Both the position numbers and the translations under genes were made by a program. DNA of 47,015 bases from positions 1-47,015 of the IMG/VR virus record IMGVR_UViG_3300024312_000005; one strand, 5' to 3'. This document shows, one piece after another, positions 1-47,015 of the stretch. Origin of the DNA: a virus. The notes beneath the pieces are model-generated. The model searched no databases. It was given only the letters and a program-made list of their open reading frames with translations, and was not told where the DNA came from. Numbering within the stretch: position 1 is the stretch's first letter; every line of letters begins with the position of its first letter.

Positions 1-43
1 ATTCAGTGTAGTACCTAATGGAAGGTTAATGAAAAATGAATAA
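1..43 (+). CDS. 3' end of an upstream gene (partial)
   Basis: The frame starting at base 2 is open from the window edge and stops at 41-43, overlapping the start of the next gene by eight bases. Only about 13 residues are visible, ending GRLMKNE, so nothing can be said about function. The overlap resembles the tight coupling of the RNAP genes that follow. The other two frames stop by base 18. Confidence 0.4.
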   Translation, partial: FSVVPNGRLMKNE

Positions 44-1652
44 AACATCAGTACCCTTCAACGTAACACTGTTGCGTCTGAATGACCAATTATTAACAGG
101 ACTAAAGCCTGTTAAAGTATTAGACTTCTTTGATGGTAGTACTTCTGACTTTCATCCAGAGGGATTGTTTTCTACTGAAATTTTCGGTAGAATGGGTGAT
201 GAGAAAAGAAATTATCGATTCTCATACATCGATATCAAGATAGAAGTTATCCATCCGATTATCTACAGAGCCTTAGGGGACCTTAAGAAACTGTACGTCG
301 AAATAATCAACGCTCAGTCTTATGCCGTTTGGAATGATGAAGAAAAGGACTTTGATAAGTCTGACGCCATCAACGGACAAACTGGGATGTACTTTTTCTT
401 AAAGCACTGGAAGGACATTGTATTTAAAGAAACAAAAAGTATTGTTCGAGAAGAGAATGCAAAGCTTCTCTACAAGTACAGAGATACTGCATTGAACAAA
501 TACATCATTGTTCTGCCTGCTGGTTTGAGAGATATTGAATTCACTGCTCAAAATAGAATCAGTGAAAACGAAATAAATACAATTTATCGCAGTCTTATAA
601 AACAATCAAACACGATAAATGAAAACGTTGTAAAAACAAGTCCGGAATTATTGGACGTTCCAAGACTCCATCTGCAATTAGCTTTTGTTGAATTGTACAA
701 TTTACTTGAATCTCAAGTAAAAGGTAAGAAGAAACTAATGCTCGGAAGATGGGCATCCAGAAGAATCTTTAACGGTACACGTAATGTTATTACCGCTATG
801 GATACTTCTGTAGATGTTTTGGGTTCTGAAGGAAATCCCGGATTTAATAGCACTATAATTGGTTTGTATCAGTATTTAAAAGCTAGTCTTCCTGTCAGTG
901 TTTTTCAGATAAGAAGATTCTTAGATCCAATCTTTACTGATATCAATAAACCAGCAAACCTCATCAATAGAGAAACTCTTAAGTCCGAGCAAGTCTTATT
1001 GCACAGTAAGTATTACAATTACTGGGGTACAAACGAAGGCATCGAAAAGATGATCAATCGTTTCAAAGACGAGAGTATCAGAAATAAACCAATCATCATT
1101 GATGGTTATTATCTAGCATTGATCTATAAAGGACCTGATGGAACTTTCAAGGTCATGCACAGTATTGATGAGTTACCTGAGAATTTTAGTAGGAAGTACG
1201 TTTACCCCATTACTTTCTCTGAATTCTTATACATATCCGTATACGCAAATGCAAAGAAATATCCAGTTCTAGTCACACGTTATCCAGTAACAGGTATTGG
1301 TAGCATATATCCCAGTAGAACTCATTTGAAAGTAACTCTAAAGAGTGAGGTGAGAGTTCCGTTGGATTATGCTTGGAAACCGACGCCTGAAAGCACTGCT
1401 TATGAATTCCCATTGATTGGTTCGGCTTTTGTTAACAGTTTGATTCCTCACAGCAGTCGCTTAGGTAGACTGGGGGCAGACTTTGACGGAGACACTTCAT
1501 CAGCTAACATTTGTTATTCTGACGAATCTATCAGAGAATGTGAAACGTATTTCAACAGCCGTAGAGCTTATGTTGGTACGAATGGTGAATTCATAAATAG
1601 CACGTCTGTGTCAACCGTTGAACTGGTCTTACACAACATGACCGGAAATTAA
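36..1652 (+). CDS. Phage RNA polymerase beta-prime subunit, N-terminal catalytic half
   Basis: This 538-residue protein carries the beta-prime double-psi barrel region of multisubunit RNA polymerases. Recognisable motifs in order are a clamp-like segment (residues ~45-75, FSTEIFGRM and IEVIHPIIYRAL), the LGRWASRRIFNGTRNVIT segment equivalent to the bacterial GKRVDYSGRSVI motif, YPVLVTRYPVTGIGS equivalent to the HRLGIQ region, and the Mg-binding loop GADFDGD with the three aspartates at about residues 482, 484 and 486. It ends soon after this loop, so the beta-prime C-terminal half (bridge and trigger region) must be a separate gene outside the window. Split beta-prime chains are typical of phiKZ-like phages. 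A GGAAGG site precedes the ATG and the beta gene starts one base after the stop. Closeness to the head protease suggests the virion polymerase, but this is inference. Confidence 0.93.
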   Translation: MNKTSVPFNVTLLRLNDQLLTGLKPVKVLDFFDGSTSDFHPEGLFSTEIFGRMGDEKRNYRFSYIDIKIEVIHPIIYRALGDLKKLYVEIINAQSYAVWNDEEKDFDKSDAINGQTGMYFFLKHWKDIVFKETKSIVREENAKLLYKYRDTALNKYIIVLPAGLRDIEFTAQNRISENEINTIYRSLIKQSNTINENVVKTSPELLDVPRLHLQLAFVELYNLLESQVKGKKKLMLGRWASRRIFNGTRNVITAMDTSVDVLGSEGNPGFNSTIIGLYQYLKASLPVSVFQIRRFLDPIFTDINKPANLINRETLKSEQVLLHSKYYNYWGTNEGIEKMINRFKDESIRNKPIIIDGYYLALIYKGPDGTFKVMHSIDELPENFSRKYVYPITFSEFLYISVYANAKKYPVLVTRYPVTGIGSIYPSRTHLKVTLKSEVRVPLDYAWKPTPESTAYEFPLIGSAFVNSLIPHSSRLGRLGADFDGDTSSANICYSDESIRECETYFNSRRAYVGTNGEFINSTSVSTVELVLHNMTGN

Positions 1653-1653
1653 A

Positions 1654-4600
1654 ATGATTCTTGAACCATCTTTATTCTTTAGAAAATATGGAATTAGGAA
1701 TTCTAATCAACTTGTGAAGCCTCCGCTTCCTAAGTTAGAATTATTGAATCTTCCTAAGAACTCTATATTTCACTATCCTGGAACAAGTGCTTTGGACGAT
1801 GGACCTGTTGATACGGATCCAATATTTGGACAAACACAAAGACCAATTTATATCGACCACATAAGTAGGATTTCGTCCACAGAAGGAAATCCTAGGGTTC
1901 TGGTTTATGATGTAAACAAACAAATAAGATTACATCGAACAAATAATCCACGATTCAGATTATTCAAAGATGCCGAGACATCGTACAGAGATCCATTTAT
2001 TCATGTTTGTTTCAGCTACTCGCTGATTCATAGAACTTATAAATATCTCAGAAATTATTACACTGCGTATTATCAGTGGTACAATCTGACTTCAACTATT
2101 TGGAATAAAATAGACGAAGTTACCACATACGTGCCGACGATCAATAGAAATCACTATATTGAAATTGATCTTCCAAATATTCTTCCGAGTATATCATCTT
2201 TGAATCTCGCTGAAAAGGTGATGAATCAAAATACTGTTAAAGTATTTAACAGTCCAGAGAGTCTGATGATTCTTGATATATGGAAATGGTTAGGCAAAAA
2301 TAGATCTAAATCTATAATAGGTTTAAACATTAGAAGTAAAGAACAATACGACAAGATTAACATCATCTTCAAGGAATCGGGAAGATGGTTTGTTATAAAT
2401 CTAGGAGTTCTAGATTCTTGGAGAAAATCCCAACCTGGTGAAAAACCAGACGGTCAAGAAATAACAAAAGGACTCGATCCTGAGCAGTTACAAAAACGCT
2501 TTCTGAGACTTCTCATTTCTTTGTTCGAGGCTAGGACAAACCCAGATCTTCCAGATAACGTGGATGTTAAAGAAGACGTGGTGCTGGATCAAAGTCTAGA
2601 TCAAACGGAAACAAAGACAACCACTGTTGATAACGACGGTAGTTTAGATCCGGACGATGATGATATTGATCAAACTACAGATGTCAGAAATGAAAGAGAA
2701 GTAATTCAAATTGCCAATGATTTCGAAGATGAGAATCATGAACAAATTGATGCAGAGATAGAGGCTGACTTAGAGAAACTGGAGACCACTGGCGATAACA
2801 GCGGAATGGATGTTGTTGTTGATGGTAACGTTAGTACTCAAGTAATTGAGATAAAGACTAAACCTAATACTCTCGAAGGCGCGATAGTCGAACACTGCGA
2901 CAGACTTGCAGATTCAGGCGGTCTATCCGCAGCAGAATATCGTAAGTACTTAGAAATGGCTAGTACTTATAAGACTCTGAAAGCCCCAGACGGCACTACT
3001 CTTGATAAGTTCATTCAGATTGCTCCTCAAGATTTACAAATAAAAGAATCTCCCTCAATTCCTGATAAGAATACCATTGTTGATAAAACAATGTTGAAGT
3101 CATCACTTTTGGAATTTGATAAGAAATATGTAAATCACATTCTTCAAAAAGACATAGCTGCTGCCGTTCTATCTATTCAGAAAGCAGGAGTCATCGTCAC
3201 AGATTACGAAGTCGAAGAAGTCGAAGACATCACTGGATCTCATTTTGTTTATCAAGTCAAGATAAAGCCACTGCAAGGCACAGCCAGTACAATTCACTTC
3301 AAGATACCAAAAGTAGATGATGAAGGTAACTTCATGGTTAACGGTGTCAACTATAGACTCCGTAAACAAAGAGGTGATTTACCTATCAGAAAAATATCTC
3401 CCAGTAGGGTTTCTCTAACAAGCTACTATGGTAAAGTCTTTGTTGAAAGAAACGATAGAAGAACCAATAATTACGGTAAGTGGTTAGCAGCATCGATAAT
3501 GGTTCTTGGCTTTAATAAAGAATCAGACCTAATCACAAATATGGCTCCTGGTAATTCTTTCAGAAATGAAATTAAATTGCCTAGACTATACACCATTTTA
3601 GCTCAAAACTTTAATTCTTTCACTTTGAAAACAAAGAGAAACGAATACGATTTGTATTGGAATTTGAATTTCGACTACAACAGTCGAGCAAAAATAACCA
3701 GTTCCAATAACATCGGTGAAATTGAACAAGATGGAGCTGTTGTCGCTGGATCAAACAGTCAAGGACAAATACTGGTTATCGGTAAAAATAATGCTTTATA
3801 CCACACTGTAAGCTCTACAGACTTTAGCTTACAAGCAATGCCTTCAATTGAAGATCTGTTAGGTATAAGTAGCAAGAAGACTCCTCTGGACTTTGCGGAG
3901 TTGAGAGTATTTGGTAAATCAATACCTGTTGGTGTAATATTGAGTTACCTTTATGGGTTCAGTAAGTTGGTTAGAAGTCTAAAAATAACTCCTAGAGTTG
4001 TTCCAGCCGGGCAGAGAGCACAATTAACTCCCGACGAATGGGAAATTGTGTTCCAAGACGAGACTTGGGTATTTAATAGAGAAGACAGATTAGCCTCTAT
4101 GATACTCGGCGGCTGGAGAGAACACAGAGATACCACCATCACCTATAACGTACATGAATTCGACAAACCTGACGTATATCTGAACGTACTTGAAGACGCA
4201 GGATTGGGTGTTCGTTATTTGAGGGAAATCGATTTACTATCTAACATGTTCGTTGATCCAATAACAAAGGATCTTCTTGTTGAGATGAAGGAACCAACAG
4301 ACTTTGAAGGTCTTTTGAAGAGAAGTGCAGAATTACTTCTACTCGACCATCATCCCAATGAACTAGATAGCGAATACATGCGAATAAAGGGATATGAAAG
4401 ATTTGCTGGTGTTGTATATTCTGAGATGGTTCGCTCCATCAGAATACATAATGCAAGACCTGGTAGGTACAGATATCCAGTTGAGATGAATCCTTACGCG
4501 GTTTGGATTCAGATTAACCAAGACCCAGCTAAAAATCAAGTCGTTGAAATTAATCCAATACAGAATATGAAAGAAGCGGAAGCTGTTACTTATTCTGGGA

Positions 4601-4842
4601 TAGGTGGTAGAAGTTCGAGAAGCATGGTTAAGCGAACTCGAGTTTATCACAAAAACGACATGGGTACTATATCAGAATCGACAGTGGATAACTCTGACGT
4701 AGGCATTAACATATTCCTCAGCGGAGATCCGCAGTTTACATCTTTAAGAGGTATAAGTAGAAGATACGTCGTCGGTAAATCTGGAGCTACTCCATTACTA
4801 TCGTCATCGGCATTGTTATCAGTTGGAGCAACAGTAGATGAT
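1654..4842 (+). CDS. Phage RNA polymerase beta subunit, exon 1
   Basis: Exon 1 codes for 1063 residues. The N-terminal ~290 residues are phage-specific. Residues ~295-400 are an acidic, probably disordered insert rich in D and E. The segment NFMVNGVNYRLRKQRGDLP followed by SRVSLTSYYGKVFVERNDRR matches the beta-subunit region that reads FIINGTERV in bacteria. The coding frame meets TGA at 4843-4845, immediately after the DD codons (4837-4842), and resumes after the intron at 6140. Without splicing, the product would be a truncated beta lacking the nucleotide-binding C-terminal part. In phiKZ the beta chain is split into two genes; here both halves appear joined in one spliced gene. Start chosen at 1654, just after the beta-prime stop, with GGAAA upstream. 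Confidence 0.9.
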
Positions 4843-4877
4843 TGATGTTAGTTAATTGAAATTAGGTAAAGTTCACC

Positions 4878-4901
4878 CTCCTATTATTTGAGCAATAGGA
4901 G
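4878..4901 (+). promoter_or_regulatory. Hairpin that sequesters the endonuclease ribosome binding site
   Basis: CTCCTATT (4878-4885) pairs perfectly with AATAGGAG (4894-4901), and the right arm is the AGGAG ribosome binding site located seven bases before the ATG at 4909. In long intron-containing transcripts this would hide the start site of the endonuclease. T4 intron endonuclease genes use comparable hairpins. That it acts the same way here is inference. Confidence 0.65.
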
Positions 4902-4908
4902 ATAAAAA

Positions 4909-5829
4909 ATGCAAGGTTTTACAATACCTGGATATACTCGTTACAAAATAACACCCGATGGAAATGTATTCAATTGTGAATCAAATACTTGGTTACAAGG
5001 TAGTACAAATCCTGATGGTTATGTTAATTATAGATTAACAGATGATTTTGGTAACACAATGACATTTGGACGACATCGTTTAGTTGCCATGGTTAATTTT
5101 GGATTACCAAAAGAGGGCCAAATTGTTAATCATAAAAACGGCATAAAAGGAGATGATCGTGTCGATAATCTTGAATGGACAACATATCAAGGAAATATCG
5201 AACACGCTGGAGAATTAGGACTTACAGAAAAATGTATTCCTATATCTACAAGAAATCCAATAACAAATGAAATAACACATTATCCTAGCGCGATATCTGT
5301 AAGTCGTGAATTAGGAATTTCTAAAGACGCTGTTCTTTGGAGAATAAATAATTGTGAAAAAAGAGTATATCCGGAAGGTTTACAATATCGAAAAAGAGAC
5401 GATAGTAAACCATGGTCTGATCAAATAGACAATCAATACGGAAGAAATCGATCTGTTCTTTTAAGAAACATACATACAAACGAAATTATAAGTTTCGAAA
5501 AACAGCAAGATTTGGCAAGTTATCTCGGACTCAGTGATGCTGCCGTAAGTGTTAGATTGTCAAATAATGATCAATCCCTAATAAAAGATTGTTTTCAAAT
5601 AAAATTTAAAAATGATTTCTCTCCATGGAGAATCATTGATGATCCTTTACGCGAAAGTAAAGTTAAAAAATCAATTGTTGTAATTGATGAAAATAATCAA
5701 CAAATAACATTTGCTTCTGCAAAAGAATGCGCAGAAGCAATGGGATTAAAACCTTCTACTTTAAGTGAACGACTTAAAAGCAATGGCGAAAAAATCTTCA
5801 ATGATGGAAAACGCTATCGCTATTACTAA
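4909..5829 (+). CDS. Intron-encoded HNH homing endonuclease (NUMOD4-HNH-NUMOD1 type)
   Basis: The 306-residue protein begins with a NUMOD4-like module (FTIPGYTRYKITPDGNVFN, then YVNYRLT). An HNH_3-like nuclease follows, with R-H at ~residues 56-57 and the motif IVNHKNGIKGDDRVDNLEWTT at ~77-97, which holds the HKNG and N-L-E-W signatures. Downstream are three repeats of a NUMOD1-like helix-turn-helix that begin around residues 123, 194 and 265 (for example ASAKECAEAMGLKPSTLSERL). Such enzymes cut intronless alleles and spread the host intron. It lies inside the beta gene intron, ahead of the ribozyme core, and its start is masked by the hairpin at 4878-4901. AGGAG with a seven-base spacer supports the start. 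No frameshift is seen, so the enzyme looks intact. Confidence 0.92.
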   Translation: MQGFTIPGYTRYKITPDGNVFNCESNTWLQGSTNPDGYVNYRLTDDFGNTMTFGRHRLVAMVNFGLPKEGQIVNHKNGIKGDDRVDNLEWTTYQGNIEHAGELGLTEKCIPISTRNPITNEITHYPSAISVSRELGISKDAVLWRINNCEKRVYPEGLQYRKRDDSKPWSDQIDNQYGRNRSVLLRNIHTNEIISFEKQQDLASYLGLSDAAVSVRLSNNDQSLIKDCFQIKFKNDFSPWRIIDDPLRESKVKKSIVVIDENNQQITFASAKECAEAMGLKPSTLSERLKSNGEKIFNDGKRYRYY

Positions 5830-5870
5830 CATAGTCCTTTTATGTAGGAATACATAAATAGAATTCTCTC

Positions 5871-6139
5871 TAATTGCTGGAAACCCCTAAAGCTATGTGC
5901 ACCACAACGCAGGTCGAAAGATCAATCGTGATGGTTTGAAAAGAATATAGATACTACAATGGGCAATCAGCAGCCAAGCCTCTGAACAGAGGAAGGTTCA
6001 ACGACTAAGACCTTATCAGTCTGTAGAGTCAAGTGACTCGAAACGAGAGACCTCCAGAACGGAGGAAGATATAGTCTGGTCTGCATGGAAACATGCAGCT
6101 GCGAGTGATGTCGCGGGATGAGATTAACGACCTCATCTG
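5871..6139 (+). ncRNA. Group I intron catalytic core (group IA-like)
   Basis: A P-type element AATTGCTGGAAACCCC (from 5872) and an R-type element GGGCAATCAGCAGCC (5961-5975) can form the P4/P6 region. GACTA (6003-6007) pairs with TAGTC (6072-6076) as P7, enclosing P8-type hairpins such as GAGTC/GACTC and CCTCC/GGAGG. After P7 come hairpins GCATG/CATGC and GATGAG/CTCATC (P9 region), and the terminal G is at 6139. The order of elements matches group I introns such as T4 td. The 5' strand of P3 was not assigned with certainty. Confidence 0.85.
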
Positions 6140-7267
6140 AACATAACGCCAAAGCGTGTTAACTTCATCGCCATTCAACACGGACATGGTGTTTCCTGTA
6201 ACGGGTATCACCAAAATTCTGTTAGAACAGGTTACGAGCAAGTTATTCCTTATAAGACTGGCGAAATGTTTGCTTACATGGCCAAAAAATCTGGTAAGGT
6301 TATAAGCGCTAATGATCAAGGCATCATTGTCGAGTACGAGGACGGTGAGAGAAAGGGCGTTCAATTAGGATCTATATACGGTAAAGCCGCAGGATTGATA
6401 ATCCCGCACACCGTTATCACTCCTCTCAGAACAGGCGATGTTTTCAAAGAGGGCGATCCGATAGCCTACAACGATGGTTTCTTTGAACCAGACGTTCTCA
6501 ATCCTAAACAGATAGTTTGGAAGTCTGCAGTTAATGCCAGGACAGTATTGTTGGAAAGCGCAGATACTTTGGAAGACTCTTCAGCTATATCGACAAGATT
6601 AGCAAGTAAGCTCAGGACAAAGATTACCAAGGTCAGAACGATCGTTGTTGGTTTCCAGCAACAAGTTCATAGACTGGTTAAGGTAGGCCAAGTCTTAGAA
6701 TCGGAAAGTATCTTATGCAACATTGACGACAACATAGGTGGTAGAAATACCGCTTTGGACGATTCAATTCTGGATACATTGCGTGTTCTTTCATCACAAT
6801 CTCCATTATCTAAAATTCAAGGTAAAGTGGAGAGAATAGAAGTGTACTATCACGGTGATAAGGAAGACATGAGTGAAAGTCTTAGAGAAATAGCAGATAT
6901 ATCTGACGCTCAAATATCTAAGAGGAATCGCTCTGCTGGTAAAAAAGCTTTTACCGGTAGTATAGATGAGAACTTCAGAATTGATAACGAAGCACTTGCT
7001 TTGGATACTGCAGCAATTCAAATCTACATCACCGCTGAAGTAGATGCTGGGGTAGGCGATAAGGGTGTTTTTGGCAATCAGATGAAAACCGTATTTGGTC
7101 GAGTATTCGGAGAAAATACAGTTACTGAGTCTGGTAAACCAATTGATGCAATATTCGGAGCTAAGAGTATTGATGATCGTATCGTTTTAAGTCCAATTGT
7201 TATAGGTACAACCACTACATTGCTTGACGTTATCGGCAAGAAAGCTGTCGAAATGTATAAAAAATAA
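6140..7267 (+). CDS. Phage RNA polymerase beta subunit, exon 2 (C-terminal part)
   Basis: The 375 codons continue the beta frame from the splice site. The start NITPKRVNFIAIQHGHGV corresponds to the bacterial DDANRALMGANMQRQ segment. GYHQNSVRTGYE follows, and near the C-terminus VGDKGVFGNQMKTVFGRVF corresponds to the GDKMAGRHGNKG nucleotide-binding loop, followed by GKPIDAIFGAKSIDDR, similar to the conserved region after it. The bacterial GNKG lysine position reads GNQMK here. An ATG at 6266 could give a separate shorter protein, but the conserved residues upstream of it (6140-6265) show that the real chain is made by splicing. A hairpin with a T-run closes the transcription unit at 7268. Confidence 0.9.
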   Translation, partial: NITPKRVNFIAIQHGHGVSCNGYHQNSVRTGYEQVIPYKTGEMFAYMAKKSGKVISANDQGIIVEYEDGERKGVQLGSIYGKAAGLIIPHTVITPLRTGDVFKEGDPIAYNDGFFEPDVLNPKQIVWKSAVNARTVLLESADTLEDSSAISTRLASKLRTKITKVRTIVVGFQQQVHRLVKVGQVLESESILCNIDDNIGGRNTALDDSILDTLRVLSSQSPLSKIQGKVERIEVYYHGDKEDMSESLREIADISDAQISKRNRSAGKKAFTGSIDENFRIDNEALALDTAAIQIYITAEVDAGVGDKGVFGNQMKTVFGRVFGENTVTESGKPIDAIFGAKSIDDRIVLSPIVIGTTTTLLDVIGKKAVEMYKK

Positions 7268-7301
7268 GAGAAGGGGGAGTTATCTCCCTCTTCTACTTTT
7301 T
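7268..7301 (+). terminator. Stem-loop terminator after RNAP beta
   Basis: GAGAAGGGGGAG (7268-7279) and CTCCCTCTTCT (7284-7294) form a strong stem with loop TTAT, followed by ACTTTTTC. It sits directly after the beta stop codon. Confidence 0.75.
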
Positions 7302-7317
7302 CTGATGAGAAACCAAC

Positions 7318-7521
7318 ATGAAAAATCAACAATCCATAGTTACTCAGCTTACACTGGCTAACGCTTCACAACTTGTGAGCGAGGTGTGTTCTGAAATCTT
7401 GAATTCTTCTAGCGGTGTGGATAACACTATTGGTGATCTGCCTTTGAATGAAGAAATGCTTCAACAACTGTCTCAATCCACTTTCCAAAGTGAGATTGAA
7501 AACATCATAAAGGGGATCTAA
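7318..7521 (+). CDS. Small protein of unknown function
   Basis: This is a 67-residue protein that I do not recognise. It is mostly helical in appearance, rich in Q, N and L, with the stretch LTLANASQLVSEVCSEILNSSSG. It lies between the RNAP beta terminator and the 479-residue gene, whose start is one base after its stop, so the two are probably translated together. A function in the virion or in RNAP assembly cannot be read from the sequence. No clear ribosome binding site precedes the ATG. Confidence 0.65.
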   Translation: MKNQQSIVTQLTLANASQLVSEVCSEILNSSSGVDNTIGDLPLNEEMLQQLSQSTFQSEIENIIKGI

Positions 7522-7522
7522 G

Positions 7523-8962
7523 ATGTTGAAATCTACCTCACTGGCAATCGCATTGCCTTTAACTCAAACGCTTGATCAAAAAGACATTTATGTTCGTGCC
7601 GTCACTGGTTCACCTCTCGACATATTGGTCAAGAGCTGCATGAAGCGTGACTTGATTGATATTCAAGGCCGTCCTCTGGAAGGACAAGCTTTGGAAGAAG
7701 CAATCAATTCACTGTGCCCCATCAAGGGTTATGACGAGCACGCAATCGACATGGCAGAACTAAAGACTGCTGTAGCCTCTGCTGTTCGCAACCACCTGGC
7801 TCTGGCTCGTACAGTCGTTGTTCCTGAAGTTACTCACTTTGTTGAAAGTGTGACTCCGGTAATTGATGAGGTATCTAGAGACCCGCTTCATGAAATTGAA
7901 ATTGTGCAGTGTGCAAATTACAGTTTCATGGCAGAGCCGGCACTCCTAGACTCTCTTGAAAGATACAAGGACCAAGCAACCTACGATATCGAAGGTGGTT
8001 TCCAACACTCCACTCGCACGGACGAGCAAGTACTGGAGTTGATGAAGACTGGTTCGATCACTTTGGATGAAGCTGTTGCAATTTATGTCTCGAAGCTAAC
8101 TCCTGGAACTCTGCAACATGTTTGGGAAACGATGTTTACCAACATCCCCCAACCAGACGGCGATAGCGCTAAGACAACAACTCAACTACTCAATGAGCCT
8201 GAGTATGCTGTTTGTCGCTCGCTCGTTACATTCTTGGTTGCTAGAAATCTCATCAGCAATCCGCAAGAAGACGCCGGAATGAGTTTAACTGCTTATAAGG
8301 ATCTGTTAAACCAATACAGAACCCAAGCAGCTCTTGGTTTGCTCAGAGCAAAATACAGACAAGATCTATCTAACAAGGTAGGTTATCTGGTTGAAAGAAT
8401 CGTTAAGAAAGATGGTTTTGTTAAGATCTTCGTTAATCCCACTCTTTATAAAGAATGGATAAATGAAGGTGGTGACAACACTGCTCTTTTTGGACTGTCT
8501 ACTCTGGATAATCCCGAACTAACTAAGAGCTATATTACCGATAATTCGGTTGCTCTTAAGAATGTTTGGGACAAGCACACTGTCTTGACTTCTACAGTTG
8601 TTAAGCTTCGCAAGTTTAATAAGATTCGCGAAATTCTTGCAACAGAATTCAGCAGTCACGTTGCAAATCTTAGCCCAGAAGAACTACCGATTCAGCAAAG
8701 AGCGAACGTTATCAGCAAGTTCAATGAAGCTTTGGAAAAAACAAAACTCGATGAAGTTGATAACATTCACGGTTTGATCCTGCGACTGGTTTGTACTGCT
8801 CGCTACGGACACACTAGCGCTTATGAAATTCTCTCTACTCTGGATAGAGTTAAGAAGAGTAATCCGAATATGGATATCAAAACCGCTGCAAGCATCATGA
8901 CTGCCATGTATGTTTCGAAGTGGGTTGCTTCCATGTTCCGCGTTGAATCTGCTCGTAGATAA
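7523..8962 (+). CDS. Probable virion protein, unrecognised (479 aa)
   Basis: The protein is largely alpha-helical in appearance, without membrane segments or known catalytic motifs. Helical segments include LKTAVASAVRNHLALA (~86-101) and the C-terminal DIKTAASIMTAMYVSKWVASMFRVESARR. AAGGGG lies upstream of the ATG. Codon use is more GC-rich than in neighbours, as often seen for abundant virion proteins. In phiKZ, the region between the virion RNAP subunits and the head protease encodes structural proteins, and this gene occupies that position. The role is therefore inferred from position only. Confidence 0.75.
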   Translation: MLKSTSLAIALPLTQTLDQKDIYVRAVTGSPLDILVKSCMKRDLIDIQGRPLEGQALEEAINSLCPIKGYDEHAIDMAELKTAVASAVRNHLALARTVVVPEVTHFVESVTPVIDEVSRDPLHEIEIVQCANYSFMAEPALLDSLERYKDQATYDIEGGFQHSTRTDEQVLELMKTGSITLDEAVAIYVSKLTPGTLQHVWETMFTNIPQPDGDSAKTTTQLLNEPEYAVCRSLVTFLVARNLISNPQEDAGMSLTAYKDLLNQYRTQAALGLLRAKYRQDLSNKVGYLVERIVKKDGFVKIFVNPTLYKEWINEGGDNTALFGLSTLDNPELTKSYITDNSVALKNVWDKHTVLTSTVVKLRKFNKIREILATEFSSHVANLSPEELPIQQRANVISKFNEALEKTKLDEVDNIHGLILRLVCTARYGHTSAYEILSTLDRVKKSNPNMDIKTAASIMTAMYVSKWVASMFRVESARR

Positions 8963-8976
8963 AAAATAGGATTAGC

Positions 8977-9699
8977 ATGGATATCACAAAGCTCAGAAGA
9001 AATCCTGAAAAGATACATGCTAGTCTCTCCGAACTGGAGGACGGTAGATTGATCACTTTAAAACAGTGTAAGATCTACTGTCCTGTCCGTTTCTCAGAAC
9101 GTAATCTGGTGTCTATCGGAGTCGATACACACATCGTCGGTATATACGCCATTGTAGTCGAAAACTTCTACGGCGTATCGATGGTTAACGCCATGATCAG
9201 AATTACGCCTGATTATAGAAACATAGTTACTATAAACGGAGACGACTACTATGAATTTATTTTTGAGCCTGGTAGCACTGTAATTGCCACGCTTAACTTA
9301 GTCAAGACAGACGTCTTGACTTATCGAATTTATGACGAGATAATATCTAAGGGTAATGTACCTTGGTATTTGGGATACAAAGAACTAGCAAAGATATTTG
9401 ATACTGCACAATACCATGCTGGCGCCAACATTGGTAGAGAGCACGAAGTAACAGAATTGCTTGTTTCAATGATATCTAGAGATCCGTCAGACAGAACAAA
9501 GTACTACAGACAAGCGGTTAGAAGTGAGGAAGATTTGGTAAACATCAATCCTTATTTCATTCCTCTCAAATCTGTTACTTACTCTGCAACCAACACAACT
9601 AATAAACTGGCTGGTAGTCATTTTACAGAAGGTGTTGTGTCTTCTCTTGTTTCTCCTTCAGAACGTGAAGAAAGAATTGAGAGTTTGTTAAGAAAATAA
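8977..9699 (+). CDS. Probable virion or assembly protein, unrecognised (240 aa)
   Basis: I do not recognise this 240-residue protein. Its first 130 residues look beta-rich (VSIGVDTHIVGIYAIVVENFYG, then YYEFIFEPGSTVIATLNLV) and the rest helical. AGGA precedes the ATG at good spacing. It lies 14 bases after the 479-residue gene and 12 bases before the prohead protease, so it is probably in the same late operon. Position suggests a structural or assembly role. Confidence 0.72.
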   Translation: MDITKLRRNPEKIHASLSELEDGRLITLKQCKIYCPVRFSERNLVSIGVDTHIVGIYAIVVENFYGVSMVNAMIRITPDYRNIVTINGDDYYEFIFEPGSTVIATLNLVKTDVLTYRIYDEIISKGNVPWYLGYKELAKIFDTAQYHAGANIGREHEVTELLVSMISRDPSDRTKYYRQAVRSEEDLVNINPYFIPLKSVTYSATNTTNKLAGSHFTEGVVSSLVSPSEREERIESLLRK

Positions 9700-9711
9700 T
9701 GGAATACAAAA

Positions 9712-10488
9712 ATGAACCATAACAGTGTGCGATTCGGATGTACTGCGTTGTTAGGTACCAATAAAGTTGGTCTCCTAACTCCAGACGCCGATGGTTATTA
9801 CGAAGTCGTTGTGGGTGCATTGGATGTCTTTAACTCTGCTGGACAATATTACGTTTATGAGCAATCTAGAGAGATCTTTGAATCTTCTAGTCAGTTCATG
9901 AGACGTGTCAAGAAGGGTTCTCTGAACGGAGAAAACGGACATCCTAAACCACAAATTGGACAATCTGAATCTGATTTTGCAAGACGAGTGCTCAGCATTT
10001 ACGAGGAACGTATTTGCTGTCACCATAAAGAAATCTGGCTTGACTTTGATAGAGTAAAAGATGAAAAGGGCAGACCCATCATCGCTATCATGAGTAAAGT
10101 AAAGCCAAGTGGTGAACTGGGTTATGTCTTAGACGAAGCCTTGAAGAACAAAGATAAAAATGTTTGTTTCTCAATTCGTTCCTTTACAAAAGACTACTAC
10201 CATCAAAACGTAATCAAACGTGCTTTAAAAGCAGTGGTTACATTTGACTTGGTAAATGAGCCAGGTATTGCTTACGCTGATAAATATCACAGTCCAGTAC
10301 TGGAGTCTTATAGTGGTGATTCAATGATCATTAATCGTGGTCAATTTGAAAGAGCTATTTTAGCTGCAAGAACTACTGCCGGTATAGGAACTGAGTCAGC
10401 GATACTGACTGCTGAAGATTTATTCAAGACAATGGGTTGGTCCACGTCTTTAGAATCTGAAGATGGTCCAGCTTGGGCTAAATGGTAA
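9712..10488 (+). CDS. Prohead core protease (S80 / T4 gp21-like)
   Basis: The 258-residue protein matches the phage morphogenetic protease family of phiKZ gp175 and T4 gp21. The signature NGENGHPKP places the catalytic histidine at residue 77. It is followed by SDFARRVLSIYEERICCHH. The segment VCFSIRSFT places the nucleophile serine at residue 154. VTFDLVNEPGIAYA near residue 180-190 matches the conserved stretch after the serine in this fold. In phiKZ this enzyme cleaves many head and inner-body proteins after (S/A/G)-x-E. The next two genes and the genes at 15209-17311 and 30435-30986 carry such sites. It is the last gene before a strong terminator. Confidence 0.88.
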   Translation: MNHNSVRFGCTALLGTNKVGLLTPDADGYYEVVVGALDVFNSAGQYYVYEQSREIFESSSQFMRRVKKGSLNGENGHPKPQIGQSESDFARRVLSIYEERICCHHKEIWLDFDRVKDEKGRPIIAIMSKVKPSGELGYVLDEALKNKDKNVCFSIRSFTKDYYHQNVIKRALKAVVTFDLVNEPGIAYADKYHSPVLESYSGDSMIINRGQFERAILAARTTAGIGTESAILTAEDLFKTMGWSTSLESEDGPAWAKW

Positions 10489-10495
10489 ACAACAT

Positions 10496-10528
10496 AAATG
10501 GACTGGTTTATCCAGTCCATTTTTTATT
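10496..10528 (+). terminator. Rho-independent terminator after the protease gene
   Basis: AATGGACTGG (10497-10506) pairs perfectly with CCAGTCCATT (10512-10521) around loop TTTAT, followed by a T-run. Confidence 0.9.
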
Positions 10529-10553
10529 TATTTATTTATTCACGATATAAAAA

Positions 10554-11702
10554 ATGAAACACCTAAGCATAACTCAATTTCAAAAAACTCCAATTGTTCA
10601 AAGTATTTCTCTCGAATCACTTGAGCAAGATTTAAATAACTCTCTAAGTGGTTTAGAATTAAGTTCATTGAAACTATCATTCGGACTAGAAGATTCCGAT
10701 AGTCTTAAACAAAAAGTTAAAGATTTTCTAAGTAAAGTATTTAAAGCGATTGCTGATTTTCTTAGAAAAATAGCAAACAGTCTAGATTCTTCAGAACAAA
10801 AAAAGAGGAAAGAAGAGTTTGATAAGCTTATCCATAACAGCAATAGAATAAAAGAATTAGAAGAAACTCTAGCTGTTTTAAATGTGAAACTCTCAAGGAA
10901 AGCAGCAGATTATGAATCCAAAGAAGATTTTATTAAAGATCAAGCAGCCGAAATTGAAAGACTTAACATTAAGATCACAGAACTAAGAGGCGATTCTTAT
11001 AAAGTAAAGCTTCTAGAAAAAGATAAAGCCGATCTAACTAAGAAAAATACTGAATTACAGGATAAATTAAAATCCCATGTAAGTGCAACTGCTATAGTTT
11101 CAATGAGTTATAATTTATCTAGAAAAATATCAGTGGTTGGTAATACCTGGCGTAATGACTTATACATGTTGTTATTTCAAGAATATCACATGGTAAACAT
11201 TGCGACTGATTTAATGAGTGATTTGGATGACGCAGTTAAATTCTTTAAAGATTTTAATGATGCGTTAGAAAAGAATACCGGTTTTAAGGATATATCTATA
11301 CACGGCGGTACAGCTACTGATAAATACGAAGAAGTACTATCTAACGAACACCACATTAAAGAAATGATGGATAAGTGTCTTGATAGTAATGTTCATGAAT
11401 TTACAGCTAAATTACTTAAAGCCACAATGAGCTATGAACAGAAAGTGTTGAGGATTATCGATAAGGGTGGTGATAGTTCATCAGTTGCCGATAAGATTCT
11501 TGAAATGGCTCGATTTGCTGACAAGTTAGCAGACAGCGGTTCTAAAGAACACGGTTTAACTCAGGACGATATAGCTAAAATAAGAACGTTTAGAAATCTA
11601 ATATCTAACACAGCCATTTTATTGCAAGCAGTAAAACGCATCGGTAATCAATCTCGCACTCTTGTAATAGACATAGATAATTTAATTAATAACGGTGATT
11701 AA
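10554..11702 (+). CDS. Head or inner-body precursor protein, paralogue A
   Basis: This 382-residue protein has two protease-type sites near the N-terminus, S-L-E at residues 19-21 and G-L-E at 44-46. The second is followed by an amphipathic helix (LKQKVKDFLSKVFKAIADFLRKI). Residues ~90-180 look like a coiled coil, and the rest is helical. The adjacent gene 11755-12864 has the same plan with sites at exactly the same residue numbers, so the two are paralogues. The position next to the prohead protease supports a precursor whose N-terminal propeptide is removed in the capsid, as for phiKZ inner-body proteins. Cleavage is inferred, not shown. Confidence 0.75.
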   Translation: MKHLSITQFQKTPIVQSISLESLEQDLNNSLSGLELSSLKLSFGLEDSDSLKQKVKDFLSKVFKAIADFLRKIANSLDSSEQKKRKEEFDKLIHNSNRIKELEETLAVLNVKLSRKAADYESKEDFIKDQAAEIERLNIKITELRGDSYKVKLLEKDKADLTKKNTELQDKLKSHVSATAIVSMSYNLSRKISVVGNTWRNDLYMLLFQEYHMVNIATDLMSDLDDAVKFFKDFNDALEKNTGFKDISIHGGTATDKYEEVLSNEHHIKEMMDKCLDSNVHEFTAKLLKATMSYEQKVLRIIDKGGDSSSVADKILEMARFADKLADSGSKEHGLTQDDIAKIRTFRNLISNTAILLQAVKRIGNQSRTLVIDIDNLINNGD

Positions 11703-11754
11703 TATAAACGGCCTTGAGATTTAAATTCTATCTAAATTTAACTAAGATAATAAA

Positions 11755-12864
11755 ATGAAACACTTAAACCTAAAACAAACAATTGATTCGAACAATAGAT
11801 ACCATGTTTCGATGGAAACAATATCTGCTGATCTAAATTACAGTTTTGATAAAACTGATATTTTTGGTCTCAATAACTGCATTAGTTTAGAAGACGGTTC
11901 TACTTTTAAAGAAAAAGCTGCTAATTTCTTTAAAAAGATAATTGAAAAAATAAAACAACTTATAGCTTGGTTTAAAGAAAAGATTTTTGGAACAAATAAA
12001 ACACAAACGGAACAATTAAATAATAATAGTAAGAAGTTTAAAGAAAATATAGAAGAAGCTGAACGAGAAATCAAAAAAGAACAAAAAGATACAACTAAAC
12101 AAAGTGCATCTAACGAACAATCAAACCCTGATATTCAGAACGTCACTATCGGTGAATTAAAAACACTTGTAGAAAATAAAGCTAAGGAAACTGGTGTTCA
12201 ATTAAATGCTTTTTCCGACTATCATCGTGTAATAAATGGTATTTTCGATATTAAGACCGATAGTCGTTTTCATAATGGATTCGTAAATACCGGTGCACAA
12301 ATTTTAAATGCCCGGAATCTACCTTATTTTTGTTATGCGCAAAATGATTACACTTATATAGTAAGACTATCAGACAGTATCGTTCGTTTAGTTACAGTCA
12401 TAAAAGGTATGACTGAAACATACAAGAAATCAGAGTCTTTACAAGATGTAATTGATTATCTTGAACGTAACTCAAACTTAATTAACGAAAATAAGAAATT
12501 AACTGAGTTTGAGATTGATGAAGTTGAATTAAAAGATATAAATAATAAAACAATTAAAGAAGTCGCATATCAAATTTACGACACGGTTAAAGTAATTTCA
12601 CCCATGATTGAGAGAGTAATTAATCTTTACGAAAAATTCTTAATAGAAGAACAAAGTAAAGATAGTGTGGTTGAAAAAATGGCCGTAGCTATTACAGACG
12701 TTTTGTTAACCGGAATAACTGGTAAAGATCTCACAAGTGATGAGACAAAATTAGAAAGAGAAATACTTAAAACATATTACGAATTAGTAAGAGCTGCTAT
12801 AAATGCAATTAATAAGTTAACCAGGACTCGAGAACAATTTAATCGAGTAGTAAGCACGATGTGA
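11755..12864 (+). CDS. Head or inner-body precursor protein, paralogue B
   Basis: The 369-residue protein starts MKHLNLKQ, close to MKHLSITQ of the preceding gene. It has S-M-E at residues 19-21 and S-L-E at 44-46, followed by the amphipathic helix FKEKAANFFKKIIEKIKQLIAWFKEKIF. A charged region rich in K, E, Q and N then leads to a helical body. The shared site spacing and the helix after the second site argue for a duplication. Like its neighbour it is a likely substrate of the prohead protease. An independent terminator follows. Confidence 0.75.
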   Translation: MKHLNLKQTIDSNNRYHVSMETISADLNYSFDKTDIFGLNNCISLEDGSTFKEKAANFFKKIIEKIKQLIAWFKEKIFGTNKTQTEQLNNNSKKFKENIEEAEREIKKEQKDTTKQSASNEQSNPDIQNVTIGELKTLVENKAKETGVQLNAFSDYHRVINGIFDIKTDSRFHNGFVNTGAQILNARNLPYFCYAQNDYTYIVRLSDSIVRLVTVIKGMTETYKKSESLQDVIDYLERNSNLINENKKLTEFEIDEVELKDINNKTIKEVAYQIYDTVKVISPMIERVINLYEKFLIEEQSKDSVVEKMAVAITDVLLTGITGKDLTSDETKLEREILKTYYELVRAAINAINKLTRTREQFNRVVSTM

Positions 12865-12871
12865 TTAATAT

Positions 12872-12900
12872 AAAACAGGGGGACAGTCCCCCTGTTTTAT
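12872..12900 (+). terminator. Stem-loop terminator
   Basis: AAAACAGGGGG (12872-12882) pairs perfectly with CCCCCTGTTTT (12888-12898) with loop ACAGT. Confidence 0.85.
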
Positions 12901-12921
12901 ACCCATTGAAACATTTTATAA

Positions 12922-12986
12922 ACACATATCACTAAACAGACATAACTGCATTAGGTTGTACTGTTGTGGTTTTTTTACAAACCACA
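12922..12986 (+). promoter_or_regulatory. Shared leader: ACACATATCAC motif plus stem-loop
   Basis: ACACATATCAC at 12922-12932 occurs identically at 45518-45528, in each case 90-101 bases before a start codon. A stem-loop TGTGGTTT/AAACCACA (12965-12972 with 12979-12986) follows. The second copy also has a GGTTTT/AAAACC hairpin at the equivalent place. Promoter plus 5' leader of the 13033 operon is the natural reading, but the motif has not been matched to a known consensus. Confidence 0.5.
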
Positions 12987-13032
12987 TTGATACATGTGGA
13001 CAAACCTAACCCTTTTTCATAAATTAACGAAA

Positions 13033-13578
13033 ATGGATTTTCCTGAAGATAAAGAAATGTCGGAAGAGGCTTCGTTCCTTTTTCTAAATCAAAAATATGA
13101 TTTTAGCCGAATCATCACTGCGGCTAATACATCACCAACAGTTCAAGTTGATGTAAAAGAACTCAACATTGAAAAGAAATCAATAACTGAACTCAAGCAT
13201 TGTTCTGAAGAAGATTTCGAAAATAAACCCATCACACTCTTCCGTTTTGAAGGCAAATATCATGTTGTCTTTGGCTACAACCGTTGCGTTGAAGCTTCTC
13301 AAAATGGTTCCATGATTAAGGCACGTCTTATTACCAAGCATGCTTTGAAGAAATGTTTGTTCGATGAAAACCCTGAGAAAACTCAGAAACTAATTGAGCA
13401 ACAACTGCGCCCTGACCACGACTCGTCGGAAGGTTACGGTCGGCGCGGTAGTTACGGTTCGAATAACTCGCGACCACAATCCTTCGGTCGGAAAGATCGC
13501 GGAGAATTCGGACAACGTAACAATGACTATGGTGGACGTAAATCCTCCTCTAATGGTCGCAATCGTGATTCCTATTAA
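13033..13578 (+). CDS. Protein with RGG-like disordered tail, unknown function
   Basis: From the ATG at 13033 the product has 181 residues. Residues ~20-120 form a compact domain, and the segment ITLFRFEGKYHVVFGYNRCVEASQNG recalls ParB/sulfiredoxin-like domains, though the match is too weak to assign. The last ~55 residues are low-complexity and rich in G, R, S, N and Y (GYGRRGSYGSNN, KDRGEFGQRNNDYGGRK), like the RGG tails of RNA-binding proteins. I chose 13033 because an upstream ATG at 12994 lacks a ribosome binding site and lies close to the leader hairpin. Codon use is more GC-rich than in neighbours. It is followed after 39 bases by another such gene, so both may be abundant early proteins. 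Confidence 0.72.
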   Translation: MDFPEDKEMSEEASFLFLNQKYDFSRIITAANTSPTVQVDVKELNIEKKSITELKHCSEEDFENKPITLFRFEGKYHVVFGYNRCVEASQNGSMIKARLITKHALKKCLFDENPEKTQKLIEQQLRPDHDSSEGYGRRGSYGSNNSRPQSFGRKDRGEFGQRNNDYGGRKSSSNGRNRDSY

Positions 13579-13617
13579 TCACATCTACTAAACTTGTCTT
13601 TTCCCAAGGAAACTAAA

Positions 13618-14127
13618 ATGTCTAACAAGACTGAAACCAAGACCACTGTTGAAGTTCCCGCTGATGTTCTGGAATTCGCCAAAGGCGCACGTCCTCATCT
13701 GAAGGCTCGTCTGAGTGATTCCGATAAGACCATCGGCATCATTGAAGTCGAAGACAATGCCCTGTACGCTTCTTCCCTGCCTGAAGGCGTAACCATTGCA
13801 ATGGCAGAATCGATCAAGAAGTCTGATTCGCTGTTTGCAGCCGGCACCGTATACGGTGGTGGTCAAGAAGCTATCGACTTCTTCAAGAAGCATCCTGAAG
13901 TTCAAAAGGTTGAGCTGACGCTTCCCACTGTTGGTAAGGATTCCTTCTCGGCAACGTTCACTCGCGAAGCTTCGTTCCCGAACCCTCAAAACCCCGATCA
14001 GAAGACGGTCAAGTACTGCAACGTCAGTGCTGGTTTTGAAGTTCAAAGCACTCGCAACATCGGTGACATGAAGAAGGTTCGTCTGTCTCTGGCAGAACAA
14101 GCAGCAGCAGCTCTGGCGAAGGGTTAA
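13618..14127 (+). CDS. Abundant small protein, unrecognised (169 aa)
   Basis: AAGGA followed by ATG at 13618 gives a 169-residue protein starting MSNKTETKTTVEVP. An in-frame ATG at 13594 lies in the gap and has no site. The protein looks compact, with alternating strands and helices (TIGIIEVEDNALYASSLPEG, SFSATFTREASFPNP) and an alanine-rich end. Codon use is strongly GC-shifted compared with the AT-rich genes around it, suggesting high expression. It is coupled to the RGG-tailed gene upstream and closed by a strong terminator. No family is recognised. Confidence 0.78.
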   Translation: MSNKTETKTTVEVPADVLEFAKGARPHLKARLSDSDKTIGIIEVEDNALYASSLPEGVTIAMAESIKKSDSLFAAGTVYGGGQEAIDFFKKHPEVQKVELTLPTVGKDSFSATFTREASFPNPQNPDQKTVKYCNVSAGFEVQSTRNIGDMKKVRLSLAEQAAAALAKG

Positions 14128-14139
14128 ACCCAAACATAT

Positions 14140-14172
14140 TACAGAAAGACCTCCGGGTCTTTCTGTAATTTA
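14140..14172 (+). terminator. Rho-independent terminator
   Basis: ACAGAAAGACC (14141-14151) pairs perfectly with GGTCTTTCTGT (14156-14166), followed by an A/T-rich tail. Confidence 0.88.
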
Positions 14173-14233
14173 TGTTCTTTATTTTTTTTTGTTTTCATTG
14201 TATTTGTATGAATTTAAAAACAAATAAATAATC

Positions 14234-14863
14234 ATGTTGTTCAAAGTAACCAAGCGAAACATAAATGAAAACGAACTACTCAGATTTGAGGAAGATTTAA
14301 ATAATCATCTAAAAGAGACAAATTCATTTTTAAATTACGACGATCTAGATTACTTTATAGAATTAACCACTGAAGTACACAACCTCTGTAGATTCGATAA
14401 GTTACGAGGTCTATATTCTGAAATAATCATAGCTTCGGATGATATCAGAACGATTGTTGGATTGACATTGAACTACGAAGTTGATAGAGGTGTTTTAAAT
14501 CACTTATCATTAACTTCTATACATGGTGATGTTTCTGATCTGGATTATGAAAAAGGAATAATCACGCCAAATCACGCAATTGATGTTGTCAATAGTTTTG
14601 ATAGCAAGTCAATAGCTGGCGATAGGTTAGTTGATGATTTTAAAGATATGATCTTTAAATACAATTCCTATAATTTTCAGAAATCCACCAATCTCGGTGT
14701 CGGACTATATGTTGATAGTTTGGAACTTTATAATTCCAATCAAACCCACTTTATTGGAATTAAACACTCACCGATTAACATATGTGATAGAATTAGAAGG
14801 AACTTAAAGCATGAAGTACTTCCAATTAAAATAAAGGATAATAAAGATTTAATAATTCATTAA
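14234..14863 (+). CDS. Unknown protein (209 aa)
   Basis: This is an AT-rich gene whose product is not recognised. The N-terminus (RNINENELLRFEEDLNNHLKE) is helical and resembles the EQDLNNSL segment of the head precursor at 10554, but the similarity is short. The centre is a mix of strands and helices (EIIIASDDIRTIVGLTLNYEVD). No membrane or catalytic motif is visible. The ATG follows an A/T-rich leader, and the gene ends 9 bases before the next start. Confidence 0.65.
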   Translation: MLFKVTKRNINENELLRFEEDLNNHLKETNSFLNYDDLDYFIELTTEVHNLCRFDKLRGLYSEIIIASDDIRTIVGLTLNYEVDRGVLNHLSLTSIHGDVSDLDYEKGIITPNHAIDVVNSFDSKSIAGDRLVDDFKDMIFKYNSYNFQKSTNLGVGLYVDSLELYNSNQTHFIGIKHSPINICDRIRRNLKHEVLPIKIKDNKDLIIH

Positions 14864-14872
14864 GTAAGCGTT

Positions 14873-15094
14873 ATGATAAATCTTTTAAAAGACTTGATAG
14901 ATTCTATTCTCGAATTGTTCTCAATTGTGTTTTTTGATAAAAACAAATTGGAAAAAGAGCAAGAGGAGCAATGGAATATTAGCACTTATGGTTTAAAAGT
15001 CGGAGATGATCTATGGTGTAGTAGAGGATGGTTCATTATCAAGCGAATCGAAGAACCTAATAAAGTATTTGTTGTCAAAGACGATCCGACATAA
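14873..15094 (+). CDS. Small protein with hydrophobic N-terminal helix, unknown (73 aa)
   Basis: The first ~22 residues (MINLLKDLIDSILELFSIVFF) form an amphipathic or membrane-associating helix. A charged linker and a small C-terminal domain (VGDDLWCSRGWFIIKRIEEP, then VFVVKDD) follow, which looks like a compact beta structure. It is downstream of and probably coupled to the 209-residue gene. The stop codon overlaps the following terminator stem. Confidence 0.6.
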   Translation: MINLLKDLIDSILELFSIVFFDKNKLEKEQEEQWNISTYGLKVGDDLWCSRGWFIIKRIEEPNKVFVVKDDPT

Positions 15095-15118
15095 AAGGGG
15101 GATTTCCCCCTTTTATGC
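15091..15118. terminator. Bidirectional hairpin terminator between convergent genes
   Basis: AAAAGGGGG (15093-15101) pairs with CCCCCTTTT (15106-15114) and ends TTTTATGC. It serves the plus gene ending at 15094 and the minus gene ending at 15209. It belongs to the TTTATGC hairpin family described in the findings. Confidence 0.8.
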
Positions 15119-15208
15119 TGTTATCAGAAATTAACAGCTATTCTGTTTAAAACATGGAAAGCTTGTCTGGTAGTTGTGAATTTCAACTCCATGATTGCTT
15201 GTGAGAAA

Positions 15209-17311
15209 TCAATAGATCTTGTCTGAATGATAGGTAACATTTTGCAACCCCTTCTTCAGAATGTCTTTTGTCTCAACTAATCCATTATCGTAACGCACAC
15301 CAAATTCAGAAGATCCTTTTTGGTACTTATAGCCTTCAACCTGATATTCGAAAGTCGTAGAGTTCATTTTATTAAGTTCGATATAATCGGTCTTAAAAGA
15401 CTCGATTGTGTACTTAATCATGTCCTTTACAAAGTTAGCCAACTCTAATACTTCCTCTCTGGTCATTGAGGCTGTTTCACCCGGACGTTTGGCTTCAGTC
15501 TCATTGATTGATCTCGGCAAAGGTAGTCCCTCTCCCCAGAATTCATCAATGGCTGATAAAAACCATTGTGTTCCAGTCTTATCTTCGAAACCGCCTTTGG
15601 ACTTAACCAGAATTAAAGAACGATCAGCCATGAATTTAATAGCGCCTTCTGAACCTGGTTTTATACCTTGTGTCCAGAAGTACTTCTTGTAATCGCCGCC
15701 ACGATCAATGAATGTCTTTTTAAACTGTTGGTCGTTGGAGACATTTAAACCCATGTAGATATTCTTCATCAACCCAAAACCATCTTTCGACAATCTTGTA
15801 AAGACTGATTCATGAAGTTGTATGCTTTTAAAGTTGCTCTTTATGTCACCAATTATATTTGTTGATACTTTTGAGTTCTTTACTAAGTAACCAGCAACTG
15901 AAGAAATATCAACATTATCGACTTTGGCTTTACCTGAGGTTTTGACATCAGTTATCAATACATCTACCTTCTTAGATAGATCTTGTAACATATTGACTAT
16001 CTCACCTACTGTTTGTAAACTGTTAGAATTCGATTCTGTGCGATTTTGTAACCAGTCTCGCCACTTACCCTTCACCCAGTCCCCAAAACCTTCCTGAGCG
16101 ACGTTTAAATCGGTTGTAGAGGTATTGTCAAATAAACTGGGTAGCTGTATGTCGTCGATTGATTCGAAACTTACCTTAACAGGGGTGTTCTTAACAGCTT
16201 GCTCAACATACCGAGAAACAAGTTGTGATGTTCGTATCAGAGTGAACATCATCTTTTCAGCAATTTGATAACAAGCGGTATTGTAGATAGACTGAATAAC
16301 CGCTGGAGTCCAAATGCAAAGGCGAATTGATTTTATAAAATCATGTTCTTCGACTTCAACATATTCTCCATTACATTCGCAGTAAGACTCCTCAATTAAT
16401 CCATAGAGTCGATTGTACTCTCTTGAGATCAATTCTTCATCTAGCATTAGTGATGACAGTTGAGTCTTATAAACATCAAACATTTCATCTAGACGAGTTT
16501 GAATTGTCTTTATGATTACAACTAAGTCTGACTTTTTTAGTTTAGGTGACCAACCCGGAATGTCTCTTACAGTTGCTCTACCGACCAAAGGAGGACTGAT
16601 TTCCTGAGAATCGTGCAGCTTAGCAAAATTCTCAAGCCAATCAATTCCGCTATATCGATCGTATCTTTCGTTGTTGGGATGAATTCCTACACCGTATCCG
16701 CCTAAGAATTGCTTATAGCCAGATATTCCTGATTTATTAAATCTCGTCCAGTGACTTTTCTTTATTGGGTCAATTTTCTGAATGAAAGTTCTATCGAAAG
16801 AGCCAATTGAGTTTAAATCAAGATCTTTATATATTTCTTTAACTGCATGCGAACAACTGATCGCATTAGAAGAAAATTCTGAGAGAACGTGAAGAAAATC
16901 TTTTTGATTGGTTGTTATAGCTTTGGATATATCTGTAGCGGGATTATTTTTGTCATCAACAAAATAACTAGATAGATGACTAATATCCACACTTATGACA
17001 TCGTCGTTTTTAATGGCTTCCAGCTTCTTTAGGAATACATCAAGTTGTTGTTTTAGCTTAACAATGTAATTTAGACTACCACGGATATCGGTCTTGGAAG
17101 CAAATGAACCAACCTCCATGTTTTCACCGACCTTTTTGAAGTACTCTTTGAAACCATCAAAGATACCTTCTGTGGCGATTGAATGTTTATTTGTTAAGAT
17201 ATCCTTAGGATTTACTTCAGCTTCGTCGCTACCTAAGAATTTCATCTTAAATAAACTAATTGTAAAAATAGAATCCGCAACATGCGATTCTAGCGAAATA
17301 TGTTTTTTCAT
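15209..17311 (-). CDS. Double head-precursor protein: two fused paralogous units
   Basis: The 700-residue protein is an internal duplication. Unit 1 has a propeptide-like start with S-L-E (6-8) and A-T-E|G (46-48), then a helix with FKEYFKKV. Unit 2 repeats this as S-F-E (~383) and A-Q-E|G (405-407), then GFGDWVKGKWRDWL. Further parallels are NDDVISVDISHLSSYFV against KVDNVDISSVAGYLV, and SGYKQFLGGYGVGIHP against GDYKKYFWTQGIKPG. The (S/A)-x-E sites fit the phiKZ-type prohead protease, so two mature chains of about 359 and 293 residues are predicted. The gene sits downstream of the tail tube gene on the minus strand. Function in the capsid is inferred. Confidence 0.75.
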   Translation of the reverse strand: MKKHISLESHVADSIFTISLFKMKFLGSDEAEVNPKDILTNKHSIATEGIFDGFKEYFKKVGENMEVGSFASKTDIRGSLNYIVKLKQQLDVFLKKLEAIKNDDVISVDISHLSSYFVDDKNNPATDISKAITTNQKDFLHVLSEFSSNAISCSHAVKEIYKDLDLNSIGSFDRTFIQKIDPIKKSHWTRFNKSGISGYKQFLGGYGVGIHPNNERYDRYSGIDWLENFAKLHDSQEISPPLVGRATVRDIPGWSPKLKKSDLVVIIKTIQTRLDEMFDVYKTQLSSLMLDEELISREYNRLYGLIEESYCECNGEYVEVEEHDFIKSIRLCIWTPAVIQSIYNTACYQIAEKMMFTLIRTSQLVSRYVEQAVKNTPVKVSFESIDDIQLPSLFDNTSTTDLNVAQEGFGDWVKGKWRDWLQNRTESNSNSLQTVGEIVNMLQDLSKKVDVLITDVKTSGKAKVDNVDISSVAGYLVKNSKVSTNIIGDIKSNFKSIQLHESVFTRLSKDGFGLMKNIYMGLNVSNDQQFKKTFIDRGGDYKKYFWTQGIKPGSEGAIKFMADRSLILVKSKGGFEDKTGTQWFLSAIDEFWGEGLPLPRSINETEAKRPGETASMTREEVLELANFVKDMIKYTIESFKTDYIELNKMNSTTFEYQVEGYKYQKGSSEFGVRYDNGLVETKDILKKGLQNVTYHSDKIY

Positions 17312-17340
17312 TTTACACCCGATGAATAAGAAGACAGCAT

Positions 17341-17369
17341 ATAAAGGAGGGGGGTTTCCCCTCCTTTAA
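17341..17369 (-). terminator. Hairpin terminator after the tail tube gene
   Basis: AAAGGAGGGG (17343-17352) pairs with CCCCTCCTTT (17358-17367). It lies right after the stop of the minus-strand tube gene and before the 700-residue gene. Confidence 0.75.
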
Positions 17370-18239
17370 TTAAACCTTCAGAGCAGAGCTACCGAGTTTT
17401 TCAACACCAGCCTTATAACCTTGTGTAACAGCGCCAACGTCGGCACTGATAGCGTTAATGAAGGCAGGACGATTGGTCGGATTGGCACCAACAATATTGA
17501 TGCTGTCGAGCATTTGCTGAGCAAAAGCATCAACACCCAAACCAAATTGGCTGATTGCTGTAAACTGGATATCCAGATTCAAAGCTTCACCACCAGCGGT
17601 TATTTCACGACGACCAGATACTTCGCCAGTTCCTTGAGGGAACATGTTTGTGCACAGCCAAGACTTAACAACCTTAGTGTGTGTATGATCTGGTTCAATG
17701 AACAGCATGGTTGCCGAGTATCTATCGGCAAGCATGTCTGTTGGACGATTACCTGAATAAGTTGCAATGTTAGCAACCTTGGATTCAGCATTCATCATCA
17801 GGTTCTCAATCCAACCACGCAGGAAGCTGGATATGGGCATGCCTTCCTTTTCATTCCAGCGGAAGACAGGATTAGAACGTTGACGAGTAACGTTTGTGAA
17901 AGATTGATGCATTTCACCAGCACCACCAACAGGTGCGGTATCTTGCACTTCTACTTCCAGACCAGCTTGCAGACCATCGATCGACAGAGGATGAAGTTCT
18001 ACAAGAGATCTCAAAGTAGCCACCCAATATTCCGGATTAGGAAGATCCTTAAAACCGGTAGGTGCTTCAATCAGCAAACAGATAAGATTCTTACGAATGT
18101 ATGCCTGATTCGAAACCCATTGGGTTAAGTCAGGTGCAAAGCCCATTTGACCGCCATAACGAAGATCCAGCATTGGATTTTGACGTCCAGCTGCATAAGC
18201 GGTATTAGGGCTCAGAATAGCGTCGGCTAAACGAGTCAT
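17370..18239 (-). CDS. Tail tube protein (contractile tail)
   Basis: From ATG 18239 (MTRLADAILSPN, with AAGGAA nine bases upstream), the protein has 289 residues. It has the appearance of tail tube proteins: a beta-rich fold around VKSWLCTNMFPQGTGEVSGRREITAGGEALNLDIQFTAI, and a WVSNQAYIRKNL segment. It lies just downstream of the sheath gene on the same strand, the usual order of sheath then tube in phiKZ-like and other contractile-tailed phages. The reading frame is open further upstream to 18278, but that start lacks a site. The identification rests on position plus general fold pattern. Confidence 0.7.
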   Translation of the reverse strand: MTRLADAILSPNTAYAAGRQNPMLDLRYGGQMGFAPDLTQWVSNQAYIRKNLICLLIEAPTGFKDLPNPEYWVATLRSLVELHPLSIDGLQAGLEVEVQDTAPVGGAGEMHQSFTNVTRQRSNPVFRWNEKEGMPISSFLRGWIENLMMNAESKVANIATYSGNRPTDMLADRYSATMLFIEPDHTHTKVVKSWLCTNMFPQGTGEVSGRREITAGGEALNLDIQFTAISQFGLGVDAFAQQMLDSINIVGANPTNRPAFINAISADVGAVTQGYKAGVEKLGSSALKV

Positions 18240-18291
18240 TTTGAATTCCTTATTTTGAGAGGGGTGGTTGTCTACCACCCCTCATTATGAC

Positions 18292-20376
18292 TTATTGTTG
18301 CAGATCGTCTAAGCGACGAGCTTCCAGAGACAGAGTCATGACAGTCTTCATGTTCGGAGCGTAGATCTTTATTCTCAAAGACCAGCTATATCCGCGAGCC
18401 AGGTCTGCTTCGGTGAAGTAGGTTTCAGGCTCAATGACAAATCGACCATCAAAACGATCCTTAACAGCATTACGAACAAATTCGTTAACGCGTTCCTTAA
18501 GTTGATCGTTGGTGAGATTGGAGCGACCAGTGAAGGTTCTCCAGGCTCTTTCTCCAACCTTCTCAAGTTCCACACAAGCCATGGCTGTGAAGAAACTATT
18601 CAGGACAGAAGTGTCTTTGTCATAAACAGTCTTGAAAGCAGGGAAGAAATAGCTGTTTCTCTCGAACTGTTGAACCCAGTTCAGACCAACATCCCAATCC
18701 TTATTACGGGTCTTAGAAGGAGTATAGGTTACGTTGATGTGTGAGAACATCGATACTCTGTTCAGAGGCGATACATCAAACGCGAATCCACCCTTCCAAA
18801 TGCCGTTACCAGCACCCATGTAAGCAGCTGCCTTAGAAGCCACTTCGAGTGACAGAGGCAGGTGTTTGGTGTATTGTGAATTCAACAGCTTGCCAGAGCG
18901 ACCCACAATCATGGCACGCATCACTGCGGTACCATAATAGTCAGACTCAGGGTAATTCTGAGCACGAGTCTTAAGAGCTATGGCGAGTGAGTTTTCTTGC
19001 GAAGCAGTCAGAGGTTGACCCAGAACATCATGCGTTGCTAGAACAACGAATGTGTCTTTACGAACCAAGAAACTCAAAAGTGCCTTCTTTGTTTCAAGAG
19101 GGAAGCCCGAGTCATAGATGATTGATTCAGGATACTTGGCAGTATCTTGAAGAACGCTATTTTCATTAGCATATTCGCTTACTCTGCTGGCAACCAGTGT
19201 AGCAAAGAGAGCTTCATCCATGGTACCGTCACTACCGCCGGCAGCGTATATGGTTGAGTTTTCAGAAAGTCTGACAAACTCACCAGTCGTCACCATTTCA
19301 ATAGCGTGGTATGGAACATTCTTAGAAGAAGTTCCGCTAACCGGATTGATCATGTAACGCTCATCGACACCGGCGGTGCCTTGAATGTCACTGAATTGAT
19401 CACGCACAGGCAGTTCAACGTTATACAGCAAGCCGAGAACTGTTCTCAGATTGTTTTCGTAAACATGCAGCTCGCCAAAAGGACCATACGACTTAGGCAT
19501 GCCTGGAGTGTCGAGATCTTGGTATGCTTGAATGAAACGATCACCGATATACAGAAGAGCGTCAGTATTACGATCAACCGTATCGGGCTTCAGACATATG
19601 TCTAGATATTGTTCACCAGTCTGGGTTTCAACAATGTTAGGAGTACTCAGCTCGTTCTTACGATAAACGCAAGAAATGCGGAAAGGGTAAACCTTTTCAT
19701 TATTGATGATTCGCTCATCGATAGGTATACCTGAAGTTGTGCTAGGTGCCCAAACGCGAATACCGTAGTTGTTGCCGTCCTTACCGAAATAAGGAGCCTT
19801 CAGATCCATGATCGGATATCTGACAGACTGCTGAGAGGTAGCTTGGTTAGTTTGATCACCGGCCTTCTGAGTGCCTACTCCAAAACCATCCACGCCATTG
19901 ACGTCGTTAGTTACTTGCTTAGCAACCCACTTGATCTTATAGCCTGCGACAGTGGTTGCTGTCGCAATCTTTTGACCATCAGCATCCAGTTGGAAAGAAC
20001 CATCTGAATTACGAGCGTACTCTGGAATTTGTGCAGGTAAAACGTCCAGGTACAGACGGATAGAAGCATCAGGACCAGCATCAGCCGGCTTGATTCTTTC
20101 AATCATCTGTGCGTTACCTTGAGCATTCACTAAGTTCGAAAGAACTGTAGCGTGTGTAGCATAAGGGCTTCTTAAATCAAAAGTATCCGTACCGAACATC
20201 GCGGTACGAGAATCACCAACTACCAGTTCAGGGGTAGTAGGGCCCTTTTGAGCATAAATGTAAACTTTGGGTAAGTGAGTCGGTAGTACTTCTGCTTCCG
20301 GAACAAGTGCACGAGTACTCAGATCCTGAGTACCTAACAACTTAGTCATCGGAGCAGCATTGATAATTGTAGTCAT
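18292..20376 (-). CDS. Tail sheath protein
   Basis: The 694-residue protein is close in size to the phiKZ sheath (gp29). The N-terminus LPTHLPKVYIYAQKGPTTPELV and the following GDSRTAMFGTDTF recall the opening strand and loop of phage sheath proteins. The C-terminal domain contains the sheath-like stretch LNRVSMFSHINVTYTPSKTRNKDW, then NSYFFPAFKTVYDKDTSVLNSFFTAMACVELEKVGERAWRTFTG and RFDGRFVIEPETYFTEADLARGYSWSLRIKIYAPNMKTVM. It would form the contractile outer tube that drives DNA injection. GGA precedes the ATG. The tube gene follows after 52 bases. Confidence 0.85.
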   Translation of the reverse strand: MTTIINAAPMTKLLGTQDLSTRALVPEAEVLPTHLPKVYIYAQKGPTTPELVVGDSRTAMFGTDTFDLRSPYATHATVLSNLVNAQGNAQMIERIKPADAGPDASIRLYLDVLPAQIPEYARNSDGSFQLDADGQKIATATTVAGYKIKWVAKQVTNDVNGVDGFGVGTQKAGDQTNQATSQQSVRYPIMDLKAPYFGKDGNNYGIRVWAPSTTSGIPIDERIINNEKVYPFRISCVYRKNELSTPNIVETQTGEQYLDICLKPDTVDRNTDALLYIGDRFIQAYQDLDTPGMPKSYGPFGELHVYENNLRTVLGLLYNVELPVRDQFSDIQGTAGVDERYMINPVSGTSSKNVPYHAIEMVTTGEFVRLSENSTIYAAGGSDGTMDEALFATLVASRVSEYANENSVLQDTAKYPESIIYDSGFPLETKKALLSFLVRKDTFVVLATHDVLGQPLTASQENSLAIALKTRAQNYPESDYYGTAVMRAMIVGRSGKLLNSQYTKHLPLSLEVASKAAAYMGAGNGIWKGGFAFDVSPLNRVSMFSHINVTYTPSKTRNKDWDVGLNWVQQFERNSYFFPAFKTVYDKDTSVLNSFFTAMACVELEKVGERAWRTFTGRSNLTNDQLKERVNEFVRNAVKDRFDGRFVIEPETYFTEADLARGYSWSLRIKIYAPNMKTVMTLSLEARRLDDLQQ

Positions 20377-20751
20377 GCTAATTTTCCAATAGTTAGATAT
20401 TACAAATCACACAAGGTGATTCACTGCATCCAATCTTCAATTTAGATTAAATGGCACTTGCAAGTCTGGAACGTTTGCCACTAAGATCTTTACGAAGATT
20501 GGTCCTTGTTCTCACAAGATTCACCTAATAAAGTGTAAGCGATAGCGCTTTTGGTAATGTTTATCTGTTTTCTATGAATGTGTCTATTCGGACTTACTTA
20601 TAGTTTATTGTATCTTAGTCATACATGTTTACAATAAGTCTCTCGTAGAAAAAAATATTTTGTAACCACGAAACAGACACGACCCATCACCAGGTTCGCA
20701 TTCATATAAATGTGGGTGTGAAACAATCGAATCTTAACTGAGACTTAAAAA
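20377..20751. promoter_or_regulatory. Intergenic region between divergent tail and packaging operons
   Basis: No gene is seen in these 375 bases. It must hold promoters for the minus-strand sheath operon and the plus-strand 20752 operon. A GATATTAC element lies at 20396-20403. Possible stems include TGGCA/TGCCA (~20451-20482), ATCTT/AAGAT just after it, and CACC/GGTG nested with CATT/AATG near 20690-20725 in the leader of the 20752 gene. No tRNA or open frame with a site is apparent. Confidence 0.5.
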
Positions 20752-21684
20752 ATGAATAGAAAGATCACAGCTTATCAGACTACTGCAGCAATTGCTTATC
20801 AAAACACAATTGAAAAAGCAATGTCGGATCTGAAAGTTTCATTCATAAAAAATCACACTCCAAAACACGAAGAAACCGGAATTTATCTGGTAACTGGATT
20901 TGGCAGTACTTCAAACATTCCTACATTCAATCATCCTCTTACCTTTGAATTAGAAGGTGATAAGAAGACATTTGTAGACGTTCGGACATGTATAAAACTT
21001 GATCCACATTCACTGTCGGAGACAAGCTACATCGTTAAGGATGTTGATGAGTTTAACTTCAACATATATAGATCTCAACTACAACATTTGTGGGCAACTG
21101 ATCTACCTTCGATTCTTAGAGACTTCTCCACATTACCTATAAGTGCTTTTGCTAATTTAATCTCTGAGCACACTACCAGAAGACTGGCTCTTGATCCAAG
21201 AGACACGCTCATAATTACTGTTTTAGCTGGCGTTCTTTATCTGAATCTTTTCAAAGATGAAATTAATTCAGAAGATTCAAAAGTGGCAGCTGTACAGATG
21301 AGTAACAAGTTATCAGTCAACCTGGGTGTAAAGCAGCAGTTGATTTATGAAATCATTCTAAATCACACTTCAATCTCAAACATCGATGAATTCTGCACAG
21401 CGTGTCAAGAAGTTAGTAACAGTGTCAGACTCAGAGATCTTAATCACGTTACCCTGTTTGGAATTGTTGGTCCAAATTGGTACGGATTTAACGGTAGAGA
21501 ATTGATGTCTGTTGCGCTTGAACATCCGCCAACATGGATATCTTTAATCTATCGCGCACTTAACAGTCGTGGCTATAACAATAGCGGATTGTCTAAGTTC
21601 ATGGAAAGAGGAATATTCAAAAAGCTGTCTTTGAATTTTAATTCTCAATTCAAGCAATTGATTCAAAGAGACATCCATCACTGA
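20752..21684 (+). CDS. Probable structural protein between sheath and terminase (310 aa)
   Basis: This 310-residue protein is not assigned to a family from motifs. The N-terminal third looks like an alpha-beta domain (ETGIYLVTGFGSTSNIPTF, KKTFVDVRTCIKLDP) and the rest is helical. It is the first gene of a plus-strand series of four that ends with the terminase. In phiKZ three genes separate terminase (gp25) from sheath (gp29), and three genes do so here, although the sheath is now on the opposite strand. That gene-order match suggests the equivalent of one of gp26-gp28. A terminator follows. Confidence 0.7.
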   Translation: MNRKITAYQTTAAIAYQNTIEKAMSDLKVSFIKNHTPKHEETGIYLVTGFGSTSNIPTFNHPLTFELEGDKKTFVDVRTCIKLDPHSLSETSYIVKDVDEFNFNIYRSQLQHLWATDLPSILRDFSTLPISAFANLISEHTTRRLALDPRDTLIITVLAGVLYLNLFKDEINSEDSKVAAVQMSNKLSVNLGVKQQLIYEIILNHTSISNIDEFCTACQEVSNSVRLRDLNHVTLFGIVGPNWYGFNGRELMSVALEHPPTWISLIYRALNSRGYNNSGLSKFMERGIFKKLSLNFNSQFKQLIQRDIHH

Positions 21685-21685
21685 T

Positions 21686-21716
21686 AAAAATAGGAGGATT
21701 CTTCCTCCTATTTTTA
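21686..21716 (+). terminator. Rho-independent terminator
   Basis: AAAAATAGGAGGA (21686-21698) pairs perfectly with TCCTCCTATTTTT (21703-21715) around loop TTCT and supplies its own T-run. Confidence 0.88.
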
Positions 21717-21737
21717 TTTCTTAAAAGGAATAAACAA

Positions 21738-24350
21738 ATGCCTGGTTTCAATACTGGTATAGGTGGATTTCTACAAAAACACGCTTATGACAATGTTTGG
21801 TGTACGCCTAATCAAGACAAGCATGCGATTGTAAAACCTAAAAGAGTAAGTAGATCAAGTGGTGTTAGAAACAACATCACCGTAATGTGGAGAACACATT
21901 CTTTACCAAATAAGACTTCTAGATTTCACGTCTTTCATTTTGGCTTAATTTATCCGATTTTACTTGGACTTAAAAATAGCTCAAATAATTGGATAAATGC
22001 CCAAGAAATTTGTTCTCAACTAAGTTTAATGGTTGACATCTATACGGCTAAGGGAATTCAAATTCCCAAGCATAACGTGTGGTATAAAGTCACCAGAGAG
22101 CAAGACTTAATATTTGCAGTCATGAATCCGGATGCTGATAAATTCGATACAAATTTATCAGAAGAGGATGTGTATTTCAGATTTTACAGGAATGCTTTTT
22201 ACGAAAGCACAAGAGCTGATGAGGCTCTAGAAGTTGTGAAGATATCTGGTAAAGACACACAGTCTGTATCGGATATATTGCAATTACAAAACGACATGGC
22301 TCTTTACAGAAGTTACGGTAAAGGACATGTGTATGGTTTCATAAACGGTAGATACGTCAATGATGTTAATCTAATAAATTGCGAACCCGGTGACTCTGTA
22401 GAAGTTATTTACGATTCTTCGATTAGGCAAGTTTTTGAAATAAAAATAACTGATCTGAAAAACTTTGTAAGTATCAGAGATGGTGTTCAGAAATATTTAG
22501 TTCATAATCCAACAAGAATTGGAACCATTGACTTCTATGATGATTTGGATTTCTTTATCATCAAAAATGATTCAGGTAAGAAACACGGACGCTACTATAA
22601 TCGAAATAGTGAAAGATCTGTTAGAATGGTCACTCATCAAGACTATTCGTTACCTGTATCAGACGTCGCGATGTTCGGAACATATCTCGATAACTGGAAT
22701 AACGTAGAGGAATTAAGCGTTCTAGTCCATGTTAAAGAATCAGGTTACATAAGACCTTTGGTTTTTGAGAAGAACAGAATACATGAACTTTACAGGCTTG
22801 ATGACGATAAGTTGATAAAAGCAATGGTTGGTATTGATTCCACTGTAAACGAATGGTCTGCTGCTGGATTGGAAAATTCAGAATATGTCAAATTGATGGA
22901 ATCTAAAATAGGCGAGATAACCAAAGAGCGAGTACAGAAGTCTTACGGGTATAATGCTTTAAGTAAATTACTTGCGGACTCACCGATTAAAACTCGCAAA
23001 CAATCCAACATGACTGTGGTGGATATACCTTCTGGTCTGCAAGGTGGATGTACTGCCTATGAATACGATGCCCAAGGTCATTTAACTGGATGGAAGTACC
23101 ATACAGGAGGAGTAACATATGTTACCCTCAATCCACTAACGGATATGGTTGAATTAGTCGGTGGTCAGTTTTCTGAATCTCTAGATGAGATGAGAAATCA
23201 GTTGTCCGGTCAAATAGATCCTAATTGGAACTATAGATTTTACTATAGAAACACCCAAATTGGTCAGGGATCAACAACCTGGCAAGATGTTACCAATACT
23301 GGCTCTTATTTGGTAAGTGGTTCAAACTACTCTTGGACTTTAGATCCTTCTGCTAGAGAATTCATAGTTCTTAGCAATAAGAAGCATCTGCTGTACGAAT
23401 ATGACTACACCGTTGATTCTGGATTAATCAGTTTGACTCTCAGACATTACCGACAAGATATTCAAGATTACAGAACAATAGATTTCCCTTTAGGAAACAT
23501 AGATGTTTTCTTAAACGGTAGATCGCTCGTCAAGGATCTTGATTATAAAATCATTTTCCCAAGAATAATCATCACGAATAAAGAATATCTAGATGATCCT
23601 GACAACAAGACTCAAAAAGTCGTTATAAGAATGTCGGGTTTCTGTAACTCTGAAATGAAATTCATAGCCGATGACGACGTTGGATTTGTTGAACATGGAG
23701 CTTTATCTAAAAATAATAAATACGACATTCGTGACGATAAGATAAACAGAATCATAGTCGGTGGTGCTCTTTACCATAAATCTGAACTAGAGTTTGGTGA
23801 AGAAGATTTTTCAATCAGACCAACTGATTCTCGTAATGGTTCTCCTTACGTTATTCGTGATGTATTTGTTCCAGTCAATCCATATCTGACACCGGATACA
23901 GGACAGTACGTTGATCCAAGCTTTCAACTTAAAGAACAAGCAGAAGAAACTGATTCCAGAATATCTGCTTACTTAAGTTTAAAGATTCCTGAAAAATCAA
24001 CGAACCAACCAAATGCAATTCCTGATCTATACATGGTTTATAGTCCCTTCTTTGGAAAGATCATAAGTGATCTGGTAAGCGGTGCTATAAACGATCCTGA
24101 ATTAAAACAGCATTATGGTGAAGATTTCATCGCTGATAGACTCAGTAGTTATTTTGAACTACTTCAGTTTGATCCGGTAACTGATGGAAATAATCCCGAT
24201 AAGAAATACGTGATCATACATCCTCACCCATATTCAAACTACATTGAGCTTGACATTTATCAATTAAAGTTCTTGAAAAAGGTAGTGGATATTTACGGAA
24301 ATGATTTGATAGATATCTCTTCATTTGTTAAAATGAAATCTAGTTCGTAA
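21738..24350 (+). CDS. Large virion structural protein (870 aa)
   Basis: The 870-residue product is long, beta-rich and hydrophilic. Repeating short strands appear, for example GRYVNDVNLINCEPGDSVEVIYD and GNIDVFLNGRSLVKDLDYKIIFPRIIIT. This last style (NGRxLxxxxDY) is common in phage fibre and collar-type structural domains. AAGGA with good spacing supports the start. It lies between the 310-residue gene and the 563-residue gene in the terminase operon, matching the place of large structural genes in phiKZ relatives. The exact role is unknown: tail, neck or fibre are all possible. Confidence 0.75.
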   Translation: MPGFNTGIGGFLQKHAYDNVWCTPNQDKHAIVKPKRVSRSSGVRNNITVMWRTHSLPNKTSRFHVFHFGLIYPILLGLKNSSNNWINAQEICSQLSLMVDIYTAKGIQIPKHNVWYKVTREQDLIFAVMNPDADKFDTNLSEEDVYFRFYRNAFYESTRADEALEVVKISGKDTQSVSDILQLQNDMALYRSYGKGHVYGFINGRYVNDVNLINCEPGDSVEVIYDSSIRQVFEIKITDLKNFVSIRDGVQKYLVHNPTRIGTIDFYDDLDFFIIKNDSGKKHGRYYNRNSERSVRMVTHQDYSLPVSDVAMFGTYLDNWNNVEELSVLVHVKESGYIRPLVFEKNRIHELYRLDDDKLIKAMVGIDSTVNEWSAAGLENSEYVKLMESKIGEITKERVQKSYGYNALSKLLADSPIKTRKQSNMTVVDIPSGLQGGCTAYEYDAQGHLTGWKYHTGGVTYVTLNPLTDMVELVGGQFSESLDEMRNQLSGQIDPNWNYRFYYRNTQIGQGSTTWQDVTNTGSYLVSGSNYSWTLDPSAREFIVLSNKKHLLYEYDYTVDSGLISLTLRHYRQDIQDYRTIDFPLGNIDVFLNGRSLVKDLDYKIIFPRIIITNKEYLDDPDNKTQKVVIRMSGFCNSEMKFIADDDVGFVEHGALSKNNKYDIRDDKINRIIVGGALYHKSELEFGEEDFSIRPTDSRNGSPYVIRDVFVPVNPYLTPDTGQYVDPSFQLKEQAEETDSRISAYLSLKIPEKSTNQPNAIPDLYMVYSPFFGKIISDLVSGAINDPELKQHYGEDFIADRLSSYFELLQFDPVTDGNNPDKKYVIIHPHPYSNYIELDIYQLKFLKKVVDIYGNDLIDISSFVKMKSSS

Positions 24351-24354
24351 TAAA

Positions 24355-24380
24355 TAGCTAGGGGTCTTACCCCTAGCTAA
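24355..24380 (+). terminator. Perfect hairpin between structural genes
   Basis: TAGCTAGGGG (24355-24364) pairs with CCCCTAGCTA (24370-24379) around loop TCTTA. There is no T-run, so it could be a processing or pausing site rather than a full terminator. Confidence 0.65.
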
Positions 24381-24394
24381 TTGGAGAAACAATA

Positions 24395-26086
24395 ATGCCA
24401 ACAAACCCTATTGATACCTCTGGTATCGTTGGTACTGACGGTAAGACGCCTATTTATAATCCAAATGCTAGCTTCCACATATGGGGACTGCATGAGATTT
24501 ATCTTGGCGGTCCTGGAGAAAACAAATACGTCCCTAAAGTAAACGACATGGTCGTTGATAAGGACCTGTTGGTTTTCTACGAAGTTCAGTCCATCGATCC
24601 CGGAACTCTTGTACCAACTCTGGTTGAAAAGCAAACTGTTAAGACTGATGGTTTGTTTGAAGACGATGATCTTTTATTAGGCGTCGGACCAGGAACTCAG
24701 AGTGATACTTATCGAATCTACATCGATAAGAGCACCATGCCGTATACACTTACTGTTGATGGTAGACTGAAAGTTAACGGCACACTAACAACGACTTGTA
24801 AGATTTATCACGGAGCAGATCTTACCAATGAAGCGAACGTTATCAGTGCGTACTATGATAACGTTGGTACTTTATTGAGTAATTCAATTCCTCTTGAAAT
24901 AAACGCAAATGATTCAACAATCATCAATCGTTCAATCAAAAGCGTTCCTACTTGTTACACCACAAGTGATCTTGAAGACGGTGAAGTAGTCACTGCTGTA
25001 TTTTATTCAAGTACAGGACACATCGTAAGTAAGAGACAGCTTCTTGTTGAAAATACAGCTTTCATCAGACAAGCTAATTCGTCACTCAGATACATAACAG
25101 GTATAAGTCTGGAATCACCATTCCTAAGCGAAAGCGATCCTAGACTACTTCAACTACCTCTTAATGCTCTAATTGACTCAATAGGTCTTGTGGGGGTTGT
25201 TCATTACTCTGACGGTCAAGTTAGTAAGCTGCCTGTAGACGGTAATAAGTTCACAGTACTGGGGATGAGTAATTATGTCCCGACTGTTGTTAATCAGCAA
25301 TTAGATATTGTTTTACGCTATAAGCTTTCCAATACTGAGTCAGCAGTGGGTGCAGTAATCGGTGAAGAAAAGTACATCACTAAACAATACAAAATCAAAA
25401 CCATGCAAACTGATGGTAGTTACTCAGTTAAGCTGTTTGGTTTCCCAGTATGGCAAAACGCTGTAGACGGATATCGTCTGGAATGGTATCTGTATAACGG
25501 AGATAGACAGACTGTTTATTCTGTTACCGGTTTAGTCGAATGGGGTGCTAACTCACCGGCATTTAATCCGATTGGTTATGGTGTTAACCAGCAACTGACA
25601 GTAGCCATCAATTTGAAGAACGTCAATGGTTTATTCAAGAACTACAGACACGTTCAAAGATTCGATCTGATTCTTTGGAATCAAGGTACTGAAAGAGATA
25701 CCAATTGGACGATTGCTTACGAGCCAGGTCAAACACCACCATTTGGTGTGGATAACAATGCAGTCCTAACCGTTATCAATTCTAATTTCTTTAACTTGAG
25801 AGTTGATACGGGAGCAGCCACACAAACCGAATGGCTCGAGAGATTGTATCTACGAACCTTACCTATAACCGACCAAACCAAAGAACAAGTACCTCCAACA
25901 CCTACTCACTTTAAGATTAAAGTCGGTGTTCAAGAACTTGAATTCCCGATTTCTCAATGGAATCAAGATCTTGTTGTTGGTAATGGTTTGAATGTCAACG
26001 GCACTGTCTTTATAAAGTTTATCCGTAAGACTCCGGATTCAGATTTACAATTATCTATCGCAGCAATGCCGATATATCAATCATAA
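24395..26086 (+). CDS. Beta-rich virion protein, possibly Ig-like domains (563 aa)
   Basis: The 563-residue protein is strongly beta-patterned throughout. Segments such as YRIYIDKSTMPYTLTVDGRLKVNG, EVVTAVFYSSTGHIVSKRQLLVENTAF and ITGISLESPFLSESDP suggest a series of immunoglobulin-like domains. No enzyme motif is seen. GGAG is well placed before the ATG. It sits just ahead of the terminase gene, where phiKZ-like phages have structural genes. A tail or capsid decoration role would fit but is inference. Confidence 0.72.
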   Translation: MPTNPIDTSGIVGTDGKTPIYNPNASFHIWGLHEIYLGGPGENKYVPKVNDMVVDKDLLVFYEVQSIDPGTLVPTLVEKQTVKTDGLFEDDDLLLGVGPGTQSDTYRIYIDKSTMPYTLTVDGRLKVNGTLTTTCKIYHGADLTNEANVISAYYDNVGTLLSNSIPLEINANDSTIINRSIKSVPTCYTTSDLEDGEVVTAVFYSSTGHIVSKRQLLVENTAFIRQANSSLRYITGISLESPFLSESDPRLLQLPLNALIDSIGLVGVVHYSDGQVSKLPVDGNKFTVLGMSNYVPTVVNQQLDIVLRYKLSNTESAVGAVIGEEKYITKQYKIKTMQTDGSYSVKLFGFPVWQNAVDGYRLEWYLYNGDRQTVYSVTGLVEWGANSPAFNPIGYGVNQQLTVAINLKNVNGLFKNYRHVQRFDLILWNQGTERDTNWTIAYEPGQTPPFGVDNNAVLTVINSNFFNLRVDTGAATQTEWLERLYLRTLPITDQTKEQVPPTPTHFKIKVGVQELEFPISQWNQDLVVGNGLNVNGTVFIKFIRKTPDSDLQLSIAAMPIYQS

Positions 26087-26090
26087 TCAA

Positions 26091-26118
26091 CATAAAGAGG
26101 GGAACTCCCCTCTTTATG
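26091..26118 (+). terminator. GCATAAA-family hairpin terminator
   Basis: CATAAAGAGGGG (26091-26102) pairs perfectly with CCCCTCTTTATG (26107-26118). The outer arm carries the TTTATGC signature shared by several hairpins in the window. Confidence 0.78.
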
Positions 26119-26136
26119 CTCTTTAATACATTTTCC

Positions 26137-26150
26137 TATATTACTATGTT
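26137..26150 (+). promoter_or_regulatory. TATATTAC-type phage promoter candidate upstream of terminase
   Basis: TATATTAC at 26137-26144 is followed by TATG in an AT-rich context 46 bases before the terminase ATG. phiKZ early promoters are AT-rich with a conserved TATATTAC element. A terminase is not expected to be early, so either the element is used at another time here or the match is by chance. Confidence 0.4.
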
Positions 26151-26189
26151 AAAACGTATTCACTAATCCAGAAAGGGGTTATTGAAAAA

Positions 26190-28373
26190 ATGACCATACT
26201 TTTTGCCGAAGATTGGGCTAAATACCCAAACGCAATAATAGATACACAAACAAAAAACAAAAGTTTTGTTAGATTAGCAAGTGTCTATAGATCAATGGGT
26301 GTTAGAAATCACGCATTCATCCTGGCTCTTATTAATCCTAAATTACAAGGTGTTGATCCACACGATCCGAATCTCAGTCGTGAAATGAGATTGATGATTG
26401 CAACTGAGTGCAGACTCAATTATTGGTATTACTTGAGAGAAGTCATAAGGGTACCAGCAATCGGTGGTTCAGAAGGAACTTACTTTGAAGCAAACAGAGG
26501 TAACATAGCTTCTGCTTGGTTATTCTTCAATCACATCACGTACACTCTAATTCAACCTCGTCAAACTGGTAAATCATTCAGCACAGATACGTTGATGGTC
26601 TACCTCATGGACATTGGTTGTTTGAATACCAAAATAAACCTATTGACTAAGGACGACAATCTTAGAAGAGCGAACATTCTAAGATTGAAAGATATCAGAT
26701 CCGAGCTTCCTCCGTATCTTAGGCAATTCACTCCTAAGGATGCCAATAATACGGAAGAAATGACTACTGAGAGATTGGGTAATAGATACACCACTCACGT
26801 ACCCAGAACATCTCCTAAAGACGCTATTAAACTCGGTCGTGGTCTAACTACCAGTATATTCCACATTGACGAGTTACCATTCATTCCACACATCTCGATT
26901 GCTCTACCAGCAGCGTTGGCTGCGATGGGTGCCGCTGTTGATAAATCAAAAGCAGAAGGTGCGCATTATGGAACCATACTCACAACTACTGCGGGTAAAA
27001 AAGACGATAGAGACGGTAGATACGCATATGGTCTTGTCAGTGAATCAGCTATTTGGGATGAGAAGTTCTTTGATTGTAGAAACTTAGAACATCTTGAAAA
27101 TGTCATAAAGACTAACTCTAGAAACAGAGTACTTAGAGTTAATCTGACGTTCAATCATCGTCAATTAGGTAAAACTGACGAATGGTTGTTAAGAAAACTA
27201 CAAGACTCAACTCAGAGTGGTGACGATGCTAATCGAGACTTCTTCAATTTATGGACTTCAGGTAGTCAATCCCACCCATTACCAGTACACATACTTGAAA
27301 AAATAACAAGCAGTGTCAGAGATGTGGAGTACACCGAAATATCTGGTCAAAATGGATATGTTATTCGATGGTATATTCCTGAGAACGATATTCCTGCCAG
27401 AATGGCGTCCAGCAAATACATCATGGGTATGGACACTAGTGAAGCTTGTGGTAATGACGATATATCCATGGTTATCATGGACGTTGAAACATTAGAAGTC
27501 ATTGCTTGCGGAACATTTAATGAAACAAACCTAATTCATTTTGCAATGTGGATTGTTTCTTTGATGTTCAGATTTGTTAATTTAACAGCAATCATTGAAA
27601 ATAGATCAACAGGAACAATGTTGATCGATTACTTGCTTGTAGAATTACCAAAATTAGGCATAGATCCGTTCAAGAGATTATTTAACACATGCGTTCAAAA
27701 TGCTGACGAACAGCCTGAGAGGTTCTCTGAAATAAGACAACCTATGAGTCGTCGCAACTTTAACACTTTGGTTAAATATAAAAAGACGTTTGGTTATTCG
27801 ACAAGCGGATCTGGTGCGATGAGTAGAACGCAATTGTATTCTACTTCTCTTAACATTGCTGCTAAGAGCGCAGCCGATAGAGTTCATGACAAATCAATCA
27901 TAGATCAGATAGCTGGACTAATCACTAAGAATGGTCGGATAGATCACCAAGATGGTGAGCATGATGACATGGTTGTTGGATGGTTGCTGTGTATCTGGAT
28001 GATAACGCAGGGTAAGAATCTTTCCCACTACGGGATTGATTCAAAGACCATTCTTTCTAGAACAAACATCAATGAGCCTTACGATGCTGAAGCAGAAAGA
28101 TTTAAAGCTCTTCAAGCAGAATATCGTAATAGACTAGAAGAAGTCTCGACTCTAATGAGTAAGTGTCGAGATGATTTCTTAATTCTAAAATACGAACAAG
28201 AAATGAGATCCTTATCCAACCTGATCGTTCGTGAAGAAGGTGAATTAATATCTGTTGACGAAATGATCAGAAGAGCTAAGGAAAAAAGAAGAGAGAATCG
28301 AGGATCTAGAGTCGATTCTTGGAATCAAAACATTCAAAGCATGCAAAGTCATGGAGTGTTCATACACCGATAG
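26190..28373 (+). CDS. terL: Terminase large subunit
   Basis: The 727-residue protein is an ATP-driven DNA packaging motor with nuclease. The ATPase domain shows a Walker A-like QPRQTGKS at residues 122-129 and Walker B IFHIDE with D227-E228. The RNase H-like nuclease domain has D415 in MGMDTSEA, E470 in IIENRSTG, and the HDD of EHDDMVVGW at 591-593, the usual three acidic positions. The last ~90 residues are a charged helical tail. Size and motifs match the phiKZ gp25-type terminase. It is the last gene in this plus-strand series and is followed by a 14-bp perfect hairpin shared with the convergent minus-strand gene. Confidence 0.93.
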   Translation: MTILFAEDWAKYPNAIIDTQTKNKSFVRLASVYRSMGVRNHAFILALINPKLQGVDPHDPNLSREMRLMIATECRLNYWYYLREVIRVPAIGGSEGTYFEANRGNIASAWLFFNHITYTLIQPRQTGKSFSTDTLMVYLMDIGCLNTKINLLTKDDNLRRANILRLKDIRSELPPYLRQFTPKDANNTEEMTTERLGNRYTTHVPRTSPKDAIKLGRGLTTSIFHIDELPFIPHISIALPAALAAMGAAVDKSKAEGAHYGTILTTTAGKKDDRDGRYAYGLVSESAIWDEKFFDCRNLEHLENVIKTNSRNRVLRVNLTFNHRQLGKTDEWLLRKLQDSTQSGDDANRDFFNLWTSGSQSHPLPVHILEKITSSVRDVEYTEISGQNGYVIRWYIPENDIPARMASSKYIMGMDTSEACGNDDISMVIMDVETLEVIACGTFNETNLIHFAMWIVSLMFRFVNLTAIIENRSTGTMLIDYLLVELPKLGIDPFKRLFNTCVQNADEQPERFSEIRQPMSRRNFNTLVKYKKTFGYSTSGSGAMSRTQLYSTSLNIAAKSAADRVHDKSIIDQIAGLITKNGRIDHQDGEHDDMVVGWLLCIWMITQGKNLSHYGIDSKTILSRTNINEPYDAEAERFKALQAEYRNRLEEVSTLMSKCRDDFLILKYEQEMRSLSNLIVREEGELISVDEMIRRAKEKRRENRGSRVDSWNQNIQSMQSHGVFIHR

Positions 28374-28374
28374 G

Positions 28375-28406
28375 GCATAAAGAGGGGGAATTCCCCCTCT
28401 TTATGC
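28375..28406. terminator. Bidirectional GCATAAA-family hairpin between convergent genes
   Basis: A 14-bp perfect stem (28375-28388 with 28393-28406) with GCATAAAGAGGGGG as left arm and loop AATT. It lies between terminase (plus) and the minus gene ending at 28409. Confidence 0.85.
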
Positions 28407-28408
28407 TG

Positions 28409-28822
28409 TTATTTAATTTTCTTAGTCTTGGCTATTAGAATATCCAAATATCCTCGTATAGCCGCTTCTCTTTGATTACTGGAAGGCATCCAACTCATTA
28501 GTAGTTTTGGAAAATGTTTCTCTTCCTTACAGAATGTTTTTAAACTCTCAGGAGCATTATCCGAAACATCAGCGTAAACTGAATAAATGCTTCTAATTCT
28601 GTTAGGTATATACCAACGTTTATACTTACATTGATATTTTATTTCCTTACAGTGAATTTGAACCCGATAGCCGTGATGACAGAAACCAATCAAAGACTCA
28701 ATTGCATCAATATCTGATTTGATTTCAACTAAATTACACGGCCCTCTTATGGCTTCAAAAATAACACCCACAAAGAAAGAAATAACGTCTTTGATTCCAA
28801 GAGCTGTTCTTGTATTATTCAT
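28409..28822 (-). CDS. Unknown protein (137 aa)
   Basis: A basic, cysteine-containing protein (CHHGYRVQIHCKEIKYQCKYKRW, residues ~48-70) that I do not recognise. The C and H residues could suggest metal binding, but the spacing does not match a known zinc motif. GAGGTGAT before the ATG is an excellent ribosome binding site lying in the end of the 417-residue gene, so the two are translationally linked. The terminator hairpin at 28375 follows. Confidence 0.68.
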   Translation of the reverse strand: MNNTRTALGIKDVISFFVGVIFEAIRGPCNLVEIKSDIDAIESLIGFCHHGYRVQIHCKEIKYQCKYKRWYIPNRIRSIYSVYADVSDNAPESLKTFCKEEKHFPKLLMSWMPSSNQREAAIRGYLDILIAKTKKIK

Positions 28823-28826
28823 TTTA

Positions 28827-30080
28827 TCACCTCGCCATTATGCTGGTTGGCGTTATATTTGAATAATACCGCATGGTGTATGCTCTGGCAACAATATAGA
28901 GCAATACAGCAGTTCTAACGCTAGCAACAACGCTGTCTGTCTTGGTCTCTATTGCTCTTCTGATTATTTTTTCAGCGAGTTCTCTTAATTCTAATAACTC
29001 AGGATCACTTGATCTAGAGGAAGTGTATATCCCTCTTAATCTAATCAAAATACCTGGTAAATCAATGTTGTTAGACAAAGTATTCTTGTTCTCTGATAAA
29101 TAAGAGAAACTATGAAGCATTGTTGCTTCTAACAGCTGATTGATTTCGTCAGTTGGTTTTCCAGAATAGTTTTTGGAAATGTATTTCAAACTGATGTTGA
29201 TTTGTTTAGGAGGAGCATTAGGACAAATGTTCTCAATGATTTTAACCAATTCAGATTTAATGAAACTATTGGGATCGCCAGCCACACTCTTGATGTAGTT
29301 GGTATAGACCATCAATCCTTTGGATTTATCTTTGAGTACCTCAACACCATCGTGCTCCAGGGTATTGCTGGTGGTAGCAATTCTGGTACCCTCGCTATGT
29401 ATTCTTAAAAATACTGCATAAATATTTTTAAGCATATCCCGAATTCTACCCTGGATATCATTAATCATAACGATCACTTTATGATCATCATCCATGGAAT
29501 GAATCGCATCGTAATGAATGCTGGTGTTGGATATGATGTCCTCAGCTCTTGCTTTTAAAACACCTAACCATGTCTGGTGTTCTTTGATGGCAAATTTCTT
29601 AGATAGTGCAGCGTAAGTTGCTTCCGCAATTTCAACATCGGCAGGATATTTGAAATGTCTTGCTAATCTACTGGTTAAAAATTTAAATTGAAGATATAAC
29701 AATGCGTTTATCATGCCTTGTCTTTTATCTTCATATTTCATTTTTGGGTCACGGGATAATTTGTGAATTATCCAAGCAACCGATAGATTCAGTGGATCGC
29801 TAGAAACATTGAATTCTGGGTTAACTGTAGGTAGTGCGTGCAAGTTTTCACGCAGATATTCTTCGTCACATTCTAGAATCAGATTAAACCACTTATCTTT
29901 GTCGGCCGGCAAAAATCGCACGACGTGAACGCCGGTGAGGTTGCCGCCAAAGAACTCTATGTGTTGTTTGTTCTTATTTACGAATTCGGTAACAATTTTG
30001 TTTAAATTCGTAATCAAGTGGTTATTGATCTGTAATCCAGAACATACTCTATCGAATGTAGATTTTATGTTTTCACTCAT
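28827..30080 (-). CDS. Unknown helical protein (417 aa)
   Basis: The 417-residue product looks almost entirely alpha-helical, with no membrane segment or enzyme motif that I can recognise. Typical stretches are GMINALLYLQFKFLTSRLARHF and DSVVASVRTAVLLYIVARAYTMRYY near the C-terminus. It is the first gene of a two-gene minus-strand unit, transcribed away from the hairpin array at 30154-30427. No clear ribosome binding site was seen. Role unknown. Confidence 0.7.
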   Translation of the reverse strand: MSENIKSTFDRVCSGLQINNHLITNLNKIVTEFVNKNKQHIEFFGGNLTGVHVVRFLPADKDKWFNLILECDEEYLRENLHALPTVNPEFNVSSDPLNLSVAWIIHKLSRDPKMKYEDKRQGMINALLYLQFKFLTSRLARHFKYPADVEIAEATYAALSKKFAIKEHQTWLGVLKARAEDIISNTSIHYDAIHSMDDDHKVIVMINDIQGRIRDMLKNIYAVFLRIHSEGTRIATTSNTLEHDGVEVLKDKSKGLMVYTNYIKSVAGDPNSFIKSELVKIIENICPNAPPKQINISLKYISKNYSGKPTDEINQLLEATMLHSFSYLSENKNTLSNNIDLPGILIRLRGIYTSSRSSDPELLELRELAEKIIRRAIETKTDSVVASVRTAVLLYIVARAYTMRYYSNITPTSIMAR

Positions 30081-30153
30081 GTTCTTGATTTCAGTAGATT
30101 ATTGGTTAGGACAGTAACTGTCCTATAACACAACATTTAGCTAAAGACAGCAT

Positions 30154-30427
30154 AAAAAGCTTTTTTCATAAGCTTTTTATTTTTCTAATTTTTTATTTTC
30201 TTTTACAAAAGACCGAAGAGTCTTTTGTATGTATAATTTTATTTATTTATACTATCTAATGAGATTGGAACAATCTCATTATTTTTTATATTACTATATT
30301 AAAGATATTACTATAGTAATATCTTTAATAGTATAAAATACTCTCCTACCATAACTTGAAATTGTAAAAAAATACTTTATCAAGGAAAAGCTTGATTTTT
30401 TAAAGACATAGTGGGGATTAACCCCAC
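30154..30427. repeat. Array of six consecutive inverted repeats
   Basis: In an AT-rich 354-base gene-free stretch (30081-30434), six inverted repeats follow one another: AAAAAGCTT/AAGCTTTTT (30154-30178), TACAAAAGAC/GTCTTTTGTA (30204-30229), an 11-bp stem around GAA (30257-30281) with a T-run after it, a 34-base perfect palindrome (30297-30330), ATCAAG/CTTGAT with a T-run (30379-30401), and GTGGGG/CCCCAC (30411-30427). The last is the probable terminator of the minus gene that ends at 30435. The others have no obvious gene to terminate on the plus strand. Confidence 0.75.
30287..30330. promoter_or_regulatory. TATATTAC element and 34-base palindrome carrying TATTAC on both strands
   Basis: TATATTAC at 30287-30294 is followed at 30297-30330 by a perfect palindrome whose halves contain ATATTACTATAG and its complement. 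The TATTAC core is thus present on both strands. A bidirectional promoter of the phiKZ early type, or an operator, are both possible. The minus-strand copy faces the gene starting at 30080. Confidence 0.4.
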
Positions 30428-30434
30428 ATATGCC

Positions 30435-30986
30435 TTAATTCTTCTTAAGCTTAACGATAACCGAGATAGATTCTACTGCGAGTGTTTTTAACTCATCTTT
30501 AGAATAACCACCAGGAGTAGGTGATGCGTCACCCACCAGCCCTGTTTCAGTACCGTCGACGTAGTAGATTATTTCTTTAGGAACCAAATCTTCATCAACA
30601 GCTGATAATTGATTCATGACTGATGAAGCACTGGGTTGTTCAGAGCTAGCTGTTCCTATTACTGGATTGTATTGGTAATAAACAACATCACTAGGTTGTT
30701 CAGAGTTTGATTGTTTAACCAATGCCAGTTGATGGTCAATAGCTTGCGATTCAGTGGCTACTTTATCTTGCAAAACTTGCTCATCTGTCTTTTCAGTTGT
30801 TTCTGCTTTTTTATCATAAGCGACATTCAGAGCTTGAGTAACCAAAGAACCCAGTGAGCTAACAATTACTTTTGGTTTGTCGTCAACAGATTCTAAAGCT
30901 ACGTTTCTAAGCACGCTGCCTAAGTGTTTGTTTTGATTTGTCATTTTTTCACTCATGTTACAAATAGTTTGCGAAAGTTCACTCAT
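30435..30986 (-). CDS. Possible protease-processed virion protein, unknown (183 aa)
   Basis: The 183-residue protein is low in hydrophobic content and rich in S, Q, E and K in the middle, suggesting disorder. It carries NVALESVDD near residue 30 and LAVESISV near the C-terminus. A-L-E fits the (S/A/G)-x-E sites of the head precursors in this window, and the local pattern resembles SISLES of the 10554 gene. An internal ATG at residue 15 (MTNQNKHLG) is an alternative start. Virion location is inference only. Confidence 0.62.
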   Translation of the reverse strand: MSELSQTICNMSEKMTNQNKHLGSVLRNVALESVDDKPKVIVSSLGSLVTQALNVAYDKKAETTEKTDEQVLQDKVATESQAIDHQLALVKQSNSEQPSDVVYYQYNPVIGTASSEQPSASSVMNQLSAVDEDLVPKEIIYYVDGTETGLVGDASPTPGGYSKDELKTLAVESISVIVKLKKN

Positions 30987-31006
30987 TCGATTTATGATAA
31001 TTTCTT

Positions 31007-31015
31007 ATAAATCGA
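31007..31015 (+). promoter_or_regulatory. Right arm of the leader stem-loop upstream of the 31037 gene
   Basis: TCGATTTAT (30987-30995) pairs perfectly with ATAAATCGA (31007-31015), 21 bases before the ATG at 31037, with AAAGGA in between. It resembles the leader stem-loops of the 13033, 33097 and 45620 genes. Confidence 0.5.
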
Positions 31016-31036
31016 AAACTACTAAAGGAAATCCAA

Positions 31037-31837
31037 ATGAATAAACCCGCTGCATTTAAGAACGAACACCAAAAGACTCGTAAGCCTTTTCAGAAAGGTG
31101 TTTCTCAAGTTCCTAAGTCAACGGTAGCTAATAATTTCTATATCGATACAAATCATTTCGACTTTAGCCATTCTGAATTGGCTTTTGTTCGCAAGAATGT
31201 AACGAACTGCTACCCGTTTGCTTTCCGTCGAATGATTGATGGTGCTCGATCCATCATGGAATTCATTCAGCAAAATGCTGAAGTTAAGCTAAACTATATT
31301 GCCAATCTTATCTTTACGGAAGACCGTAAGAATTATCGATTGTTTGAAACTCTATCCAATAAAAATGGAATTTTGGTTTCCATCATCAATACACCTCAGA
31401 AGCTAAAGGAAAATGCTCGTAACCACTCTAGCAATGGTTTGAATATTTCCTACGAAATGCTGCGTCAGTTTTTCTCCACTGTCGATGATGTGGATCATCT
31501 TGCTCAATTCCATCATGTTGTTGGTTTGAATGTTTCCCCGATTGATCTGTTTAAGAAGATTTGGGAATTCATCGAGCAAAACAAGAATCACATCTTCATC
31601 TACGCTTGCAGTTTTCCTAGTGATAACAACGATGCGCCTGAAAACGGAATTCGCATGATCAAGCTGTGCTTGGGACATACTCAAACTCAAAGCCACATGA
31701 TTGAAATTAAGATTCCCATGAAACACGGTGCGTTTAAGAAAGTAGAAGTGGAATCTATTCCTTCTGAGGATGACGATAAAACTGAACAACAAGAAACTCC
31801 GAGCACTGAGAACGAGCGCACGGATGACGTTGCTTAA
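31037..31837 (+). CDS. Abundant-looking protein with acidic tail, unrecognised (266 aa)
   Basis: The 266-residue protein has a basic N-terminal arm (NEHQKTRKPFQKGVSQ), a mixed alpha-beta core, and a highly acidic, disordered C-terminal tail (SEDDDKTEQQETPSTENERTDD). A basic or structured core with an acidic tail is typical of ssDNA-binding proteins, but no OB-fold signature is visible, so this is only a suggestion. AAAGGA gives a strong ribosome binding site, a 9-bp stem-loop lies in the leader, and codon choice is shifted toward GC compared with neighbours, all pointing to strong expression. A 16-bp perfect hairpin follows the stop. Confidence 0.75.
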   Translation: MNKPAAFKNEHQKTRKPFQKGVSQVPKSTVANNFYIDTNHFDFSHSELAFVRKNVTNCYPFAFRRMIDGARSIMEFIQQNAEVKLNYIANLIFTEDRKNYRLFETLSNKNGILVSIINTPQKLKENARNHSSNGLNISYEMLRQFFSTVDDVDHLAQFHHVVGLNVSPIDLFKKIWEFIEQNKNHIFIYACSFPSDNNDAPENGIRMIKLCLGHTQTQSHMIEIKIPMKHGAFKKVEVESIPSEDDDKTEQQETPSTENERTDDVA

Positions 31838-31850
31838 TCTTGATTGAATA

Positions 31851-31884
31851 ATACATACGAGAAGGACTTCCTTCTCGTATGTAT
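31851..31884 (+). terminator. Perfect 16-bp hairpin after the 31037 gene
   Basis: Bases 31851-31866 pair without mismatch with 31869-31884 around a two-base apex. No T-run follows, so it may stabilise the 3' end rather than terminate on its own. Confidence 0.65.
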
Positions 31885-31919
31885 GTTCTGGTAAATAAAT
31901 ATTTTTTACAATATGTTGT

Positions 31920-32074
31920 GTTAAAAGTCAGGAACGACTTAACACTTCACAATCACTACTGAGAGCATTACCTTTACCTAGTTGGTACAAGGATGGACAA
32001 TGCATCCCAAATGTGTAAGTTGACAAAGCGTTCCGTCTTTAAACGGTATTTGGGGGAGATGGAAACATCTCCCC
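31920..32074 (+). ncRNA. Candidate structured RNA region
   Basis: No open frame is supported here. Several helices can form: GTTAA..GTC with GACTTAAC (~31920-31943), TACC/GGTA (~31975-31987), CCCAAAT (32006-32012) with ATTTGGG (32048-32054), and a 9-bp stem GGGGAGATG/CATCTCCCC (32053-32061 with 32066-32074) closed by a GAAA tetraloop. The long-range and GNRA features suggest a small RNA or a structured 3' region rather than random sequence. No known RNA family is recognised. Confidence 0.35.
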
Positions 32075-32086
32075 TTATGCCGCATA

Positions 32087-32113
32087 AATGGAGAGACACT
32101 GTCTCTCCATTTA
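32087..32113. terminator. Perfect hairpin terminator between convergent genes
   Basis: AAATGGAGAGAC pairs with GTCTCTCCATTT (32087-32113) around a three-base loop. It precedes the stop of the minus gene at 32115. A TTATGC/GCATAA pair directly upstream links it to the hairpin family. Confidence 0.8.
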
Positions 32114-32114
32114 T

Positions 32115-32918
32115 TTAGATGTGATTAGGAATCATGGAGTTTATTGCACGACTAAAGCTTTCTCGATCATTCATCAACAATACCTTCTGAAGCTTCTCAA
32201 CCTTATATGTTTCATAAAGTTCATTCGCATCACTGTATTGGCTGATGATTTCTTTGAAAACTCCCAACTCTTGGCCACCATATAGTTCTGCCTGGCCCAT
32301 TTGGATAACATATTCATTATAGATATAAGCTTTAACAGCGTACTCACAAGCTTTACTAAAATGACGATATGCTCTAACTTGTAGGTGATTCATCTCGGCA
32401 TCGTTAGCAATCATGCATCTCAGGTATACGGTGCCTGGAAGATGATTTGCATCGCGTATCATGATCACGTTCTCACCAATGATCTGTACGCTAGCTGTTG
32501 AAATCGACGGCATGTTGGTGGAGGAATTAAATAATCCTCTTGCCAGATTCATCATGTCTCCACCGTTTAGAACAGTATTTGGACCGATGGCTTCCGCGTA
32601 ACCTGGATCTGCGTATGTTAGGTTTAATGCACTAACTATACTTCTGCCTTGTGTTCTTTCTTTTGGTATTCGAATGACAACGGTATAGTTATTCACTCTC
32701 TCTTGTTCAAGTCCAGCAAGCGATACCATTACTTGGGCACCACCAATTAAATTACAATCAACAAGAACTCTCGGTCTTATGACTGCATTGATTATTTGTT
32801 CATCAATGTTGACTGGGGTATTTCTATAGTTGAAACCATTCTTTACAAAGACGGTTTCCAATATTTGTCTTGGGATGACGAACTTAATGTCATCTACGGC
32901 TTTTCTGATTGGGTTCAT
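32115..32918 (-). CDS. Probable virion protein, unrecognised (267 aa)
   Basis: From ATG 32918 (MNPIRKAVDDIKFVIPRQIL) the protein has 267 residues. The frame extends to a GTG at 32951, but the extra codons look unlike protein and lack a site. The centre is beta-rich (VLVDCNLIGGAQVMVSLAGL, YTVVIRIPKE), followed by helices with several tyrosines (CEYAVKAYIYNEYVIQMGQAELYGG). phiKZ-like genomes carry structural proteins beginning with a similar MNPIRKA..DIKF..P pattern as far as I recall, which suggests a neck or tail role at low confidence. Confidence 0.7.
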   Translation of the reverse strand: MNPIRKAVDDIKFVIPRQILETVFVKNGFNYRNTPVNIDEQIINAVIRPRVLVDCNLIGGAQVMVSLAGLEQERVNNYTVVIRIPKERTQGRSIVSALNLTYADPGYAEAIGPNTVLNGGDMMNLARGLFNSSTNMPSISTASVQIIGENVIMIRDANHLPGTVYLRCMIANDAEMNHLQVRAYRHFSKACEYAVKAYIYNEYVIQMGQAELYGGQELGVFKEIISQYSDANELYETYKVEKLQKVLLMNDRESFSRAINSMIPNHI

Positions 32919-33059
32919 TTTGTTCTTTCTAGTACAACAAATTACAACCACATATTACTGTTATAGCTAATATTCGGTATGTCTGTTAATGCGATTTGTT
33001 AATCACTCATACAAAGACTGCAACAACTTTGTTATATTTTTATTTCCTCTCATTTATTT

Positions 33060-33077
33060 AGTGGAGTAAATTCCACT
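33060..33077 (+). promoter_or_regulatory. Leader stem-loop upstream of the tubulin-like gene
   Basis: AGTGGA (33060-33065) pairs with TCCACT (33072-33077), 20 bases before the ATG at 33097 with AAAAAGGA in between. A CATATTAC element occurs at 32951-32958 and an AATCACTCATAC stretch at 33001-33012. Confidence 0.45.
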
Positions 33078-33096
33078 TATTTAAAAAGGAAATAAA

Positions 33097-34077
33097 ATGA
33101 GTAAAGCTACAGCACGAATCTACGCTTGCGGCGGTGCAGGTGTAAACATTGGTAAGTTACTTCTTGAATTCAATCGCACAGAAGAACCAGGTGCGGCAAC
33201 AATTGATGTTGCTTTCATTGATACAAGTTCCTCAAATATTGATAACAACATCAATCCTGAGAGCATGTATATTTTTGAAAACATTGACGGCTCAGGTAGT
33301 ATTCGTTCAGAAAACTACAAGGCCATTTCTGAAAACACTCTAAAGATTCTTAAAAAGTTTGAGCCAAAAGACATCAACATCGTTGTCTCGTCGACTGGTG
33401 GTGGTTCTGGCTCAGTCATTGCTCCTTCGATTGTTTCACAGCTTCTGGAAGATGACCAACAAGTAGTCGTTATCCAAATCGGTGATTCCGATTCCAAGAT
33501 TCGAATCAACAACAGCATTCGTTGCATTAAATCGTACGAAGCCATTTCTCAAAAACGAGGCAAGCCTGTTGTCATTTCGTATTTTGAAAATAGCACAACG
33601 AATACTCGTTCCAGTGTCGACAATTCTGTTCGAAACGTTATTATCGCTTTGTCTGTCGTTTTCTCACGTCAGAATTCTGAACTAGACAGTCGAGACCTTT
33701 ATAACTTCTTGAACTTCCATAAAGTAACTTCGAATAATCCTCAGATTGCAGAACTATCTGTTCTTTCGCAAACCACTTTAAAGGACTTCGAAGAATCCGC
33801 AGTAACGGTAGCCACTGTTGCTGAGAATGAATCGCAAGCTAATTTGGAGATTACTCCTGAGTATCGTTGCGTTGGTTATTTGCCCGCTTCAGTAAACAAA
33901 GAAATTGCAAGCAGCCTACCCATTCATTTGGTGGTTACGATTGGTGGTTTCTACGATCAGATCAAAGCCATGGAAGAGCGAGTCGTTCAGATTGAAAAAG
34001 ATCAAAAAGCTCGCCGTCCACAAGCTCGCATCATCAGTGAAAATGATGATCCTACTGAATCCGGCATCATTCTGTAA
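33097..34077 (+). CDS. phuZ: Tubulin/FtsZ-like GTPase (PhuZ type)
   Basis: The 326-residue protein starts with ACGGAGVNIGKLL, the nucleotide-binding GG.G.N motif of the tubulin/FtsZ family, and carries the tubulin signature as STGGGSGSVIAPSI at residues ~99-112 (consensus GGGTGSG). Size matches phage PhuZ proteins of about 310-330 residues. PhuZ filaments centre the phage nucleus and deliver capsids to it in phiKZ-like infections. The C-terminus has a helix (YDQIKAMEERVVQIEKDQKARR) and a flexible tail with acidic residues (SENDDPTESGIIL), similar in kind to the tail PhuZ uses for filament contacts. AAGGA and a leader stem-loop precede the gene, and codon use suggests strong expression. I did not find a clear catalytic T7 loop by eye. 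Confidence 0.85.
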   Translation: MSKATARIYACGGAGVNIGKLLLEFNRTEEPGAATIDVAFIDTSSSNIDNNINPESMYIFENIDGSGSIRSENYKAISENTLKILKKFEPKDINIVVSSTGGGSGSVIAPSIVSQLLEDDQQVVVIQIGDSDSKIRINNSIRCIKSYEAISQKRGKPVVISYFENSTTNTRSSVDNSVRNVIIALSVVFSRQNSELDSRDLYNFLNFHKVTSNNPQIAELSVLSQTTLKDFEESAVTVATVAENESQANLEITPEYRCVGYLPASVNKEIASSLPIHLVVTIGGFYDQIKAMEERVVQIEKDQKARRPQARIISENDDPTESGIIL

Positions 34078-34083
34078 TGAATA

Positions 34084-34113
34084 ATAAATGGGAGGATTAA
34101 TCCTCCCATTTAT
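34084..34113 (+). terminator. Perfect 30-base palindrome terminator
   Basis: Bases 34084-34098 and 34099-34113 are exact reverse complements, with core GGGAGG/CCTCCC and ends ATAAA/TTTAT followed by GCC. It lies right after the tubulin-like gene. Confidence 0.82.
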
Positions 34114-34230
34114 GCCGATAAACGAATCAAAAACGTCTGTATTGAATTTAAAATGACGATTTGGTATCTGAGTACCATAAAACATTTTTTTACGTTATAG
34201 CCTAATTTTTTGTATAGTCTTTAAGAAATC

Positions 34231-34602
34231 ATGCCTAGGATCTACATTCTAGACATAACTGAATTTAATGCTCTTGTAGAGCCGATCATAGTTCAGTATG
34301 TTAAAAACGTAATGCCTTACATGACTCCGGTGAGTAACGTAAAGGCAATATCTGCTAAATTACAAAATGACTTAATTAGTCATTTACTAGAGGAAATATA
34401 TTTTACATCTGTTACCAACTTCAATAAAAAATACGCAGGTATAGATGAGATAAAAAACATTCTCAATCAAGAAACATTTAACTACGAAAGATTATTTAGA
34501 ACAGGATTACCCGATTTTGGAATAACTACTTTTTCCGATTTCATTAAAATAAGAATAATCAAGAATGTTCTGATAGTTACGAAAGACAGCAATGAAGACT
34601 AA
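34231..34602 (+). CDS. Small overlapping-cluster protein A (123 aa)
   Basis: First of eight closely packed genes. The protein begins with a strand and helix (PRIYILDITEFNALVEPIIVQYV), followed by helices with LISHLLEEI, and ends with the hydrophobic strand IRIIKNVLIVTKDSNED. This plan recurs in the products at 35365, 35744, 36159, 36508 and 36971. No known family is recognised. It overlaps the next gene by 11 bases, so translation is probably coupled. Confidence 0.65.
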   Translation: MPRIYILDITEFNALVEPIIVQYVKNVMPYMTPVSNVKAISAKLQNDLISHLLEEIYFTSVTNFNKKYAGIDEIKNILNQETFNYERLFRTGLPDFGITTFSDFIKIRIIKNVLIVTKDSNED

Positions 34603-35368
34603 GATAAACTTTGACGGGTCATTTACAGCGTTAATTCCCGTTTCCGAATACATCGAGTTGTTTGAATCATCAATAGCTGATCTGTACATCGATCAACCCA
34701 CGATGATTTGTGATGGCAAAGCAAATAGTATTTTGTTAAAGCCAGGACATCTGTTTGTAGCAAAATCTAAATCAGGACAGGTTAATTTCCCACATATCTA
34801 CGACGGTAAACCCGGCTCATTCAGTTCAATCATCAACGCTATATTGGTTAATAAAAATAAAGATCCAATTAGTATTTATGATTCGAAAGGTATCGAATTA
34901 ATAAATGCTAACAATGCACCGGCTATCGTTGAGAAAAAACCTACAAGACACATCAGTATTGAATTGGTTATTTCTTTTATAGCTAATCAATTAAATAGAA
35001 ATTCTGCTTGGAAAAATAAATACACTGTCTTAAATGGGGTGATCTTACCTCATAATGGATTTATTAATCAAGATCGCAAGGAATTTTATCAACATTTAGC
35101 AGATTGTCTGGATATTGATAAACTAGGTATTCCTTTGTCTTTCAGAAATAATCCAAAGAACAAAATCACAGACTCTGAACAATTCATCCAAATAGAAGAA
35201 TTCTTTAAACTCTCCTTAACTCCTCTACACACACAGCTTAACCAGTTGTTTGATGGTGATCGATGGGGTGTGTATAAAATCAACATCAAATTCGATTATT
35301 GCCTTATAGAGAGAACTGATTTCAGAATTCTTCATTGGAATAATCTTGAGTTGGCTGGTTCAGAATGA
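34592..35368 (+). CDS. Cluster protein B (258 aa), unknown
   Basis: The largest member of the cluster. It opens with FTALIPVSEYIELFESSIADL, like the strand-helix start of its neighbours, and ends YKINIKFDYCLIERTDFRILHW. Between lies a longer region with HLFVAKSKSG, KPGSFSSIINAILV and a second helical part, so it may be an elongated or duplicated version. Function unknown. It overlaps the preceding gene by 11 bases and the next by the 4-base ATGA. Confidence 0.65.
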   Translation: MKTKINFDGSFTALIPVSEYIELFESSIADLYIDQPTMICDGKANSILLKPGHLFVAKSKSGQVNFPHIYDGKPGSFSSIINAILVNKNKDPISIYDSKGIELINANNAPAIVEKKPTRHISIELVISFIANQLNRNSAWKNKYTVLNGVILPHNGFINQDRKEFYQHLADCLDIDKLGIPLSFRNNPKNKITDSEQFIQIEEFFKLSLTPLHTQLNQLFDGDRWGVYKINIKFDYCLIERTDFRILHWNNLELAGSE

Positions 35369-35817
35369 GTCATAATCAAGATAATGAGAAGCTGTATGTT
35401 CGAGCAATCTTCAGTATAACTGAAGAGCTATCGTTTCTTAAAGATACGTTCAAATTCAGCGATATAAAAGCCACGTCACTATTGCTAGACTTGATTCTGG
35501 AACATGTGTTCAATGGGCGTTTTGAATTAAACGTCAAAAACATTTCAATTTTTACATCACATCTAGATGTTGTTGAATTGGAAAGACTCATACCAGAGAT
35601 AAAAATCTGCATAGATCAAATTTACGATAAGATAACCGCACTATCACCAGACATAGTCCCGTTAAAGGACAAGATATACCACGTCTATGATGGCGGTGCT
35701 TTCGTTTTAATCTACGTCCCGTATAACGAAACACGACACCATAATGTCAATCGATCGACGCTTTTATCGGAAAACGCAATTAATTGTTCCATTAGAGCAC
35801 ATAGTCGACATGTGTGA
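35365..35817 (+). CDS. Cluster protein C (150 aa), unknown
   Basis: Begins with the strand-helix pattern LYVRAIFSITEELSFLKDTF, continues with LLLDLILEHVFNGR, and has the terminal strand AFVLIYVPYNETR. The last ~25 residues lie in the stretch that also encodes the start of the next gene in another frame. Start shares ATGA with the stop of gene B. Confidence 0.62.
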   Translation: MSHNQDNEKLYVRAIFSITEELSFLKDTFKFSDIKATSLLLDLILEHVFNGRFELNVKNISIFTSHLDVVELERLIPEIKICIDQIYDKITALSPDIVPLKDKIYHVYDGGAFVLIYVPYNETRHHNVNRSTLLSENAINCSIRAHSRHV

Positions 35818-36184
35818 TGGAATGAAGGATTTCTATTTCTTCCTAGACGGAGGATTGAGAGAATCTATATTGATTGCATTTCAATCAATTCATTCAACGC
35901 AATACCTAGACAGTTTCATTTTGTTTTCAGATCAAATAGAAGAAAAATTCGACTCATACGTTGCTTTGCTTGAGTCTAATAATTCTGCTGATAAGTCATT
36001 GCTTTTGAACAAAGAAAATTTATCAATGGCAAACATGGTGGTATTCATGGAGGTTGAGAATATTCTCAAATTAATGGACGTACCAGATAGTTTGAAAATT
36101 TATTCAGCTAACAAGATAGGTTCTCTCAAAACAAATTTAGTTCTACTAGAATTGAAAGATGACCGCCAACTATATTGTGTTTGA
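35744..36184 (+). CDS. Cluster protein D (146 aa), unknown
   Basis: The N-terminal strand and helix are KTQLIVPLEHIVDMCDGMKDF, then a leucine-rich helix (RESILIAFQSI). The C-terminal strand is LKTNLVLLELKDDRQLYCV. With the ATG at 35744 it overlaps gene C by 74 bases. An ATG at 35810 would leave only an 8-base overlap but would remove the conserved strand, so the earlier start is preferred. Function unknown. Confidence 0.6.
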   Translation: MSIDRRFYRKTQLIVPLEHIVDMCDGMKDFYFFLDGGLRESILIAFQSIHSTQYLDSFILFSDQIEEKFDSYVALLESNNSADKSLLLNKENLSMANMVVFMEVENILKLMDVPDSLKIYSANKIGSLKTNLVLLELKDDRQLYCV

Positions 36185-36599
36185 TGTTGGGAATCATCTT
36201 TGTAACTTTCAAAATTACATCCAGTCTCCAAACTTACCAACAATTGATGAAGATGCCGTTTTGGCTATACTCGTAGATTGTTTGAGAATCAAAAACTCAG
36301 TTAATGATCAGTTTTTCTTTATGGAGAATGAGATGATTAACGGTATGCTTTTTTCTTCTAAACTAATGTGTGAAGATTTGAGCGAATTTGGAATATACAG
36401 CGGTGAAGAATCTGTGGTTCGTCAAGATTTGATTAAAGCTGCTGGATTGGCTATTGAAATAGGCAAAGAGATTTTCCGACAAGCTGTAATACTAAAGCTT
36501 TACGAAAATGAACACTTTAATTACGAATATTACAGAACCATCAATCCAAGGATCATTATCCTCACCAGGATTGGTTTTGATAGACCCTGCTTCGGTTGA
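36159..36599 (+). CDS. Cluster protein E (146 aa), unknown
   Basis: Starts NYIVFDVGNHLCNFQNYI with a following helix (EDAVLAILVDCLRIKN) and ends with the strand YYRTINPRIIILTRIGFDRP. The FNYEYYRT part is like FNYERLFRT near the end of protein A. It overlaps D by 26 bases and F by 92 bases. Function unknown. Confidence 0.6.
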   Translation: MTANYIVFDVGNHLCNFQNYIQSPNLPTIDEDAVLAILVDCLRIKNSVNDQFFFMENEMINGMLFSSKLMCEDLSEFGIYSGEESVVRQDLIKAAGLAIEIGKEIFRQAVILKLYENEHFNYEYYRTINPRIIILTRIGFDRPCFG

Positions 36600-37041
36600 T
36601 AAAAACCAATCTAAATATGTAACTGTGGATCTTTACGATCCTTTCTCCAGTTACCGAGAAGTAGTTGAATCTTTGGAAGAAATATGTATTCACTACGATG
36701 AAGCGATAGCTGACATGATTGCTGTTATAAGTAGGAAAGATATTGCTCTGAACTCGATTTCTCAAAGAGTTATGTCTACAATTTCTACTGAAGTAGCGAT
36801 GCTTGATGAAGTGACTAAGTACATGACTGCTTGGGAAAATTTGTCAAAACAAATGCTTTATCGCTTTCTTCAGCTTGGTCTTTATAGAAACAATTACTTG
36901 TACTATCAAATCCAATCTTTACTGAGCACAACACTCATTATGGAAAAAATAGAAATACCGGATTTGAATAATGAGTTTACAAGAAATCTTCATATCTCAA
37001 GAATCTTGGCTGATCCTCCCTGCCCACGAAATCATTATTGA
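36508..37041 (+). CDS. Cluster protein F (177 aa), unknown
   Basis: Residues ~35-70 show the strand-helix pattern (SKYVTVDLYDPFSSYREVVESLEEI) after a ~35-residue extension that overlaps gene E. The end of the shared part is LLSTTLIMEKIEIPDLN, followed by a tail that overlaps gene G. The ATG at 36508 is the only ATG before the conserved part; a TTG inside could be the true start. No ribosome binding site was obvious. Confidence 0.58.
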   Translation: MNTLITNITEPSIQGSLSSPGLVLIDPASVDKNQSKYVTVDLYDPFSSYREVVESLEEICIHYDEAIADMIAVISRKDIALNSISQRVMSTISTEVAMLDEVTKYMTAWENLSKQMLYRFLQLGLYRNNYLYYQIQSLLSTTLIMEKIEIPDLNNEFTRNLHISRILADPPCPRNHY

Positions 37042-37387
37042 GTTCAACAAAGTAGTTGATTCAATACCTACTTGTTCTAGAATTTTCAATGAAAACAAAG
37101 AATATTTTCTAGAACAAGTATTGCTGTCTATTCTTCAGAATTATCGTTATGAGGATGAGTTTGATTTTCCATCCGAAGAAATGATTGATGAATTTGAAGT
37201 CTATGACAGTATTTCAAGGAATAGAATCAAATGCGCTTTTGCCAACTTAATGAGAGAGATATTGTCTCTTTTTCGAACCTACGAAGTGATTGATCATTTT
37301 GGTCCGAAAGTATTAAGTAGGATTGTTATGAATTCTTCTGTTATAATGATATCTAGAAAAGGACTCCGAAATGAGTTATCCATTTAA
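36971..37387 (+). CDS. Cluster protein G (138 aa), unknown
   Basis: Strand-helix start SWLILPAHEIIIEFNKVVDSI, leucine-rich helix FLEQVLLSILQNY, and C-terminal strand IVMNSSVIMISRKGLRNEL. It overlaps F by 71 bases and H by 17 bases. It shares the A/D/E fold plan, with little residue identity. Function unknown. Confidence 0.6.
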   Translation: MSLQEIFISQESWLILPAHEIIIEFNKVVDSIPTCSRIFNENKEYFLEQVLLSILQNYRYEDEFDFPSEEMIDEFEVYDSISRNRIKCAFANLMREILSLFRTYEVIDHFGPKVLSRIVMNSSVIMISRKGLRNELSI

Positions 37388-37772
37388 AATTAGAAGCACA
37401 TATAGCTTTGACGTATATCCTGATACAATCATCGGGAATGATTACAAAAATGTGACGGTTCTTGCAATCGTTGATTACCAAACAGCATTGTCCATGGGTG
37501 TTGATATTGACGCCATCCATGTTAATGTGTTCCCTCAGCTTCCAGCTGGTCTTCCAGATGATCCTCAAGCAACCGAATACATTAAGATTCGAACTGCGTC
37601 TAATATCGAAACTGTGATTGGTATCAATTGGATTCGTGAAAATACAATCCAAGAAGTGCAGTCTCTCAGAGCAGTTATAACTGTTGAGGGAGTTACCAGT
37701 TTGGATTTGCCCAAGATTCTTTTGGCCATAGAACAAAACGGATACAACAATGTATCTGGAGTTTTACAGTAA
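37371..37772 (+). CDS. Cluster protein H (133 aa), beta-rich, possible structural protein
   Basis: This last member differs from the others. It is beta-rich (IRSTYSFDVYPDTIIG, VTVLAIVDYQTALSMG, EYIKIRTASNIETVIGINWI, LRAVITVEG), a pattern compatible with a small barrel such as an SH3-like fold. AAAGGA with good spacing gives it a better ribosome binding site than its neighbours, suggesting higher expression. A virion or baseplate-associated role would fit the type. No terminator follows directly, and the structured region at 37775 lies downstream. Confidence 0.65.
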   Translation: MSYPFKIRSTYSFDVYPDTIIGNDYKNVTVLAIVDYQTALSMGVDIDAIHVNVFPQLPAGLPDDPQATEYIKIRTASNIETVIGINWIRENTIQEVQSLRAVITVEGVTSLDLPKILLAIEQNGYNNVSGVLQ

Positions 37773-37774
37773 AA

Positions 37775-37940
37775 AAGAATTACGCTTTCTATTGTATGAG
37801 TAACTGATCGATTACTTACTTAACGCGGCTTTTACAGTTTCCTTTCAGCTTGCGTTAAGAGCGATTTACCTCGCATAGATCGCGAACGTAGCGTGTGCGT
37901 TCGAGTTGAACTCAAGTATGGGTTGCTTGGGTGTAGAGGG
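37775..37940 (+). ncRNA. Candidate structured small RNA
   Basis: No open frame is supported. Three stems follow in order: TTAACGC (37820-37826) with GCGTTAA (37852-37858); CGCATA (37872-37877) with TGTGCG (37894-37899) enclosing CGC/GCG; and GAGT/ACTC (37903-37913). The stretch is more GC-rich than the flanking genes and ends in a strong terminator, the usual layout of an independently ended small RNA. A tRNA was considered and rejected. Family unknown. Confidence 0.4.
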
Positions 37941-37978
37941 AGTGAGAATGGGCCGGTCCCATTCTCACTTTTTATATT
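37941..37978 (+). terminator. Strong rho-independent terminator
   Basis: AGTGAGAATGGG (37941-37952) pairs perfectly with CCCATTCTCACT (37958-37969) around loop CCGGT, followed by TTTTATATTTTG. Confidence 0.92.
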
Positions 37979-37999
37979 TTGTTTTTTTTTTTGCTTAAA

Positions 38000-38557
38000 A
38001 TGAATAAACTACACAAACTGGCAAACCTAATTAATTTACATCTCAAAAATAAAATACTAGATCCAATTGTTCACTTTGTCAAAGATCAATACGAGTATAG
38101 ATTTAGACAGATAACAATAGAGGATGCATTTTTCTTTGATTATAACTATACTAGATTTTTCACAAGTCAGATTGATTGGTTTTTTATAAATGGCGTTTTC
38201 ACTAAATCAAATATCAATGATGGTTTAGAAGGTGTTTTTTATAAAGACATAACAGTCACAGATACAAAGAGAGCTGGTACTGAAATAAGAGTATTGGTGG
38301 CTCTGAATAAGCTACCTTTAGACCCAATCATGTTTTCCGACAATCCCGCTTCTAGACAGCGTTATATTGTTGAGATAAATTTCATTCCAATTGATAAGTC
38401 TTATAAAGTTTATCCATCTATTGTCAGCTCCAATCTTTCTCTCAATGAGTTGTTTGGAATCTTTTTAAGCGATGCGTCACTTAGTCATTATCTAAAGACT
38501 TATTTTGATACATCTGATGCTTTGGACAAACATGTGTTAGATTCAAAAAACAAATAA
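38000..38557 (+). CDS. Unknown protein (185 aa)
   Basis: From ATG 38000 (MNKLHKLANLINLHLKN) the protein has 185 residues; the frame is open to 37979, but those codons lie in the terminator T-run. It has an alternating beta pattern (RFRQITIEDAFFFDYNYTRFF, GTEIRVLVALNKLPLDP, RYIVEINFIPIDKSYKV). Not recognised. It is just ahead of the DNA polymerase gene but separated from it by a perfect palindrome terminator. Confidence 0.65.
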   Translation: MNKLHKLANLINLHLKNKILDPIVHFVKDQYEYRFRQITIEDAFFFDYNYTRFFTSQIDWFFINGVFTKSNINDGLEGVFYKDITVTDTKRAGTEIRVLVALNKLPLDPIMFSDNPASRQRYIVEINFIPIDKSYKVYPSIVSSNLSLNELFGIFLSDASLSHYLKTYFDTSDALDKHVLDSKNK

Positions 38558-38558
38558 A

Positions 38559-38586
38559 ATAAATAGAGGATTAATCCTCTATTTAT
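38559..38586 (+). terminator. Perfect 28-base palindrome terminator
   Basis: Bases 38559-38572 and 38573-38586 are exact reverse complements (core AGAGGATT/AATCCTCT), ending TTTATGC, like the element at 34084-34113. Confidence 0.8.
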
Positions 38587-38636
38587 GCTGCTTTTTTACA
38601 ACTATCACTATTAATTTGATTAATAAGGAAACTATC

Positions 38637-40853
38637 ATGACAGCTACTAATCCTTTTGTCTTAGAGAAAAACGAATACAAAAGAGATCTGAACATCGTCA
38701 GTCATTACATTGAACAAGCTACTAACTACCTATCGATCGTAACAGGTAAATCGATAGAAGAATGTAAAAACTGGGTTGTATCTAATCTTAAGCCTGGTGG
38801 TAAGTTTGAATTCAAAGATCCAAAGATTGTTTATTTGGAAAGACTGGATAATGGAGATCGAATTGAAAAAAGCGGAACAATGCTTGAATTCATTCAATCG
38901 TCCATTTCTGATCAAGACCTGATCGCTCCAAATTTAACGTGTTATATATCTCCCAAAATCAACCAATCACTTCTTGTTAATTTTATCGACGATAACGTTA
39001 AGGCCAGATCTGCTGCTAAGAAAGCGATGTTTGCAGCGGAACAAGCCGGAGATAAACATACGCAGACACTTAAAAAGATTGAGCAAGGAAATAAGAAGAT
39101 TTCTAATAACTCAATTTCTGGTGGTCACGTATCTAGCTCAACCGTGCTTGTTAATAAGACGGCCCACTCAACACTAACTTCTAACTGTAGATCTACATCT
39201 GGTTACGGTAATGCCAATAATGAAAAAATGTTATCAGGTAACAGACATTATTGGAACCCAAACATTGTTACTGGCAACATCATTTCAATCATTACCAGAA
39301 CAGATTACGATAGATTACAAAAGGTAATTGATAAATATAAAATCAATTATCCTACAGTTGAAGAAACTCTAGAATGTATAACTTATTCAACTAATCTGTA
39401 TTGGAAGAACAAACACGCTTTAAAGAGAATCAGAACTCTTATCAGTAGACTATCTCCAATTCAGCGCGCCGCTTTCGTATATACTGGCGATTTATATCAC
39501 ATTAGGAAACATAATCCGGAACTAGTCAGAACATTTATAGCTAAATTGACTACCACTGTAAATGCAGCCTACGACATTGATCCAATTAAAACAATGGATG
39601 AAAGTCGCGAAGAGTTCCATAACCTGGCAAAACTTTTCTTCCCGGAAAGAATGCAAGACATGGCTGTCAGAGGTAGATCTTTGGCAGACGTTATGAAACA
39701 GATTAAGGATTCTAAGAAATCGAATCCCGACACGACTCTCGAGGAATTGCATCAGATCAAAGACTATCAGTCTCTTTGTGATGTGGCTGTCACTGCCAAA
39801 CACGCAAGCGCTGTTATTGATGAGTATGGTGATTTCATCGAGTGTTTCTTTGTTACCGATAACGTTCCAGCTTCTCTGGCTTATTTCCCAACAAGCATTA
39901 GAAGGGCAGCATTAACTTCTGATACAGACTCAACCATCTTTACGGTTCAGGAATGGGTGGAGTGGTTTAATAACGGAGTCATTACTTTTGATCCAAAGGG
40001 AATGGCTGTGGCTTGCTCCATGATCTTTCTTGCTGCTGAAGCAATCACTCATGTTCTTGCAAGAATGTCTGCCAACTTTGGTATCGAAGAAAAGCGGATA
40101 CATCAAGTAGCCATGAAGAATGAATACTATTTCCCAGTATTCACTCCCACTCAAGTAGGTAAACATTACTTCGCAGGTATATTTGCTCAAGAAGGAAATA
40201 TCAAAAAAGAACTGGAAATGGAAATCAAAGGCGTTCATTTGAAATCCTCAAATGTTCCCAAGATTATCATGAAGCAAGCTGAAAAGATGATGAATGACAT
40301 CGTTGAAGCAGTTTTGCGTGGTGAGAAAATAAGTCTGGTAGAGTACCTTACTAAGGTAGCGGATGCTGAAAGAGAAGTTAGAAGATCTCTACTTGCTGGA
40401 GAGTCCACTTACTTCCGTAAGAATCAAATTAAGATTCCTGCAGCATACACCAAGAGTGCGGAAGAATCTCCATACCAGTATCACTTGTTCTGGAACGAGG
40501 TATTTGGTCCTAAATACGGAACTGTAACAGAACCGCCTTATACCTGTCTCAAAGTGTCAGTTAATCTTACATCCAAAGTTGTGATTAAGCAATGGATTGC
40601 TTCAATAAGCGATAAACCTTTAGCTGCTCGACTAGAAGCTTGGGTTGCAAGAAATAATAAAACGAGCATTAAGTCGTTTTTAATTTCTGAAGAAATGCTT
40701 AGAAGAATTGGTATGCCTGAAGAAATTAAATCAATCATGGATTTGAGAAAAACCATTTTCGATATATCTTCAGTCTTCTATATTGTTCTTGAAACGTTAG
40801 GTTACTATGTGGTAAACGAAAATCTGACCAGATTGATATCTGATGAGTACTGA
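38637..40853 (+). CDS. Family B DNA polymerase, C-terminal part (motifs B, C and KxY)
   Basis: From ATG 38637 (AAGGAA upstream) the protein has 738 residues. It shows palm and thumb motifs of family B polymerases: QGNKKISNNSISG (motif B, ~residues 150-162), LTSNCRSTSGYGN after it, TSDTDSTIF (motif C, catalytic aspartates, ~residue 425), and KHYFAGIFAQEG then IKGVHLKSSNVPK, matching the KxY region. The 3'-5' exonuclease and motif A (DxxSLYPS) are missing, and the chain begins just after where motif A would lie. phiKZ-like phages split their polymerase into two genes, so the N-terminal part is expected elsewhere in the genome. Confidence 0.87.
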   Translation: MTATNPFVLEKNEYKRDLNIVSHYIEQATNYLSIVTGKSIEECKNWVVSNLKPGGKFEFKDPKIVYLERLDNGDRIEKSGTMLEFIQSSISDQDLIAPNLTCYISPKINQSLLVNFIDDNVKARSAAKKAMFAAEQAGDKHTQTLKKIEQGNKKISNNSISGGHVSSSTVLVNKTAHSTLTSNCRSTSGYGNANNEKMLSGNRHYWNPNIVTGNIISIITRTDYDRLQKVIDKYKINYPTVEETLECITYSTNLYWKNKHALKRIRTLISRLSPIQRAAFVYTGDLYHIRKHNPELVRTFIAKLTTTVNAAYDIDPIKTMDESREEFHNLAKLFFPERMQDMAVRGRSLADVMKQIKDSKKSNPDTTLEELHQIKDYQSLCDVAVTAKHASAVIDEYGDFIECFFVTDNVPASLAYFPTSIRRAALTSDTDSTIFTVQEWVEWFNNGVITFDPKGMAVACSMIFLAAEAITHVLARMSANFGIEEKRIHQVAMKNEYYFPVFTPTQVGKHYFAGIFAQEGNIKKELEMEIKGVHLKSSNVPKIIMKQAEKMMNDIVEAVLRGEKISLVEYLTKVADAEREVRRSLLAGESTYFRKNQIKIPAAYTKSAEESPYQYHLFWNEVFGPKYGTVTEPPYTCLKVSVNLTSKVVIKQWIASISDKPLAARLEAWVARNNKTSIKSFLISEEMLRRIGMPEEIKSIMDLRKTIFDISSVFYIVLETLGYYVVNENLTRLISDEY

Positions 40854-40890
40854 GGCATAAAAGGGGGATTTCCCCCTTTTATGCCTCAGT
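40849..40890. terminator. 19-bp perfect hairpin after the polymerase gene
   Basis: Bases 40849-40867 pair without mismatch with 40872-40890 around ATTT. The stem includes the stop codon and the GCATAAA/TTTATGC signature. It separates the plus-strand polymerase from the minus-strand spike operon. Confidence 0.85.
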
Positions 40891-40931
40891 ATAATTTAAT
40901 TACAAAATACCAATTATAGTCTAGAGGTTAG

Positions 40932-40993
40932 TTATGGTGTCCATGCGAGAACTTGCCCGCCGCCGGTTGCTGTGAGTGCCACGGTTAACGCGC
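40932..40993 (-). pseudogene. Orphan spike C-terminal peptide, out of frame with the esterase
   Basis: Downstream of the esterase stop, in another minus-strand frame, the DNA reads GALTVALTATGGGQVLAWTP then TAA. This matches the last residues of the neighbouring beta-helix spike, SGSISATGGGQVLGWVN. It has no start codon of its own. It could be the lost C-terminal tail of the esterase after a frameshift, or a relic of a replaced spike. Confidence 0.55.
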
Positions 40994-42178
40994 CCAATCG
41001 GCCCGGACCACAGCCGCGAGGCCTGGGGCCATTGCCCGCGCACCCGCCGCGTTGAAATGAAATTGCTCGCCGGATTTTTGGTATCCCAGCGGAGCCCGGA
41101 CGTAATAGACGCCCCAATCAGTACGCGCCAACTCTTGATGGGCTCCATCGATGCGGCCATGGGCCGCTGACGATGCGATGTATTCGGGGACGATTGACCC
41201 GATAACGCAGCGCATTTTCGACGCGCCAGCAACCCCTCGGAACCCGGCCAGCATCGACTGGAATGCAGTTTGATACTGCTGCTTTGTGCGCAGGTTTGTA
41301 GCGTCAGCCTCACCCTGAATCCAAAACATGACCGGCACAGCGACTGGGTTATCCGCCAGGGCTGCGGTCAGTTTTGTCACGGTATCCGTGTACCGAGCGC
41401 CGCTCGGCGACGCCCACGGACCGCCTACCAGGGCCGTGCCGCCGATTGCCGTCGGGACAATCGTCACACGGCTGGCCTTGCCAGCGGTCAACAGGCTCTT
41501 GGCGATGTGATACGCCGGACACGGGCCTAGCGCTCCGATGTTCGCAAAATCGATCTGGTTAAAAATCGGCTCGGCGGCGACCGGGTAGCTCGTCCCGCTC
41601 GACAGCACTTCGCGCAACTGAAAATCGCGCAGTCTCGCGAACACCGTGCCTGTTGGCGTGGTGCCAGAGTTAGAGATCAACTCGACTGTGTGACTTGTCG
41701 CTGTCGCTGTCCAGCGCGTAGACATTGCCTGAGCAACGCCTGTGCCGCGCACGTCCTGCGATGTGTACCGAGTGCCGCCGATGAGCGTTGGATTCGATGT
41801 GCCCAAACGAAACTGGGCGTCTGCGCTCACGGGCTCAACCCAGCCCGTCAGTTCGTATGTGGTTCCAACAGTCAGCCCCGTGATTGTGCGGATCATGTTC
41901 GGGAAACTGGCTGCTGTGGCCGTGAGCGTCAGCACGCCGCCAGTTGAGGCCCCCGTGAATCCACTTAACGTCCAACCAGTTGCCCCGTCGAAAAAATCGC
42001 CGTTGGAAATTAGGTTGTCGCCTTTGCCAATGTCGAACACGCGGATGCGCTCGTCGCCAGCCTCGGCAGTGCTGATTCTGTCGGGCGCAGTCCAGCCAGC
42101 CATGTTTGATTGACCTGCTGCTAGCAGAATGATTTCATTTGCGTTAGGGGTCCAGCCCGGTGCGTCAAGTAATCCCAT
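40985..42178 (-). CDS. Tail-spike with SGNH / sialate O-acetylesterase-like domain
   Basis: The 397-residue protein has a block I motif GQSNMAG (residues ~23-29), WIQGEADAT near residue 299, and a terminal HFNAAGARAM, the usual pattern of the SASA/DUF303 branch of SGNH hydrolases (GQSN, QGE, catalytic His). The segment LISNGDFFDGATGWTLSG through about residue 190 looks like a carbohydrate-binding beta-sandwich inserted into the hydrolase. Such enzymes remove acetyl groups from capsule or O-antigen sugars. The N-terminus MGLLDAPG resembles MGILDTPG of the next spike. GAAGGA precedes the ATG. It belongs to the GC-rich block. Confidence 0.82.
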   Translation of the reverse strand: MGLLDAPGWTPNANEIILLAAGQSNMAGWTAPDRISTAEAGDERIRVFDIGKGDNLISNGDFFDGATGWTLSGFTGASTGGVLTLTATAASFPNMIRTITGLTVGTTYELTGWVEPVSADAQFRLGTSNPTLIGGTRYTSQDVRGTGVAQAMSTRWTATATSHTVELISNSGTTPTGTVFARLRDFQLREVLSSGTSYPVAAEPIFNQIDFANIGALGPCPAYHIAKSLLTAGKASRVTIVPTAIGGTALVGGPWASPSGARYTDTVTKLTAALADNPVAVPVMFWIQGEADATNLRTKQQYQTAFQSMLAGFRGVAGASKMRCVIGSIVPEYIASSAAHGRIDGAHQELARTDWGVYYVRAPLGYQKSGEQFHFNAAGARAMAPGLAAVVRADWAR

Positions 42179-42194
42179 ATCGTGTCCTTCTATC

Positions 42195-43580
42195 TTAATT
42201 TACCCATCCAAGGACCTGGCCGCCTCCAGTCGCAGAAATGCTGCCAGAAATGCTGCACTCACCTGCGACATAGGCCGTCCCCGTATTGGCTTCAGCGATG
42301 ATTGCGGGTCCGCTACCGGCGTCGATCTTTGTCCCATGTATCCACATGCGGACATCGTTTGACGCACGGGCAACGCCCGATGTGCTGTTGAGCGGACCCG
42401 CAATCATCTGGCCGCCAAATACAGCGCATTTAGCCTGTTCGATATGATGGTACAGACTGCCCTTGCTGTCGTAGTAATCTGGATTGACTGTGATCGATAC
42501 CACATCGTCGTGAGACGTTTCTGCCTGGCATGAGGTGGCTGTAAACAAGCCATTGCCCTTGCTGACCGGATTAATAGTCAGCACGAACATCGACCCAGCA
42601 ACCGCACTATCGCGGTGATAGTTCAGTCCATCCTTTGTGTTGCCATAAGCGCGGATGTTTACGTGACACACCAGCCCCTGGTTGCGTCGAATTCGCACAC
42701 CATCGCTCGCCGTCGTGTACGCCGAACCGCCCGCGTAGCTAGCCTCGCAGTTAACAGTCACGATGTTTCGAGTCGCGATTGGGTCGCAATACAAGGCACC
42801 ATCATAGCCACCGTAGAACGCAAAGTTCTCAAAATAGAGGTCTGTCGTGCAGGTCATAAAACGAGCAGCACTATTGGTTCGAGTTATTAGGGTATTTGCG
42901 TCGGTCGGCCGCAGTCCGTCAGCGCGTCGCAGGTACAGCAAACCGCCAGATATGCAGTATCCGCCCGTCGATGTGCTGTTAACGGTGGCAGGGTCAGCCA
43001 GCAGAGGTATATCCGTAAAACGTGACGACGAATCTCGCGTCAACATATCTCGAATTTGTAGCAGGTTCGCTATGGATGCCGTGTATGTGTTTGTGTATGT
43101 CGCGTCGGTCGTGGCCGAAAAATTGATGACGCCATCGCCCGCAGTGTTACGAACTACACCGCCGACTCCGATGAATGCTGCGTGTTGAGTCGGCTCCACA
43201 GCAGATCCACCCGTCAAAGCGCGTGACCCACCGTAGTATCCGGCTTTGACGTAGACCCGGTATGGCGCACCTGTCGCATTGCCGAGGACGATGGCCTGCT
43301 GAATAGTCAGCAGCGGCGCACGGAAATCGCCATCGAATGCGCCAAGGCCCGTATTCGTGTCAACGCCGGTCGCGACATCAACGTGATACGCAGCGCCGCT
43401 CCAGATTGCGCTGTTGACCAAATCGCGAGCGTTGAACGGATCAACCGAGTAAGTCCCTGTCTGCATGTCTCGGTAAATCCGAGGAACGAACGAAGGAGCC
43501 CATCCAAGGTTCGACGGAAGGTTGATATATTTGCGCCCGATCTGTTTTTCTGAAATACCGGGTGTATCGAGAATTCCCAT
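42195..43580 (-). CDS. Beta-helix tail-spike protein (receptor-binding or depolymerase)
   Basis: The 461-residue protein has a short N-terminal anchor region (MGILDTPGISEKQIGRKYIN), a spike-type start of the helix (YHVDVATGVDTNTGLGAFDGDFRAPLLTIQQAI, similar to the G-x-D-x-N-x-G and P-x-x-T-I-Q-x-A patterns), and many short strands such as TRNIVTVNCEASYAGGSAY and SDGVRIRRNQGLVCHVNIRAYGN. This is typical of pectate-lyase-like phage spikes that bind or cut surface polysaccharide. It ends ISATGGGQVLGWVN. GAGG before the ATG overlaps the end of the preceding gene. No catalytic residue can be named by eye. Confidence 0.82.
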   Translation of the reverse strand: MGILDTPGISEKQIGRKYINLPSNLGWAPSFVPRIYRDMQTGTYSVDPFNARDLVNSAIWSGAAYHVDVATGVDTNTGLGAFDGDFRAPLLTIQQAIVLGNATGAPYRVYVKAGYYGGSRALTGGSAVEPTQHAAFIGVGGVVRNTAGDGVINFSATTDATYTNTYTASIANLLQIRDMLTRDSSSRFTDIPLLADPATVNSTSTGGYCISGGLLYLRRADGLRPTDANTLITRTNSAARFMTCTTDLYFENFAFYGGYDGALYCDPIATRNIVTVNCEASYAGGSAYTTASDGVRIRRNQGLVCHVNIRAYGNTKDGLNYHRDSAVAGSMFVLTINPVSKGNGLFTATSCQAETSHDDVVSITVNPDYYDSKGSLYHHIEQAKCAVFGGQMIAGPLNSTSGVARASNDVRMWIHGTKIDAGSGPAIIAEANTGTAYVAGECSISGSISATGGGQVLGWVN

Positions 43581-43588
43581 GATTTACC

Positions 43589-44086
43589 TCACGAAACTAC
43601 GATTGCGGGTTTGTTGACCACGGCGCCAGAAGCGTCGCGGGTGACGGCAGGTTGCGTGTACGTCGTCATCACACCGCCGACCACTCGCGTGCATGTGTAA
43701 GCGTCCACCGCTCCCGGAAATGCAGCACTGACCTGAGTTGCTGTGTAAACGCCCGTTGCACCGTCTGGCCATACGAGTGCCGCTGAGATTGCCGCACCGT
43801 TAGCGTCACGCGTGATGGGGCCATTGATGATCGGGTCGATCAGTTGCGCTAGCGAAATAAACAAGCCGCCGTCCGCGATCTTACCCGTCACCGGGTCAAT
43901 CAAACTGTTTTTGTTGTCTGTCCTATCTATAACAGGAATGTTTGTTAATTTGGTATCTACTATTTTACCAATGGCAGTTACTGCATCAGAATCGGTAATT
44001 TCTTTTGTTTTTTCGACGTAATCGATGGCTTTGGTGCCAAAGCCAGCTAGAGAGTTAGTTATATCAGATATTGAATCATTTGACAT
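43589..44086 (-). CDS. Chimeric tail-fibre protein: AT-rich N-terminus, GC-rich C-terminus
   Basis: Residues 1-~60 (MSNDSISDITNSLAGFGTKAIDYVEKTK...) use AT-rich codons like the rest of the genome. After about TDNKN the sequence becomes GC-rich, with fibre-like repeats ITRDANGAAISAALVWPDGATGVYT and VTRDASGAVVNKPAIVV. This marks a recombination junction inside one reading frame near 43905. The N-terminal part probably attaches to the virion and the C-terminal part is a swapped-in presenting module. AAGG precedes the ATG. Confidence 0.75.
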   Translation of the reverse strand: MSNDSISDITNSLAGFGTKAIDYVEKTKEITDSDAVTAIGKIVDTKLTNIPVIDRTDNKNSLIDPVTGKIADGGLFISLAQLIDPIINGPITRDANGAAISAALVWPDGATGVYTATQVSAAFPGAVDAYTCTRVVGGVMTTYTQPAVTRDASGAVVNKPAIVVS

Positions 44087-44140
44087 TTTGTTTTACCTTT
44101 TTAAATATAATGATTTATTTACTTTTTTCAAAAAGTAAAG

Positions 44141-45223
44141 TTATAGTTTTGTTAATTTATCTATTTTGATTTTTTCATCAAAATAATCTTCTATAGGTAA
44201 TGATGCTTTTAAAGCTTTATCTGTTTGAAACAAATTAAAAGATCTTCTAATATTGTTAAGATCTCTACCGTTTTGTATTCTTACATTACTGCTTGTTCTA
44301 ACTAGAAAATCCAGAATCTGCAGTCTTGAACAAACCAAACCCCATACGACTTGTCGAGTTGGCGCGCATTCTGGTAAAACAGATAGTTCTTTAAGACTGT
44401 CGTTACTTACTAACGGTATTTGTCTTAAAATTGTATCAAATTTCATCGGACTATTTATTCTCTTTAATAAGTCAGAATAGATTAAATCTAACTTACTAGA
44501 ATAATCAGTAAGATAAAATGGATGTGTCTTATTACAATAACCCATTGGTTTGTTTATTAACAGATTGTACATTCTGTTAAACAAACATTGATCCAGGTGA
44601 CTGCGAAGAGCGTTTGTTAAAGGATACGCGTGAATAAATTGCTCCATCGATCTTGGAGATTCACCATATTCTTCAGCTATCTTATCTTCTAATAATCTAA
44701 ACTCTCTATATTGGATTGCCAACATCGTTAGGTTAATAGAGATAACCGATATTCCTTCTTCACCGTTGTATGCCTCACCATTTATAGGTAATAAACTCAA
44801 ATCACTTTTAGGGTGTCTTAAGATTTTAACTGGCTCCAAGTTTCTCCAATTGTCCCTAGCCTCGAAGATATCGAAGTCTTCGTTAGTACCTATTATTATT
44901 TCAGTACTTCCCTTACCGTAGAATATACCGTCAAAGGTAATCCCTTTACTTAGAGAACTGGTCATTTGGTGAGACATTGCAACTGACAATGATCTACCTT
45001 TTATAGTGGTTAAGAATCTTAAATAATCATCGTCACGATGTGTTCCAAGAGTGGTTATCAATTTGGCTAGAAAGTGAGAGCTATTTACAGCAGTAGGAAA
45101 CTTTCTATAGTAACTAATAACTTGGTCGAGATTATTCTTTAAACCGTCTTTAACATAGGACCACCAAGGAGCATTCAAGATCCCTTGATTCGTCCCAGTT
45201 TCCATGTTTAGCAGTTTTTGCAT
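44141..45223 (-). CDS. Probable virion protein upstream of the spike genes (360 aa)
   Basis: An AT-rich 360-residue gene, first of the minus-strand spike operon. The start contains NQGILNAPWW, resembling the MGILDTPG and MGLLDAPG starts of the two spikes. The rest is mixed alpha-beta (EGISVISINLTMLAIQYREFRLLEDKI, ECAPTRQVVWGLVCSRLQILDFLV). Two ATG starts are possible, 45223 and 45205; neither has a clear ribosome binding site. Its place before the spikes suggests a baseplate or fibre-attachment component, or a structural protein; not recognised. Confidence 0.7.
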   Translation of the reverse strand: MQKLLNMETGTNQGILNAPWWSYVKDGLKNNLDQVISYYRKFPTAVNSSHFLAKLITTLGTHRDDDYLRFLTTIKGRSLSVAMSHQMTSSLSKGITFDGIFYGKGSTEIIIGTNEDFDIFEARDNWRNLEPVKILRHPKSDLSLLPINGEAYNGEEGISVISINLTMLAIQYREFRLLEDKIAEEYGESPRSMEQFIHAYPLTNALRSHLDQCLFNRMYNLLINKPMGYCNKTHPFYLTDYSSKLDLIYSDLLKRINSPMKFDTILRQIPLVSNDSLKELSVLPECAPTRQVVWGLVCSRLQILDFLVRTSSNVRIQNGRDLNNIRRSFNLFQTDKALKASLPIEDYFDEKIKIDKLTKL

Positions 45224-45619
45224 ATGTTTATAACTAGGTATTTTAGATACATACGATAGCTGTTTGATCTATTTATGTAAAAAAATACTTGTTTATGTCC
45301 TATTGTATAGATGAAACATCATCCATTCTACCAGGGCTTGATCGCCCCTGGTAGAGTAAAAAGACCTATTACCGATGTATATTTTTATCATGTTAAAGTA
45401 TATGTTGGAGCAACTCTCAGTATAGTCAGCATTGACTATGTTTGTGGTCTTATTTGAGGCAGTTTGCTTACAGATAAGATATATCCGCTATAGAAGTTGA
45501 ATTTAAAAACTTTTTGGACACATATCACAATACTGGAGTTAGGGATATAAATCTCTCGTTCCTAGGTTTTTGCAAAACCCTATAAATCAACTTCCACACT
45601 TTAGTAAAGGAATAATAAA
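45224..45619. promoter_or_regulatory. Gene-free leader and promoter region of the 45620 gene
   Basis: A 396-base stretch without a supported gene. It holds a 9-bp hairpin CTACCAGGG/CCCTGGTAG (45328-45354), ATAGTCA/TGACTAT (~45424-45441), the exact motif ACACATATCAC (45518-45528), also found at 12922-12932, and GGTTTT/AAAACC (45565-45579). It also must carry the promoter for the minus gene that starts at 45223. AAAGGA at 45606-45611 is the ribosome binding site of the next gene. Confidence 0.6.
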
Positions 45620-47015
45620 ATGGCAGTTCATGATACCAACGATGGCCAAGCAGCAGCACCTAAGCAAAGCGCGGCCCAACAGTCTGCTCCTACTCCTAAC
45701 TTCGCGCCCGCCGCACGTCCACAAGCACAACGCAATACCAATATGTCTACCAATTCTATCAAGTCGCTGATGGCCTTCAAGGATCCCATCACCAACGTAC
45801 CTCACGCTGAAGCCATCAGCAATTTCCAAGAAACCATCAAGCGTGCACTTCCTCCCACGATTGATGACTTTGTAATGACCATCATTTCTGTTGACGGTCA
45901 AACCAACCAACTGAACATTTCTTCGATCATCGTTGCGATCCAGTTCGGTCAAAAGGGTCAAGCTACTCCCGGCTCTGGTGTCGCATACCACGCACTTCTG
46001 CTGGCTGACACCCTCGTCCAGAAGGATCGTCAAGACGTTGTTCAAATCAACGGTCAGAACGTTTCGGTCATTCGTCCTCCTTCGGATGCTTATGATGAAA
46101 AGTTCAAGGCACAAATCGCAGCCATCGTGGCTCGTGAGTTCCGTGGCGTTTCTCCGGACAAGATCTACGATGCTGATGGTGAAGTTATTCCTGCTGGCTT
46201 CGAGTACAAGAGTGATGACCAAGTTCGCGCTGTGATGTATAACGCGCTCAAGGCTGCTGCTTCGACTCTGGTGACTTGCACTCCGGACACCGGTGCTGAA
46301 GACTTCTCCCTGGCTCGCGCAGGCGGTCGTCTGACTGTGAATACCCGTGTTTCGATTCACCAACCTCACGCAGTCGATCCCGTTGGTCAACCTGTTCGCT
46401 CTGACATTGTCATTGACTTCATCGAAGTCAAGAACACTGAAGTCAATCGCGAAGTCCTGCCCTCGATCCACAGTGGTGAACAGTCTGAGAAGCTGTTTAC
46501 CATGAACGGTTTCATGGATCTGATGTGGAATCCTGAAGATTCTAACGTTGGCAATGGTGGTCAGTTTGCGTTTGCTCCTCTGAACCAACAACCTCGCACG
46601 AAGCTGTACCAGCCTCGCTTCGTTATCACTCGTAGCGATGTTGAAAATGCAGGTACTCTGCCTGTCCAACTGCTTCAACTGGCTTCGGTTCTGGCTCTGA
46701 CCCAGAATAACGCTTGGATGGCTCAGTTCATGCCTCAGAAGGGCATCAAGAATCCGATGCACAACATCGGTAACATCGGTTACGAAGCGATCCCCGCTCT
46801 GCAAAACCAGCCGGGTGCTCCTTTCAATACCCTTGATGACCAGTTCAGCATGCAACAGCTGGGCGCTCTGCTGCAAACCTATTTCCATCCTGATCTGTGG
46901 ATTTCGATGGATATCGAAGAATGCGGTCCTGGTACCTGGGCTAACTCCATCTTCATGGCGGGTGCTCAAGGCAATTCTCGTGCAAACCAAGAAATCTTTG
47001 CAGCAGCAGATTACC
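45620..47015 (+). CDS. Highly expressed protein, truncated at window edge (nuclear-shell or capsid candidate)
   Basis: Open from ATG 45620 (AAAGGA site) to the end of the window, 465 codons without a stop. Residues 1-~45 are disordered and rich in A, P, Q and S. A mixed alpha-beta domain follows (DDFVMTIISVDGQTNQLNISS, EKFKAQIAAIVAREFRG), then VRSDIVIDFIEVKN and the region LYQPRFVITRSDV..LLQLASVLALTQNNAWMAQF. Codon choice is strongly GC-shifted relative to neighbours, and the upstream leader resembles that of other abundant genes. I do not recognise a family with certainty. A major virion protein or the nuclear shell protein chimallin are the main candidates. A long antisense frame here is an artefact. 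Confidence 0.8.
   Translation, partial: MAVHDTNDGQAAAPKQSAAQQSAPTPNFAPAARPQAQRNTNMSTNSIKSLMAFKDPITNVPHAEAISNFQETIKRALPPTIDDFVMTIISVDGQTNQLNISSIIVAIQFGQKGQATPGSGVAYHALLLADTLVQKDRQDVVQINGQNVSVIRPPSDAYDEKFKAQIAAIVAREFRGVSPDKIYDADGEVIPAGFEYKSDDQVRAVMYNALKAAASTLVTCTPDTGAEDFSLARAGGRLTVNTRVSIHQPHAVDPVGQPVRSDIVIDFIEVKNTEVNREVLPSIHSGEQSEKLFTMNGFMDLMWNPEDSNVGNGGQFAFAPLNQQPRTKLYQPRFVITRSDVENAGTLPVQLLQLASVLALTQNNAWMAQFMPQKGIKNPMHNIGNIGYEAIPALQNQPGAPFNTLDDQFSMQQLGALLQTYFHPDLWISMDIEECGPGTWANSIFMAGAQGNSRANQEIFAAADY

Follow-up and report, generated by a model that had tools for sequence, protein, structure and literature searches.

A fixed-order cluster of overlapping, highly divergent paralogues beside the SH3DP and DNA polymerase genes of nucleus-forming jumbo phages

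Introduction

Why do seven small genes, overlapping one another and scarcely alike in sequence, stand side by side next to a phage DNA polymerase, and what might their products do together? The question is raised by a 47,015-nt stretch of viral DNA (IMG/VR record IMGVR_UViG_3300024312_000005), analysed at full length and hereafter called the window, in which the genes, designated A to G, lie downstream of the tubulin PhuZ and upstream of SH3DP and a family-B DNA polymerase, Pol (Table 1).

The content of the 47-kb window is that of a nucleus-forming jumbo phage of the Chimalliviridae type. Chimallin (ChmA), the encoding of which characterizes this family, is found at the window end, and the multisubunit RNAP (represented by RNAP beta pieces), divergent PolB and PhuZ, the last of which is often present in the family, are encoded in the window along with the large terminase. 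The closest loci found share approximately 44% identity in PhuZ and 58-60% in Pol, and cellular genome collections contain relatives of the window Pol, among them contigs from Caballeronia, Paraburkholderia, Rhodoferax and Sulfuriferula assemblies.

Table 1. Positions of genes A to G, their flanking features and chimallin in the window
Feature	Coordinates	Strand	Evidence
PhuZ tubulin, upstream neighbour of the set	33097..34077	+	phrog_4733, E 2.2e-91; Pfam Tubulin
30-nt palindrome/hairpin between PhuZ and gene A	34084..34113	.	Hairpin analysis
Gene A, 123 aa	34231..34602	+	Recruited to family A (45 loci); beta-alpha4-beta-beta predicted by AlphaFold
Gene B, 258 aa	34592..35368	+	Family B, 102 loci including PhiPA3 gp039 and SL2 gp316
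Gene C, 150 aa, in a divergent family-C subgroup	35365..35817	+	Position between B and D; subgroup profile
Gene D, 146 aa	35744..36184	+	Family D, 44 loci; D-G profile match 81%
Gene E, 146 aa	36159..36599	+	E/F/G superfamily; AlphaFold model
Gene F, 177 aa	36508..37041	+	E/F/G superfamily; start may be later (TTG 36577)
Gene G, 138 aa	36971..37387	+	Recruited to the E/F/G profile, E 1.9e-7 (such iterative-recruitment values include the sequences themselves once taken in)
SH3DP, SH3-fold protein associated with phage DNA polymerases	37371..37772	+	PF20287, E 1.8e-32; phrog_3235
Intrinsic terminator, 16-bp stem, T-tail	37937..37973	+	After SH3DP
Family-B DNA polymerase, separate downstream gene	38616..40853	+	phrog_2927, E 1.6e-252
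Chimallin (ChmA), running off the window end	45620..47014		phrog_4795 nuclear shell protein, E 1.9e-56; Pfam PF25677, E 2.5e-20; PDB chimallin, E 2.3e-13

Gene overlaps, reading frames and transcription

Along the series A-B-C-D-E-F-G-SH3DP, consecutive genes overlap by 11, 4, 74, 26, 92, 71 and 17 nt, whereas 15 other pairs of same-strand neighbours in the window show zero overlap, in keeping with the initial annotation of the sequence, which had described overlaps of unusual size. The six ORFs that it listed (A and C to G) were all recovered at their coordinates and in their frames as members of the set; its omission of gene B was an error, as B belongs to the set. The frames are regarded as coding because codon log-odds are higher in the annotated frame than in either of the remaining forward frames in all seven genes (by the weakest margin for gene C) and because dN/dS in pairs of close relatives lies between 0.05 and 0.41.

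The E/F overlap is conserved: 23 of 32 relatives have one of 20 nt or more, with a median of 35 nt. That of C and D is seen again in the two closest loci, at 86 and 110 nt in longest-ORF coordinates. The 92 nt shared by E and F in the window span a non-conserved N-terminal extension of F, and this length could partly be a start-call effect, given the alternative TTG. Conservation of the E/F overlap suggests coupled translation of the two genes, through which a fixed stoichiometry would be maintained.

The hairpin after PhuZ has a AGGATTAATCCT core that occurs within the window only there and at 38567. Among 72 relatives having both PhuZ and Pol, 33 have a terminator-like hairpin between SH3DP and Pol, as against 3 with one within the cluster. 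Because of the hairpin after PhuZ, the strong terminator after SH3DP and these counts in relatives, genes A to G and SH3DP probably constitute one transcription unit with SH3DP as its last gene, Pol standing downstream on its own.

Conservation of the layout in relatives

Relatives were recovered with alignment queries: searching phages at the DNA level gave no match, neither G nor B as a single tblastn query gave a credible relative, and a single-sequence PhuZ scan gave none. PhuZ, SH3DP and Pol alignment scans of viral contigs, together with genome contigs (Pol alignment) and annotated phages, provided 131 distinct loci. Small genes annotated as hypothetical precede SH3DP and the DNA polymerase in FLC9, LucasX, PhiPA3, Ea35-70, SURPRISE13, Proteus phage 10, Psa21, PhiEaH1, SL2 and SPN3US; the layout is thus not unique to the window, being the one that the SH3DP-Pol region usually has in this family of phages, although it has gone unremarked. 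In other phages, some extra unassigned genes lie between PhuZ and the set.

Clustering and iterated profiles sorted the genes into five groups, namely, A (~135 aa), B (~228 aa), C (~148 aa), D (~156 aa) and a single E/F/G superfamily with up to four copies per locus. Well-assigned loci carry single copies of A, B, C and D followed by up to three, and once four, E-type copies, and the order A-B-C-D-E/F/G is kept in all 89 informative loci (those of the 131 with at least two assigned groups) and broken in none. Gene B, with its conserved C-terminal IEK..DxRI..W, matches PhiPA3 gp039 (E 9e-17) and SL2 gp316 (E 1e-14) by sequence, while gene C of the window joins family C only via the profile of a subgroup, assembled from ORFs in the corresponding position, which matches the family profile at 79.8% (E 1.5e-5). 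None of the seven window proteins has a Pfam match above the gathering score; members of the E/F/G and B families gave only stray weak matches in Pfam, and PHROGs returned only weak or unknown-function matches for A to G.

A linkage of the set to PhuZ was considered and appears unlikely: the upstream stretch examined contains no PhuZ match in 17 of the 131 loci, and none is annotated in an 18-kb stretch of SPN3US in which the gene run nevertheless lies beside SH3DP-Pol.

The genes evolve fast, yet without the signature of an arms race. Where Pol identity is ~84%, A to G keep 54-67% identity, compared with 72% for both PhuZ and SH3DP; dN/dS is far below 1, which denotes purifying selection and leaves positive selection unsupported gene-wide. 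The view of the cluster as an expanded family under strong diversification, put forward in the initial annotation, is not supported, given the dN/dS of 0.05-0.41, the fixed gene order and the copy numbers per locus. A stable set in fixed order under purifying selection would be easier to reconcile with subunits of a single assembly than with an array shaped by an arms race.

Paralogy and predicted fold

By profile-profile comparison (hhalign), E, F and G are clear paralogues, with mutual probabilities of 98-100%. The remaining genes are tied to the set more weakly than these three are among themselves: D matches G at 81%, C matches E/F/G at 5-37%, B matches C at 17-26%, and A matches E/F/G at no more than 7.6%. 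Since its direct comparison with E/F/G yields only 0.1-3.8%, B would be joined to the set mainly through C and by fold. The SH3DP, PhuZ and Pol profiles reach at most 2.3% against the same A-G profiles, and nine control families of similar size, taken from upstream of PhuZ in the same loci, reach at most 0.8% in 72 comparisons, all of which fall below the best matches that A, C and D make to E/F/G and that B makes to C. For A, B and C, paralogy is thus indicated by profile signals that are weak but controlled, together with fold neighbours.

Structure models cover two of the seven proteins, A and E. The AlphaFold model of E, built with 136 sequences (pLDDT 91.8, pTM 0.84), consists of a strand (5-9), four helices and two further strands (122-129 and 132-137), and that of A, built with 40 sequences (pLDDT 88.2, pTM 0.82), of a strand (3-8), four helices and strands 104-110 and 113-118. 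Both proteins are thus predicted to adopt one beta-alpha4-beta-beta topology, in agreement with the strand-helix...strand plan noticed in the initial annotation. The 'hhhhxhxRK' C-terminal end proposed there does not hold throughout the set; E, F and G have the consensus Y-x-x-G-x-(lp)-Y-x-F...(g)-x-D-I-v-L. The broader description in that annotation, of closely packed paralogues that share a plan but diverge strongly, is supported.

Foldseek comparison of the A and E models with BFVD retrieved for the most part small jumbo-phage proteins that are uncharacterised, and the two top-50 lists have 14 targets in common. The targets of A include PhiPA3 gp038, gp039 and gp044, all of which lie in the homologous PhiPA3 cluster; others are tied to cluster genes by length only, namely, those of Psa21 (129, 305 and 183 aa), SL2 (178 aa), PhiEaH1 (138 and 127 aa) and Ea35-70 (127 aa). 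The bridging matches have TM-scores mostly of 0.2-0.5, several of them under 0.5. Against the PDB, the best VIA-align Z scores of 6.1 (E) and 4.2 (A) are within noise for such models, no fold above noise being listed for either, and a PDB sequence search with the E/F/G profile returned mostly designed helical proteins.

These noise-level PDB matches, and hhalign values for A and B against E/F/G that are low in absolute terms (0.1-7.6%), would be expected if only E, F and G were true paralogues and A to D were unrelated proteins that reached the strand-helix-strand plan by convergence. We consider this unlikely, as the matches of A to D that exceed every control, and the topology and BFVD neighbours that A and E have in common, argue against it. 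The reading of the cluster as a paralogous operon is well supported.

Proposed function and alternatives

Tentatively, and with somewhat less than even confidence in the reading as a whole, we propose that A to G are subunits of one hetero-oligomeric, replication-linked complex that works with SH3DP and the DNA polymerase, and that nucleus-forming jumbo phages have in this cluster an operon of ancient origin that has so far gone undescribed. The overlapping genes would allow the seven products to be made together; these would assemble into a hetero-oligomer, perhaps by pairing of terminal strands, and the complex would act with SH3DP and the phage family-B polymerase in processivity, priming or scaffolding inside the phage nucleus. 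Each subunit would keep its place by contacting specific neighbours, while its surfaces drift and co-evolve.

In the passages of PMC7824862 on the phiKZ-like group, a divergent PolB is described beside a small SH3 protein, SH3DP, which is proposed to be a polymerase subunit, and the group is said to be without a classical sliding clamp and without DnaG-type and AEP primases. Knockdown of phiKZ049 (SH3DP) and 050 (Pol) impairs plaquing with strong effects (PMC12571901); phiKZ 043-048 are absent from the hit table of that study and, according to its text, may not have been screened, and the SH3DP-Pol 'interaction' that it cites traces back to a prediction. The fixed gene order, the kinship of the genes, the topology common to A and E, the transcription unit ending after SH3DP, the low dN/dS and the persistence of the cluster beside SH3DP-Pol in SPN3US, where no PhuZ is annotated in the 18-kb stretch, count in favour of the complex. 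Against it counts that Pol in the window is a separate transcription unit behind a terminator, as do the weak sequence signals for paralogy of A and B and the bridging BFVD matches with TM-scores under 0.5. Replisome subunits are, moreover, usually better conserved than A to G. In a bolder version, a speculation to which we give a low probability, the sliding clamp or primase reported to be missing would be replaced by an ordered hetero-oligomeric ring or scaffold made of the seven paralogues; if true, this would represent a replication accessory machine built on a fold without a clear PDB match, missed by core-genome lists owing to the rapid divergence of its sequences. The analysis revealed no similarity of A to G to clamps or AAA+ proteins.

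Roles in import, anti-defence or the virion are less likely than the replication-linked complex. The divergence of the paralogues could be explained if they were adaptors of the nucleus shell or of import, small proteins that bind cargo or the shell and carry replication proteins into the phage nucleus, each dedicated to a single cargo. Imp2, one non-conserved import factor, may be phiKZ gp47, and gene A has a weak fold match (probability 0.41, E 0.2) in PhiPA3 gp044, the annotation of which notes similarity to phiKZ gp047. Several extra Imp proteins work in cargo-dependent combinations, according to a review (PMC13282480). The gene set, however, is fixed and adjoins the polymerase rather than picA or imp1, and localisation data for the A-G counterparts were not found in the literature searched, so adaptors seem rather unlikely. 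An anti-host or anti-defence set, each member of which blocks a different host target, would suit proteins that are small and fast-evolving, and the extra unassigned genes near PhuZ in other phages could be read in the same way; this role, also raised in the initial annotation, is nonetheless improbable, given that order and gene classes are kept in distant relatives, that selection is purifying and that no anti-defence family was seen for A to G in Pfam or PHROGs. Least probable of all is the virion hetero-oligomer, i.e., minor structural or ejected proteins, which the same annotation had suggested; the analysis yielded positive evidence neither for it nor for anti-defence. Virions of phiKZ-like phages do contain many paralogous proteins, such as families A, B and C of SPN3US, but DNA polymerase subunits were undetected in the SPN3US virion (PMC5694885), and the operon lies within a replication block. 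Furthermore, PhiPA3 gp012, gp020 and gp021 are annotated as virion proteins whereas gp038-gp046 are not. Under the terms searched, the main text of the proteomics papers mentions none of the counterpart genes.

Comparison with known systems

The nearest described system is the SH3DP-PolB neighbourhood that Iyer et al. 2021 (PMC7824862) reported for the phiKZ-like jumbo phages of group 1, in which a PF20287 protein lies upstream of a group 1 PolB; the window has the same locus, with PolB downstream of SH3DP, whereas the account of this neighbourhood in that paper describes the SH3 protein only and not the upstream paralogues. The hypothetical genes phiKZ gp043-gp048, PhiPA3 gp038-gp045 and SL2 gp317-gp311 are positional counterparts of A to G, and PhiPA3 gp038 matches gene A by fold; these counterparts are mostly beyond sequence recognition and are not described as one family in the literature searched. 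The initial annotation knew of no described system with such a layout, and none was found in the libraries and papers searched. The operon is conserved by position across nucleus-forming phages and is largely missed by homology searches; genes of this kind would tend to escape a core genome defined by PSI-BLAST in which presence in >95% is required (PMC10299810). They offer specific candidates for the clamp and primase roles that these phages are reported to lack, and a test case in which paralogues retain a fixed order although their sequences have drifted almost past recognition.

In the T4 replication cluster (clamp, clamp loader, RegA and polymerase), small accessory genes are likewise packed beside a family-B DNA polymerase; unlike A to G, they are not paralogues of one fold, and the parallel is one of analogy only. 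LSm rings and GINS are hetero-oligomers in which small paralogues come as a fixed set and every member occupies a place of its own, and it is to these that A to G are likened as a working analogy, fold and assembly being left aside.

Flanking sequences and other genes of the window

The operon of small genes lying between the tubulin gene PhuZ and the family-B DNA polymerase gene Pol is bracketed by hairpins, one after PhuZ and the other just before Pol, and each of these contains a copy of the palindrome AGGATTAATCCT, which occurs exactly twice in the window (34093-34104 and 38567-38578) against a chance expectation of about 0.15 with one mismatch allowed. Family matching returned no assignment for the 192-aa ORF that precedes Pol, the true start of which may be the ATG at 38000.

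Features outside the operon
Feature	Position	Strand	Match
HNH/NUMOD-type homing endonuclease ORF	4909-5829		
Group I intron	5814-6098		Rfam RF00028, E 2.4e-22
DUF7484 protein, adjoins PhuZ	32115-32951	-	PF24302, E 9.4e-85
192-aa ORF, between operon terminator and Pol	37979-38557		
Carbohydrate (sialic-acid-specific) acetylesterase	40985-42178	-	PF03629, E 4e-23
Hydrolase, adjoins acetylesterase	42195-43580	-	phrog_16653
Chimallin ORF, open at window end	45620-47014	+	

The acetylesterase and the neighboring hydrolase are perhaps tail-associated. The chimallin ORF runs past the window end and was overlooked by the closed-ORF listing; a minus-strand ORF of 467 aa overlies it. Two adjacent genes at 10554-12864, the first of which has no PHROG match, encode proteins with similar N-termini (MKHLSI... 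and MKHLNL...) and are possibly paralogous head proteins.

The RNAP beta gene is split at 4909-6098 by the intron and the homing endonuclease ORF, and the ORFs on either side of the insertion match parts 5-1050 and 1090-1422 of one RNAP family.

Several relatives carry, near the cluster, a minus-strand gene comparable in length to the DUF7484 gene. In PhiPA3, this length-similar gene is gp037, whose annotation notes a similarity to phiKZ gp042; in a knockdown screen of phiKZ (PMC12571901), gene 042 gave one of the strongest effects. The DUF7484 gene is thus far a candidate counterpart of phiKZ gp042.
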